DNA from: Tethya wilhelma
Lineage: Eukaryota; Porifera; Demospongiae; Tethyida; Tethyidae
Assembly (NCBI GenBank): GCA_964030475.1
Contig: CAXIPT010000010.1
Coordinates: 2,776,366-2,840,365 of the forward strand
Direction: 5' to 3'
DNA: 64,000 nt
In this document: one piece after another, positions 1 through 64,000 of the stretch
How the letters are laid out: the number at the start of each line of letters is the position of its first letter
How positions within the stretch are numbered: position 1 is the first letter of the stretch
Made by a program: the position numbers and the translations under genes
Notes under the pieces: model-generated
Database searches by the model: none
Seen by the model: the letters and a program-made list of their open reading frames with translations, nothing else
Told to the model about the DNA's origin: nothing

Positions 1-1350
1 TTTGTTGGAATGTTAAAGAAGAGGGGTCAAAGGTCACAAATTTCTCTTCGTTCTTATTAAGTACTGTACTATCGCAAACCAGAAGGATGTAAAAACGAGG
101 GCAGACTCATCTAAAATATTTATATCAAAATGTCATACATGTACAGTAGCCTTCAATATGAAGTTCTTGTTCCAATTGCGTATAGACCATCCATGCCAAT
201 GCTTTTGTTTACATGTTACATCACTGTTTTAATTCTCATTATCACTCAAGAAAAGAAAAACAACATTTCAACGTAGCAGAAATAGGGCAAATTATGTATC
301 AAAACTTGGATTAAACAGCTCTAAGCTTGAAAAATAAGCAAGAATCTTGTACGAAAAGATCTTATATCAGAGAGTCAACTTAGCCTAGTAGAATTTCACA
401 CTAATCATTCTCTTGTTTACAATAAGAAAAAAGATGAAGAGAAGGACTTTGGTGTCTGCTACACTACTAAATACTTGTAAATAAGGTATATTTTCTGAAG
501 CTAATGGGTGGTAATCAATTGTGATTAGTTAGAAATTTGAGGAAGAACAGTATGCATGGGTTAAGTTAAGACTAAGACTTGAGTGTTTGAGCCTATACTT
601 TAAAATTTCAGTTGTTTGATAGTAAGGTAATTTTCTGTACCTGTAAGATTTGATATGGTTCAATATGACCCTCATGCAAATATATTGTATAGTATGTGCT
701 CTCAGTAATGGAATAAGACTTAGTCAATGTAGTAGTAAAAAACTATAACCTTTTTTTCACCATGTATTCTTGTCTCACTTCAGATGGTTTAAAAACCCCC
801 TTAACAAAGGAGATCTGATTCCAAAAAGTCAGAAACAAACAAAGAGAACTTTGTACCACAAGCTCAGTGATCTTCATTCATCTGCTAAGCTAGCTGTTTT
901 TATTACATGAATCGTGTATTCATATTAGTTGTTGATTGTCCATAATTATATGTATTGTATCTTTACATTAGGCGGCTAAAAGAAAATTTATTGTTTCTCA
1001 AGCTTTTTTTTAAGAAAAAACATGAGGGATGCTCTTTTTTTTTTAGGGCGTGTCTACAAATTCAAGACACACCTACTTCCTATTATCCATTCCATGTTAA
1101 TTTTTCAATAGAAAATTTAATAGAAGTCTTCAGAACACACTAAAAAATTCTATATATATATAGAAATTTAATTAGTACCAAAAAGTTTCCTTTTTCGCTT
1201 ATAAACACTGGGGTCTTCCCCTCTTGCTTACATGATGTACAAATAGGGTACTGACCCTCTTCCACACTGTCCTGTTCACATGCACAATGTACGCACACTA
1301 ACGAGAACATCTCCGAAGAGTAGTAGGGAATTTCAACTGGATATTTTGCA
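1..1350. other. AT-rich non-coding stretch
   Basis: I see no gene, RNA gene or recognisable transposon here. The stretch is AT-rich with poly-T and poly-A runs near 1005-1045. The one short open frame (955-1143) is low-complexity and has no family-like motif. Confidence 0.5.
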
Positions 1351-1352
1351 TG

Positions 1353-2470
1353 TTACATTGAACACTGAAGGACAGTGAACTTTATGTATATGCCAAACAA
1401 TGCTACTGCATCGCTGACATTGACATTCAGTGGATATGTCTTGAAAGTCAGGGTTCTTCCTATGATAGCAGACAGAGGGGCATCCACTGACTCGGAAGGT
1501 GGTACATACGGCTCTAACAGGTCGTACACATGGTCACAAATACCTTTGTACAAATCTAAAATATCTGTTCTTCTGGTGTCCTCTTCGAGAATATTTACAA
1601 CTCTCCAGTACGTCTCTCACCACAGTACTTTTGGAACTAGTATTTTGGTAGAGAGAAGCATTTTTCAGACTTGCCTCGTTCCCACTTTCAGGCACTTTTT
1701 TTCCGCCACGAGGCTCTGCGGTTTAGCTCACGTGAGAATAATGGGTGTGGCATGCATAATTAATTAGAAAAAAAATCGAATCTTTCAAAAATAAACGAGC
1801 GGGCGGGCCTGAAAAACAATGAATTTTCTTTTAGTGGCCTTACATAAATTTTTTATAATTATTATTTTAACAGACATTTCATTTAGGGGCTGAAAGTAGA
1901 GTTTTTCTCAATGCCTTTGAGTTTTGTGTGGACTTATTTCGTGCCTCCTTGTACTGTTCAATGACTGGTTTTATGAATGAAAACCCTCTAATGGTTAAGT
2001 ATGTAGAGATCTACTAGCATTTCGAGAAGAGTCTTGCCTGGTTCTTCAATTTCACAAGCCACAATACACCTAGTGCAGTCCCCTCCATTTTTTCTCTGAG
2101 GTTGCTTGTCACTTTGGTCTGCTGTATAGCATATGTAGACAAGTATTTTGTACTATTAGTTCAATTTCATGAAACACTATGTACGCTAATCCGACAGTCC
2201 ATACCCAGTCTGCACTACAGCCAGCACAACTGTCTTCATCCTTGAAACATAGCAGTATATCTTCTCGGTGAGGATGTTAATTTTTGTCTCGACCTTTTTG
2301 CACACATAGCCAGCCACATAACACAGGGCATTTGATTCCTCATTTGTGAGGGATGGACTACTGGTACTTGCAGCTAATGGCCTGTGGTCTACTCTGCAGT
2401 GCTTCGATACCATTTCTTTGAAAAAAGGATATGTGACATGCTGAAAAAAATAAGGGGTTGGGATCAACAC
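1353..2470 (-). pseudogene. decayed mobile-element protein fragments (unassigned)
   Basis: Two minus-strand open pieces lie here, separated by stops. The piece at 2186-2470 contains EESNALCYVAGYVCKKV, a pattern of a small acidic stretch followed by a YVAGYV-type motif that I associate with C-terminal parts of transposon proteins. The piece at about 1353-1600 reads through DLYKGICDHVYDLLEPYV in one frame and stays open to 1353. They lie downstream on the same strand of the nuclease-like relic at 3182-4680 and may belong to the same dead element. I do not recognise a precise family, and the reading frame is broken. Confidence 0.3.
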
Positions 2471-3181
2471 TGGTTGATTGTTGAAAATCTTTCCAAAGTT
2501 TATAAAACCCCTCTGAGAGCTGTACTGAATGAAAACAATTCCCTCTGAAATTTAGTGCCTGATGATGGAAAACAACTATTCAGCCTCACCACAAGCCGAA
2601 CAGAAAACGACTGAAATGCTCCTTTATTTTAGGTATCAACAGTCTAATTGCCACGCAACCGGAAGTTAGTATGCATTACTGATTACGTAATTTGTGGTTC
2701 AGCTAGCAAAATGATCGCGTTTGCTCATAATTATTCATTCTTCCATTACTCAGCATTGCTTCAATATTTTTGAGCGGAAATTTGTTTGACATAATGTTCA
2801 TTTCTATCTGCGATGGGATGCAGTCAAGTCGTATTCTCAGAGATTACGTATGGTATGAAATAGCCCAGAATGGGTACCATACTTGGTGTTGCGGTTTGAG
2901 TGACAAGCTCTGAAAAACGAGTCCGATTGCTAGTACCTTGATACTTTGGCACCAGAGAAGCATCTTAAAGGTTAGTATAAGTTCTAAAATACGTATTAAA
3001 TTCAGTAAGAAATTGTCCCCATGTGCTAAATTTTTTTACTACCGAGTGCAAAAACTATTCATGATTATAATGGTAAACACAACTACAAGCAAGATATAAA
3101 CTGAACATGTCAAATACAATACAACTATAATTATTAAAAATTTATATCAATAATAGATTGTCACAAATACAACAAAATTTA

Positions 3182-4680
3182 TAAAGTGCCAAACACATCA
3201 TTCATAATCTCTTCAAGTTCCTCATCACTAAACTGTTCATCGCTACAGCTTTTGCTCTCAGTCTCTTCATCATTCGATGACTCTCTCTCATCCAAATTCA
3301 TTTGATGGGGTGCTAGAAGATTACAACAATCAATGCATTTGCACCCAGGACCACAAAGAGCTCCGGCTTTCTTACATTTGCATCGTAAGTACTAGTCCCA
3401 CTCAATGCTTAGTGTCACACTCTCAGACTCCTTAGTGACACTCCAGCCAAAGTTACCCAAGGGTGGGTACACAATGCTGCTTTGGCTAGCTTGTCCCCAG
3501 ACTCTCTTCTCTGTACCCAGCATGATCTCTGCCAGTGTTTGTGAAGGGCCGTGATCGAGGGTATCATGTCTTCTTCGTATTGGATTTTACTCCATATCCT
3601 ATCGCGAAGAAAGTCAAGCCACCTGGTATGGTGGTCAAAGGAGGAAACACCATCCTGGTATAAAGAATTATACAGCATTGTAGGGGTGCTATAAGATGGT
3701 AAAAATGCTGACTTATGTTTACGATAGTAAGCACAGCCTACTAGACGACAAATGAAAGAAAACTATTGCTATGAATATCAGGATCTGATTCAGTTAGAAT
3801 CCCTGGTGTGTTGTCACATTTTGAACATATGAATTGGCAAAACTCATACAACGTAGACAAAAATGACGACTTTTCAAAGCCATGGAAAAAGGAAATAAAA
3901 TCACAACCAGTGGTGATGTACACCTTTTGCAGAAGTAATGGCCGTAATTCAGCTTGGACAACTGCTAATTCTGGATCATTGTTTAGAGCTTTAATTAGAG
4001 TTTGGATGTCTAGTATTCTTAGCTCTCTAGATGAAAATGGACTCAGTCTGACCATAACATCCAAACCTGAATTGATTGTGAGTGGTAATCCAATGTGATA
4101 AACGTCTGTGTCTGACTAACTTGTTGTAACCTGCTGAATTGAATACATGGACCCAAATACGTGTGTCAGTTTCTTCTGCATTTGACTCGAGTCTAGAATC
4201 ACTCCTGATGGTTCCTGAAGACTCTGTGTAAAGTGCCTTGTTTTTAAAGGCTCCACTAAACCCACCAGCTGTAATGAATCTTTGTCTCCCTTTTAGTTTT
4301 CTCTTCATTTTTTCCAGAAAGTAATGTGAGAGGTAATTTACCAGTGACCTTTTGCAATTTCTGCAACTAATGACATTATTTCTCCATCTAGGGGGTATCA
4401 TCATATCTGATGTGATTTCAACACAGCAGTGATCTGAAGACACCGGGTTGATGCTATCTCTACGATTTCTCTCAAAGAATTTTGGACTCTGAATTTCACA
4501 CTCTGGGTCATCAAAATTAATAACACATGGACTTCTGTGCTTCCATTCCGATAATGGGGTACAATGTGCTGGCGAATCAAAAAGTCTGCATAATCAGAAA
4601 AATTCTTGTGTGCATTCCAAGGTATTATGTTTATCAGAAACATGCCTTCCATTACTACAGTTGTAGGAGTCCAACCAGAT
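3182..4680 (-). pseudogene. mobile-element gene relic: PIN/XPG-like nuclease domain with CXC cysteine tail
   Basis: Reading the minus strand from about 4650 down, conserved blocks appear in order but in different frames. First comes EGMFLINIIPWNAH with ADFLIRQHIVPHYRNGSTEV (4401-4652). Next is a basic/cysteine block ending SNAEETDTRIWVHVFNSAG (about 4200). Then VMVRLSPFSSRELRILDIQ and VYITTGCDFISFFHGFEKS (3741-4064), then TRWLDFLRDRIWSKIQYEED (3415-3678). The end is a cysteine cluster CKCKKAGALCGPGCKCIDCC (around 3390-3330) followed by an acidic C-terminus stopping at about 3182. The EETDTR and TGCDFISFF blocks look like the acidic motifs of a PIN-like nuclease domain, and the cysteine cluster looks like half of a tesmin/TSO1-type CXC domain. 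This combination is known to me from repeated, probably transposon-borne, genes in sponges and cnidarians. Several frameshifts and stops show this copy is dead. The family name is inference. Confidence 0.6.
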
Positions 4681-4859
4681 GGTAGAGCTATACGGATTAC
4701 CGGTCAGTGGTATCATGGAATCGTAACATTTCCCATACACTTTGGTTGTGTTGGCCTTTGCTCTTTTGTTGGGTTGGCCATCTGTAGTAGATAATGCTCA
4801 TGCTGCTTGCTGTCCACAGGGTTCTTAAACTGCTGCACAAGAGAGCCAGGAGATACAAT

Positions 4860-5340
4860 CCCTCGTTACTAGTGTTGGTAGGGCACCTGCTACAAGTGAG
4901 GAGGGAGTGACTGCCAATGTTAGTGTCGTCAACCCCTCAGGTGAGGGTGAGGATGTCTATACAATTTCCTCCAAGGATTCTAACCTCTCCGCTAGTTCAA
5001 GGGCTTCTTCTCAGGAGCCCAAGAACAGGGGGTAACACCCCCATCCCCCCCCTCTGTCTCCCAAGCCACCAATACAACAGAGGGGGGTCTGGCTCGTCCG
5101 TAGTACGAGTTGGTTGTTCGTACGTGGCTTCAAATCTAATCAACATTATCTTCATGATCTGCTTGATTCGATAGATATCTGTGCTATTTCTGAGCATTGG
5201 CTTCTATTACTTGCATCCCCAGATATCTCCGTGGTAATGCAGATCAACGCCTCGCTCTTTGGCTGCATACTAGGGAATTAATTGAACTGCTCGCTGAACT
5301 AAACATTGTGGCCCTGTAACTACTATTGGGCAACTCTCCT
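4860..5340 (+). pseudogene. possible LINE endonuclease N-terminal remnant
   Basis: A plus-strand stretch reads a serine-rich segment (about 4890-5030) and then, after a C-rich run, a frame containing HYLHDLLDSIDICAISEHWL (about 5135-5200). This resembles the start of an apurinic-type endonuclease of LINE elements, where a glutamate within an EHWL or ETWL motif is catalytic. It breaks off around 5340, next to an A/GAAGAAGAAG tail. The stretch is frame-broken and short, so the call is tentative. Confidence 0.3.
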
Positions 5341-5399
5341 TGATTGGAGGCAAAAAAGAAGAAGAAGACTGTCATGCACATGAATCTGAATGGAATCTG

Positions 5400-5545
5400 A
5401 ATTTCAGAAGTTTCAAATTTCAGATTCAGACATGTTTGAGATTGTACAAAAATCTGTATGATGTTTGAGACAAAGTTAAGATATTGCTGCTTATCTGAAT
5501 GATGTTTGAGACTAAGTTAAGATATATTGCTGCTTTTCAAAATTA
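5400..5545. repeat. short tandem duplication
   Basis: Two adjacent units of about 55 bases share TGATGTTTGAGAC followed by AAGTTAAGATA and TTGCTGCTT (near 5458-5495 and 5503-5538). The flanks, 5545-6257, are AT-rich with many ATAATTAT words and contain no gene that I can see. Confidence 0.6.
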
Positions 5546-6257
5546 AGATAGATCAACTTCAGATATGACCTGAGAATATATGTTTAATCAGTACATGATT
5601 CAGATAATTTCCAGACATCGTTAAGATAAATCGCTCCAGTAGTGACGTTGTGCCGGGAGCATGTCTGTCTCATTTATTTATATAATTATAATAATGCATA
5701 ATTATATTTTTGTAAATTACTAAAAATCTTCTAAAAATTGGAAAAAATTATTGCCTAAAGATAATAAAATAGTTACATCATAATTATAATTATCTTATAC
5801 TGCAAAACAAAAAAAATTATGAGTTAACTACTACGAAAGGAATCTAAGACTCTTGGAGGTCAGACTTGATCCTACAGTACAAAAACAGGAGCATAATTAT
5901 AATAATGCAAGCACTACAGTACCACATCATATTCCTTGTATAACAACATATAATTATTGTACACAAAAATGGCGCCATTTCTGTGTACCCAGTATTACTG
6001 TACTGGGAATTGATATATAAGTTTTATTGCTGGCAAGGTTGGTCCATTAGCACAATTCATGTGAATAACTGCAAAACTGAGCACTTGCCCCCAAAAGGCT
6101 TCTCATAAACTTATTCTTTTTCTAATGAGCTCAAAAACATGGCCTATAAGACACCTAAAACCATCCAACCCAAAAGAACCATAAATACAACATCAGTCCA
6201 TCACTAAAGCAACAAATTAAAATAAGCCAAAGTCTCCAATTTTTTCTCCATCATCTT

Positions 6258-6428
6258 CTCCTTCTTCTTCTTCTTCTTCTTCTTCTTCTTCTTCTTCTTC
6301 TTCTTCTTCTTCTTCTTCTTCTTCTTCTTCTTCTTCTTCTTCTTCTTCTTCTTCTTCTTCTTCTTCTTCTTCTTCTTCTTCTTCTTCTTCTTCTTCTTCT
6401 TCTTCTTCTTCGTTTTCTTCTTCGTCTT
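6258..6428. repeat. (CTT)n trinucleotide microsatellite
   Basis: An essentially uninterrupted TTC/CTT array of about 165 bases runs from 6258 and then degenerates (CGTTTTCTTCTTCGTCTTCC). The purine strand is GAA. It is not part of an open gene. Sequence from 6430 to 6960 shows nothing else recognisable. Confidence 0.95.
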
Positions 6429-6969
6429 CCTCCTTAAAGATAATTATTCAAGAGCTTTCTTAGAGACTATTCACTTTAAGTTCTTGAATGAGTTTCTTTG
6501 TCTTCAATAGCTATTTCATGCCATGGGTTTTAATTTCGTTGCTAGATACCAGGGGAAAAAGCACTATCTCGTACATGCAGCTATAGGGTCAAGAAAGTTG
6601 TCATATTGATATTTGACGTTGTAGCATGTTTTCTCTGTAAAATTGTACACAATATCTTATAGTACGAGTGTCAACCATAGACAGCCAGCATATTATTTTC
6701 TGGACACTATATGGTTCAACAGTCAATGGAATCTTGCAAGTTGAACTTGAAGTGCATCACGATGTTGTGTACAGTACTTTTAAATTAGTTGCGTCATCCT
6801 GACAGGGACAGCTTTTAGAAAAGAATTTAGGTAGTTATATTTGGGCTCCAATTAAATATGGTACTGATCTACTTCACAAAATGTTATTATGGGTTTGATT
6901 TGATATCACTTTATGCCAACATGTACACTAACGGCATGCATGTTACTATTCTTGTTTGCTAACATTTCT

Positions 6970-8098
6970 GAGTCTCTAACAATGCTACTATAGGCAAATA
7001 TCTGCTAACAAAAGTGATTTTGACAAAAAAGGGCCATTAGCACGCAAAAAAGAAGCAAGAAATCTTAGACGGGTAGCCCGGGTTTGCTTACTCATACTAA
7101 CCTTTTTGAGCTTTTTGAATGACACAATTATAAGTGTTCTTTGGTAAGTATAGCCAAGCGCTTAGCCTTTTAGATATTGACTATACCTTCAGAATTCACT
7201 CCATTGCTCTAACACAAGAAAAAAAAACAACACTTAGCTCATACTCTAGCAGACTGATCAGCACTTAATGCTAATACTGGTGTGTACCTTAACTTAATTA
7301 AATACTAGCGAAAATTAGTGGCAACAAAAGTAAGCTATAATTATAACACAAAGGTATATACTATGATAAACAATTATTATGATTAAAATGTTAAGTTCGC
7401 ATGAAGAGGTGTTGGAGGACAAGTGTTTTGAAACACTCTATATCTAGAGCAGAAACAATGTTGGCTGGCAGTTGATTCCAAGCTCTAAATGTGTCACAGA
7501 AAAATGAGTAATAGTATGGATTTGACTTTGCGAATGGAACCTTTAGAGTGAGACAGTGAGATCTTGAGTTATGACCAAAAGCTGCAAACTGAATTAAGTC
7601 TGGAGTGGTAGGCATAATATGATAGCTGCCATTGAGAAAGTTGTAGAGAAAACAGAGTTTAAGATAGACTCTTCTCGTTTCCATCTTTGGAAGATTGCAA
7701 AATGCAAGCAGAGAATTGTACTCTACACTCCATTGTTTGGTACATACTTTCAATGGAAATTTTTGCACATATTCTATCATATTATTAATGAGACACTTAT
7801 GATGAGGTGCCCAGACAGCTACGGCATACTCAAGGTCGGGCCTGATGCATGAGAGGTAGATTTGGAGCATAGTTGAAGAATTTGCATGCTGGTAGTAGTT
7901 TCTATAAAGGGCTTCAATTTTTTTTTCTCTAAAATTGATTATGCCTTCCGCCCATGCTCACTAATTACCTGACTTGTCTACCTCTCTGTTATTTTTCGAA
8001 AGCATCACGTGAGAAGTTTTACCAGGCCTTCGGTGGCTTAACTTTGTAACTTGTGAAATATAAAATACGCGCCACGGAAGGCCTGGGAACAAGGCTAT
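6970..8098. repeat. dispersed repeat H, copy 1, split by a LINE fragment
   Basis: Positions 6970-7265 match 22425-22710 closely (shared words GCAAATATCTGCTAACAAAA and AGCGCTTAGCCTT). The match resumes at 7940 (GATTATGCCTTCC) as at 22728. The intervening 7266-7935 is the LINE fragment, so the LINE landed in this repeat. The right edge near 8080-8098 (GGCCTGGGAACAAGGC) is the reverse complement of the AGCCTCG..CCCAGGCCTTCC word that starts copy 2 at 22206. That suggests a terminal-inverted-repeat DNA element. Confidence 0.55.
7391..7925 (-). pseudogene. LINE (non-LTR) reverse transcriptase C-terminal fragment
   Basis: The minus-strand frame ending at 7391 carries the typical end of a jockey/CR1-like ORF2 protein. 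It has LYLSCIRPDLEYAVAVW-like sequence at its start (here IYLSCIRPDLEYAVAVWAPH), and near the end RAWNQLPANIVSALDIECFK followed by a short hydrophobic tail. In this family the block lies just after the polymerase thumb and closes the protein. The 5' part is missing, as usual for 5'-truncated LINE insertions, so the copy is not functional. It interrupts repeat H, since the flanks 6970-7265 and 7940 onward are contiguous in copy 2 near 22.4-22.8 kb. Confidence 0.75.
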
Positions 8099-9026
8099 AC
8101 TCAAACATGATTTGTAGGATTATGAAAAAATAAGAACAAACAAACATTGGAAATGTAATGAGACACAGGAATGGCTAAATTGTAAAATGAATGAAAATAA
8201 GATGGAAGTGGCTGTTAGAGTGTGAGAATTTTTCCTGTGGGCAATTGACAGACTCAAAAGAGGAGCCTGTGTCAAATGCAGCCCATACACGAAGAATTCT
8301 GCACACACTCTATTTCTGTCTTGTTTGCTTTTTTTGTACGATTTGGCCATAGCTGTGTCTCATTACATTTCCAACTTGATGTTTTTTATATATTTTATAC
8401 TCGTATAGAGCCTGTGAAGAAAGTGAGCATGCAAGGGCAAAAGTGAGCTGCATGAATTATATATATGTCTTTTCAGAGTCTCAGGGTGATATGAACAGAA
8501 TAACTGAGGGAAATATAGGTACAAAATCATAATTATAGGACTAAAAATTTTTTCAGAAAATTTCAAGAGATCTTGTTAGTGTTGATTTCCCTTGTAGACA
8601 AGAAAGAATCCAGCAAGAAGTCTAATAAAGTGCTGGTTTGCAAGCATTTTAGAACATGCCTACTGATGGGCATTATTGAGATATACTAGGTCTTGGTAAT
8701 ATTGGTAAAGCCTCAGGTTTACTCCTCAATTATCTGTGTAGTTCTGATATAACGGCCTATAGTCAACATATTTTATTTTAACTCATTTACAAAAAAAGTT
8801 TTAGCACAGATAGCTTGTTTATTAAGCTTCTTCAAATTAATGACCATTGATTTAAAAAAAAACGAATAGCTACTAAATTTTATCATGCACAGTATGTCAC
8901 ATACTGCATTTTCTATAATATTATTTCTTTCACTAATTTAAAAGTCAGTTCGCCAATATCGTTTGAGCTAGTTCACACCAAATTATTATAGTAGTACATG
9001 TATATTAACATACAAATTAAACTTAC
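8099..9026. other. non-coding stretch, possible terminal exon of the phosphorylase gene
   Basis: This is AT-rich DNA downstream, on the minus strand, of the phosphorylase exon. A pyrimidine tract and AG precede 8503 on the minus strand. Joining the exon end at 9027 to 8503 in phase 1 gives only seven or eight codons before a TGA at 8481-8483. That is one plausible gene end, but it cannot be confirmed from sequence alone. I see nothing else here. Confidence 0.25.
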
Positions 9027-9896
9027 ACATGGCATCAAATTTGCTCCCTTCATCTGTTTGTTCGAGGCAGTAGTGAACATAATCAACAGCCGCTTTGGCT
9101 GAAATTGGCTGCCAAACTTTTGTTTTATCTTCATTCCCATAGTCAGCAACTCCTTTTATGACAATTACACTTGGTTTTAGTTTCCTTTTTTTCACTTCAT
9201 AATCATGAAAAATTTCGAGCAAAAGTGATCCTTCCATTTCTCCACCAATTGGCTTATAAATAGGATCTAAGAGGAGCTGTTTAAATGATTCATCCTTAAT
9301 GAGATTTGAAGAGGATACTAGTCTTCCAGCAACCACACTTGAAGAACGATCTCCAGAAACTTTGAATTCCCATTCATCCTTTATATCAGTATCATCAAAA
9401 TACAGCAAAATTTGAGGATCAACCCTACAATCCCCTTCTCCATCACGAGGTTTGACACGGCCTGATTTTATTTCTAGAGTCGAAGCATCAGTAATATATT
9501 TGGACACCATGACATCGCCTAGTTTGATGGCCTTCGGATTAACTCCAAATCCTACTCCAATACCAATAATGGCCTCAGCATTTGGGAAAGATTTCAAAGC
9601 TACCAGTAGTGGATTTTTTGCTCCTTTACACTGATCTGTATAGACTAGGGCAATTGTATAATTGGCAAACTTTCCTATCCTAAAATTGATTGTGACATCC
9701 TTGAATTTATATACTCCTTCTTTGCTTTCCAAGGGTGTCATTCTTTCCAGAACTGCTTTGTACTCATTGGGATTGCATGTTTGGAGAATAAGCTTCACTT
9801 TGCTATACAGAGATAACTTCATATTCTCATCATTGGGAACATTAATGGTTTTGACTTTTTGGAATGTGCTTGCTAAAGGTTCCTCAGCACTGGCAC
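9027..9896 (-). CDS. nucleoside phosphorylase-like (PNP_UDP_1) domain exon of a Death-domain gene
   Basis: An 870-base minus-strand exon encodes 290 codons. The acceptor is AAATTAG at 9897-9903 and the donor is T/GTAAGT at 9027/9026. Motifs fit the purine/uridine phosphorylase fold: NAEAIIGIGVGFGVNP (glycine-rich), KLGDVMVSKYI, then GGEMEGSLLLEIFHDYEV and SVIVIKGVADYGNED near the C-terminus. GEMEG and KGVADYGN correspond to the substrate-pocket ME and the (S/G)D region of the family. Stand-alone enzymes cleave nucleosides with phosphate. In corals, sponges and fungi the domain is also found fused to Death, NACHT or other immune-type domains, where the reaction is often unproven. Entry and exit are both phase 1, which matches the linker exon at 17958 and the Death-fold exon at 19336. 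I infer one gene. Catalytic status is unknown. Confidence 0.8.
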
Positions 9897-10790
9897 CTAA
9901 TTTTGACAAAATTATAATGCATAATCATGACATAGTGATAAGTGTTCAACTAGTCTACAGCTAGTCATAAACCCTGCCTCTTAATTTAAGAGGTAGAGTC
10001 TAGGACTTGACTATAGTGTTCAACATGGATAAAACACCACTGGAATGACCAAATCATAAGACTATGGAAAATGATGTAGCAAGATGCTTGCTTGCTTGCT
10101 TGCATGGTCATGTAACCAGATTATTGAATTACCTATAGAGTAGTGAGACTTGTGTATCACTAACTGAACTTTTATGATTTTCAAATTGCCTGCTTGCTAG
10201 CCACCCCGGCCCACATAATATTGTGCATTTTGTGTGAGGTCTGCTTATCAGTGAGGTTTCTGAACAGTGTTAGTTTGCAAGTGTATCACTAACTGAAACC
10301 CCGCCAGTGTACAACTGGCTAACCGTGATTTCAGGATAATTTCAGACATTTGTGTGGACCAGTACTACTTCCAATTTGAGTATCGGGTTAAAATAAAGAG
10401 GTCAGTTTCAGCTTTTTTTCAATACTGACAAGCAGTTACAACGTGTTCAAATGAGCAAGAGATCTTAGTAGACCCCAAGATCTTCTGCAGCATCTTCGGG
10501 AGTGTCAACCCAGAGAAACAGCACAACAAAGAGAGCCATGGAGACAGAATTTCTGCAACAGAAAGACAATAGCGAGATGACAATTACGCAGTACATAAGA
10601 GGAAAACACTGGTCGAGTAAAGGCCTAGTCATCAGTGAAATCATCTCTAAACAGTAGTAGACTGGGTCTAGAGAGTCAAACAGGCCTGATCCACAGCTGT
10701 ATATAAGTTCCACAGTACCATGTCGAATATTACAACATGTAGTCAGTGTGAAAAGCAATAGGAAAGTATAGCGACTGCCGGTGTCATGTG
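9897..10790. other. intronic DNA of the phosphorylase gene, no feature
   Basis: This is non-coding AT-rich DNA with a short GCTTGCTTGCTTGC run at about 10087-10105. An open frame at 10465-10758 on the minus strand has no recognisable domain and I do not call it a gene. Confidence 0.4.
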
Positions 10791-10794
10791 AAAT

Positions 10795-10965
10795 TGGTCA
10801 CCCCCCATTTTAGTCACCCGAGGTGACTAATCTCACGGTAAAATCTAAAATTCTAGTCACCCGGGTGCCCAATTTACCGTTAATTTGGGAACCCGGGTGA
10901 CTGATATACATGCACGAGAAATCACGCACCCCTTCGTAAAAATGGTCACCCCTTTCACGACTTGG
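10795..10965. repeat. GTCACC-rich palindromic patch
   Basis: A short region repeats GTCACCC / GGGTGAC in both orientations (GGTCACC at 10797, AGTCACCCGAGGTGACT at about 10813, AGTCACCCGGGTGCCC at 10855, ACCCGGGTGACT at 10890, GGTCACCCC at 10944). These are nested small inverted repeats of unknown origin. They may be the core of a small foldback element. Confidence 0.6.
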
Positions 10966-11752
10966 ATGGAAGAGCAAATGCGCTCTTAGAAAGAGTAGGT
11001 AGACTGTTATTGATTCTTGGTACTCACTATATAGGCCTAGATCTATGTCAATTTACCTACTTTTGTACTTGTATCTTGCCTTAGTTCAGCTGCACTGCAA
11101 TGTCTGCATGCACATAATATAATATATGATGCACCTAGCGCCTGAGCGCTTGCTTTTTATTATTTTGCTGATCAACAATCTAATCACAGATCATCAACCT
11201 GACATGTATACAATGATGTTCAAGTTGTCATGTGATACTGATTTATTAATCAATACATGTATACAGAAACTGATTTATAACTAATTTTGATGATAAAAAA
11301 CTTGAAAAATCTAGCCCTAGAACTTGAACAGTATAATAAATGAAATTTAATGATAAACAGGCTAAAACTAATAAAAAGTGTTGACTTAATCTATTGCTGA
11401 AACACAAATCAGTACCATGTTTGAGGAATTGCTTTAATTTTGCCTTTAAAGACAATTATTCGAAGCTATGTCTTAGATTACCCATAGCTAATTATAAGCT
11501 GAAGTATTGTAGCGAGTAATTATTTATACTAGGAAAATGTAGAACACTGTGGGATGAGTATGAGTGATTGCATACTTAAGTGCACCCTTCTTCTCGGCTT
11601 TATCTCATGAACAATACAAGAGTAGTTAATGATGTTAAAATCTAGTAAGTTTTGGTTGACATATCAACTGGGGAAGACTACCGACTAATTAATAATTCGT
11701 GTTTTAGGGGTAGTGTTAAAATTTTAATTTACAATGAATATTAATCATCTCA

Positions 11753-12039
11753 TCACTGTTAAAAATAGTGTGTCCACATTACTGTTTGACTTTTACACAC
11801 TAGTGTGTTAAACAACACCCTTTTTCTGTTGCCATGGAAACGTTTGATGTGGTTTATGTTCAAAGAAGCATATCTTCATGTGGACTAACTTTTCTGGGGA
11901 TTGAATACTGAAATATTAGTTTTCAACATCTAAAGAAGCTTTTGAGTTACATTATCATGCTTAAATGCACATTTAAGATTTACACACTTTAGGTGTGTTA
12001 AATTTAAAGTGCATGGGAACACACCATTTTTAACAGTGA
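11753..12039. mobile_element. MITE with TCACTGTTAAAAA terminal inverted repeats
   Basis: The left end TCACTGTTAAAAATAGTGTG (11753) is mirrored at the right end, CACACCATTTTTAACAGTGA (ending 12039). The similarity continues inward (ACACACTAGTGTGTTAAAC against TTTAGGTGTGTTAAATT). It is about 287 bases long with no coding capacity. I did not find a convincing target duplication. Confidence 0.7.
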
Positions 12040-12289
12040 TTTTACAAATTTGGGAACATGTAATAAAAAGCTCATACTCATCCTAAATAGCAGTATATTT
12101 TGTTAATTTAAGTTTTATTTAGCGCAATTTTGCTTTTTTTGCAAAAATATGTGCAAGGAAACTATAATTGTCACATTCCAGTTGCTGAATTTCAAATTCT
12201 TTTTTCTTTGACAATTTTACATGCAGCACTAGTCATCCATTTCCACATCTAAGATGTAAACATGGCAGATACGAAGTGTCGCTGCCGTA

Positions 12290-12720
12290 GCTCATGCACC
12301 ACTGCCAACAAACTACAAGTTGAGTGCAAAACAATTGTACGGTTTGTTGCATCGACTACAACAGAACACAGAGATTCCAAGAGAATATGATGCAATCATA
12401 CATCAGAAAATCACAGATGACAAAGTGCAAGTGGTGAATCAAGTAGAAGACTCCAATGATCACAAGGTTCATTATTAACCACATCACACGGTAATCCAAA
12501 TGGAACCATTGTTTATACACAGGTCCTACCAAAAGATCTTCGACATCTTGTTGAGATTTCACACATACAAGGTCGCTCTCACAACTGACATAGAAAAAGA
12601 TAATCTCTAGTGAAGATCGAGATGCTCTCAGATTTTTATGGGAGGATGACATCACCCAACCCAGTTAATTACCCCCATTGAGTTGTCAGTGAGAGTACTG
12701 TGGAGAACAGGCATATGTTT
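12290..12720 (+). pseudogene. BEL/Pao retrotransposon reverse transcriptase relic
   Basis: Blocks of a BEL/Pao polymerase appear in order but are frame-broken. EIPREYDAIIHQKITDD (about 12370-12420) is followed by KVHY, a stop and PHHTVIQ (12465-12500). Then come ILLRFHTYKVALTTDIEK (12544-12597) and EDRDALRFLWEDDIT (12611-12655). KVHY.PHH.VI and the VALTADIEK-like block are characteristic of the RT region in this family. No LTR is visible next to it. It is a dead fragment inside the long phosphorylase-gene intron. The rest of the interval to about 13900 shows no recognisable gene. Confidence 0.7.
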
Positions 12721-13902
12721 AATTGACAGCACTGGTCTTGGAGACCTTCATTGCTATCAATCATCTCTTGCCAAGAGGGTGAGTTATTTACAAACTTTCT
12801 CAAACTGAATGAGTCCCTTTTTAGCATTACCTTGATGTCAATGTACATCTAATATGCAGTTGTTCCTCTATTTGGTTTGTCTTGGAGCATTTCCTTTCTT
12901 AGGACAGTGCTTCCAATACTCTAGTTGTACTAAGTTGCATATTTCAATGACTCTGTTCTCAACCGAAAGGATTTCCATGTCTTAATTATTGTCAAGACCT
13001 TAAGCTTGGATCCAAAACTCTTGAGTCACCTGTTGTCTGTTATGTTGTAATTGGGGCAACATGAGTCAATGATGCTACAAACTTCGATTAAGTGTCTGCT
13101 TCTGTTTCTATGGCCAGATACACCACTGCAGCATACGCTTAGACAGAACTGTCAGAGAATCCATAAAGTTGACAAGATTTTGTTTCTTCCTAAAGCTTGG
13201 TGTAAATTGAGTGGGCGGGGATAGAGGTAATCATTAATGATATTCATAGGCTCATAGAACCTCTTGATACTATCTCAAAGCCGAAAGGATTTGGTCTAAA
13301 AATGGCTGATTATTGCTCAAAAGGGTCAAAGGTCAAATTTAGTAGCTCCGCTCTAAAATGGATTTTTCTGCCATTGCCCCTCACTCATAGGCAACAACTA
13401 CCAGGAGACAACAGATCAGCGAAGAAAAGTATGTTGAAAAAAAGCAAAAAAACCGCTCATCAAGTCTGTAGAAGGCTTTTTGTAATATACATGCACTTTT
13501 GACAACCACATTCTCTTGCAAAATGTCTAACAGGTAAACAGGAAACTGCTCCCACTCAGTCAAAAACCCAGCGTGATATTCAAGACACACAAACACCCTA
13601 CAAGCTCACATACCTCACTGCCTCTCTCCTCTCTCCACCAGGGAAGGAAAATGGATTTCATACAGCCCTGTCAAATTAAGTTTTCCTGTACAGACTCACT
13701 TTGAGCTCACCTAAATGACAGAAGAGTCAAAGGTCAGAGGTCAAAAGTCAATCACACTCAACACACGCTTGGATGGACAGCCCACTGAGTTTCGAAGTCA
13801 CGGCTAGCACACACTCTCCACTAGCCATCCTGCAAACTTACTGCACATTTTCATGCATATCACTACATAGCCATCCTATTGCATGCACAAGACACACCCA
13901 TA

Positions 13903-13903
13903 N
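13903..13903. other. assembly gap (single N)
   Basis: A single unknown base separates two unrelated-looking contexts. All six N bases in this window sit at such joins, so each probably stands for a gap of unknown size. Distances and splice predictions across it are unsafe. Confidence 0.8.
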
Positions 13904-14049
13904 CTGCGGTCCGCGGTTTATAAAGAAGTTTCTTTGATGTGGTCTAAGTTCCGGTCACTTGTTCGAAGACAACTTCCGGTTGCTAATTTTTGCACAAAAT
14001 GATCTCCAGCACCTCCTGAACACTTTCATTTTCAATTGTCTATTTTGAT

Positions 14050-14313
14050 ATAGAAATCTTGGACACACCCCTTCACGATCCACTAATTAAATCAGCGATA
14101 GCAAAAGTACTGCCCACTCAATTTACACCAACCTATAAGTTAGAGAAAGATTGTTACAAACAGCACTTTCTTGATGTTAAGTCGAATGTTACAATTAAAA
14201 ACCATCTACAAATTGTTTTGAGTGATCTAGGATGGGACAACCTCGCAGCTAGTGAATGGAAAAATTTGGGGTACTGCATATATGTACTAAAAGTACTAAT
14301 AATAATTATGTAG
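14050..14313 (+). CDS. unassigned open segment, possible exon
   Basis: A plus-strand frame beginning near an AG at 14050 reads DTPLHDPLIKSAIAKVLP and continues for about 80 codons of ordinary amino-acid composition (GWDNLAASEWKNLG near the end) before running into low-complexity sequence. I do not recognise a family. It lies just after a contig join and could be an exon of an unseen gene or a mobile-element relic. Confidence 0.2.
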   Translation: MEILDTPLHDPLIKSAIAKVLPTQFTPTYKLEKDCYKQHFLDVKSNVTIKNHLQIVLSDLGWDNLAASEWKNLGYCIYVLKVLIIIM

Positions 14314-14975
14314 TTCATTTATGAATAAGGCCCGGGAGCACAGTTTATAAATAAAGAGCTACATATAAATAAATGAAGAGCACCAGTTACAAATATTTGC
14401 AGGCTGCCATTAAATTTCCTTTTCTAATTGTCTTCTCTCCTGCTAGTAGAAAATCTTCATGTACCTTGGAAAACATAGCTTGAGATGCATGATTTTTCAA
14501 GTTAATTGTGCTTTTGTCACTAACTTCATGGTTACACAAGTCAATTACTCTTTTCTCTTGTTTTGTCAAAAAAATACACTCATACTGTACTCTCACCGGG
14601 TCGACTTTGCTTCAATATCGATGATATTGACTCAGGTTCAGGACTGCAGGAACTCGGTCCAGGAGAAAGAAGGTTGCGTTAAGGTTCTGGTTCAGGAGAA
14701 GCCATGCTTTTAACTGTCTTACACGCAAGATACTCAATTTGTATCACATGACTGTCGCATAATTAAATCACCTACCTCACATGCATATATAGTTGGATAA
14801 TTTTACTTAGTATTAGTCTTTCGTGGCTAAATTTTAGTTAGTTTTCTATACATTTATTTTACTATCAATTTTTAATTGTTATTTTCGATTATTAATTTCA
14901 GGTGAACTAAAATTGATTTTAGTTTTTATTATAGTTAACTAAAACAAAAATTGCTTTAACATAATAATGATTAAA

Positions 14976-15830
14976 CAAGTAGTAAAAAATTTCATTAAAA
15001 GTGTAGGAATGGGCAGTATTGGAACAAGGAATGTCTCAATTTTGGCATCCCTCATAAATGCAATGATATGTACAATAGTATACCTGGCTTATTGCATTGG
15101 TTCAAATTCTTACTAATCAGTTGGCTAAGAAGTGGAGTAAACTATATCAGAGAGGTAACTTAAACTGGACTGCCAGGCAAGAGTTGGTTGTAAAAATGAA
15201 GTAGTCATGTGCCGAAATTGAGACATTCCTTGTTCCAATACTTTTTACTGCACTGCCTATTCCTATATATACTACTAATTTTTTTGAAATTTTTACTACT
15301 TGTTCATTCACTTTTTTCAACACTACAGTGTGAAGACTATCAGAGACAGACTGGTTAGTCCCTACAAAAAGCTTGAGTAGCAGCCATGCACTACATTATG
15401 CTGAGGAGGCTAATGCACATGCGCATAATAATGCCACGTAGATAGACGATGACCATTGAACTCAAGATGGCTGCATTGTATAGTACATGAATTTATACAC
15501 TAAGTTTCAAAAGTTTTCTAGTTTTTGTTTAGGCATACTTATGATCAAAACAAGTATCAAGGAATGTAGTACTCATGAAAAAACTTACTTTGTGCTGTCA
15601 AAGTTGCCATTGTGGCTTCCAATGCACTAGCACTTCTACAAGTGCTGATAAAAGTTTTGTGAGTTTTAGCCCTTGCATACAGTTGGCCATCTGTCATTGA
15701 GAGCCTCTGAACAACTTTAAAGGTTTAATTTTGTTTGAATAACTAGATTTTTATAGTGACCAACATTTTGTATTGTGTCTATGGGACAGTCGGCCCATTT
15801 CTACTATAATTATGTATATTGTACGCATGA
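14976..15830 (-). mobile_element. B-A composite repeat, reverse orientation
   Basis: The palindrome A occupies 14976-15300 (GTGTAGGAATGGGCAG at the left, CTGCCTATTCCTA at the right). Arm B in reverse follows to about 15830 (TTTGTATTGTGTCTATGGGA near the end). No protein is encoded. The motif cassette is decayed here (CACATGCGCA, CACGTAG). Confidence 0.8.
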
Positions 15831-15953
15831 TATGTTGGTTAGATAGTGATTGTAAGTGTTTGCTCCCCCTGTACGCCTTATGTGTACCTTACTTGTACGA
15901 TAATCACAGAAACTATATACTACCACATCCAGTTTCAAGATTATAAGTACATT

Positions 15954-16165
15954 ATCATATGTATGGTAGTACCTATAGTACTATAGGAATGGGCCAACTG
16001 TCCCATAGACATAATACAACTTGATTTTTTATTGGTCACTATAAAATCTAGCCAAACAAAATTAAACCTATAGAGTTGTTCAAAGGCTCTCACTGACAGA
16101 TTACCAACTGCATGTATGGACTAAAACTCACCAAAACTACCCTCAGCAATGGTAGGGAGCACAAG
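15954..16165 (+). mobile_element. B arm fragment of the B-A repeat
   Basis: It starts ATCATATGTATGGTAGTACC and contains GGGCCAACTGTCCCATAGAC and GATTACCAACTGCATG, as in arm B of the full copies. It breaks off near 16165. From there to 17060 I see no clear gene. A minus-strand open piece at 16700-16791 beginning MKEKHVLAKVLHELKRKRDE, with a good donor (ACAG/GTGGGT), could be an exon but has no recognised family. Confidence 0.65.
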
Positions 16166-17061
16166 TGGAACTCCGGAAAGGCTGTAACTCCAGACACTTC
16201 AATATTTTTGCCGAGTTCTGCAGCCTCGGAATTTCTTTGCACGAGTTTAGCTGATTTAACTTAGGCCACACATACACCAATGACTGCTCAACATCAAGAG
16301 TTCATAATACAAAGAGAAGAGAGTGTTGAACTGCCATATATTTCATACATTATGTCCTCGGAGAGTCATGTGCTCGGAATTTTGAAATTGACCAATGAAA
16401 TCACAGCAGCTATTGGTGCCAATTCGGCGTTCGAAAATTAGTCGTGTTGCAAAAATGGACAACTCAATGGACAATTACCACAGTTAGCCCAGTACAGAGA
16501 CTGCTCAAGTAGAATAGGTACCTTAGTACTGTCTAGTGTTGTCTCAGATATTCTTATTGCTCTATACTTTCTACTTGGAACACTTCGTAGCTACAAAATG
16601 TAGCTGTGTTATGGACTTTGTGGCTCGCTGTATAGGTACCCGCTACCTGCTGATGGTGAGCAAGACAAAAAGAAGTCTCTATCTACTAAATTCTTGACAA
16701 GCCTTGAAGCGTACCCACCTGTAAGGTTTGTTTCATCTCGTTTTCTTTTTAATTCATGAAGCACTTTTGCTAGAACATGCTTTTCTTTCATCTTCCTAAC
16801 TCAATGTCATGTTACTCTCCGAAGACAAAATGTATTACCTATACGGCAGTCCGATACTCTCTTTCCTTTGTATTATGAACTACCAACATGCGTAGCTGGT
16901 TTGAAATTGCTAACGTTTTATTTTTCCTGGTCAAATCTTTAGATTTTTCTCAACCCCACATCACTTTTGTGACATTTTCTGAGCAGTTTGCCATCTATTT
17001 TGTCATTTCCAAAGGCCAGTCAGCACTAAGACCATATGACAGTCCATTCTACAGTCATCTG

Positions 17062-17350
17062 TCTCTTATAGTTTACTACACTGCTTATAGCCAACTGATT
17101 AGTAGAAATTTGAACCAATGCAATAAGTTGTTATACTATTGTACAGATCATTGCATTCAGTAAGACATGGAGGATTGAAGAATCACAAATAAAAATTGTA
17201 GTCATGTGCTAGCCCTAGTCTCAGGCTCCCTGCTTACTTTACATGCATGTGCCAAAATTAAGACAATGTCATGCCTTATTCCAGTACTTCTTATTGCACT
17301 GCCCATTCCTATGCTTTTTTTGTTTGTTTTTTGAAATTTTTACTAATTGT
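17062..17350. mobile_element. A palindrome, partial copy
   Basis: This is the loop and right stem of the A palindrome: AGCCAACTGATTAGTAG, TTTGAACCAATGCAATAA, then ACTGCCCATTCCTA and TGAAATTTTTACTA. The left stem is missing. The stretch 17360-17957 shows no further feature. Confidence 0.6.
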
Positions 17351-17957
17351 ATAATTAGACCAGCTCTCTCCCATCCATTAGAGATGGGATGGTTGGTGGT
17401 GTCTGTCATTCTATACTATTAGGGGGTTACCCCTTACACCTCCAGGCTCAGCCAGGGTATGGCATAGTAAAATGATGTTTCCCCTCATGGTGGCAGTGGT
17501 GGCATGGTACCTGGTTTGGGTGGAAATGCCTGCCATCCTTTGGCTGCGGCAGTATTAATAATAGCTTAATTATTGGGTCGTATGGCATATGTGACAATGA
17601 TACCTCAAAATTTTACTAAGGGGGAAAGTTTGGACAGCGGATGCATGGCCCAAGGTCAGAGTGTTACTTGGACAGTTGATCAAGCAGAGTCCCACCAACA
17701 TCTACTAAATAATAGCCTCCATCATTAATGGTAGTGAACTAAGTTAAGAGCGGTAAGTGATGGGGGTTAACGGACACAGGCGAACATTATTCTGAGTAGT
17801 TCACAATCACTAAACGGTATGTATTTTATAGTAATTTTTACTAGAATTTGTGTGTGTGCACATGTAATGTATCTAGGGGGGTGCAATTATAAAGCCCAAA
17901 TAACAATAAATTCAACACAATAACCACTGAATTTAAAGTATTATAATTTATACTCAC

Positions 17958-18014
17958 CAGGATTTTCCATCGTTTTTTCTGGAGTAGTATGATTGTGTGC
18001 TGATGCTGTAGGAC
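17958..18014 (-). CDS. 57-base linker exon of the Death-phosphorylase gene
   Basis: On the minus strand the acceptor ATTATTATAG precedes 18014 and the donor CCTG/GTGAGT follows 17958. The exon is 19 codons long, phase 1 at both ends, and encodes a Thr/Pro/Ala-rich linker (PTASAHNHTTPEKTMENP). Joining it in phase with the Death-fold exon upstream (ending CSG) and the phosphorylase exon downstream (starting ASAEEP) keeps the frame open throughout. That three-way fit is the main evidence. No expression data are available. Confidence 0.55.
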
Positions 18015-18142
18015 CTATTATTATTATACACACAAAGCATCATGATGACATTATAAATAAGATCCGGGATGGTAACAATTAACAGGATATTTTTTTGACT
18101 ATATTCATAGCTTCATATAACATAGTAAATTAATAGTACAGC

Positions 18143-18968
18143 TAGAAGTAACTATCATACATACGGTAGGCGATTTTTTATCTGACGTATATACACTTTT
18201 TGGACTTTGAAATTTTCAGGCGCCCAACACACTGGTAAAGGTTGTCGTGTGTATTTGCATAATGTGCTGGCGCTATAGCATTGGAGTCTAACTTTGCTGA
18301 GACTGACAGTGAGCTGAGCTGCACTGCATTTCAGCCTGCCACTAACCAGCTAGAGTGCTATGGATCTTAATTGCTAAGCTAGGTGGCAAGCTATCAGCTA
18401 GCTAGCATTCTGCAAGCATGAAGACTGCCATAGATGCCCCAGAACCAAAGTAACTGAGCTTCTATTTTAGTAGATCTACATAAATAACATACACCAAGCC
18501 ATGGAGTTTACCAGCAAGGCTAATAACATTTGCATTTTAACCTGGTAGATACCTTTAGAGGCTATTAGCCAATCAACTGCACCTAAAATAAACTTTACGT
18601 ATTACTTCGAAAGCATTCAATGGCTGCACTGAGCTATATCAAACAGTTCGATCAAACAACTTATTGCAGCATGGACTAATACAAAATTTGGTTGATGCAA
18701 ATTGCACTCAGTGCCACAGTATGCTTGCAAATTCAAAGCATGGCTATCTGTTCTGTTATTTTGTCAGAAATTTGTTTGAAACTATAACGTAATAAATTGT
18801 GATAGACAGCCACAACAGGTAGAGATTTAGCAGAGATAGAACAAGTTACTTAAAGTCTTTGGCCTATAGCTGCATAAATTGGGCCAATGAATAGACACGC
18901 CTAGCTATGGCGCGCACTTAATTGTGACGACCATTTCCAAGTGATGCTGTTGTGAAAATCATCTAAGT
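18143..18968 (+). mobile_element. dispersed element C, copy 1
   Basis: The left end TCATACATACGGTAGGCGAT runs on into TTTTTATCTGACG. The right end carries ACCATTTCCAAGTGATG and ATCATCTAAGTCCAAAAAG, giving imperfect inverted ends around CTTTTTGGACTT. The interior matches 62336-63045 in reverse (for example CAGTTACTTCGGTTCTGG against CCAAAGTAACTG). It has no coding capacity. Its first 15 bases are nearly the same as the start of arm B. Confidence 0.75.
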
Positions 18969-19318
18969 CCAAAAAGTATTGGAAAAAGGCATGTCTCAAT
19001 TTTGGATCATGACTATATACTTCATTTTTTTACACCAAACTCTTGCCTAGTAGTCTGGTTCAAGTTACTGCTTAGCCAACTGATTATATAGGAATTTGAA
19101 CCAACATATTTAAGCTACGGTATAATTATAATAATATATTGTTATCCTATTGTACAGATCATTGCGTTTATATGATACTGAGAATCCATATGAGTGATCA
19201 AGAACAAAAATGAAGTAGTCATGAGGCAAAATTGAGACATGCCAAGCTGTTCCAATAATTTTTGCCGCACAGCCCATTTCTACACTAATTTTTTTGAAAT
19301 TTTTACTACTTGTAATTA
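18966..19318. mobile_element. A palindrome copy
   Basis: The left stem (TATTGGAAAAAGGCATGTC) begins directly against the end of element C. The right stem ends CCCATTTCTACACTAATTTT with TGAAATTTTTACTACTTG. The stems lie about 130-150 bases apart and can fold into a long hairpin. Confidence 0.7.
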
Positions 19319-19335
19319 TATTGGTAAGGACAGAC

Positions 19336-19593
19336 CTGAACACTGTTCCTTAAATATCCTCTCAGCAACTCCATTCTGACCCATTACTCTCAGTTTTTCA
19401 ACCAGCACTTCCCATGTAACTTCTGTCACTTTGTTATCTCCTCGTATCCATGCAGTCACCATTTCATCAGGTAGGTTTCTCATATTACTAACAGAAAATA
19501 CATCCAGACCAAGCAGACAACCAAGTTGCGGGATATGTCTATGGACATCCAGTGGCTTCAAATAATCTACCACAGTGAAGAAATCAGCTTTCC
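19336..19593 (-). CDS. Death-fold domain exon
   Basis: A minus-strand exon of 86 codons has its acceptor after a strong pyrimidine tract (CTTGTCTTTTTCAAG) and its donor TTCAG/GTCTG. It is phase 1 at both ends. The protein reads ADFFTVVDYLKPLDVH, then LGLDVFSVSNMRNLPDEM and VTAWIRGDNKVTEVTWEVLV, and finally a helix ending GVAERIFKEQ. The order LGL, then a short helix, then M..AW, then TWE.L...L...G....A..I is the classic signature of Death-superfamily six-helix bundles. These recruit partners by homotypic contacts in apoptosis and innate immunity. It lies upstream on the same strand of the linker and phosphorylase exons and in the same phase. Exons further 5' were not found. Confidence 0.7.
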
Positions 19594-19945
19594 CTTGAAA
19601 AAGACAAGAAGTTGCAACATGGCAGTGAGGTGAAAACAAAGCTAGCTAGCTCGTGCACAATGTACATGCCTACAAGCTAGAAAACACTTAACATAATACA
19701 AACTTTTGTATTTATTACAAACTGTGCAATAATTAGTTTTTCTTTTGATTGCACTTGAATAATAATAGCAAGGAGTCTTTATTGTTCAATGCTTCATGTA
19801 CAGCGACAGAGAAACAGACTCCTAGAAACAAAAGCTCTCTTTTTGCTACATGAAAGATTTGCTTTATCACAGCTTCTTTGTCTGATAGGGATATCACTGG
19901 TAAGCCTAATTGTTAGCAATCTCAAAAACAGTCAGCTATATATAA

Positions 19946-21255
19946 AGTATAAATAAAAATTTATAAAAATTAATGAGTGTAGGAATGGGCAGTGCCATAA
20001 AAAGTAATGAAACAAAATTGTCACAATTTTGGCACTATTGGCACACGACTACTTCATTTTTTTCTTTTAAATTTTTTCTTGTTGCCAAGTGTTGCAATTG
20101 CCTTGGATTTGGACCATTCTTATTTACGATTACGTATACAGTGGCTTAGAGTCAGTCATCAGTGAGCTGCAACTGATAATATTAGTATTGAGTATACAAT
20201 GGACACTGAAACTGAAGTTGTCAATGGATCTGATTCATACTTCAAATCATAATGCATATTGTAATGCACAATATTTTGACATTCCTCAATTTCGGCACTA
20301 TCGGCACATGACTACTTCATTTTTTTATGCCCAATTTTTCGTCTTCCAATGAAGTTGGCTATACCAAGTTGTGACATTCCTTGTTTCATTACTTTTTATG
20401 GCACTGCCCATTCCTACACTCATTAATTTTTATAAATTTTTATTATACTTGTTCATTCACTTTTTTGAACACTTACAGTTTAGTAATGAGATACTATTTT
20501 ACTTTCGAAAAAATGGTTGAGTATAATGGCAACAAAAGCATTTGAAAGAAAAGTTATACATCCACATGCAGTATAATTTTACTACATCACATCATACACA
20601 TGTATCTAATGCATATACAACCTATAATAGAGCAGTTGCACAACTGGTTGTAAACAGAAACCTTACAGTTTAAGTGCGCATAACGCGCGAGCTACTTAGG
20701 CTTGTAACAACAGCTGACCACGTAGTACTATTACGCAAGTAATGCAAAATGCACAATACACGGGGTAGTATGCAAACGTTCCCAAACGTGGTACCTGAGT
20801 ATTAACAAAATACGTCACAAAATGTCATTATGTTTGAGAGCGACCTTTGAACTCTACCTACAAGAAAATGGCTACATTGAAGTACGTGGATTTATACTAT
20901 TAACAGTTTTAAAGCTTTCTAGTTTTTTGTTCAGGCCTATTTACGATGAAAACTAGTATAAAGGAACGTACTACCCAAGAAAAGAACTTACTTTGTGGCG
21001 TCAATTAAAGTTGGCTCAACACTTTCTTGTTCTCTGGAAATCGTTTTCAAGTAAGTCAGTTAGAAGGAAGTAAGTAACAAAATTGCACTAGTGTGGCTTC
21101 CTGCAAGCGCTCTCTACGAGTGATCAGAAAGGTTTTGGCCTTCCAAGTTCCATGCAGTTGGTTTTCTGTCAAGGAGAGCCTCTGAGCAAGTTTGAAGCCT
21201 CTACTTTGTGTTGTTAGATTTTAATGGCGATAAATGTTTTGTATTGTGTCTATGG
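19946..21255 (-). mobile_element. B-A composite repeat, reverse orientation, end-truncated
   Basis: Palindrome A spans 19946-20460 (GTGTAGGAATGGGCAGTGCC, ACTGCCCATTCCTACACTC). Reverse arm B then continues to GTATTGTGTCTATGG at 21255, where it stops before the usual GGGACAGTCGGCCC end. The stretch 19640-19945 before it has no feature. Confidence 0.75.
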
Positions 21256-21840
21256 CTGATCGAGCACCCTTTAAAAATTTCGGTGGCGAGTCAGAGTGAG
21301 GCCCATATATAGCATAAATACAGCTGCAATGCATAACATTCATACACTAATTGCGTATAACAAAATGATACTATAAAGTACTTGGATTTTTACATTAAAT
21401 AGCCTGAATTTATTGCACAAAGGGGAGTGCCTTTTAAAGGGTTGGCGAAACAGTCAGCAGCAGTAGTGATAAAATAATTTTTGTAGTAAACAGTGATCAT
21501 TTATGCACAAAAAATGGCTAGTTTGTAGCCTACAGCTTCACCTGAGTTCAGCGCTTAGCCTAGTAGCAGGTGTGTTTGCTCAGCCTCTTGTAAATTATAT
21601 GGTAGATACAAAAATACCTTTGCCTTTGTCTTCCAGAGAGACTTTTCGCAATTTTGATACCACAGTCATATATAGCTAGAATACCATAATTCAAGTTATT
21701 TTTCTGCAGACGTACCTATGACATGATGGGCCATATTCAACTGAGTTAATTCAATTCTTGAAACTTGAACAAAGACTGTCACTCTTCAATAACCAACCTA
21801 GCTAACAAGGTATAGCTAAGTTACAGGGGGCGTATTAAAC

Positions 21841-22198
21841 AGGGGCGGATCCAGGAATTTGGAGAGGGTAGTTCGAATTACGCGCGGAAATTTTTGGCTA
21901 ACCACGCCCACTTTACATAAACGACGCGTATTTTACGTGCTGAGCCCTACCCACTTCCAGACTTTGTACTTACCTGCACGAGCACGAGTAGCGCTAACTC
22001 GCCGATTTTTAGCCGTTTAGTGCCAGAACCTTCACTTGTTTTGGCCTATCTACTGTATTCACTCTCAAAGTAAGTATTATACTTATGAGCGTCCACCAGT
22101 TGATCTTCTACTGTTTCTTGTAAAAAATTTTTTGATGAGCTGGCCAAAAAGGGGGGTTGCGTCCGAACCAAATAAACTACCCCTGGATCCGCCACTGA
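21841..22198. mobile_element. MITE with CAGGGGCGGATCCAGG ends
   Basis: The left end CAGGGGCGGATCCAGGAATT (21841) is mirrored by CCCTGGATCCGCCACTG (ending 22198). Inside is AACCACGCCCACTT, also present in the related copies at 29397 and 30976. It is about 358 bases and non-coding. Confidence 0.75.
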
Positions 22199-22205
22199 GT
22201 ATTTA

Positions 22206-22830
22206 GTAGCCTCGTACCCAGGCCTTCCCCCCAAAAAATGCGCGAGGAAAAAGGAGGGGAAGGCCAAAACTTCTCAACTTCTCACGTGCCTTACGTCAAA
22301 ATTCTTGTTCGCGAAATGCGTGGCCGGGCGACACTAACGCGCGTCTTTGCCAGGAAAACAAGCAGGTAGGTTTTCTGAACTTGTAACTGTCAACAACTAA
22401 CTTTTTGTTATATCTTGAGTCTATAACAGTGCTACTATAGGCAAATATCTGCTAACAAAAGTGATTTTGACAAAAAAGGGCTATTAGCACGCAAAAAAAG
22501 ACTGAAGCAAAAAATCTTAGCCTCGGACTGGTAGGTTTGCTCAACTCATATATACTCACCTTTTGAGCTTATTGAATGATACAATAACTGTTCTTTGGTA
22601 AGTATAGCAAAGCGCTTAGCCTTCTAGATATCGGCTGTACCTTCAGAATTTACTCTATTGCTCTAACACAAGGAAAAAAACCTAGCTCATACTTTTGCAG
22701 ACTGATCACACGCACGTGCTGCACGTTGATTATGCCTTCCATGATCCACCCACGCTCACTAATTACCTGTCTAAACTTCGTCTGGCAACGAACCAAGGAA
22801 AGGAAATAGGGAAATGGGAAACGAGGAATG
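22206..22830. repeat. dispersed repeat H, copy 2 (uninterrupted)
   Basis: It begins AGCCTCGTACCCAGGCCTTC and contains the 22425-22710 block shared with 6970-7265. It continues through GATTATGCCTTCC (22728) without the LINE insertion present in copy 1. The right edge is near AAACGAGGAATGCC at about 22820. Confidence 0.5.
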
Positions 22831-23219
22831 CCATGTTTCTGTATAGGGGATTGCATTGCAATGATAGATGTGAATTAATTTTAATTAATTACAGATTCTG
22901 AATTGAAGAGACCCACAGTGACTAGAGGAACGTTGAAGCCCACCAGAGTAACTCGATCAAAAGGTCAGTTACATGCAGCTAGCATCATGGTATAGTGCGT
23001 GTACAGTTCACAAATTGACACCATAGTTACAGGGTCCTTGAAACACACTGTCTCAAGTCCGTCTCAGATGCCCTCTCCTGGCACCCCAGGTATGCTATGT
23101 TGCTGTATAGGTGATTGCATTGCAATGATAGACGTGAATTAATTTTAATTAATTACAGATTCTGAATTGAAGAGACCCACAGTGACTAGAGGAACGTTGA
23201 AGCCCACCAGAGTAACTCA
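22828..23219 (+). CDS. small basic exons, tandemly duplicated
   Basis: Exon 22898-22962 (acceptor AATTACAG, donor AAAAG/GTCAG) encodes SELKRPTVTRGTLKPTRVTR. A second exon, 23033-23089, encodes LKHTVSSPSQMPSPGTP. Both are phase 1 in and out. The first exon and its intron flank recur at 23091-23219 with a few substitutions, cut by the N at 23220. Basic Thr/Arg repeats suggest a nuclear or chromatin-associated linker, but I do not recognise the protein. Whether these belong with the following SWIM gene cannot be told across the gap. Confidence 0.4.
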
Positions 23220-23220
23220 N

Positions 23221-24116
23221 ACAACTTTCTCTTCGCCGCAAAGTTGGAATCATTCAGGAATCTGATGCTGTGTGTGATGTATCATCATCAGAGGGAATTC
23301 TCAAAACTACAGCAGAAAGCTGTAGTTGCAAGTTTCGAACCAGCACATACTTACCTTGTCGTCATATGTTTGCTGTTAGAGAGAGAAAACAGCTTTCATT
23401 GTTTGATGGTGATGTGGTAGCATACCGGTGGACTTTACAGTATATGAAAGAAGTGTCCCTTACCAAAGGTAGTTCTGCTGGTGATGATACATTTCAGGTA
23501 AATGTTTGTTTTATATATTTCAACCAATTAAGTTACATCAATTTTATGCATGTAGATTACCACTATTGGAAAAGACCATGCTAAAGCTGTGTTGAGTCAG
23601 CATCAAAAGTTTCATAAAGCACAGCAAGTTACACAACAGCTTGCTACCATGTGTTCTGAAGGTGGTATGGATGAATTCAAGGAGTGCTAAGCATGCTAAG
23701 AGATAGCTGGGCAAATGGAGTGCAAGTGGTTCTCAGTTCTAATCCATCTACAAGCTCAGGTTAGCTTCATATATATTGTGTTCTTGATAATGCACATCAT
23801 GGCAGTGTAGTAACATACAGATCTAATATGCTCATTTTATTGTTTCAGGTGATCAAATTGTTTCTAATTTGTCAACTACCGATCAACTAATGTCTAAAGA
23901 GGTGTCCAGTAAGAGTAGTGATGGCAATTCCTTGACAGAAACAAACTCTAAAGCATCTACTCCAGACATGGATGTTGAAGACTCGAGTCCTAAGGAGACT
24001 CAGAATGGATCTACTGACTCATCATCCAGTCTTGCATTATCTGGTGATTCTATGTGTGTACATGATTATGTGTGCCAGCCAGTGTTTGAACTTGTGTCTG
24101 AGTGTGTGTATGTGCA

Positions 24117-24160
<44 letters not shown>

Positions 24161-24851
24161 AGTGTGGATATGTAGGTGTGCTACAATTATTTGACCAAGT
24201 TATTGCACCAACTGATTCTGCAGATCTCTCTAACATTGTTCTACCTCCAAAAATGTGCAAAAGAGGTAGACCTAAAGGAGCTGATAAAACCGTTATAGGT
24301 CTACCAAAAAAGAAACACAGAGGAGATAAGCCAATTCCATTTGTTAGAAAGTCTCCTCTTGAAAAGGAACAAGGTATATGAATTGTGTGCTATGCCATGA
24401 ATATGAATTTATTATGTACATGCATGCACACGCAGCAATTCTTTCTTGGTTTGTAGATGATGATATAGCTGCTGCTGCTATTCAAGGCAAGATTATTGAT
24501 GAAACTGAAGTTGAAGTGAGACCTGAAAGAGTTCCTGCATCTTGTCTAGATGAAAATGTTTGTTTGGAAAGTTGTAGAAAGTATTGCTCCATCGATGCTT
24601 GGAATCTAATCAACAGTGTTGTTGATATTATACGGAATGATCCTGTATACTTCTGTGGTAGGTGTACGAATCCCATTTCAGATGACACCCAGTCTTCAAT
24701 TGTGTGTGAGTCTTGCCTAAATTGGTACCACTTCAGCTGTCTTAACATGAAACAACCTCCGAAAACTAAAGTGTGGTTCTGCCATTTTTGTTATGCCGAG
24801 ATCTGGACTAAAATCTATTCATTGGAACCTATGTTGTGTATCATAAATTAA
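23221..24851 (+). CDS. SWIM zinc finger / AT-hook / PHD-like protein, Mutator-type transposase-derived, 5' partial
   Basis: Five exons are visible. Exon 23222-23497 encodes a SWIM finger, SCSCKFRTSTYLPCRHMFAV (CxC..CxH pattern). It is followed by 23556-23759, 23849 to about 24045, 24224-24373 (AT-hook-like CKRGRPKGADKTVIGLPKKK) and 24436-24851. The last exon has a C-terminal cysteine/histidine module, FCGRCTNP..CESCLNWYHFSC..VWFCHFCY, of PHD type. SWIM fingers after a transposase core are typical of MULE-derived and ZSWIM3-like genes. The expected N-terminal DDE core is absent because the sequence begins at an assembly gap. In exon two the frame breaks near 23685 (FK, then a one-base loss before VLSMLRD-like codons), so this copy may be dead. 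The TG microsatellite at 24121-24159 falls in the likely intron between exons three and four. Confidence 0.65.
24121..24159. repeat. (TG)n microsatellite
   Basis: About 19 TG units lie between likely splice sites (donor near 24045, acceptor CTGCAG ending 24223). It happens to stay open in the surrounding frame. Confidence 0.9.
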
Positions 24852-25118
24852 TAAATTTTATGTTTCAAGTTGTAGTTTTGTCTTTGTATGTATGACACAA
24901 CTGAAATTTTTGGTGGTTCAGTGTATACTATTTCTGTTATGGTATTGCTCTGTTGGACTATACCAAAGGCGTATATATAAACTCCTTGACCATACGTCAA
25001 TATAAACTTACTGCATAGCTAGCTGAAGCGCGCGCTCGCGAGTAGCGTCACGTGATCCGCTGCCGGATCAATAGTATTGGAAAAGGTCGCCCGGCTGCCG
25101 GATCAATAGCCACTGCGT
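24435..25118. repeat. segmental duplication, copy 1 (empty site)
   Basis: This block matches 28007-28705 with only scattered differences. It covers the last SWIM/PHD exon and about 270 bases of 3' flank, up to GGATCAATAGCCACTGCGT. At its left edge the bases GCAAT are uninterrupted. In copy 2 the same GCAAT abuts a BEL LTR. The stretch 25119-25630 has no gene. Confidence 0.85.
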
Positions 25119-25635
25119 TTTTATTATGCAAGCGATCGAAGTTAGTCACTAAAAGTTGCCGCCCGGCTACGAAAAATGATAGTTCTTTTGGTGAGTTTTC
25201 AATTGAAATAGACGAGTAGTGATTGGATTTGACTGGAAACGGAGGCCAAAATATTCTATAAGAGCAAGGTGAGCAGCTAAATCGTTAATTAGCTCTGCGT
25301 ATAGCATTGAAATTGTATTTTATTATTAATATATAGCTAGCGCTAGATTTTGTGCAGCGTTTCCAGTCAGAATAGCATTCTATGTGTTAATTACTTTCCA
25401 TTGATATCAAATAAGTAGCGATTACACAGCATTTTCGTAGCCGGAGACGGCAAATTAGCGGTTAAGGCAAATAAACTTTGACCCCCACTAATATTCATAA
25501 CCAATTAGCGTATCCATGGTAACCATGCATCATGAATATCTTTTACCACTATGCTATAAATAAACATAGTAGTATAGGCTCTCCATTGATAGAATACAGT
25601 CATTGCTTCACTGAATAAAGTCACTTTTGACAATA

Positions 25636-26269
25636 CATGTAGTAAAAATTTTGAAATAATAAGAAGTGTAGGAATGGGTAGTGCGGTAAAAAGTATTGGA
25701 ACAAGGTAGGGTCTCAGTTTCGGCACATGACTACTTCATTTTTATTTTTTAACCCTCATATGGATTTTTCAATGTCGTGTTGCAATAATCTGTACACTAT
25801 AATAGTACCGTAGCTTATCATATTGCATTGGTTCACTATTATAATAATTATTTGGCTAAGCAATGGAGTAAACTATAATAGACAGGTATATAACCTGCTG
25901 GCCAAGAGTTGGGCATAAAATGAAGTAGTCATGTGCCGAAACTGAGACCATGCCTTGTTCCAATACTTTTTACCGCACTGCCCATTCCTACACTACTTAT
26001 TTTTTCAAAATTTTTACTACTTGTTCATTCACTTTTTTCAACACTACAGTGTGGAGACTATCAGAGACTGGTTAGTCCCTACAAAAAGCTTGAGTCTCAG
26101 CTACATGCACTTCATTATGCTAGAGGCTAGTGCGCATGCGCATAATAATGCCACGTGGTAAGTGACCTTTGAACTCTACCTACAAAGATGGCTGCATTGT
26201 AGTACATGAATTTATACACTAAGTTTCAAAGCTTTCTAGTTTTTGTTCAGGCCTATTTACGATGAAAAC
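25636..26269 (-). mobile_element. B-A composite repeat, reverse, cut by contig end
   Basis: Palindrome A (25636-26025) is followed by reverse arm B up to the N at 26270. It contains a well-kept cassette, GTGCGCATGCGCATAATAAT, CCACGTGG and TGACCTTTGAAC (26131-26176). Confidence 0.8.
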
Positions 26270-26270
26270 N

Positions 26271-27703
26271 TTCTACGATTCGTGAACAATTGTCGTAAGA
26301 AGGAGCAAGCAGAACGTTCACATTTGACAGTGACAGAGCTCGAAGCTGCTGAGCAGTATTGGTTTCGAATCGTGCAACAAGACTATTTCCGTGAGGAGAT
26401 TGAGCTTCTCAAGAAGGAGAAAACTCTTCCCAATTCAAGTTGTATTTTGTCTCTTCGTCCTTATTTGGACTCCAACTCCCTGTTACGTGTTGGTGGTAGA
26501 GAGAATCTTACCAAGACCTCAAGTCCAAGTAAGCATCCAGTGATTGTCCACGGGAAACATCCTGTCACGAAGCTACTGATCGTATCTGAGCATTTGAGAT
26601 TGCTTCATGCTGGACCGCAGCTTTTGTCGTCAATGCTTAGCCAACGTGTTCACATTATTGGTCACAGAAAGACCATTCGATCAATAACACGAAGCTGTGT
26701 CGTGTGTCGGAAGCACTCTGCTAAGCCCAAGCCACAGATCATGGGAGCACTTCCTAATGAACGGATCACTCAAGACTCGGTTTTTGAACGAACTGGAATC
26801 GATTATGCAGGGCCCCTCTACCTCAAGTATGGCTATTCACGTAAGCCGACTGTTGTAAAAGCATACGTTTGTGTGTTTGTGTTGATGACTGTTAAAGCAG
26901 TGCATTTAGAGCTGGTGTCCGACCTGACTTCCGAAGCCTTTATTGCATGTCTCCGACGATTTGTAAGTAGACGTGGCCTACCTACTCTGCTTTGGAGTGA
27001 CAATGGAAGCAATTTTGTGGGAGCTTCCAGAGAGCTGAAAGAGTTTGATCAGTTTCTACAGTCACAACAAGCACAAGGTGAAATTTCTGAATTCTGTTCA
27101 TCTCAGAATATTTCATGGAAGTTTATTCGAGAGCACTCCCCCAATTTTGGTGGTCTTTGGGAGGCTGCAGTCAAGAGTTTTAAGCGACATTTTAGACGTG
27201 TTGTGGGTGATACCAGACTCACCTTTGAAGAAGCAACTACTGTGCTCACACAGATAGAATCGTGCATGAATAGCAGACCATTGGCACTGTTACCATTCGA
27301 TGAAGATGGTGTGTAAGCACTGACACCAGGACATTTTCTCATTGGTCGTCCATTGAGTTTGCTTCCTGATGGTCCGAAAACCTACCAATCTGTTTCACTG
27401 TTGAAGAGATGGCATCTATGTCAAGCTCTACTAAGACATTTTTGGAAGCGGTGGCATCTGGAATATATCGTTACTCTCCGCAGATGTGTAAAATGGCACT
27501 ATCCCACGAGGAATTTCCAAGTTGGAGATTTGGTCACCATTCATGAATCCAACTTACTGCCTGGCAAGTGGCCTCTAGCTCGGGTGCAGGAGATTCATCC
27601 AGGAAGAGATGGGATAGTCAGAGTAGTGACTGTGAAAACTTCTTCTGGAACATACAAACGTCCCGTTACCAAGGTAGCGTTGGTGTTGCCTATTAATCAA
27701 TGA
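26271..27703 (+). pseudogene. BEL/Pao retrotransposon integrase region with one in-frame stop
   Basis: One reading frame runs the whole length. An N-terminal zinc-binding HHCC region comes first (EHLRLLHAG ... HRKTIRSITRSCVVCRKH, about 26590-26715). The integrase core follows with acidic residues in GIDYAGP, LLWSDNGSNFVG and SPNFGGLWEAAVK. The C-terminus is the DUF5641-type tail of BEL/Pao elements (SLLKRWHLCQALLRHFWKRW, VGDLVTIHESNLLPGKWPLA). A TAA at 27314-27316 interrupts the frame just before LTPGHFLIGRPL, where the family normally reads through. Everything upstream (gag, protease, RT, RNase H) is missing because the contig begins at the N at 26270. The element is recent, since the rest of the frame is clean. 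Confidence 0.85.
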
Positions 27704-27836
27704 CTTTGAACTTGAATTGTTTAATTTGTTTAATTTGTTGTAATTTAATTTCATTATTGTGGACTCATGTTAGCTAGCTCTGAACATTTGATTGTATTAC
27801 ATGTAAGACCGTCGACGTCGGTCTTGGCCGGCGGAA

Positions 27837-28006
27837 TGTTGGTTTGTGCAATTGGTAAAGGAACACTAAATGTACTTATTTGCTTTTGTAAAATTTCTGT
27901 GATGTTACGTTAATTTAGAGTTGCAAGTTTGTTCTTTGGTGACAGTTGAACATGTGTTTTCTCAAAAATAAAATCTATTTGAATCACTAAGAGAGTCGAA
28001 ACAACA
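27837..28006 (+). repeat. BEL/Pao 3' LTR
   Basis: This 170-base segment begins TGTTGGTTTGTGCAATTG after a GC-rich GGCCGGCGGAA, and ends GTCGAAACAACA. That is the TGTTG..CAACA boundary usual for BEL/Pao. An AATAAA lies at about 27968-27973. The next bases GCAAT (28007-28011) are the likely target-site duplication, inferred from the uninterrupted copy at 24435. Confidence 0.75.
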
Positions 28007-28380
28007 GCAATTCTTTCTTGGTTTGTAGATGATGACATAGCTGTATGCTGCTGCTATTCAAGGGAAGATATTGATGAAACTGAAGTTGAAGTGAGACCTG
28101 AAAGAGTTCCTGCAGCTTGTCTAGATGAAAATGTTTGTTTGGAAAGTTGTAGAAAGTATTGCTCCATCGATGCTTGGAATCTAATCAACAGTGTTGTTAA
28201 TATAATATGGAATGATCCTGTATACTTCTGTGGTAGGTGTACGAATCCCATTTCAGACGACACCCAGTCTTCAATTGTGTGTGAGTGTTGCCTAAATTGG
28301 TACCACTTCAGCTGTCTTAACATGAAACAACCTCCGAAAACTAAAGTGTGGTTCTGCCATTTTTGTTATGCCGAGATCTA
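28007..28380 (+). pseudogene. second copy of the SWIM-gene PHD-like last exon
   Basis: It is nearly identical to 24435-24810, including the cysteine module FCGRCTNPISDDTQ, CECCLNWYHFSC and VWFCHFCYAE. It lacks the upstream exons and is entered directly from the LTR. Small indels near 28045-28065 break the start of the exon relative to copy 1 (an additional TAT and a lost A), and the frame ends at TAG 28379-28381. It is a fragment or the alternative allele rather than a second gene. Confidence 0.75.
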
Positions 28381-28705
28381 GACTAAAATTTATTCATTGG
28401 AACCTGTGTTGTTTTTGTGTGTATAATAAATTTTGTGTGTTTCAAGTTGCAGTTTTGTCTTTGTATGTATGACACAACTGAAATTTTTTGATGGTTCAGT
28501 GTATACTATTTCTGTTATGGTGCTGCTCTGTTGGACCATACCTAGGGCGTATATAAACTCCTTGACCATACGTAAAATACAGATTAGAACTTACTGTATT
28601 TTGCTAGCTAGTTGAAGCGCGATCGCGAGTAGCGTCACGTGATCGGCTGCCGGATCAATAGCATTGGAAAAGGTCGCCCGGCTGCCGGATCAATAGCCAC
28701 TGCGT
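28381..28705. repeat. 3' flank of the segmental duplication, copy 2
   Basis: It matches 24811-25118, including the repeated CTGCCGGATCAATAG words. Beyond 28705 the two copies diverge. From 28706 to 29120 I see no gene. Confidence 0.8.
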
Positions 28706-29124
28706 ATCCATAAATAGCTATCCTAGTTCTCTCTAATTCCGAAATGGGGGGTGGTCTAGCAATTAGCCGCTGTGAAATATTGAAATTTGAAGACAGCTGG
28801 TATGGCACTTTTGCACAGTTTTGTTTAGCAGCAGTATTGGGAGAGTGTGTCAAAAATCAGTACCTCTGGTAGCCGTCAGTTTTTAGTGAATACAGATTGT
28901 TGTGACTAAGACTAAAGAATTGTGATAATGGGAAGTGTGCTGGCTACTTGCACTCGCTCAGGAAGGCCGGACACGAATAACAATTTTCAATACATTTTCA
29001 ATGGAACGTGACACGGAGCAATTTTTTTAGTATACGGAGAAAGGTTAAGTCCGTGTCCCGTCATTTCTGGTAACGGTGCCAACTCAGCTCAGACAGAGTA
29101 TAGGCTAGGTTATAGGTAATAGTG

Positions 29125-29830
29125 ATATTCTTATAGTGAATCTTGCAAACATACACAAACTCATGCACCTAACTTCATTCCCAGAGTTATTTTTACCCTG
29201 TGCTTACACTATTGCTTGGCCTTAGTAGCTAGTCAAAGAATGCCAGTGTAACAGTGTACATATGAATGGCATTTTGTGGTCATGTAACCAACATTTTGCA
29301 AAATTACATTTTACTAAAGTGCTTCTTGAAGGAAAGCAACATGTGATTGCATCCAATGAAATAGGTAGCTACATTTCACTTTAACTTGGTGTTTTTCAGT
29401 GGCGGATCTAGGATTTTATATAGGGGGGATCTAACCAATGCGCGCGCGGAGCACGCGGAAAATTTTTGGGTAACCACGCCCACTTCCGGTTTGAAAATCC
29501 GCCCCTTTTGCGTGCGTGCAGCTAAAATTTTGCCAGATCAGGGCCTGAATGGCGAAAAAACGGCAAGACACAGACAGAATCTCTTCTATCTTCCACAAAA
29601 AACTGATTTTCAGTGAAATTTTGAATTATTTTTCTTTTTTCAAATTGAAAGGGGGGATCTTTGACGCTACTTTTTCATCTGTGTAGCTGTGCAGCTGTAT
29701 GGGTTTCCAGCTGAAAGGGGGGATCCATGGATCCCTTGGATCTCCCCCTAAATCCGCCACTGGGTTTACACAAATAAGTTGAAAAATTTTAATTAGCTCA
29801 CTCATCTTGAGAATTCACTCTGGACACCAT
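29125..29830. mobile_element. diverged half of a foldback element, split by a MITE
   Basis: 29125-29390 (TCTTGCAAACA, GGTCATGTAACCAACATTTTGCAAAAT) resembles 32570-32750. The similarity resumes at about 29765 (TTTACACAAATAA, CTCTGGACACC) after the interposed MITE 29397-29764. It is an older copy of the foldback at 32285-32850. Confidence 0.5.
29397..29764. mobile_element. MITE with CAGTGGCGGATCTAGG ends
   Basis: The left end CAGTGGCGGATCTAGGATTT is mirrored by CTAAATCCGCCACTG at 29764. The interior GTAACCACGCCCACTTCCGG is shared with copies at 21841 and about 31330. It is non-coding and inserted within the older foldback half. Confidence 0.75.
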
Positions 29831-30970
29831 GTCAAAAGCTTAATTGAGTCGTGGCAGTCAGTGACCTCCCCCCTCAGCCTCTGAGCTATAGTTTGGACAA
29901 GACATTTGTAATACCAGTACCATCCATGAATGTGGAATATGACATGATATAATCAATATTGTATTCTGCACTGATCCCAGAACTCCCAGGAAAAGCAATC
30001 AGTCTCTAGACTAGCCAGGTTTGTTTGCAAACTAGAGATGCATGGTAAACTAATACCACTGTAATACTACAACTGTATGCTTGTGGTCATTTAAATTAAC
30101 TATGGAGGTCTTTTGTGTGGGCAATAAATATATTACTGTTTACATTGATATAACAGCCATAGAAGTTTTCTGCTTATGTTCATAACCCAGCTGCTTAGTT
30201 TCTCCACATTTTATATTTGGTTGAGGAGGAATTGGTCCACAGTTGCTTCCAGATGTCCACCAGTCATAATTTACTATAAATGTCAGAGGGTGGCAACTGT
30301 GTTGTCAACACCCTTATCACAATTAATGACTTTATTTGTAGTATTTCTGTTTCACTTAGGATCTACCCAGTCTAATAATCTGCCCACATGATAGCTAGGG
30401 ATTTACCACAGGGAGTGAATCTATACAGAGAATCAATAAGTTTGTTCATTGGTAATATCCTGTTCACAAGAATACCAAAGGATGTGTGTATTAATGAGAT
30501 AAGGTTTCACAAAGCTTGCTTATAAAGCACAAGCACAAACAAGCTAGTTTAGTCAGCACGTCAGGCATCAAGCATTGGAAGACAGAGTAGCTGTGTTCAA
30601 CTTTACGTGGACAGAGTAAGTATATTTCAATTCACTGCAAGTAAAGCTTAAAGTTCAGGGTGCTCAGTTGCAACTCCCACAAGAAAAAGTTGTCCAAATG
30701 TAACAATTGTTAAATTATTGTAATCTGTCGTGAAATAGGTCATTTTACATTACTTTCACAACATCAAGATTCAGCAATGATTGAACCATTTACAACAGTT
30801 GTGTTTTGACCAAAAGGTTGCTTCATTGTAAAATGATTGTGTTCTAAAATGCAACTGCAGTGAATCTGTTTTACAACTGTTGTGTGACCAACTGCTAATC
30901 ATTCTAATGTTGCATTTTTATAACACTTAAATTTACAACTGCAGTGTAAATTATATAGGACTGTAAATTT
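29831..30970. other. AT-rich non-coding stretch
   Basis: I see no gene. Several copies of TTTACAACTGTTGTG-like and CAACTGCAGTG words in both orientations (30790-30955) hint at an old inverted repeat, too decayed to delimit. Confidence 0.4.
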
Positions 30971-30975
30971 AATAG

Positions 30976-31378
30976 CAGTGGCAGATTTAGGATGGTTCCA
31001 TGGAACCTCCCTTTTAACTGACACCTCGCATTATAATTAATTGTGGGGACTGGAAAAGTGCTAGCTAGAACCCCCTTTCAAGTTTCAACTCAACTTAAAA
31101 GTACCAAAAGCAACTCAAAATCTCACTGAATATATCAGTCTCTTGTGAAAGATAATATAGTTTCTGACTCTTTCTTGTCATTTTTTTCTACTAAGTACTC
31201 AATCTGCTAGGCCAGCTGAGTCATATTCGGATAGATGAAGCTGCATACATACAATCATGTCCATTCAGGCCTTGTTCTGGCAAAATTTTAGTAGCACGCA
31301 CGCTAAAGAGGCGGGGCTTTACGACCGGAAGTGGGCGTGGTTAGGCAAAAATTTCTGCGTGCTTCGCGCCAATTGATC
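30976..31378. mobile_element. degraded MITE of the CAGTGGCGGATC family
   Basis: It starts GCAGTGGCAGATTTAGGAT and has the family interior in reverse near the right side (GGAAGTGGGCGTGGTTAGGC). The right terminal repeat is not preserved. Confidence 0.5.
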
Positions 31379-31543
31379 AGAAAACAAAAGCAAAAAAATA
31401 TTAGAAGTCCCAAATTAGCCAGTGAATAACTAATGTTATAGTGTCAGACAAAAGCAAAGTGTCTACTCTCAAGCTAGTATAAGTTTTACAATTGACGTAA
31501 AATGTAACCTTAAAACTGATAAAGACTGTGTCTATAGAGAGCT

Positions 31544-32227
31544 GGCGCCATAAACTAAAGCTAAATAGATTGTAGTTAACCGATTATACGCTGAATTCTT
31601 TTGAAGTGAATGACGTCATCCGCTAAATTAAATTTTTAATTTTTAGTAGCTACGCCTTCCTTTTGTTTTTCTAATACTAAAAGAGATTGGGCAAAGTTTT
31701 TTTTTATGATGCAACTAAGCAACAATCAAGCTAACTATACTCCAAGTCTTGTTGCTTAGTGAAGCTTTTGCTGGTAAAAAAAAGCCTAATGTACGGGAGG
31801 GTCTAATACGCGAGGACATAGCCGCGTGTCTAAAGCTTTTTTCCAGCTAGCCAACCAGGCTTACAAAAGTGGTGCTATGGCTATATAGCCTAACTATCCC
31901 TGCACCTACGTAGCAAGTTTCAAGCTTATCCTCTGAAGGGTTGTGGAAAAAACGTCGCTCTAAACCCTACAATCGCGATCGCGAAGATCGTGACCGTTAG
32001 TCGCTCAGTGACGAGTAGCGCCACGCCTTACAAGCAGTTCTAACTCTGACTTGATATTTTAGTAGAGTAGTCCCTTACCTATTCGTATATGAAGTTTAAA
32101 GTTCAGGGCTAATTGCTTTGCTTGCAAAAAAAGTCGCTAGAACAGCCATGACGCATTAATGCGTCAACCGCGGTTTGCAACACCCACATGTTGACGTCAA
32201 CCGCGTATAATCGGTTAATGGTGCCGG
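31544..32227. mobile_element. probable MITE with TTAACCGATTATACGC ends
   Basis: The left end has GGCGCCAT, a 24-base interruption, then TTAACCGATTATACGC (31576-31591). The right end has GCGTATAATCGGTTAA followed by TGGTGCC (32203-32225). The ends are inverted and the interior encodes nothing. Confidence 0.55.
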
Positions 32228-32284
32228 TTCTTTAATGCAGTGTTAGCTAAATCTCGATACTATATATTATGTAACTCTGCAATA

Positions 32285-32850
32285 TAAAGTGATAGGAAAG
32301 TAGCTATATGGTAGAGTATCCAGGTTCAAATTTCAAGAGTAGCAAATTAAAGTCATTGCTAGTTATTTGTGTAGACTAACTATAGGTCAACTGAAAAATA
32401 TATCTGGTTTGATGCAATCACGCATTGTTTTCCTTTGTGAGGCATTTCAGTAAACACAAATTCGCAAAATGATGGTCATGTGACCAAAATGCCATATAAT
32501 AGGTCCACTACATATAGCAAATTTGGTGAGGCCCAGCTGTAAGCAATGTTCTAGGACTATGTTATCTTTTTATGAGTGTTTGCAAGATTCTTACTTCTTG
32601 TGACAAGTGCGGCAACAGCACGCGGTGTACGTGCACACGCATACTATATTTTGGTCACATGACCATTATTTTGCAAATTTGTGTTTTACTAAAACGCCTC
32701 GCAAAGGAAAACAAAGCATGATTACATCAAACCAGATATATTTTTCAGTTAACCTATAGTAGGTCTACACAAATAACTAGCAATAACTTAAATTTGCTAC
32801 TTATGGAATTTGAGCTTGGACACCCTATATATGGTGTACCAGCTCTCTAG
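32285..32850. mobile_element. foldback element with ~190-base arms
   Basis: Arm 32305-32500 (AGTTATTTGTGTAGACTAAC, TTTTCCTTTGTGAGGC, GGTCATGTGACCAAAAT) is the inverted match of 32635-32835 (TTTTGGTCACATGACCAT, AAAGGAAAACAAAGCATGAT, CTACACAAATAACTAGC). The spacer is about 130 bases. It is a strong hairpin former and non-coding. Confidence 0.8.
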
Positions 32851-33050
32851 ACACAGCGATTGATGCAACTCACAGTGCATTTAGTTTAGGGCCTGGCTAG
32901 AAAGTTAGTGTCAGAGGCGTGAGTGACTCCCTGGTGTTAGTGACTCCCGGATCATTCATGCCTAGAGTAAATGATATGGTGGCCGAAAATACGGAAGTCG
33001 AGAGGGGTAATCCCACCAAGCGGCCGTCCCTTATTTCGGCCATGGCGATT

Positions 33051-33436
33051 AGGCCTTGACAGAATTTGCTAGCAAAATTTTGAGCAAAATAGGTAGTGAA
33101 AAGAATTGAGCAATTTGCTAGCAAAATGGGCAAAAAAATTAAGCAAAATTGGCAAAATAGGCAGAATATTTCCGTACTCTTGGCAAGACTGCATGAGTCC
33201 ATAATTAAAAACTTGAACACTTACACTCAAGCTGAAAAATAATCAATTTTTCTGTTAAATGCACGCTCACAGTGTACCAAAATGGTAATAAAATGTAATG
33301 GGTAGTGAGTTCTTCACTATTAATTAAGCAATTATTTGAGCAAAATAGGTAAAATAAAAAGCAAAATGGGCTCAAATATTGAGCAAAAAAGAAAAGCAAA
33401 ATAGGTAAAAAAAAAAGCAAATTATGTCAAGGCCTA
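33051..33436. mobile_element. hAT-type MITE with 8-bp target duplication
   Basis: The ends TAGGCCTTGACAGAATTTGC (33051) and GCAAATTATGTCAAGGCCTA (ending 33436) are inverted repeats. Exact 8-base flanks ATGGCGAT occur at 33043-33050 and 33437-33444. An 8-base duplication is the hallmark of hAT elements. The 386-base interior is made of GCAAAATAGG / GCAAAATGGG words and encodes nothing. The intact flanks suggest recent insertion. Confidence 0.85.
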
Positions 33437-33700
33437 ATGGCGATCGCCTTTCCACCAAGGCAGCTATGGAAGCCGAGAGGTACGGAAGACGAGAAGGGCA
33501 ATCCGCGACGGGGTACGCGAAGTGCCGCGATCGCGCCGCGCTATGCCGCATCGCGGATCGCGAAGTGCCGTGATCGCGCCGCACTGTACCGCCTCGCGGA
33601 TCGCGAAGTGCTGCGCTCGCGCCGACTCGTGGACCGCGATAAATTAAATTATGACCGCGCTTTACAACATAGCTAATCATTGATAACATTATTTTACTAT

Positions 33701-34702
33701 CATACGTACGGTAGTACGTATAGTAGGAATGGGCCGACTGTCCCATTGACACAATACAAAATGTTGGTCACTATATAAATCTAGTCAAACAAAATTAAAC
33801 CTTCAAAGTTGCTCAGAGGCTCTTACTGACAGATTACCAACTGCATGCAAGGCCTAAGACTCACAAAAACTTTCCACAGCTCTCGTGGAGAGCGCTAGTG
33901 GGAAGCCACCATAGTGCCATTTTTGTTCATCTAACTTACTTACTTACTTACGTACTTCCTAACTGACTTACTTGAAAAGGATTTCCACAGAACCAGAATG
34001 TGTTGAGCCAACTTTGACCGCACAAAGTAAGTTCTTTTCATAGGTACTACATTCCTTGATACTCGTTTTGATCATAAATAGGCCTAAACAAAAACTAGAA
34101 AGCTTTGAAACTTAGTATATAAATTCATGTATATACTACAATGCAGCCATCTTTGTAGGTAGAGTTCAAAGGTCATTCACGTGGCATTATTATGCGCATG
34201 CGCATTAGCCTCTTTTAGCATAAAGTAGTGCATGTAGCCTCTACTCAAGCTTTTTGTAGGGACTAACCAGTCTCTAATAGTCTCCATACTGTAGTGTTAA
34301 AAAAAGTGAATGAACAAGTAGTAAAAATTTCAAAAAAATAAATAGTGTAGGAATGGGCAGTGCATTAAAAAGTATTGGAACAAGGCATGTCTCAATTTCG
34401 GCACATGACTACTTAATTTTATACCCAACTCTTGGCTGGTAGTCCAGTTTAAGTTACCTGTTTGTTTTAGTTTACTCCACAGCATAGCCAACTGATTAGT
34501 AGGAATTTGAACCAATGCAAAAATAAGCTATGATATTATTGTCGCACATGCATCATTGGATTTATGACACTGAGGATCCATATGCATGAGGGATCAAGAA
34601 TAAAAATGAAGTAGTCATGTGCCGAAATTGAGACATGCCTTGTTCCAATACTTTTTAATGCACTGCCCATTCCTACACTATTTATTTTTTGAAATTTTTA
34701 CT
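33701..34702 (+). mobile_element. B-A composite repeat, forward, nested in the giant foldback
   Basis: It starts CATACGTACGGTAGTACGTA, just after a T that may belong to the element. It then has AGGAATGGGCCGACTGTCCC, arm B to about 34310, and palindrome A to TGAAATTTTTACTA. The cassette at 34165-34212 is complete: TTCAAAGGTCATT, CACGTGG, TGCGCATGCGCATTAG. The empty site can be read in the opposite foldback arm near 35795. Confidence 0.85.
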
Positions 34703-36100
34703 ATAATTATACTTCCTATACCTTTATGTAACATATGCATACACTTGCACCTATCGCAGTGTGTTCAATCATAAAAAATTAAATAATTATTATTTATAAT
34801 TATTATTGACCTCTAACCTTTAACCTAGATGAGTGTCTTTCTAAATAATGTACAGTAATGGAGAGTTATTCGTCTTGGATTTGTCTAGGGGAGGTACGAC
34901 ACGGGTGCACCTTTGCTGAGCTGGAAAATGAGTGCACATGATCAACTCCTATTGTGAAGTTTTGTGGTCACATAATTGGAATGTAATTAACGGACTTGCC
35001 AGCTCAGCAAGGCACACTGATATTGTACCTCTGCTGGGTCTAACCAGAGGTCTAACAGTGACCATGATTGCATAGTTATTTAATATTTTAATATGCAGAT
35101 ATTGTTGTAAGATCTATGAGTTCTAAAGCGTTGTGTGCTTTGATAACAAGCCTTATAATCCAAAAGTTGCCGGAAATATCAACAGGAAAAGATACATAGC
35201 AATGTAGTCATTTAGCCCATTAAGTTATATTAACTGTGTGAAGAAGGACCTAAATTAAATACCACCCTATATATAACAATTATGTTATTAGCACAAAGCA
35301 AATCTCCATTTCTTATCACTTGGAATCACATGTTTCAGTTGAGATGTACACGGGTGCCTGTACCTAATTAATACCTCGGCCATTTGAGGTCCTCTGTATT
35401 ATTTAATGACTATGTATTAACTATGTATACCTTCCCTGTTGATGTTTCCATCAACTTTTGGATTAAATCGCTTGTTATCCAAAGCACACAATGCTTCAGG
35501 ACTCATACATCTTACAATATTAGTTTTTAAATCTCTGTATACTAAAATATTTAATACAATCTTTAATAACTATGCAAAACTTAACTCACTGATGGTCACT
35601 GTTAGCCCTAGACGAATCTAGAGACAAATCACTCTCCATCACTGTGCATTATTTAGAAAGACACTCAACTAGGCCTGAGGTCAGAGGTCAATAATAATAA
35701 GTTTAACTGATAATAATTCATTATTACACTTACTACGATAGTTGCAAGTGTATGCATGTGTTACATAAAGATATAGGAAGTATAGTTATAGTAAAATAAT
35801 GTTATCAATGATTAGTTACATTGTACAGCGCGGTCATAATCTAATTTCTCGCGGTCCGTGAGTAGACGCGAACACGGCACTTCGCGATCCGCGAGGCGGT
35901 ACAGTGCGGCGCGATCGCGGCACTTCGCGATCCGCGATGCGGCATAGCGCGGCGCTTCACGTACCTCGTCGCGGATTGCCCTTCACGTCTTCCGTAGCTT
36001 CCGTACCTCTCGGCTTCCATACGTACGATCCCATTCTACCGCGATATTCTCATGGAAACTCGTGGATGCCCGTGGGATTCCCAAGTTCAGTTTTAGACGG
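33919..36100. repeat. 2.18-kb near-identical duplication, copy 1
   Basis: This block recurs at 39032-41217. I noticed only a 4-base change in the TTAC/GTAC run near 33945 and one C/A difference near 34019. Copy 1 ends exactly at the N at 36101 and copy 2 begins exactly after the N at 39031. That pattern is expected from overlapping contig ends or two haplotypes rather than a genomic duplication. Confidence 0.9.
34891..35031. mobile_element. 141-base MITE, GAGGTAC ends
   Basis: The left side has GAGGTACGACAC, then TTTGCTGAGCTGG. The right side has CCAGCTCAGCAAGG, then ATTGTACCTC. These ends are inverted and the element is absent from the matching position of the other foldback arm. Confidence 0.65.
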
Positions 36101-36102
36101 NT

Positions 36103-36895
36103 GTATTTGATCTGCTAAGGTCAAAGGTTATGTTAGCCTTTTGATTAAATTTGTTTTTCTTCCTGTCGGGATCTGTCAATTTTCTTAATTTTTTATCAAA
36201 GTGTTCTTTAGTCATTCCTTAATACGTAGACACAACTTTATCTTGGGTCAACAATGGACTCCTGAAAAAGTGGCAATTTACTGGTTCAGGTCCTGAAAAT
36301 TGGCTGAATAAGCACATAGTTGGTAATATGAACAAGTAAATCAGTGACCTAAACAAGTAAATTACCACTTTATACTGGAATCCATTTTCAGCCCATGATA
36401 AAATTTTATTTACATATTAAGGAATGACTAAACAACACTTTGACAAAAATTAAGATTGACGATCAAGTAAGGTCAAAGGTTATGGCAACGTTTTGATTGA
36501 GTTTGTTCTACTTCCTGTCGGGATCCATTAATTTTCTTAATTTTTTGTCAAAGTATTGTTCAGTCATTCCTTAATATGTAGATAAAATTTTATTTCAGGC
36601 CGATAATGGGCTCCAGTAAAAAGTGGCAATTTACTTGCTTAGATCATTGATTTACTTAATTATTCATGTTACCAACTATGTGCTTATTCAACCAATTATC
36701 ATAACCTGAACCAGTAAATTGCCACTTTTACTGGAGCCCATTGTTGGCTCAAGATAAAATTTTGTCTACGTATTAAGGAATGACTAAAAAACACTTTGAC
36801 AAAAAATTAAGAAAATTGACAAATCCCGACAGGAAGAAAACAAACTTAATCAAAACATTAACATAACCTTGACCTTAGTGGATCAAATACATACT
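36103..36895. repeat. four-arm alternating inverted repeat
   Basis: Four related arms alternate in orientation: 36103-36300, 36330-36470, 36470-36665, and 36680-36895. Shared words are AAGGTCAAAGGTTATG, TTCCTGTCGGGATC, TAGTCATTCCTTAATA, AGTGGCAATTTACT and their complements (TATTAAGGAATGACTAA, CCCGACAGGAAG). Neighbouring arms can pair, as can the outer pair. It is non-coding. 36896-37200 has no other feature. Confidence 0.8.
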
Positions 36896-37203
36896 TGTAA
36901 GATATCATTTTGAAGCTTGTTTTAAGTGCTATTAGGAAATCTAGTTGGTTTCCCCATATCTTGCTCCTAGTTGAAGATAAAGTATATTTTGTACCAGAGT
37001 AAGTTAATAATTGCAAAATATCAAAAATTTAACCTATTATAACTCAGAAGCCATACAACATTGGAGCAAAAAAATTGTTGTGGTTTTACATCTCATGATA
37101 CACTATGTACACACTAACTTTGGATAAAATCTGAGGACATGCGTCATTTTTTTGTGTTGATCCCACATGGAATGACCCTATTCGATGTGACTTTTTAATG
37201 TAT

Positions 37204-38160
37204 CATACGTACAATAGTACGTATTGTAGGAATGGGCCACCTGTCCCATAATACAATACAAAATGTTGGTCACTATAAAAATCTAGTCAAGCAAAATTAA
37301 ACCTTCAAATTTGCTCAGAGGCTCTTACTGACAGATCATCAACTGCTTGCAAGGCCTAAAACTCACAAAAACTTTCCTTAGCACTCGTAGAGAGCGCTAT
37401 AGTGGGAAGCCACCATAGTGTCATTTTTGTTCTGATGTACGTACTTACTTCCTAACTGACTTACTTGAAAAGGATTTCCAGAAAACCAGAATGTGTTGAG
37501 CCAACTTTGACAGCACAAAGTAAGTTCTTTTTATGGGTACTACATTCCTTGATACTCGTTTTCATCTTAAATAGGCCTGAACAAAAACTAGAAAGCTTTG
37601 AAACTTAGTGTATAAATTCATGTACTACAATGCAGCCATATCGTTGTAGGTAGAATTCAAGGTCATTATCTATCGACGTTGCACTATTATGTGCATGTGC
37701 ATTAGCGCCCTCCAGCATAATACAATGTCGTGCTGCTACTCAAGCTTTTTGTAGGGACTAACCAGTCTCTAATAGCCTCCACACTATAGTATTGAAAAAA
37801 TTGAACGAACAAGTAGTAAAAATTTCAAAAAAATAAGTAGTGTAGGAATGGATCATGCGGTAAAAGTATTGAAACAAGGCATGTCTCAATTTCGGCACAT
37901 GACTACTTCATATTTTATGCCCAACTCTTGGCCTGCAGTCCAGTTTAAGTTACCTGTCTGTTATAGCTCCATTGCTTAGCCAACTGATTAGTAGGAATTT
38001 GCAATAATAAGCTATGTAACCCATTTAGGACACTGAGGATCCATATGAGGGATCAAAAAATAAAATGAAGTAGTCATGTGCCGAAATTGAGACATGTCTT
38101 GTTCCAATACTTTTATAGCACTGCCCATTCTTACACTACTTATTTTTTTGAAATTTTAAC
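37204..38160 (+). mobile_element. B-A composite repeat, forward
   Basis: It starts CATACGTACAATAGTACGTA and ends TGAAATTTTAACTATTTG. Arm B and palindrome A are both full length. The cassette is decayed (TCAAGGTCATT, GACGTTG, TGTGCATGTGCATTAG). Its GGTCACTATAAAAATCTAG segment gives the uninterrupted form of the insertion site seen at 52071/53088. Confidence 0.8.
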
Positions 38161-38321
38161 TATTTGTAAATAGAACTTACTAGATCTGCTGTACAAAAAA
38201 ATTCAATCTGAATAGTGTTTATAGCAGAAAAATAAGTTAGCACTACAACATTGAAATTACCCCTGCTTTAAAATTGCCCTACCTTACTTTAAATGAATAC
38301 AAAGGTACATAGAAATTTAGT

Positions 38322-38639
38322 TACTTTGTACAGTCAAAGCTGGCTCTATGCTTTATTAATTTGTTTGTTTCTCTGGAGTTGTGTTCAAGTAAGCAGTCAG
38401 TTAAAAGTAAGAATGAGCAAGAATGCACTAGTGTGGCTTTGTGTCTAATGCCCTCTCCAAGTGCTCTGGGGATTTTTGATAAGTTTCGTTGTTGCATGCG
38501 GTAAGAAGAGTGTCAGAAAGAGCTTCTTGGCAAGTTTGAAGGCTTATTTACCTATCGTTTACTAAACATTTATTAGTGTAGACATTTGTATTGTGTCTAT
38601 GGGACAGTCAGCCCATTCACACTACTATGCCTATGATAG
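38322..38639 (-). mobile_element. B arm fragment, reverse orientation
   Basis: It contains TTGTATTGTGTCTATGGGAC and GTCAGCCCATTC at its right end, and TACTTTGTACAGTCAAAGC at its left. It is diverged. From 38640 to 39030 only a 30-base B terminus (ATCATATGTACAGTAGTACA, about 38818) is recognisable. Confidence 0.6.
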
Positions 38640-39031
38640 AGAAAAAAATAAGTCTTGAATGCAGGTGAAGTCACTACGACATGACCAAGATATGTATCAT
38701 GAATTCTTAGTCCAATTAATATTAATTAAATCTCTAATAATGGACTCTCTGAAAAGCAGGCAACTCGGAGTCTGTACAGATGACAGAGTTTGTGCCCCTG
38801 ATTGATTTCACTGTTATCATATGTACAGTAGTACATATAGTAGGAATGCCGTTTCAAATTTCAATTCAATTTTTTGAAGGCCTTCCAATTATAAATTTGC
38901 AGCCTCCAAGATTGTTGGATAGGCTGAGTAGTGTCCATTGATATGAATAATCAAGCTATATCTGTCCTCATTTTGATGCAAAATTGAAATAAAGAAGTTC
39001 GATATTTGTATTGTAAATCATGGGTAAAAAN

Positions 39032-41217
39032 ATTTTTGTTCATCTAACTTACTTACGTACTTACTTACGTACTTCCTAACTGACTTACTTGAAAAGGATT
39101 TCCACAGAACCAGAATGTGTTGAGCCAACTTTGACAGCACAAAGTAAGTTCTTTTCATAGGTACTACATTCCTTGATACTCGTTTTGATCATAAATAGGC
39201 CTAAACAAAAACTAGAAAGCTTTGAAACTTAGTATATAAATTCATGTATATACTACAATGCAGCCATCTTTGTAGGTAGAGTTCAAAGGTCATTCACGTG
39301 GCATTATTATGCGCATGCGCATTAGCCTCTTTTAGCATAAAGTAGTGCATGTAGCCTCTACTCAAGCTTTTTGTAGGGACTAACCAGTCTCTAATAGTCT
39401 CCATACTGTAGTGTTAAAAAAAGTGAATGAACAAGTAGTAAAAATTTCAAAAAAATAAATAGTGTAGGAATGGGCAGTGCATTAAAAAGTATTGGAACAA
39501 GGCATGTCTCAATTTCGGCACATGACTACTTAATTTTATACCCAACTCTTGGCTGGTAGTCCAGTTTAAGTTACCTGTTTGTTTTAGTTTACTCCACAGC
39601 ATAGCCAACTGATTAGTAGGAATTTGAACCAATGCAAAAATAAGCTATGATATTATTGTCGCACATGCATCATTGGATTTATGACACTGAGGATCCATAT
39701 GCATGAGGGATCAAGAATAAAAATGAAGTAGTCATGTGCCGAAATTGAGACATGCCTTGTTCCAATACTTTTTAATGCACTGCCCATTCCTACACTATTT
39801 ATTTTTTGAAATTTTTACTATAATTATACTTCCTATACCTTTATGTAACATATGCATACACTTGCACCTATCGCAGTGTGTTCAATCATAAAAAATTAAA
39901 TAATTATTATTTATAATTATTATTGACCTCTAACCTTTAACCTAGATGAGTGTCTTTCTAAATAATGTACAGTAATGGAGAGTTATTCGTCTTGGATTTG
40001 TCTAGGGGAGGTACGACACGGGTGCACCTTTGCTGAGCTGGAAAATGAGTGCACATGATCAACTCCTATTGTGAAGTTTTGTGGTCACATAATTGGAATG
40101 TAATTAACGGACTTGCCAGCTCAGCAAGGCACACTGATATTGTACCTCTGCTGGGTCTAACCAGAGGTCTAACAGTGACCATGATTGCATAGTTATTTAA
40201 TATTTTAATATGCAGATATTGTTGTAAGATCTATGAGTTCTAAAGCGTTGTGTGCTTTGATAACAAGCCTTATAATCCAAAAGTTGCCGGAAATATCAAC
40301 AGGAAAAGATACATAGCAATGTAGTCATTTAGCCCATTAAGTTATATTAACTGTGTGAAGAAGGACCTAAATTAAATACCACCCTATATATAACAATTAT
40401 GTTATTAGCACAAAGCAAATCTCCATTTCTTATCACTTGGAATCACATGTTTCAGTTGAGATGTACACGGGTGCCTGTACCTAATTAATACCTCGGCCAT
40501 TTGAGGTCCTCTGTATTATTTAATGACTATGTATTAACTATGTATACCTTCCCTGTTGATGTTTCCATCAACTTTTGGATTAAATCGCTTGTTATCCAAA
40601 GCACACAATGCTTCAGGACTCATACATCTTACAATATTAGTTTTTAAATCTCTGTATACTAAAATATTTAATACAATCTTTAATAACTATGCAAAACTTA
40701 ACTCACTGATGGTCACTGTTAGCCCTAGACGAATCTAGAGACAAATCACTCTCCATCACTGTGCATTATTTAGAAAGACACTCAACTAGGCCTGAGGTCA
40801 GAGGTCAATAATAATAAGTTTAACTGATAATAATTCATTATTACACTTACTACGATAGTTGCAAGTGTATGCATGTGTTACATAAAGATATAGGAAGTAT
40901 AGTTATAGTAAAATAATGTTATCAATGATTAGTTACATTGTACAGCGCGGTCATAATCTAATTTCTCGCGGTCCGTGAGTAGACGCGAACACGGCACTTC
41001 GCGATCCGCGAGGCGGTACAGTGCGGCGCGATCGCGGCACTTCGCGATCCGCGATGCGGCATAGCGCGGCGCTTCACGTACCTCGTCGCGGATTGCCCTT
41101 CACGTCTTCCGTAGCTTCCGTACCTCTCGGCTTCCATACGTACGATCCCATTCTACCGCGATATTCTCATGGAAACTCGTGGATGCCCGTGGGATTCCCA
41201 AGTTCAGTTTTAGACGG
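39032..41217. repeat. 2.18-kb near-identical duplication, copy 2
   Basis: This is the same content as 33919-36100: most of a B-A repeat (to 39819), the small MITE, the loop and the right arm of the giant foldback. Unlike copy 1 it continues without a gap into the transposase relic at 41219, so this is probably the true continuation of the foldback locus. Confidence 0.9.
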
Positions 41218-41218
41218 G

Positions 41219-42850
41219 ACACTGCTACAGGAAATGGGTTTTGGTCTAACAAAGGATCTTGTGGGAATAGTTATTAAAGATTATTTGAAAGACCTGCCAT
41301 TTAGGCCAAATCCTTTATTTTAAGGATGGTGTTCCTGGTCGGGACCTCAGTGTCCGCAAACCACAGCATTTGCTGATGCATCGAGTAGTTTCAGCAACAG
41401 AAGAAGTACTAAGTAGTTGGTTTGCATGTGTGAGTGAAGAGTGAAGTGTTCAAGGAGGCAGGGATAGACTCACTCAAACAAGAGGAGCTTCAGAAGCGCT
41501 TATGGAATTGTGATGAGACCAGATTCTGTACTTCTGCAACTGTGAAGAAAATACTCGCTAGACGAGGACAAAAGGATGTGCACAAGACAGTTGGAGGTAG
41601 TTGACATGAATTCATTATTGTGCTAGGTGCTGGATATGTAGACGGAACTCATCTAGTACCTCCTTATGTGGTCTACAAAAGCAAAAACCTTTGGGCAAGA
41701 TGAATGAGTGTGGACCTACTGGAACACTGTCTACTGTAGTGTGTCTGACAGTGGGTGGATGGAAAGCAGTAATTTTCTCCAGTGGTTCAAGAAAATATTT
41801 CTACCAGCTCTTCAAGCTAAACCAGCCATTCTCTTTTTTGATGGTCATCACTCCCATTTATCACTTAAATTGATCAAGATTGCATGAGAGAATAATGTTC
41901 ACATGATATGCTTTCCTCCTCATTGTACACACATCATTTAACCCTCGGATATGTCAGTGTTTGGTACTGTAAAGGCTTCTTGGAGAATGGTGCTGAAACA
42001 GCACCAAATTGATACTTGTGCAAAAGTTGTTACTAAAGAAAATTTCCCAGCTCTCATTGCAAAATTGTGGGAAGTTTCATTTCTTCCTCAGCATTTAAAA
42101 ATGGCTTCAAAAAGTGTGGTCTATGTCCAGTAAATAAAGAGACAATTCCAGCTTGTAAACTAACCAAAGCTGAGCTTCACAAAGCACCAGAAGAACAACC
42201 TGATGTCACAAGCCACGCTGAAAATGAAGTTGAAGCTCATTTACATGTTGAAGTTGTGACCCTCTCCGGAGAATGTACTGTCAATAATTCTGTAATCCCT
42301 ATTCGGCTGCATTTGAGAGGCTATTTTGCCCAACTACTTCAGAAGAATAAACAAGGACATAAGCGTGCCAATCAAAAGCAGAAGGTTAAGCCAAAGTTCT
42401 ATGGTGAAGCACTTACCATGGATGAATTCTATGAGAGGGCTCTTGCAAAAGAAACAAAAAAAGAAGAAGAACAGAGAAAGAAAGATACTAAGGAAGCTAG
42501 GAAGAAGGCTGCTAGTGAAAAGAAGGGAAAAAGTCACAAAGATTCATGCCTGTAGTCCAACAAAGTACTCACCTTTGAAATTAAAGAAGCAGAAAACTCC
42601 ACCAGTGTCTCCTCAAGCAAAAAACAACAGTTCTGAATCCACTGCCTCTAATTTATCAAGTGATGATACTGGAGTTTGTGAAGAGTGTGCAGGTTATTAT
42701 AGAGATGTCAACCATCTTGTAAGACAGTCATGGATGGGTGTGATTCTTGTAATAAATGGTTCCACTCAAAGTGTATTGGTTTAGAAAAATACCAGAAGGT
42801 TTTTGGAGTTGCAAATATTGTGTAGGAAACTAGTGACACTATAGAATATG
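41219..42850 (+). pseudogene. pogo/Tigger-type DDE transposase with PHD-like C-terminus, broken
   Basis: Blocks of a DDE_1 (CENP-B/pogo-type) transposase occur in order on the plus strand in shifting frames. They are KDLVGIVIKDYLKD with DGVPGRD and RKPQHLLMHR (41240-41400), WNCDETRFCT (first catalytic Asp, 41503), FFDGHHSHLSLKLIKIA (second Asp, about 41832), PSDMSVFGTVKASWR (third Asp region, about 41945) and AFKNGFKKCGLCPVNKETI (about 42090). A Lys/Glu-rich coil follows (42340-42540). The last module is CEECAGYYRD (42678) then, after a one-base shift, CDSCNKWFHSKC and FWSCKYC: a PHD-like zinc finger. At least four frameshifts or stops and a small deletion after DGVPGRD show the copy is dead. 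Terminal inverted repeats were not identified. Confidence 0.8.
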
Positions 42851-43576
42851 TTCATTGTGTGTATATTGTTTATATCCTTGAAATAGTGCAGATTAAAGTG
42901 GAAAAACATAGTTTGTAAAACCGTCCAAATTGCCCCATCAGCAAAAAATGAATCATTGATAAACTTTAACCTCCTACGTGACGTCAGAACTTGTTGCAGC
43001 AAGAGCTATAATATGTTTGTTATCTTCAGCATACAGGCTTTCAGATTCACCAAAGGTTTGACTTTAATGTTACTCCTTGGAGATTGGCAAGAGGATTTAA
43101 AAATTTAGTCGAAATTCACCCATTTACCTTACAAAAGCAATAGGAAAGTATTCTGTCTGCCAACTCTCTATATAGACATAGCGTTTAGTTTGCCAGCTCT
43201 AATCTTGTTTGCAAGCATAACTGGAGCAGGCAAACACTTAGCGGGGAGTTTTTCAGAGCTCTGTGATGAAATATTTGGTCCCCATCCTGGGACCATGAAT
43301 TTGCAGCCACTGATGGTCCCCAGACTCAACTTGTTTTTTTTTTTCTTTTACCAGTTTCAGCCCATCCTTACCCTATCCCTATTCTTAGACTTAGCCTTAA
43401 TTAATGCAGTAAAAAAATAGGGAAGGGGGACTGTCAGTAGCAGCAACAAATGGTCCAGGGGGACCACCTATGGTATGACAGCACTAACTCGCGAGTACTA
43501 CTACAAGTAATTAAGTTCAGAATGATGTCATTGTTTATATAGTTAAATCTAGTTCTAGTTCCAGCTCTATTCTATA
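42851..43576. other. non-coding stretch
   Basis: I see no gene. A short T-rich open frame near 43190-43420 is not family-like. Confidence 0.4.
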
Positions 43577-44544
43577 CAAGTAGTAAAAATTTTATAAAAA
43601 TGAGAAGTGTAGGAATGGTAGTGCGGTAAAAAGCAATGAAACAAGGCAAGTCTCTGAATTTCGGCACATGACTACTTCATTTTCATGAGTCAATTGCAAG
43701 TTTGAATTCCATCATTCAATGATAATAATTGTCAGCCATTTGGTTCATGCAAGCAATCACTTGATTAATAATAACAAGCATGTAGAATGTAGGTACACAG
43801 TAACGTATGAGAGTTGGGTACAAAAAATGAAGTAGTCATGTGCCGAAATTCAGAGACTTGCCTTGTTTCATTGCTTTTTACCGCACTGCCCATTCCTACA
43901 CTTCTCATTTTTATAAAATTTTTACTACTTGTTCATTCACTTTTTTAAACACTAAGGTGCTCAATTGCATGGAGACAATCACACAGCAGAGACTAGTCAA
44001 TCTCTACAAAAACCAGCAGACTTTAGTGTACATTTGATGCGCATGCGCGTGCATTATATGCAGGCAACCACGTGGTCTATTGACGACCTTTACCTACATC
44101 AAAATGGCTAAATAAAAAGTACAGTATTTTATACCAAGAGTTTCAAAGCTGCCTAGATTTTGTTTGCTGCCTTTTCGCCAGCAAACGAGTCGAAAAGGAC
44201 GTACTGTGCATGAAATGAAGTCCCACTATATGCTCAAAATTGGCTCAATGCCTTTTGTTTGTCTGGAAATCGCGTTCAAGTAAGTCAGTTAGGAAGGAAG
44301 GAAGGAAGGAAGGGGAGAACAAAATTGCACTTTTGTGGCTTCTCGCCAGTGCTCCCTCCAGAGTGCTCTAGAAACTTTCTGCCTGTTTTCTTGGTTAATA
44401 CAGTAAGTAAACTGTCTGGGGGAGGCTATGAAATGCATTTGAAGGCTTAGCTTTCTTTCCCTGAAAGTTTATAAGCATGAACATTTTGTATTGTGTCAAT
44501 GGGACAGTCGGCCCATTCCTACTATACGTACTACCGTACGTATG
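43577..44544 (-). mobile_element. B-A composite repeat, reverse, full length
   Basis: Palindrome A covers 43577-43935 (AAGTGTAGGAATGG, TGCCCATTCCTACACTT). Reverse arm B runs to CCGTACGTATG at 44544, with GGGACAGTCGGCCCATTCC just inside. The cassette is present in a variant form (GATGCGCATGCGCGTGC, AACCACGTGGTC). A GGAA tetranucleotide run lies at 44290-44315. It ends about 220 bases before the start codon of the Calx-beta gene. Confidence 0.8.
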
Positions 44545-44763
44545 ATAGTCTAAAGAAAGGCTCAGAGAGTGCAAAGTTTAAGTCTAGTTTAAGCGGTGCA
44601 TGAGTTTATGGAGAAAAACACTGGCAAAGTGTTTAGGGCCAAAGATTTTTTGTTGACAGTTGTGACAGAAGAAACAGAGTATTAAAGCAGCCTTGTATTT
44701 GTTGAATTGAGATATTTCTTTACACATAGGGGAAAAGGAGAATCAGGCTTGGAGCATAACATT

Positions 44764-47120
44764 ATGGATTCAATTGTATTGACTGCTGTGTTCATTTTTA
44801 CAGCATGTGTGCAGATTAAAGGTAAATAGCTATAAACTTCATGTATTATGCATTTGCTGCTCAATTAATTGCCATGGACTCTTGATTCCCCTAATCTATT
44901 TGATAACATAGTGGTTGTATGTATGCATATGTAGTCTGTTAGAAACTGTCACATTGTAATATATTAAATTAATACCCATGTGCAGCTCAAATCCAAGTTG
45001 GATTTGGTGAGCTGGACTATAGTATCCCGGAGTCAGTAGGTGGAAGAAATATCACCATCCAAAAGTTTGGCAATAGCATTGCAGAGCTTGTGATGATCGT
45101 TACAAGTGTACGATTAGATGAGTTTGATTCAAGTCTGATGATCACAAGTACTGCAATAGACCCAGCTGAATGTAAGTGCATGTGCATGACTCTCGTAGAA
45201 TTTGCATTCATTTGCCACATGTCATTAAATGAATTAACAGTTGAAGAGGAAGAAGATGGAAGGAAAGACTTTGAGAAGATTGTCACAACTGTGACCATCC
45301 CATCCAATACCATTGGTGCAAGAGGTTATTTTGAGGAGATTTTTGTACCAATCTTTGACGACAACATCAGTGAAGCAGATGAAGGGTTCTATATGATGAT
45401 CAGAGTGGATGAAGCAAAGAGCCATCCCACAGATGTTGCTAATCTTGAATACATTTTCAATGGAGTAACTAGAATTGAAATCATTGATGATGATGGTAAG
45501 CATTATGTGTTCTCTATCCATAAGAGCTACTAGATTAAGTGCAACAAAGCAAAATTAAGGATCAGCAAGGCCTTTATATGATACATACCTTTTACTGTGT
45601 CAGTTTAAAATTTTCCATTTGTCCATACTATGTGCATGCATTAAAGTGCACATGTACATGTATTTGAAAATTTGAAAATTTTAACTGGATGTTGTATTGA
45701 GTGGTTTAAGGGTGCTCGGACACCGCCCATGCACAGAATTGTAGCTGGTTGCTATGGGCCAAATCTCAGCAAAAATGTAACTATTGCAAGTGAGTGATCG
45801 CACACTTAGTACTAACTACTAGCAGCTCATAAATAAGAAAAGAGCCCTTCAAAAAATCTCGTTTTGAAAAACAAGCAGCTAATGGCATAAATTTTGCAAA
45901 CCTTAGAATTCATAAAACTCACTAACCGTCCATTCTTAGGCTACCAAATTTTTCTGAGCGCTTCTCTCTCTCACCTTTAGAAAATCTCGGAGGTTTTTTG
46001 CGTGTTCTTGTTCAGAAGTATGATTTTTCACTACCTACCTTACCATATCTCAGGTTCTGAGCACTTAATTGAAAAAAGGCTCCGACAGTCTGTTCATGTT
46101 ATTTTTAGAACACCGTGTGCAAAGTACTAGCTTCATATGACATCCTGCCAGGAAGTAGTTCAAAAATAGAGGAATAAAATGCGATTTTAGGCCAGATATA
46201 TGTACATATAAGTACCTGACCACAAGCGTTGCAGTATTGCATATGTGTAGTGATGTAGCAGTTTGTATGAATATCATTAGTGGTTTATGAATGTCATTAT
46301 CTACAAACAGTTAGTAATGTGCTTACTATATATATGTGGTTACTATGTCCCAGCACCCTTATAGGCACAGTTTCACAGAAGAAATTAGAAAACCAATTTT
46401 TTTGAATTCCTGGCCCAAAAATCAAAAACTCAACCTGATTGGTTGAAATATGTCATCGGAATGTAACCTTTTCACATAGTTACAAAGAAACGCAGATTTT
46501 TTGTCGACGTGTTTGTGATTGAGAACACGCAGATTTAGCATTGAAAACAAGTGCAGCTAGGAAAAAAAGTAGCTGGGGAGGCTAATAAACTAGCAAAGAG
46601 TAATAATAGAACTTTTCATGAGCATTGGCTGAATTTAAAGTGCTTGGAGGCTCATGCTAGCAATGGCCTGTATTCTGCATGCAGGAATTACGTGCACAAT
46701 GCGGCTTTATTATGTTACATAAGTTCAACTCATAAAGTTTCCATGAAACTGCGCCTTTAAGATTTCAATCATTGCAATTCAACATTTAGTGCTTAGTATA
46801 TTTTCTAATCAAATGATTTCCATTAAGCCTTTAACTGAAACAATTAGTTTAGTTAGTCTGCCCAAACTCAATTTATGCTAAACACAATGTTGATTGCTTA
46901 CTTGTTTTACATGATGTGATTTCCACTTTAACTATCAATCTTTCCTAAATTATAGAGATTTCAGTTTCATTTGAATTCAACCAATACGAAGTGGATGAGA
47001 GTGTTGGAGCCCAAACTGAACTGGTTCAAATATTCAAAGAAGACAACAGAATCACGGAACAAGTGCTTAATATTGTGATCGAGGTCTTTGAGTTGAGTGC
47101 AGATGATGCTGCAACAAAAG
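44764..47120 (+). CDS. secreted Calx-beta domain protein, exons 1-4
   Basis: Exon 1 (44764-44821) encodes a signal peptide, MDSIVLTAVFIFTACVQIKA. It is followed by exon 2 (44986-45171), exon 3 (45241-45495) and exon 4 (46956-47120). All have GT/AG sites and joins that keep one frame. Exons 2-3 form a Calx-beta-like beta sandwich: ELDYSIPESVGG at the start, then FVPIFDDNISEADEGFYMMI and IEIIDDDG, the acidic calcium-type ends of the fold. Exon 4 opens a second domain: SVSFEFNQYEVDESVGAQTE, then LVQIFKEDNRITEQVLNIVI. Such proteins are extracellular and in other animals mediate calcium-dependent adhesion or matrix functions. Domain borders at phase 1 favour shuffling. The 69-base intron 2 is divisible by three, so a retained form would also stay open. 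The next exon in phase is at 63904. Confidence 0.8.
45496..46955. other. Calx-beta gene intron 3
   Basis: This is a 1.46-kb AT-rich intron. No transposon with clear ends and no open frame of note were seen. Confidence 0.6.
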
Positions 47121-47129
47121 GTTCCAAGT

Positions 47130-47508
47130 GATAGAAAAATTCACAAAAATGATCAATGTATGATGGGCAAAAGTAGTGAATAAGAAAGGAATTGGTGGTG
47201 ATGTCTTGTTTTGGCACATAACTGCTTCACTTTTTTGTGTGATCTAACCATGGAAGATTACATATAGCTATATTTCCTGCATGTGTTAAAACATGTCAGA
47301 TATGACTGAGGTGACAGCCATCATTCAGATTTTGAATGTTTAGCATGTGCATGTGATTAGATTCACATACAGTTGATTTTGTAAAGCAAAAAGTGAAGTA
47401 GTCACGGGCCAAAGTAAGATATTGCCACTGATTCCTTTCTTGTTTCATTGCTTTTTGCAACACAGTCCATTCTACACTGATAATTTTTTATGAAAATTTT
47501 ACTACAAC
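47130..47508. mobile_element. diverged A-like palindrome next to a splice donor
   Basis: The left stem TTTTGGCACATAACTGCTTCA and the right stem AAGTGAAGTAGTCACGGGCC, then CAGTCCATTCTACACTG, match the A palindrome loosely. It begins within about ten bases of the exon-4 donor of the Calx-beta gene. Confidence 0.5.
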
Positions 47509-47574
47509 AAGATCCATACATGATTCAAAAAAATTTCTTTTCCAGATTCTGAATTTTGAATAGTTATAAAAGCT

Positions 47575-47745
47575 TAGATCTAAACCATGATTAGGCCTTA
47601 GCTTCAATGATTAGGTCTAAGCTTAAGCCTAAGCTTTATGATTAGATCTAGGCCTAAGCTTCATAATTGCATCTATGTTTAGGCCTAAGCTTCATGATTA
47701 GGTCTTAGCTTAGGCCTAAGCTTGAGTGATTAGGCCTAATCAAAG
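47575..47745. repeat. AGGCCTAAGCTT minisatellite
   Basis: Irregular units of about 25-30 bases carry the palindromic words AGGCCTAAGCTT, GATTAGGTCT and TTAAGCCTAAGCTT in both senses. 47746-48590 holds nothing else that I can identify. Confidence 0.75.
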
Positions 47746-48594
47746 AGGCTTATATCAATTAAAGCTTGAAAAGTATTCGAAAATTCCGAATCCGAAAAAA
47801 AAATTGTGGTTCTTATCTGAATCTTGTTCTACTTATTCATGCACTTTCTAATATTAAAATGTAGAGTGTAAGCAACAAGGACTGGTGGTAAATCCCTGAA
47901 AAACTCCTTGCTACAATTATACCTGTATACATATCTCTAATTTATCACTTACATCATTGATGACCTTTACCCAGACCATGTGGATACATTCAAGTACACC
48001 ATTTTATGCTTAAATTTCAAAGCCATCTAGCTCTTAGCTCTCTACAGTTATATAGTCAGTGAGTATCAAGGAATCTACTACAGTGCTTTTGGTCTAGAGA
48101 GTACAATTTCTGCTGTATGAGTAAAATTTACAACTTATTTTTTAAATTTTAACTTAGTTGTTACTAAATTTCCACTAATATGCACATATTTATGATCAAG
48201 AATGCTCCAGTAGCATCCAATACAGTTAGTACAATGTGCAACATGCAAAATAAAAATTGTGAGTGTGGCACAAAATCGGCTTTAATGCTAATTACAATGC
48301 ATTGCTCTAAATAAACAACATTTTGAAGCAAATTTTGTATCCACAGATAGACAAATATATGGTGATTCTTGTGCTAAACTTTGAGATCTTAGTAATTATT
48401 CTTTCTCACTTTATTACCCTAGCCAGAAAAGTTAATTGATTGTTGTTTATTTTAAAGATGATCGGAACATTTATAAGGTTTCAAATTTGAACAAACGTAC
48501 TTTAACTATCACTGAACTATCAAATCAAATTTCAAACCTAAGCCTGATATAGTTTGTATTTAATTACCCTAACCAATCGCACAATATACAAAAT

Positions 48595-50165
48595 GTTCAT
48601 GCTTATGAACTCTCAGAGAAAGATAGCTAAGCTTTCAAACTGTGCTTAGAGCCTCCCTCAGATAGTTTTTTAACTGCATGTATGAACCAACAAAATTCAC
48701 AGAAACTTTCTAGAGCACTCTGGAGAGAGTGCAGGCAAGAAGCGATAACAGTGTAATTTTGTTTTCTCTCTTCCTTTGTGACTTACTTGAACACAATTTC
48801 CAGGCAAAAGAAAAGCATTTAACCAACTTTGATTGTACAGTGTGACTTAATTTTACCTGTAGTAGCTATGCCCTTTATATTCATTTGTGGCCTAAAAGTC
48901 AACAAACAAAATCTAGGCAGCTTTGAGACTTTGGTATAAGTTCACTGTACTGTATTGTAGCCATTTTCATGTAGGTAAAATTGTCAATAGACTACGTGGT
49001 GTGCATGTGTTAATGTGCATGCATATCATATGTACCTGTAAGTCTTGCTTTTTGTAGAGACTGACTAGTCTCTGATAGCTAGTCTCTATGTAATATGTGA
49101 CCTGTCAAGGGAAAACGTGCCGGTTAGGAAAGTCTGCGAATTTTGAGTTAGCTATTCCAGGTATATCTAGGCCTTCCCAGGAAGCGCATATCAAAATTTG
49201 ATGCGCATAGCTCAAGTGGTTTTCCAGATACAGCTCTTGCAAGCAGCCCTGCCTCCACTCGTGGCTTCCAAGAAAAACAGTTGTAAAGTTGTTGCTAGGT
49301 AAACTATGGGCGGTCCGTATACTCTCCGTATCATAATTAGATCATGTACAGTACATGCTGAATGTTACCACAAGCAGCCACGTGGGGGCTAAAATTATTT
49401 AGTGAGAAGCGAGTAGCTAGGAAAGAAGACCCAGGAGACAGCTAATCGACTCATGGAGGTAAGCGCTTGTCAGTAAAGAGATAGATTCTAGGTACAGTAA
49501 GTTCGAGGAACTAATCTAAGCCTCAAAATAACCTGTACGCGATCGCCGTACAAGGAGAGGCAATATCCACGAGTAGAAAGCTACTGTATGAAAGCGCTTG
49601 GATTAGACAAGCGTGTACAAAGCTTTGACTTGCCTTTCTGTCTATGTGCTGTAGCAAAATTTTGAGATTAGTCAGCTTATAAGTCAAAGAAAACACCAAA
49701 TGAAAATTCATTTTTAGTGGCAGCTGCTTTGCTCATAAATATTCGCTATGGTTTGTTGCACAGCATAGCAACTGTCCTCCGTGTTAGCAACTAAGTAAAA
49801 ATGAACGAGGCTGACATTGCTGTCTATATCTCTGCAACAGAAGCAGCTCCACCCCTCAAATTTTGCAGGGAGCATGCTGAGATGTAGCGTAGCACAGCTG
49901 TGCAAGGGAAAAAAAAAAAAAAAAAATCGCGCAAAAACGCGAATTAAACTAAAACCGCATTTTACTCCAAAAACAATAATTTCCTAACCGGCACGTTTTC
50001 CCTTTACAGGTCACATATAGTACCTTAATGTTGAAAAAAGTACATTAACAAGTAGTTAGAATTTCATAAAATAAGTAGTGTAGGAATGGGTAGTGCTGGA
50101 AAAAGTAAGGAAATAAGGCAAGACTGAATTTCGGCACATGACTACTTAATTTTTTTATGCTTAAT
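48595..50165 (+). mobile_element. B-A repeat (old copy) split by a TIR element
   Basis: Arm B (48595-49095; CCAACTTTGATTGTACAG, CTTTTTGTAGAGACTGAC) resumes after the inserted element at 50016 and runs into the left stem of palindrome A (AGTGTAGGAATGGGTAGTGC, to about 50165). The right stem is missing. Sequence is more diverged than other copies, in keeping with greater age. Confidence 0.65.
49096..50015. mobile_element. 920-base DNA transposon with ~36-base TIRs and TA flanks
   Basis: The left end TGTGACCTGTCAAGGGAAAA runs on CGTGCCGGTTAGGAAA. The right end is its complement (TTTCCTAACCGGCACG, TTTTCCCTTTACAGGTCACA). TA dinucleotides flank both sides (49094-49095 and 50016-50017), as in Tc1/mariner-like insertions. 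There is a poly-A tract at 49908-49927 and no transposase, so it is non-autonomous. The insertion splits an older B-A repeat. Confidence 0.85.
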
Positions 50166-50303
50166 TCTTACATCCTAATTGTAGCCAGCTCATTGCTCTG
50201 AATTTAATCAATATTGAATTAAAATTAGCTGCAGTCATTGAGCCAGAACTTGCCTTATGTATCATATACTGACTAAGTCTTGCAAGACAGAGAATGATAA
50301 CAT

Positions 50304-51304
50304 GCAGTAAAAATTTCAAAAAAATAAGCAGTGTAGGAATGGGCAGTGCTTTAAAAGTATTAGAACAAGGAATGGTCTCAATTTCGGCACATGACTACTT
50401 CATTTTCATTTTTGATCCCTCATAGCTATATTATATAAATTTGTTGCAAATGGTTCAAGGAATGATCTATACTTAAATAGCTGCATTTATCACACTAATA
50501 GTTCAAATTCCTGCCAATCTTATCACTTGGCTAAAAAGTGGAATACAGTACAGCAGGCAGGATTAGATTACTGACCAAGACTTGGGCACAAAAAATGAAG
50601 TAGTCATGTGCCAAAATTGAGACCATTCCTTGTTCTAATACTTTTTAAAGCACTGCCCATTCGTACACTGTTTATTTTTTTGAAATTTTTACTACTTGTT
50701 TATTCACTTAATTTTCAACACTACAGTGAGGAGACTATCAGAGACTGGTTAGTCCTTACAAAAAGCTTGAGTTATCTGAGTAGAAGCCTAATTGTCTGCT
50801 AGGAAGCTAATGCGCATGCACATTAAATGCCACGTGGATAATCAATGACCTTTGAACTCTACAAGAAGATGGCTACATTGAAGTACATGAATTTATACTC
50901 TCAGTTTCAAAGCTTTCTAGTTTTTGTTTAGGCTTATTTGTGATGAAAACTAGTATCAAGGAATGTAGTACCTATGAAAAGAACTTACTTTGTGCTGTCA
51001 AAGTTGGCTCAGCACATTCTGGTTCTCTGGAAATGCTTTTCAAGTAAGTCAGTTAGAAAGTACGTACGTTAGGAGAACAAAAATGGCACTCTTGTGACTT
51101 CCCATTAGCCCTTTGTACGAGTGCTTTGGAAGGTTTCTGTGAGTTTTAGGCCTTGCATGCAATTGGTAATCTGTCAGTGAGAGCCTCTGAGCAAGTTTGA
51201 AGGCTTAATTTTGTTTTGCAAGATTTTTATGATCATAAACATTTTGTATTGTGTCTATGGGACAGTCGGCCCATTCCTACTATACGTACTACCGTGCATA
51301 TGAT
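50304..51304 (-). mobile_element. B-A composite repeat, reverse, full length
   Basis: Palindrome A is 50304-50699 (CAGTGTAGGAATGGGCAGTG, CACTGCCCATTCGTACACTG). Reverse arm B runs to ACCGTGCATATGATAA. The cassette reads GCGCATGCACATTAAATG, CCACGTGG, TGACCTTTGAAC. 51305-51990 is non-coding with no other feature. Confidence 0.8.
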
Positions 51305-51997
51305 AAAGTAGTTATGTACCGAAATTCAGTCTTTCCTTCTTTCCTTTCACTTCTTATTTTTTTTACTATACTTGTAGTACATTTCATTAGGTGTTGGTAC
51401 TGAAGCCATAATGCATATTGTGGTTGTTTATAAGTGGTTGTGAACACTGGTGTTTTGATTGCAAACTTAGTAGCTAAATTAATTAGAATGGTATGGTATG
51501 CCTAATTAATATTCATAGTACTTAGCTAGTAAACTAATTACCACATCAAGTGATTGCATATACAGTCAAAAATAGTTCTAAACAACTAGTATACAGCTCC
51601 CCTACAGTACAATAAGTGTTAACATGCAGCAGCTGCACATGTATACTAAACAACTGAGCACAGGAAACACCATACGGGTTGTACTCAAGTAATTTGAAAG
51701 CACCTCTTTACAAATACTGTCCTGTACTTTCAGAAGTTTTATGTGACATAAAATCAGCATTTACTGATAGTACCAGCATGGAATAACATACAGAACATGT
51801 GCAAATATAGCTCCTCTTTTTTTGCACAAAATTATAAGCTTTCCAAAACTATAAATATTAAGGGTGCTTTGCCATGTGGTTGCTATGGAACGTTTTATTG
51901 TTGCATGCAACTCAATCAGCTAGTTTATTAACAACTAAAGTCTAAGATGTAAAAAATGCTGGAAAAAACTTACCGTCTTGTGAAGCACTGCCATTAT

Positions 51998-54030
51998 CAT
52001 ACATACGGTAGTACATAAAGTAGGAATGGGCCGACTGTCCCATAGACACAATACAAAATGTTGGTCACTATCATACGTACAGTAGTACGTATAGTAGGAA
52101 TGGGCCGCCTGTCCCATAGACACAATACAAAATGTTGATCACTACAAAAAACTAGTCAAACAAAATTATACCTTCAAAGTCACTCAGAGGCTCTCACTAA
52201 CAGATTACCAACTGCATGCAAGCCCTAAAACTCACAAATGCTTTCCTCAGCACTCATAGAGAGCGCTAGTGGGAAGCCACAATAGTGCCATTTTTGTTCA
52301 TCTAACTTACTTACATACGTACTTCCTAACTGACTTACTTGAAAAGGATTTCCAGAGAACCAGAATATGTTGAGCCAACTTTGACAGCACAAAGTAAGTT
52401 CTTTTCATCGGCACTACATTCCTTGATAGTCGTTTTGATCATAAATACTCTTAAACAAAAATTAGAAAGCTTTGAAACTTAGTGTATAAATTCATGTACT
52501 ATGCAGCCATCTTTGTATGTAGAGTTCAAAGGTCATTACCTATCCACGTGGCTTTATTATGCGCATGCGCATTAGCCTCCTCCAGCATATTGCATGAAGT
52601 GCATGCAGCTAGCTGCTACTCAAGCTTTTTGTAGGGACTAACCAGTCTTTCATAGTCTCCACACTGTAGTGTTGAAAAAAGTGAATGAACAAGTAGTAAA
52701 TATTTCAAAAAAATTAGTAGTGTAGGAATGGACAGTGCCATGAAAAGTATTGGAACAAGGAGTGTCTCAATTTCGGCACATGACTACTTCATTTTTTCTA
52801 ATCAGTTGGCTAAGCAGTGGAATAAACTATAACAGACAGGCAAATTAAACTGGACTGCCGGCCAAGAGTTAAGCATAGGAATTTAAACAAATGTAACAAT
52901 AAGCTTTTTACTATTGTACAGATCATTGCAGATCTAAATCCATTTACGACACTGAGGATCCATATGAGGGATAAAGAAATAAAGTTAATGAAGTAGTCAT
53001 GTGCCGAAATTGAGACACTCCTTGTTCCAATACTTTTACGGCACTGCCCATTCCTATACTACTAATTTTTTTGAAATTTTTACTACTTGTAAAAATCTAG
53101 TCAAACAAAGTTAAACATTCAAAGTTGCTCAGAGGCTCTCACTGACAGATTACCAACTGCATGCAAAGCCTAAAACTCACAAAGAACTTTCCTCAGCACT
53201 TGTAGAGAGTGCTAGTGAGAAGCCACCATAGTGCCATTTTTGTTCCCTAACGTACTTGTGTACTTATGTGCTTACTTTCTGATTGACTTACTTAAAAAGG
53301 ATTTCCAGAGAACCAGAATGTGTTGAGCCAACTTTAATAGCACAAAGTAAGTTCTTTTCATGGGTACTACATTCCTTGATACTCATTTTGATCATAAATA
53401 TGCCTAAACAAAAACTAGAAAGCTTTGAAACTTAGTGTATAAATTCATGTTCTACAATGCAGCCATCTTTAAGCTCGAGTTCAAAGGTCATTAATTGTCT
53501 ATCCATGTGGCATTATTATACGCATGCGGATTAGCCTCTTCCAGCATAATATAGTGCATGACATTGTTGTAGCTGCTACTCAAGCTTTTTGTAGGGACTA
53601 ACCAGTCTCTGATAGACTCCTCACTGTAGTGTTGAAAAAAGGGAATGATCAAGTAGTAAAAATTTCAAAAAAATAAGTAGTGTAGGAATGGACAGTGTGG
53701 TGAAACCGTGAAAGGTATTGGAACAAGGCATGTCTCAATTTTGGTATATGACTACTTCATTTTTTATACCCAACTCTTGCCCGGCAGTCCAGTTTAAGTT
53801 ACCTGTCAGTTATAGTTTACTCCACTGCTTAGCCAACTGATTAGTAGGAATTTGAACCAATGCAATAATAAGCTATGGTACTATTGTACAAATCATTGCA
53901 TTTATGACACTGAAGATCCATATGAGGGATCAAGAATAAAAATGAAGTAGTCATGTGCCGATATTGAGACATGCCTTGTTCCAATACTTTTACCAAACTG
54001 CCCATTCCTACACTACTTATTTTTTGAAAT
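51998..54030 (+). mobile_element. B-A repeat inserted into another B-A repeat
   Basis: The outer copy begins 51998 (CATACATACGGTAGTACATA) and reads to GGTCACTA at 52070. The inner copy runs from TCATACGTACAGTAGTACGT (52071) to TACTACTTG (53088/53089). The outer copy then resumes TAAAAATCTAGTCAAAC and continues through its own arm B and palindrome A to about 54030. Joining the flanks restores GGTCACTATAAAAATCTAG exactly as at 37270, with no duplicated target bases. The inner copy has an intact cassette (52530-52575). Confidence 0.85.
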
Positions 54031-55867
54031 TTTTACTATCATCATATGAATAGTCACTTTTCTTTTTGTTATAACTTCCAAACTAGCTGCAATTTTAGGC
54101 TACAGTAAACTCTAAGATAGGTTCTTCTTGGTGCTGAACACAGCTACACATTCTATTTTGCAGTAGCATGCTTGCGAATTCAATTTTCATACCATATATA
54201 CCAGTACATTTTGTTAGCCTCGTATAAATTAAAAAAAACTTTGCATAGTTCTGTTTCTACCTCTTTAACAGTGCCGTGTGCAAAGCCTGACCTTTGTGCA
54301 GTAAGTGCAGCTTGAGTTTTTTAAAGAAAAAAGAATATCAAAGGTACTAACACTGGATCGAGCCTGCTATAAATTTAATTACAACATGGTGCAAGCAGAT
54401 CATTGTACACAGTGAATTGCTTACTAGTGAGTAAAACTGATAATGGTATTTATCATGGACTGCACATATGGCTTAAATTAGTGGTCTGTGGTGGTGTCCA
54501 ATTACAACTACTATATACTCTCTCAATGTATTCCTTAGTGCACTAGCGGTAACCATGGCGAGCACCCTTAAAGAGAAAATGGGTTTGTGAATGGTACAAT
54601 AAACTACTCTTGATAGTCTGAGATGGCTGAAAAATTATAAGATGAGAGAAAACAATATTTGCACATCAGTTGACAAACAAAAGCAGACAGATGACCAGGG
54701 TATGCTTATGGACTTGACTTTGCCTGACACATTGTTAATTTTTTCTTAATTTAGAGTTCATATCAGACTTGAAGTAGTTTTGTTGTTTCCTTGTGAGTTT
54801 AGTGAACCACCCTAAAGAGTGCTAGATTGGTTAAGCAAGTGAAAGAAAGCAAAAAAACAGAAAAAAAAACAACAAAGGCACATCTGACAATTATGGGTGC
54901 ATAAATTTCTTACTAAATTAGCATACCATGCAAAAGTATATAAAGTATATTTTAAAGAGTTTTCTTTACAGCTGATTGACAGTTTGTGAATGTAAGAGTT
55001 GACAAAAGTTGTCTCTATGAAGGAATGTAGACCAAGCACAAGCAGTAAAGATGGGATATTGTTTCATTACATCAATTTCTACCTCACAGTATCACAAATG
55101 ACTAATTGGGCATGAAATTAACCCCCTCCAACAACATATTCAAAAAAGAGGAGCCGACAAAACTATAGCTTATACTGCACTTAAATTTTTGTCCAAGTAG
55201 AATAACGATAGTAATCCAGTTTTACTGGGAAAAACTCCAGCTTTAGAATCACATTCTTCAAAGTGAGGGAGTTCAAAGAAGGCTGGTCTGCTTCTTGGAC
55301 TGTATCTCAGCACTCCAATAGGTGCTATAAAGTTCAAACAAGGATGAAATGTTTCAGCAAAGATGAGTGCTTTCAGCCATGTTTACTGCTGCCACATGTT
55401 TTAGCAGTATTCATATGGTGTATGCAAGTGTAAAGCTGAGCTAGCTGGTCACAGTGGTGCTATGGACCAACAGAATGCATTACTACATGCTGTTTAATTT
55501 TTGCATACACGTGCATGCAGAACTAAATTTGGCCACAGGATACATAATAAAATAACTGTGTGAAACCAAGCTGGTTGCTATAATGATATTCATTGCCTTT
55601 ACGGCTGCAGTAGCAGTATTACCATACTGCTATAATCTTCATAACACCACTTATTCTACAATTGCACATCTAGTATATCCTATATGGTGATATGTTGGAA
55701 TTTTGAGAGCTCACACTCATTGGTTAAAATGACGTAGACAATTAAACAGACCTTTGCTAGACAATTTTTTCCCCTGTTGCAGATCAGGGGTTGAAAAAGG
55801 GTCTATAGCTTGATAGACTACAAGCGACAAACTTGTTTTATTTTGGTCGTATTGACATGTAGAACTC
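54031..55867. other. non-coding intronic stretch
   Basis: AT-rich DNA inside the long Calx-beta intron. I found no gene or well-bounded repeat in it. Confidence 0.45.
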
Positions 55868-58437
55868 ACAAGTAGTAAAAATTTCTTAAAAATAAGCAGT
55901 GCATGTAGGAATGGGCAGTGCTGTAAAAAATAAGGAAACAAGGCGGTAAGTCTCTGAATTTTGGCACATGACTACTTCATCATACGTACAGTAGTACGTA
56001 TAGTAGGAATGGGCCGACTGTCCCATAGACACAATACAAAATATTTATCGCCATGAAAATCTAACAACACAAAGTAGAGGCTTCAAACTTGCTCAGAGGC
56101 TCTCCTTGACAGAAAACCAACTGCATGGAAGGCTTAAACTTTGCCAAAACTTTTCTGATCACTCGTAGAGAGAGCGCTTGCGGGAAGCCACACTAGTGCA
56201 ATTTGTTCTCCTAACTTACTTCCTTCTAACTGACTTACTTGAAAACGATTTCCAGAGAACCAGAATGTGTTGAGCCAACTTTGACAGCACAAAGTAAGTT
56301 CTTTTCATAGGTACTACATTCCTTGATACTCGTTTTCATCACAAATAAGCCTAAACAAAAACTAGAAAGGTTTGAAACTTAGTGTATAAATTCATGTACT
56401 ACAATTCAGCCATCTTTGTAGGTAGAGTTCAGAGGTCATTATCCACGTGGCATTATTATGCGCATGCGCATTACTCATTAGCCTCTTCTGAGCATTATGA
56501 AGTGCAGGAGGGTCTACTACTCAAGCTTTTTGTATAGACTAATCAGTCTCTGGTAGTCTCCCCTCGGTAGTACGTATAGTAGGAATGGGCCGACTGTCCC
56601 ATAGACACAATACAAAATATTTATCGCCATGAAAATCTAACAACACAAAGTAGAGGCTTCAAACTTGCTCAGAGGCTCTCCTTGACAGAAAACCAACTGC
56701 ATGGAAGGCTTAAACTTTGCCAAAACTTTTCTGATCACTCGTAGAGAGAGCGCTTGCGGGAAGCCACACTAGTGCAATTTGTTCTCCTAACTTACTTCCT
56801 TCTAACTGACTTACTTGAAAACGATTTCCAGAGAACCAGAATGTGTTGAGCCAACTTTGACAGCACAAAGTAAGTTCTTTTCATAGGTACTACATTCCTT
56901 GATACTCGTTTTCATCACAAATAAGCCTAAACAAAAACTAGAAAGGTTTGAAACTTAGTGTATAAATTCATGTACTACAATTCAGCCATCTTTGTAGGTA
57001 GAGTTCAGAGGTCATTATCCACGTGGCATTATTATGCGCATGCGCATTACTCATTAGCCTCTTCTGAGCATTATGAAGTGCAGGAGGGTCTACTACTCAA
57101 GCTTTTTGTATAGACTAATCAGTCTCTGGTAGTCTCCCCACTGTAGTGTTGAAAAAGTGAATGAACAAGTAGTAAAAATTTCAAAAAAATTAGTAGTGTA
57201 GGAATGGGCAGTGCAGTAAAAAGTATTGGAACAAGGCGTGTCTCAATTTCGGCACATGACTACTTCATTTTTTTATACCCAACTCTTGGCTGGCAGCCCA
57301 GTTTAAGTTACCTGTTTGCTATAGTTTGCTCCACTGCTTAGCCTACTAATTATAGTAGAAATATGAACCAATGCACTATTGTATGATCATTGCATTTATG
57401 ACACTTATAGGATCCTTACAAGGGATCAAGATATAATAAAAATGAAGTAGTCATGTGCCGAAATTGAGACACGCCTTGTTCCAATACTTTTTACTGCACT
57501 GCCCATTCCTACACTACTAATTTTTTTGAAATTTTTTTTCTACCCAAGTCTTGCATATCTAACTTAGCATGCTTATACCACATGCATGCTTATCGGTAGC
57601 CAACTGATTAATTGGTATGAGCTTAAATGATTATCATTATGTTCATGTACAGATCATTAATTTTAATGTTTGAACTGTATCATTAAATTAAGTCATAGAG
57701 ACTAGGTTATTTGTGCCATAGGGATCAAAAAATGAAAATGAAGTAGTCATTCAGAGACTTACCGCCTTATTTCCTTGCTTAATTTTTATAGCACTGCCCA
57801 TTCCTACACTGCTTATTTTTAAGAAATTTTTACTACTTGTTCATTTACTTTTTACTACACTAAGGTGCTCAATTGCTATAATTAGAGACTGCATGGTCAG
57901 TCTCTACAAAAAGCAGGAGTGCTTGCAAGTCACAACATTAGATGCACATGCATACTGTTTTTTTTTTTGGGCATGCATGGTACCGCGTGGTCTTTTGACG
58001 ACCTTTACCTACATCTTTATGGAACACAGAAGTACAGTATTTTATACTGAAGTTCATAAAACTTCCTAGATCTTGTTTGTTGAGTTTTAGGCAGCAAACG
58101 TGTACAAAAGGGTGTTCTTCAAGAAGAATGAAGTCTCACTATACAGTCAAAGTTAGCTCAATACCTTTTGTTTGTCTGGAAATCGCATTCAAGTTTGTCA
58201 GTTATAGGAAGAAAACACAATTGTATTATTATGGCTTCTTGCTAGCGCTTTTTCCAGAGTGCTGTAAGAAGTTTCTGTGAGTTTTGTTGGTTCATACAGT
58301 AAGAAATCTGTCTAAGGGAGGCTCTAAACGTGTTTTAAGGCTTAACTGTCTTTCTCTTTAAGTTTTATAAGCATGAACATTTTGTATTGTGTCTATGGGA
58401 CAGGTGGTCCATTCCTGCTATACGTACTACCGTACGC
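55868..58437. mobile_element. nested B-A array with a 576-base exact tandem duplication
   Basis: An outer reverse copy starts with the left A stem (55868-55978). It is interrupted by forward copies and resumes at about 57530 (TTCTACCCAAGTCTTGC, then right A stem 57725-57840, then reverse arm B to 58437). Inside, arm B occurs twice in tandem: 55991-56563 and 56567-57139 look identical with period 576. Palindrome A follows (57140-57535). Both B units carry ATCCACGTGGCATTATTATG and TGCGCATGCGCATTAC. Confidence 0.85.
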
Positions 58438-58560
58438 GATTTTTTATCTGACGTACACTTTTTGAACTTAGATGATTTTCACGTTAACATCACATGGAAA
58501 TGGTCGTCACAATTAAGTGCGCGCCATAGCTAGACCTGTCATTCATTGGCCCTACTTATG
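58438..58560. mobile_element. element C, internally deleted copy
   Basis: It begins CGATTTTTTATCTGACGTAC and passes into ACTTAGATGATTTTCACG and GGAAATGGTCGTCACAATTA. These are the two ends of element C (18160 and 18880-18968, the latter reversed) brought together. It abuts the end of a B arm. Confidence 0.65.
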
Positions 58561-58564
58561 ATAT

Positions 58565-58880
58565 CATACGTACAGTAGTACGTATAGTAGGAATGGGCCG
58601 AATGTCCCATAGACACAATACAAAATGTTTATGATCATAAAAATCTATCGAAACAAAATTAAGCCTTCAAACTTGCTCAGAGGCTCTAACCGACAGATTA
58701 CCAATCGCATGCAAGGCCTAAAACTCACAGAAACTTTCCTCAGCACTCGTAGAGAGAGCTAGTGGGAAGCCATAATAGTGCCATTTTTTGTTCTCCTAAC
58801 TTACGTACGTACTTATGTATGTACTTTCTAACTGACTTACTTGAAAAGCATTTCCAGAGAACCAGAATGTGTTGAGCCAA

Positions 58881-58913
<33 letters not shown>

Positions 58914-58925
58914 GTGTGCGTGTGT
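58565..58925 (+). mobile_element. B arm cut off by a (TG)n microsatellite
   Basis: It starts TCATACGTACAGTAGTACGT and follows arm B to AATGTGTTGAGCCAA (58880). There it passes into about 45 bases of TG repeats, 40 bases before the first MYCBP2-like exon. The rest of the arm is missing. Confidence 0.75.
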
Positions 58926-58964
58926 AAGCTTATCATTAACTACTTGAACTACCTATGATATTAG

Positions 58965-60502
58965 GTGTTTGGAGGTCTCTTATCAGCTGACAGCCATCAT
59001 GAGACTGGCTCACCAGCCCCCTCGGATGGAGACAAGGAGGAGGAGGTCAGAGACCACGTGGTGGACATCCTCTTCAGTAAAGGAAAGCTCTCGGGACTCC
59101 AGAAACAGGTGGGTTGGATGCTGACTCACTTGACCATGGTGGTGACACATTTATACATGAGTGCTTGCTACTATATACATGAACATTTAGGTAGAAATTT
59201 TATTGAAGATTTAGATATAATTATTACTTTCAATTGTAGCTGGAACATTGATCGATGTGGTTTGACAGCTAAGTTTATGAGATTTTAGACAACCATTTAA
59301 CACATTATTATCTGAATAAAAAATTCCATTAAGACCTAATACTGACTGACCACTATTAGCTGAATAATAACACTAGATACAATACTTTTCTATTGGCTGA
59401 AATACTGCTTCATACTTTTAAAAAAAAACTTCTTTGCAGGTGTGTGTTCACATCATGCAATCAGTCCACTCAGAGACGATGAGGATGAAGGAGGAGTGGG
59501 AAGCAACAGTCAGCAAACAGAGTCCTCCTAAACCCAGCAGGCAGCAGAGCTCAGAGCCTTCAGCCTCTGCCAGTGACTCAGGAGCCACCGAGGGCTCCGA
59601 TACCTACTGCTACGAGCTGCTGACCATGATGATTGGTCTGTGTCAGTCTGAGGCTGGCTGTGGCTTCCTCTCGGAGCAGGAGAGCTTGGTTCAAGACCTC
59701 TTCATTCTCCTCCATGTGGCCACCGTCAGGATACAGCTACAGGTGAGAGAGGCTTATAATGAAGCTTACATACTGTGGACCATGAAGTTTTAGCACTAAA
59801 ATTTCGATGATTATACTTGCATGCATGGCAAAGGAGGGAAAATGGCAATCTTTACTGAATTGTCCGTAATAACAAGAATTTACTATGAAAATTTTTTTGA
59901 TCTGCTATACGTGACTAGCCTCTATGATAGTGTTCATTTACTGTATGTGCATTCAGTGATTGTACATTCCAACTATTTACCAATAGGTGTGCTCCCTACT
60001 GCGTAAGATCCTACCAGTTGTCGGCCCCAAGAACCTAGCCACCATGCTCACCATAAAGGTCCTCCCTCCACTAGGCTACAGCGCCATTGCCGAGGCAGTC
60101 AACTCTGCTGCTACCATCAACCAACATGGCCTCCTGGACTGTCTTCTGGCCATCATAGCCAAGGCCCTCTCGGTGCAAGTGAAGGCTAAAGGACGCTCCA
60201 CAAACATACTCCAAGTGTTGACGGGAGAGAGTAGCATCACGGCTCTGACTCTCGCCTGTTTGGTGAACCCCAAGCCAGTGCCTGAAGAGACGACAGTGAA
60301 ACCCCAGCGATGGTACCTGAAGGGAGATGTCTCGCAGGAGGTGGCTGGGGAGGTGATCAAGCTGCTGAAAGACATGAGCAAGGGTAGTCTTGGAGCTCAG
60401 TGGGAAGGCTATGCCAAGTCAGCCATCGGTCAAGCTGTACTCCATCTGACTAAAGTCCATGAGGAAGCACGTGTTCCTGTACCGGGAATGTACTCTCAGA
60501 CT
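58965..60502 (+). CDS. MYCBP2: MYCBP2/PHR-type E3 ubiquitin ligase, three internal exons (fragment)
   Basis: Three exons, 58965-59108, 59440-59742 and 59987-60502, all phase 0, have good sites (ATTAG/GTG, CAG/GTGGG; TTTGCAG, CAG/GTGAG; CAATAG, ACT/GTAAGT). They give about 321 residues. Recognisable blocks are CYELLTMMIGLCQSEAGCGF, QDLFILLHVATVRIQLQ, VCSLLRKILPVVGPKNLATM, DCLLAIIAKALSVQVKAKG, WYLKGDVSQEVAGEVIKLLK and AIGQAVLHLTKVHEEARVPV. From memory of the family these align with the part of MYCBP2 (PAM/Highwire/RPM-1) that lies before the B-box and RING. HERC2-type ligases are a less likely alternative. The protein family is over 4,000 residues and regulates synapse and axon signalling in bilaterians. 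No upstream or downstream exons are visible: a TG repeat and a truncated repeat precede it and a B repeat follows. Intact introns exclude a retrocopy. The exons are clearly richer in G and C than the surroundings. Confidence 0.65.
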
Positions 60503-60545
60503 GTAAGTTGAACTGTTGGAATGATTTTAGAGATACACTCATATA

Positions 60546-61750
60546 TCATACGTACGGTAGCTGTCCCATAGACACAATACAAAATGTTGGTCACTATAAA
60601 AATCTAATTAAGGTTCCGGGATACCGTTTGCATTTAATTAAACGAAACGAAATTTTTTCGTCAAAATCAGTATCAGTTTAGTTCAAAATGGCGGAGATAT
60701 GGCCATAAAATTTTTGACGTCAAACATAGCCATAGATAAGGCAGTTCATCTTTGCTCTAGTGCTTTCAGAGCTTGTTTTTTATACTGACTAGGGACTGGC
60801 GAAGAGTTTTTGTGGAATACTGCTTCGTAAAATGAACGAAACACTCGTACAGTGAGCAGACCAGACCTCAGCGTGAGTCAAGAATCAACAAACTTCACTA
60901 TATTTCTCAAGCAAGTAAGCAATTTTTTAAAAACTCTTCGCTAGACCCTCACAATTACAGTTGGATTTCTGCGTGTCTGCCTTGATTCACTCCACTAAGC
61001 CTACTGTTGCAAATATTTGACGTCAAAAAATTGCTAAATTTTGAGCTCTTCTCTTAAGTTAGCTAAACTTGTGCTAACAATCAAATTCAGCCTAGAGTAG
61101 CATAAATTATAGCTGAACTAGTATGTAAAATCTTGGCACTGTGCAATGAGCAGTTTTTGCTATATACTGAATAATGTGCAGTGCTGTCTTGAAATTAATT
61201 TGCCTGTACCCCGGAACCTTAAGCCTTCAAACTTGCTCAGAGGCTCTAACTGGCAGATTACCAATCGCATGCAAGGCCTAAAACTCACAGAAACTTTCCT
61301 CAGCACTTGTAGAGAGAGCTAGTGGGAAGCCACAACAGTTCTCCTAACGTACGTAAGTACTTACGTACGTACTTTCTAACTGACTTACCTGAAAAGCATT
61401 TCCAGAGAACCAGAATGTGTTGAGCCAACTTTGATAGCACGAAGTAACTCCTTTTCATAGGTAGTACATTCCTTGATACTCGTTTACATCACAAATAAGC
61501 CTAAACAAAAACTAGAAAGCTTTGAAACTGAGAGTATAAATTCATGTACTTCAATGTAGCCATTTGTAGGTAGGGTTCAAAGGTCATTATCCACGTGGCA
61601 TTATTATGCGCATGCGCATTAGCCTACTCAGCCTAATGTAGTGCATGTATGTAGCTGCTACTCAAGCTTTTTGCAAGGACTAACCAGTCTCTGATAGTCT
61701 CCACACTGTAGTGTTGTGAAAAAAGTGAATGAACAAGTAACAAAAATTTC
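60546..61750 (+). mobile_element. B arm, split by a TTAA-flanked MITE
   Basis: It begins ATCATACGTACGGTAG with a short deletion, and reads to AAAATCTAA at 60607. It resumes at 61223 (GCCTTCAAACTTGCTCAGAG) and ends near 61750 (GAATGAACAAGTAACAAAAA) without palindrome A. The cassette is intact at 61577-61622. 61751-61988 is featureless. Confidence 0.8.
60612..61218. mobile_element. 607-base MITE with TTAA target duplication (piggyBac-like)
   Basis: The ends GGTTCCGGGATACC (60612) and GTACCCCGGAACC (ending 61218) are inverted. TTAA flanks both sides (60608-60611 and 61219-61222). TTAA duplication is typical of piggyBac-type elements. The interior carries no transposase, so it is non-autonomous. 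The host B arm is continuous once it is removed. Confidence 0.85.
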
Positions 61751-61988
61751 AGATACTTATTTCACATCATATCAGTGTAATCATTAAAAGTTTTACCTTG
61801 ATCACCCACGGCAAGTCTGACAATGAGAAGTTATTTTGCCAGTGGAATAGACTAGGCTGACACCAGATCTGCTTATTGCATAGGTCTCAGTACTCATAGT
61901 CTTCTTTTGTACAAAATGTTATGCATGTTTAGTTTTGCATGCTGTATAAGTGCGCCGAGGCTTGTGCACCATAGGTGCTTTCATTTTA

Positions 61989-62309
61989 GTGGGAAAGGTT
62001 CTTGGGTTCTCCAATAGTTTTGATGGGAAAAGGTTCTTGGAGTCTCCAGTAGTTTTGATGGGAAAAAGTTCTTGGGTTCTCCAGTAGTTTTGATGGGAAA
62101 AGGTTCTTGGGTTCTCCAATAGTTTTGATGGGAAAAGGTTCTTGGGTTCTCCAGTAGTTTTGATGGGAAAAGGTTCTTGGGTTCTCCAATAGTTTTGATG
62201 GGAATTAATTAAAAGGTTCTTGGGTTCTCCAATAGTTTTGAAGGGAAAAGGTTCTTGGGTTCTCCAATAGTTTTGATGGGAAAAGGTTCTTGGGTTCTCC
62301 ACTAGTTTT
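61989..62309. repeat. 35-base minisatellite, about nine units
   Basis: The unit is about GGGAAAAGGTTCTTGGGTTC followed by TCCARTAGTTTTGAT, 35 bases. One unit carries a short TTAATTAA insertion near 62205. It runs into the N at 62310, so its true length is unknown. Because 35 is not a multiple of three and the unit lacks stops, it creates long spurious open frames on the minus strand. Confidence 0.95.
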
Positions 62310-62335
62310 NAATTTTTGCTACTTGTATAACATAA

Positions 62336-63045
62336 AACATAATAAATTATGATAGACAGCCACAACAGACAGAGATTTAACAGAGCTAGATCAAGTTACT
62401 TTGACCTATAGCTGCATATAGTTTCAAACACAAATTTGTGACAAAATAACAGATAGCCATGGATGCAGAGTCTGCCACCAATATCTACAGTGCAATTTGC
62501 ATCAACCAAATTTTGTATTAGTCTATATATGCTTGCAAATAAGTTTGATTGAGCTGTTTGATATAGCTCAGTGCAGCCATTAAATGCTTGAGTACTATAC
62601 AGTCTCAGCTAGCAGCAAAGTTTATTTTAGGTGCAGTAGCAATGTCTTTTGATTGGCTAATAGCCTCCGAAGGCATCTACCAGGTTAAAACACAAATGTT
62701 ACTAGCCTTACTGGCAAACTCCATGGCCTCAGTGGGTGTATGTTATTTATGTACTAAATAGAGGCTCAGTTACTTCGGTTCTGGAGCATCTATGGCAGTC
62801 TTCATTCTTGAAGAATGCTAGCTAGGTGATAGCTTTCCACCTAGCTGAGCAATTAAGGCCCATAGCAGTCTGGCTGGTTAGTGGCAGGCTGAAATGCAGC
62901 GCAGCTCAGCTCATTGTCAGTCTCAGCAATGTTAGACTCCACGGTTAGCACTGTACGCAAATACCCACGATGACCTTTACCAGTGTGTTGGCCGCTTGAA
63001 AAATTTCAAAGTCCAAAAAGTGTACGTCAGATAAAAAGTCGCCTA
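62336..63045 (-). mobile_element. dispersed element C, copy 2 (reverse)
   Basis: It is the reverse of 18160-18860: AATTATGATAGACAGCCACA, GGTTCTGGAGCATCTATGGC, GGTTAGTGGCAGGCTGAAAT, ending GTCCAAAAAGTGTACGTCAG and TCGCCTACCATACG. No coding capacity. Confidence 0.8.
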
Positions 63046-63714
63046 CCATACGTATAATATGTAATACTTACGTTTGCATTTATATGGTTTCCTAAACAGT
63101 TGACTAGAAGTTGCTACTTGAATTTTATAGAATCGAAAATGCCACTTGAAGTTGAACAGTATAGACTGTCTACATTATAGTCCATCAGTTAATCGGAGAC
63201 AAGATTTGCTGCATAAGTGTTCTAATTTCAATTGAGCTGTTTGCATAGTTGAGTATACTGATCTCTCGCTGTGGTTGATGGCATCAATATGCATTGTTAT
63301 GATACTTAACTAGTACTTGACACAGTCGTGCTGCAGAGTCAGAGTCTGTCACATGATCATAAATTATTTAGTCTCTTTGTCAGAGATAAGAGGTATCTTG
63401 CTACCATGGAAACAACAAAATATAATGTTGACATGTCATACAAACTTTAATAAGGATAAATGCAAACTTCAAACTATATCACATGCAGCAATACTGTAAC
63501 TCACAGTCTGTGCATGATAGCAAAGCTTCTGATTCTGATAAAATATAGCATAATATATCTTGAGTTTATTGTACTTACACTTCATGCTTGCATGCTAGCT
63601 GATACTCTAGTTCCTGTGGTCTGGCTAGCAAGCTGATACCTTCTTGTTATCTAGAGAATCAATAGGTTTATAAGACTAGTTAACTGTACTAGCCACACTG
63701 CACTGCCGTACATA

Positions 63715-63800
63715 CATATGACAACCTTTACCAGTGCATTCAGTTCATGAAAGTTGCAAAGTCCCATAAGAGTACGTCAGATAAAAATCACCTACCATGA
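63715..63800 (-). mobile_element. element C terminal stub
   Basis: ACAACCTTTACCAGTGCATT and GAGTACGTCAGATAAAAATC, then CACCTACCAT, match one end of element C. The remaining DNA from 63046 to 63903 shows no other feature. Confidence 0.6.
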
Positions 63801-63903
63801 ATATGACAAATGTGCAGTTGGACTATATAACAAAAATTTCTCAAGCTAGCTGTGACAGACACTATTGACTTACTCTGAAAACCATGCATATCATGCACTG
63901 TAG

Positions 63904-64000
63904 GTGAGGACTTTGATGCAGGTAAAAGCATCCTGAAGGTTCAAATGAATCCCAATGAACAAAGAATAAGTGTGCCTTTTGAAGTGAAAGATGATAGCAT
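63904..64000 (+). CDS. Calx-beta gene, exon 5 (runs off the window)
   Basis: The acceptor is CACTGTAG at 63903. The frame reads GEDFDAGKSILKVQMNPNEQ followed by RISVPFEVKDDS, the second half of a Calx-beta domain (DF..G...V...P.EQ.I.VPF.V.DD). Exon 4 ends AATK plus one base and this exon starts in the complementary phase, so the join rebuilds the expected TKGEDF turn. That argues the two exons belong to the same gene across a 16.8-kb intron. The gap at 62310 means the order is not proven. Confidence 0.75.

Follow-up and report, generated by a model that had tools for sequence, protein, structure and literature searches.

Does the minus strand of this part of the Tethya wilhelma genome encode one protein in which a Death-superfamily domain precedes a nucleoside-phosphorylase-type domain, and what might such a protein do? 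The first-pass annotation of the window (the whole 64,000-nucleotide stretch of DNA analysed here) had proposed such a fusion, built from three exons in symmetric phase 1. All three stretches (Table 1) lie on the minus strand where that annotation had put them, each is flanked by AG and GT and open in the frame assigned to it, and the open frame runs from the Death exon through the linker into the PNP exon with no break at either join. The two large exons are real, and their order, strand and phase, judged from the genomic sequence, fit the presence of both domains in one protein; the splice join between them is plausible but unproven. We regard it as an evenly balanced call that the locus is one minus-strand gene, or part of one, coding for a Death fold and then a C-terminal MTAN-fold nucleosidase that would act by the effector mechanism set out below.

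Table 1. Features of the candidate Death-nucleosidase locus, with positions counted from the first letter of the window.
Feature	Position	Strand	Remarks
Death-fold exon	19336..19593	-	Phase 1 at acceptor and donor; 85 complete codons; open frame with AG/GT flanks
Proposed linker exon, 57 nt	17958..18014	-	Open, AG/GT flanked; membership unsupported
Pao retrotransposon Peptidase_A17 fragment, inside the proposed long intron	13037..13192	-	Pfam PF05380, E 5e-8
Nucleosidase exon, MTAN-like, PNP superfamily	9027..9896	-	289 complete codons; acceptor phase 1
Alternative C-terminal tail with stop codon 8986-8988	8986..9026	-	Applies if the gene ends with the PNP exon

The AF2 model of the PNP exon (pLDDT 90, pTM 0.91) has an MTAN-like alpha/beta fold, and Foldseek matched it to MTAN (E 7e-16, TMt 0.83); on this predicted structure, the exon encodes an MTA/SAH-nucleosidase-fold domain of the PNP superfamily. 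The PNP_UDP_1 identity that had been read from the sequence thus stands at the level of the fold but not on Pfam alone, where the window sequence, at 17.7 bits, falls short of the cut-off (25.1), while a 91-row profile of the family matches MTAN at 1.6e-14. The description as phosphorylase-type is likewise right as to superfamily, although the nearest folds are nucleosidases (MTAN) and not phosphorylases. The fold and the pocket motifs are shared with MTAN, whereas identity over the 50 structural alignments listed is only 11-16%, and an extra N-terminal segment and the fusion context set the window domain apart. Three public proteins (P0003, P0005 and P0011) are 62-66% identical to the PNP exon and form one clade with it in the tree (support 100/100); identity to paralogues in its own genome is 35-45%. 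All 14 rows compared (the window and 13 public proteins) matched the PADLOC models 'Effector PN-superfamily' and 'PDC-M60C' at E <=0.1, the window at 4e-4 and 2e-5, respectively. These sequence matches support a kinship of the window PNP to bacterial defence-type PNP proteins at the level of the PADLOC models.

Both pocket motifs that the first-pass annotation had pointed out, GEMEG (as GGEMEG) and KGVADYGN, are present. In the 91-row alignment, E44 is conserved in 85 rows, E219 in 90, E221 and K247 in all 91, and D251 in 88, and the window keeps all five. The EME and D residues align by HMMER with the matching motifs of Staphylococcus aureus MTAN, and E44 probably corresponds to MTAN Glu12. 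E219, E221 and D251, and presumably E44, would be catalytic residues by this comparison, and their retention is compatible with the suggestion that the pocket may be active.

For the Death exon, the AF2 model (pLDDT 93) comprises six helices in death-fold topology. Its top Foldseek match is the FADD death domain (TM 0.67, prob 0.99, E 0.14), and death domains rank first, followed by PYDs, with none at E 0.001. The model therefore indicates a six-helix Death fold, so that membership in the Death superfamily holds for the predicted structure but finds no Pfam match of the exon's own. Pfam Death was matched at E <=0.1 by 8 of 29 and by 16 of 60 rows in alignments that include the window, and PYRIN by 12 of the 29 rows in an alignment holding the window exon; sequence searches of PDB with the Death profiles were less successful than the fold search, the best death domain being a PIDD chain at E 0.33, from one profile only. 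Death-type exons are numerous in this genome (at least 150 matches, including the window). Six of the 30 examined lie upstream of NACHT-like ORFs, and all six fall, together with the window exon, in a 22-row own-genome clade (100/99), the window being among the 16 rows with no NACHT link seen. A search of public proteins for a close relative of the Death exon found none, unlike that for the PNP exon. Because public relatives were found for one exon and not for the other, the Death-PNP partnership is, as judged by sequence, not demonstrably conserved.

Support for the join between the two exons is mixed. Since both are phase 1 at the join, the frame stays open even when the linker is skipped. 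They are also the only minus-strand segments with a coding score above 21 (101.6 for the PNP exon and 30.9 for the Death exon, under a coding model partly trained on PNP paralogues), if a low-complexity repeat at 6225-6444 is set aside. The Death-exon donor, GTCTGT, is weaker than the GTATGT of its closest paralogues (L025-L027), and both this donor and the PNP acceptor appear weak by eye. No 5' exon carrying a start codon was found; the minus-strand frames upstream (19594-29503) gave no Pfam match at E <=0.1, and a possible exon at 19775-19885 (coding score 16.8) was not adopted, as no good phase-1 donor was seen by eye.

The 19-codon linker that had been proposed as an exon did not survive comparison with background. 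In the 9,439-base interval between the two exons, six mini-exons are open, in phase 1 on both sides and followed by a GTRAGT donor; three of them use the linker's donor with alternative acceptors. Such mini-exons are no commoner here than elsewhere in the window, where 24 overlapping stretches of the same length hold 0-24 each (mean 9.9); the mean in 30 Markov sequences was 2.6. When all three minus-strand frames of 7000-19600 were scanned against Pfam with stops masked, the Pao Peptidase_A17 fragment was the sole match, and transposon-type matches occur inside and around the interval. A TRADD-N domain between the exons gave neither a domain match nor a convincing exon, in a search of low power, as PF09034 has no match anywhere in the genome. 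The one candidate TRADD-N exon (12402-12606) is weak, and the pyrimidine and donor filters of that scan probably miss the PNP and Death exons too.

Comparison with the rest of the PNP family, which occupies 22 places in the genome including the window, bears on the 3' end of the PNP exon and on the phase argument. Outside the window, the reading frame ends 41-54 residues past the KGVA motif at 17 of 21 places; among the remaining four, L007 and L012 extend further and two are cut short. The window frame closes at 56 residues, with AATAAA past the stop at 8823 and 8777, and closure is similar in two of the three public relatives. Because the GTAAGT donor at the 3' end of the exon is strong, a further exon is conceivable. 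Phase 1 at both ends of each exon, as first annotated, thus holds for the Death exon and for the PNP acceptor, whereas the PNP 3' end is doubtful, its paralogues mostly running into a stop. At two other loci, L002 and L012, ankyrin repeats, a Death domain (Pfam Death 1.2e-7 and 4.1e-5) and PNP follow in this order, and the Death/PNP introns (458 and 512 nt) are phase 0, as read by eye. Symmetric phase 1 is therefore not a property of the PNP module, and we rejected exon shuffling in symmetric phase for it, since the frame ends of the family and these phase-0 introns contradict it. Some of the 22 places adjoin ankyrin-Death, COR or NB-ARC sequences; at L019 an NB-ARC-like ORF lies downstream of the PNP exon, beyond its stop. 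What remains of the proposed fusion is its order, strand, folds and pocket, but not its linker, its symmetric phase or, among public proteins, close relatives of its Death exon.

The PNP exon could instead end a real gene of its own, with the Death exon 9.4 kb upstream belonging to another, perhaps decayed, gene and lying there by chance. The abundance of Death-type exons, a linker not above chance, the failure to find anything close to the Death exon among public proteins, and the fact that the Death domains of the two loci with Pfam-level Death-PNP order (L002 and L012) form a branch distant from the window's all point this way. But 150 matches in 124.6 Mb amount to about one per 830 kb (a rough figure, the count being a lower bound and the exons clustered), and at this density a same-strand Death exon within 10 kb is unlikely to arise by chance. 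In addition, the phases match and no comparably strong coding signal lies between or near the two exons on the same strand. Two separate genes are in our assessment rather unlikely. A pseudogene under erosion by transposons, to which the transposon-type matches, the weak donor and the missing 5' exon might be ascribed, seems very improbable given that the 289-codon exon is fully open, closely resembles three public proteins and keeps its pocket.

A different objection concerns function: the MTAN-fold domain may be a non-catalytic nucleotide-binding sensor or scaffold that controls Death-domain assembly. The window is divergent from its own-genome paralogues and has N254 where 89 of the 91 rows have D. 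In these sequences the pocket is not uniformly kept across the family, being changed in P0011 (E44 to G, D251 to N) and in several own-genome paralogues (E221 to Q in L013 and L015, E219 to D in L004 and L005, D251 to S in L015, and E44 to D in L011). Yet the window itself retains all five of the conserved pocket residues, and we find a non-catalytic role improbable.

The combination of Death and PNPase domains is already in print, and this locus adds another instance if the join holds. One report (PMC8195603) describes fusions of Death-like domains with PNPase both in bacteria and in the sponge Amphimedon. The Amphimedon proteins described there combine Death-like and TRADD-N domains, some with a C-terminal PNPase as predicted enzymatic effector; like the present locus they come from a sponge, and the order proposed here, from a Death-superfamily domain at the N-terminus to PNPase at the C-terminus, is found among them. 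Our low-power search, however, showed no TRADD-N exon between the two exons of the window. The bacterial bDLD3-PNPase fusions of the same report, e.g., at a Nocardia seriolae locus, also share a Death-related domain and PNPase, the likeness being drawn from their description, and differ in being bacterial and in lying in tandem gene loci. Immune PNP effectors of Detocs and CBASS are reported to cleave ATP (PMC11249213, PMC9966839); they have the PNP superfamily in common with the window, a likeness seen through PADLOC effector models and not through the sequences of named effectors. In fungal NLRs (PMC10197012, PMC12881547), PNP_UDP is N-terminal to the nucleotide-binding domain, whereas in the window PNP is C-terminal to the Death domain; at L019, though, the PNP exon does precede an NB-ARC-like ORF. 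The main text of a study of Dysidea NLRs (PMC12909245) contains neither 'pnp' nor 'phosphorylase'.

Taking the locus as a single gene, our best reading is an effector whose nucleosidase would be clustered through Death-domain contacts. Its Death domain may make homotypic contacts with those members of its subfamily that precede NACHT (NLR-type) ORFs elsewhere in the genome. Assembly of a NACHT sensor would then cluster the nucleosidase domains and switch them on, and these would cleave the N-glycosidic bond of an adenine nucleotide, most likely ATP by analogy with the bacterial immune PNP effectors. The resulting loss of nucleotide could starve the infected cell or its parasite, with an immune or cell-death outcome. 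We suggest, tentatively, an animal version of the split sensor-effector plan that bacteria are known to have, in which one Death subfamily is common to NACHT sensors and to a stand-alone Death-nucleosidase executor without TRADD-N, such that an NLR would kill via a recruited nucleotide-destroying enzyme. The 22 PNP places in this genome form a useful comparative set. Should the fusion prove real and active, two questions would become open to experiment, namely whether animals carry out immune cell death as bacteria do, through nucleotide destruction, and whether Death-NACHT receptors can use an enzyme other than a caspase.

The three minus-strand stretches that the first-pass annotation joined into one gene lie where it placed them, with AG before, GT after and the predicted frame open, and this frame runs on over the Death-linker-PNP joins. 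The linker carries no weight. In the 9,439-base interval, 6 open mini-exons of phase 1 end in a GTRAGT donor, 3 of them in the linker's own; against this count stand a mean of 9.9 (range 0-24) in 24 overlapping stretches of equal length, taken on both strands from elsewhere in the window, and an average of 2.6 in 30 Markov sequences. A Death-PNP junction lacking the linker is also in frame because both sides are phase 1. Phase 1 had been proposed for both ends of each exon, and it holds for the sides facing the Death/PNP join, but the PNP 3' phase-1 donor is doubtful: the frame ends 41-54 residues past KGVA, the start of the KGVADYGN motif, in 17 of the 21 other own-genome places (56 in the window), it also closes there in two of the three public proteins closest to the window, and AATAAA occurs twice downstream. 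This donor reads GTAAGT, so a further 3' exon may exist.

Features of the window and neighbours of nucleosidase-type (PNP) exons elsewhere in the genome. The ORFs of eight PNP loci (L-handles other than L020) were scanned with Pfam; C1, C4 and C7 are contigs of the same genome.
Feature	Position	Strand	Content
Death exon	19336-19593	minus	
Proposed linker exon	17958-18014	minus	
PNP exon	9027-9896	minus	
Retrotransposon-type ORFs	26240-27703, with 24363-24851 before and 27983-28381 after	plus	Integrase and DUF5641; PHD-finger ORF precedes; the ORF that follows has nearly the same reading on the opposite strand
Transposase fragment	41612-42022	plus	DDE_1, PF03184, E 1.9e-16
Strong coding signal	44982-45500	plus	Score 55.3; the ORF also has a Calx-beta match below threshold (E 0.0036)
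Long TCT microsatellite and 35-base tandem array	6254-6429 and 61990-62309		
L002, L012			Ankyrin repeats and Death domain (Pfam, above cut-off)
L009, L011, L014			COR-A (Pfam), in the same ORF as the PNP part in L009 and L014
L019	C7:2243428		NB-ARC-like ORF just downstream (Pfam)
L020	C7:2237827		PNP exon adjacent to and near-identical with that of L019 (94%)
L021	C1:19952983		Subtilase ORF (Pfam), then Death-like stretch, then PNP fragment joined at N in the sequence
L003			Ankyrin-repeat ORF 3' of the PNP exon, same strand (Pfam)
PNP_UDP_1 matches outside the immune-type set	C1:25013209, C1:2533423/2534544, C4:3598644		

Shared order, strand and matching phase (a one-in-three event) argue for the Death-PNP join. 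So does the coding-potential scan, whose model was trained on loci elsewhere in this genome: with the low-complexity repeat at 6225-6444 set aside, the PNP exon scores highest on the minus strand at 101.6 and the Death exon second at 30.9, the next signal reaching 20.1, although the PNP score is favoured because the training set takes in PNP paralogues. Against the join stand the 9.4 kb gap with its Pao debris, a weak donor, a start exon that was not found, and a Death partner showing no sign of conservation beside related PNP exons. L002 and L012 provide a precedent for the Death-PNP order in this genome; their Death/PNP introns measure 458 and 512 nt and are phase 0 (splice sites read by eye), and their Death domains form a branch distant from the window Death exon in the tree.

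The phosphorylase domain of the first reading stands as a PNP-type fold, but "nucleosidase-like" fits better. The window ORF matches Pfam PNP_UDP_1 below the cut-off (17.7 against 25.1 bits). In an alignment of the window and 17 own-genome paralogues, 9 of 18 rows, the trimmed window row not among them, match this family with E-values no higher than 0.01, the lowest being 9.5e-9. A 91-row profile matches MTA/SAH nucleosidases (MTANs) at 1.6e-14, and the AlphaFold2 model from this alignment (pLDDT 90, pTM 0.91) has MTANs and a futalosine hydrolase as its top Foldseek matches (TMt about 0.8), thus supporting the nucleosidase label. The MTAN catalytic residues are Glu12, Glu174 and Asp197; PDB titles among the matches name Glu12 and Asp197 mutants. 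The pocket is kept here: the window retains E44, E219, E221, K247 and D251 (conserved in 85, 90, 91, 91 and 88 of the 91 rows), and departs at N254, where 89 rows have D. Counting against a fixed pocket in the family are substitutions in P0011, a public protein among the three closest to the window (G at 44, N at 251), and in the 18 own-genome rows (Q at 221 in L013 and L015, D at 219 in L004 and L005, D at 44 in L011, R at 247 in L012, S at 251 in L015). L013, L014 and L015, on contig C6, read GGEMQG in place of GGEMEG, one pocket glutamate being lost in the group.

Genome searches with three different queries each gave 23 matches, in the same places by overlap; these are 22 places, since two matches are halves of one. 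The Pfam PNP_UDP_1 search of the genome finds only one of these immune-type places. The 17 aligned paralogues are 35-45% identical to the window, and the public proteins P0003, P0005 and P0011 reach 66%, 63% and 62%, forming one clade with it (support 100/100). The contigs of P0003 and P0011 are both 1,400,629 long, from which we infer that they are the same; both bear Death-type ORFs, none especially close to the window Death exon. A scan of prokaryote genomes turned up relatives at 111 loci, of which 80 were retained; the best come from Hymenobacter along with other Bacteroidota, and from cyanobacteria and planctomycetes. ORFs longer than 420 aa in 20 of 22 examined indicate something beyond the PNP part, and a P-loop-like GxSGxGKT follows it, by eye, in four of the 22 (L054, L058, L059, L063). 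The PADLOC models 'PDC-M60C' and 'Effector PN-superfamily' matched all 14 rows tried (window and 13 public proteins).

Among the paralogues, L009 and L014 (also L011 and L013) are ROCO-like proteins ending in a nucleosidase; in L013, read by eye, COR and PNP-type domains share a single ORF. The L019 PNP exon upstream of an NB-ARC-like ORF recalls fungal PNP-NLRs. L021 may be a peptidase-Death gene whose end is misassembled, and the L003 ankyrin ORF may belong to the next gene. Literature searches brought up no paper that we recognised as describing ankyrin-Death-PNP or COR-PNP proteins.

The Death-superfamily assignment is borne out by predicted fold but not by Pfam, which gave no match to the window exon. 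Its AlphaFold2 model is a six-helix bundle (pLDDT 93); the top Foldseek matches are the death domains of FADD, TNFR1 and p75 together with PYDs (best TM 0.67, prob 0.99, E only 0.14). In the 29-row own-genome alignment 8 rows match Pfam Death and 12 match PYRIN; in a wider alignment of 60 rows, 16 match Death. The genome holds at least 150 matches (best 150 of 197 candidates). NACHT-type ORFs lie downstream, in one cluster, at 7 of the 30 best loci, the window's own being among the 30; a P-loop is visible in six, and the sole downstream ORF scanned (L033) is NACHT at 4e-24. In a 42-row tree the window exon falls in a 22-row own-genome clade (100/99) holding all six P-loop NACHT-linked loci, closest to L025 and L026 (86/72). 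No close public relative appeared: a direct search gave zero candidates, and the matches listed by a profile search, the best 120 of 127, reach 48% identity.

According to PMC8195603, bDLD3-PNPase is known in bacteria, and many Amphimedon proteins combine Death-like domains and TRADD-N with varying C-terminal domains, PNPase among them. Since such combinations are already described there, we count the window gene with a known type, not as a new kind. One Death subfamily common to the NACHT-linked exons and the window exon suggests homotypic recruitment, in which Death contacts would bring the putative window Death-PNP protein to NACHT-linked Death proteins. This sharing resembles the bacterial plan outlined in the same paper, where effectors carry one copy of a Death-like domain and core components another. 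Two further papers report that bacterial PNP effectors cleave ATP (PMC11249213, PMC9966839). Beyond fold and pocket the mechanism is drawn by analogy with such effectors: the PNP domain, once clustered, would most likely hydrolyse an adenine nucleotide.
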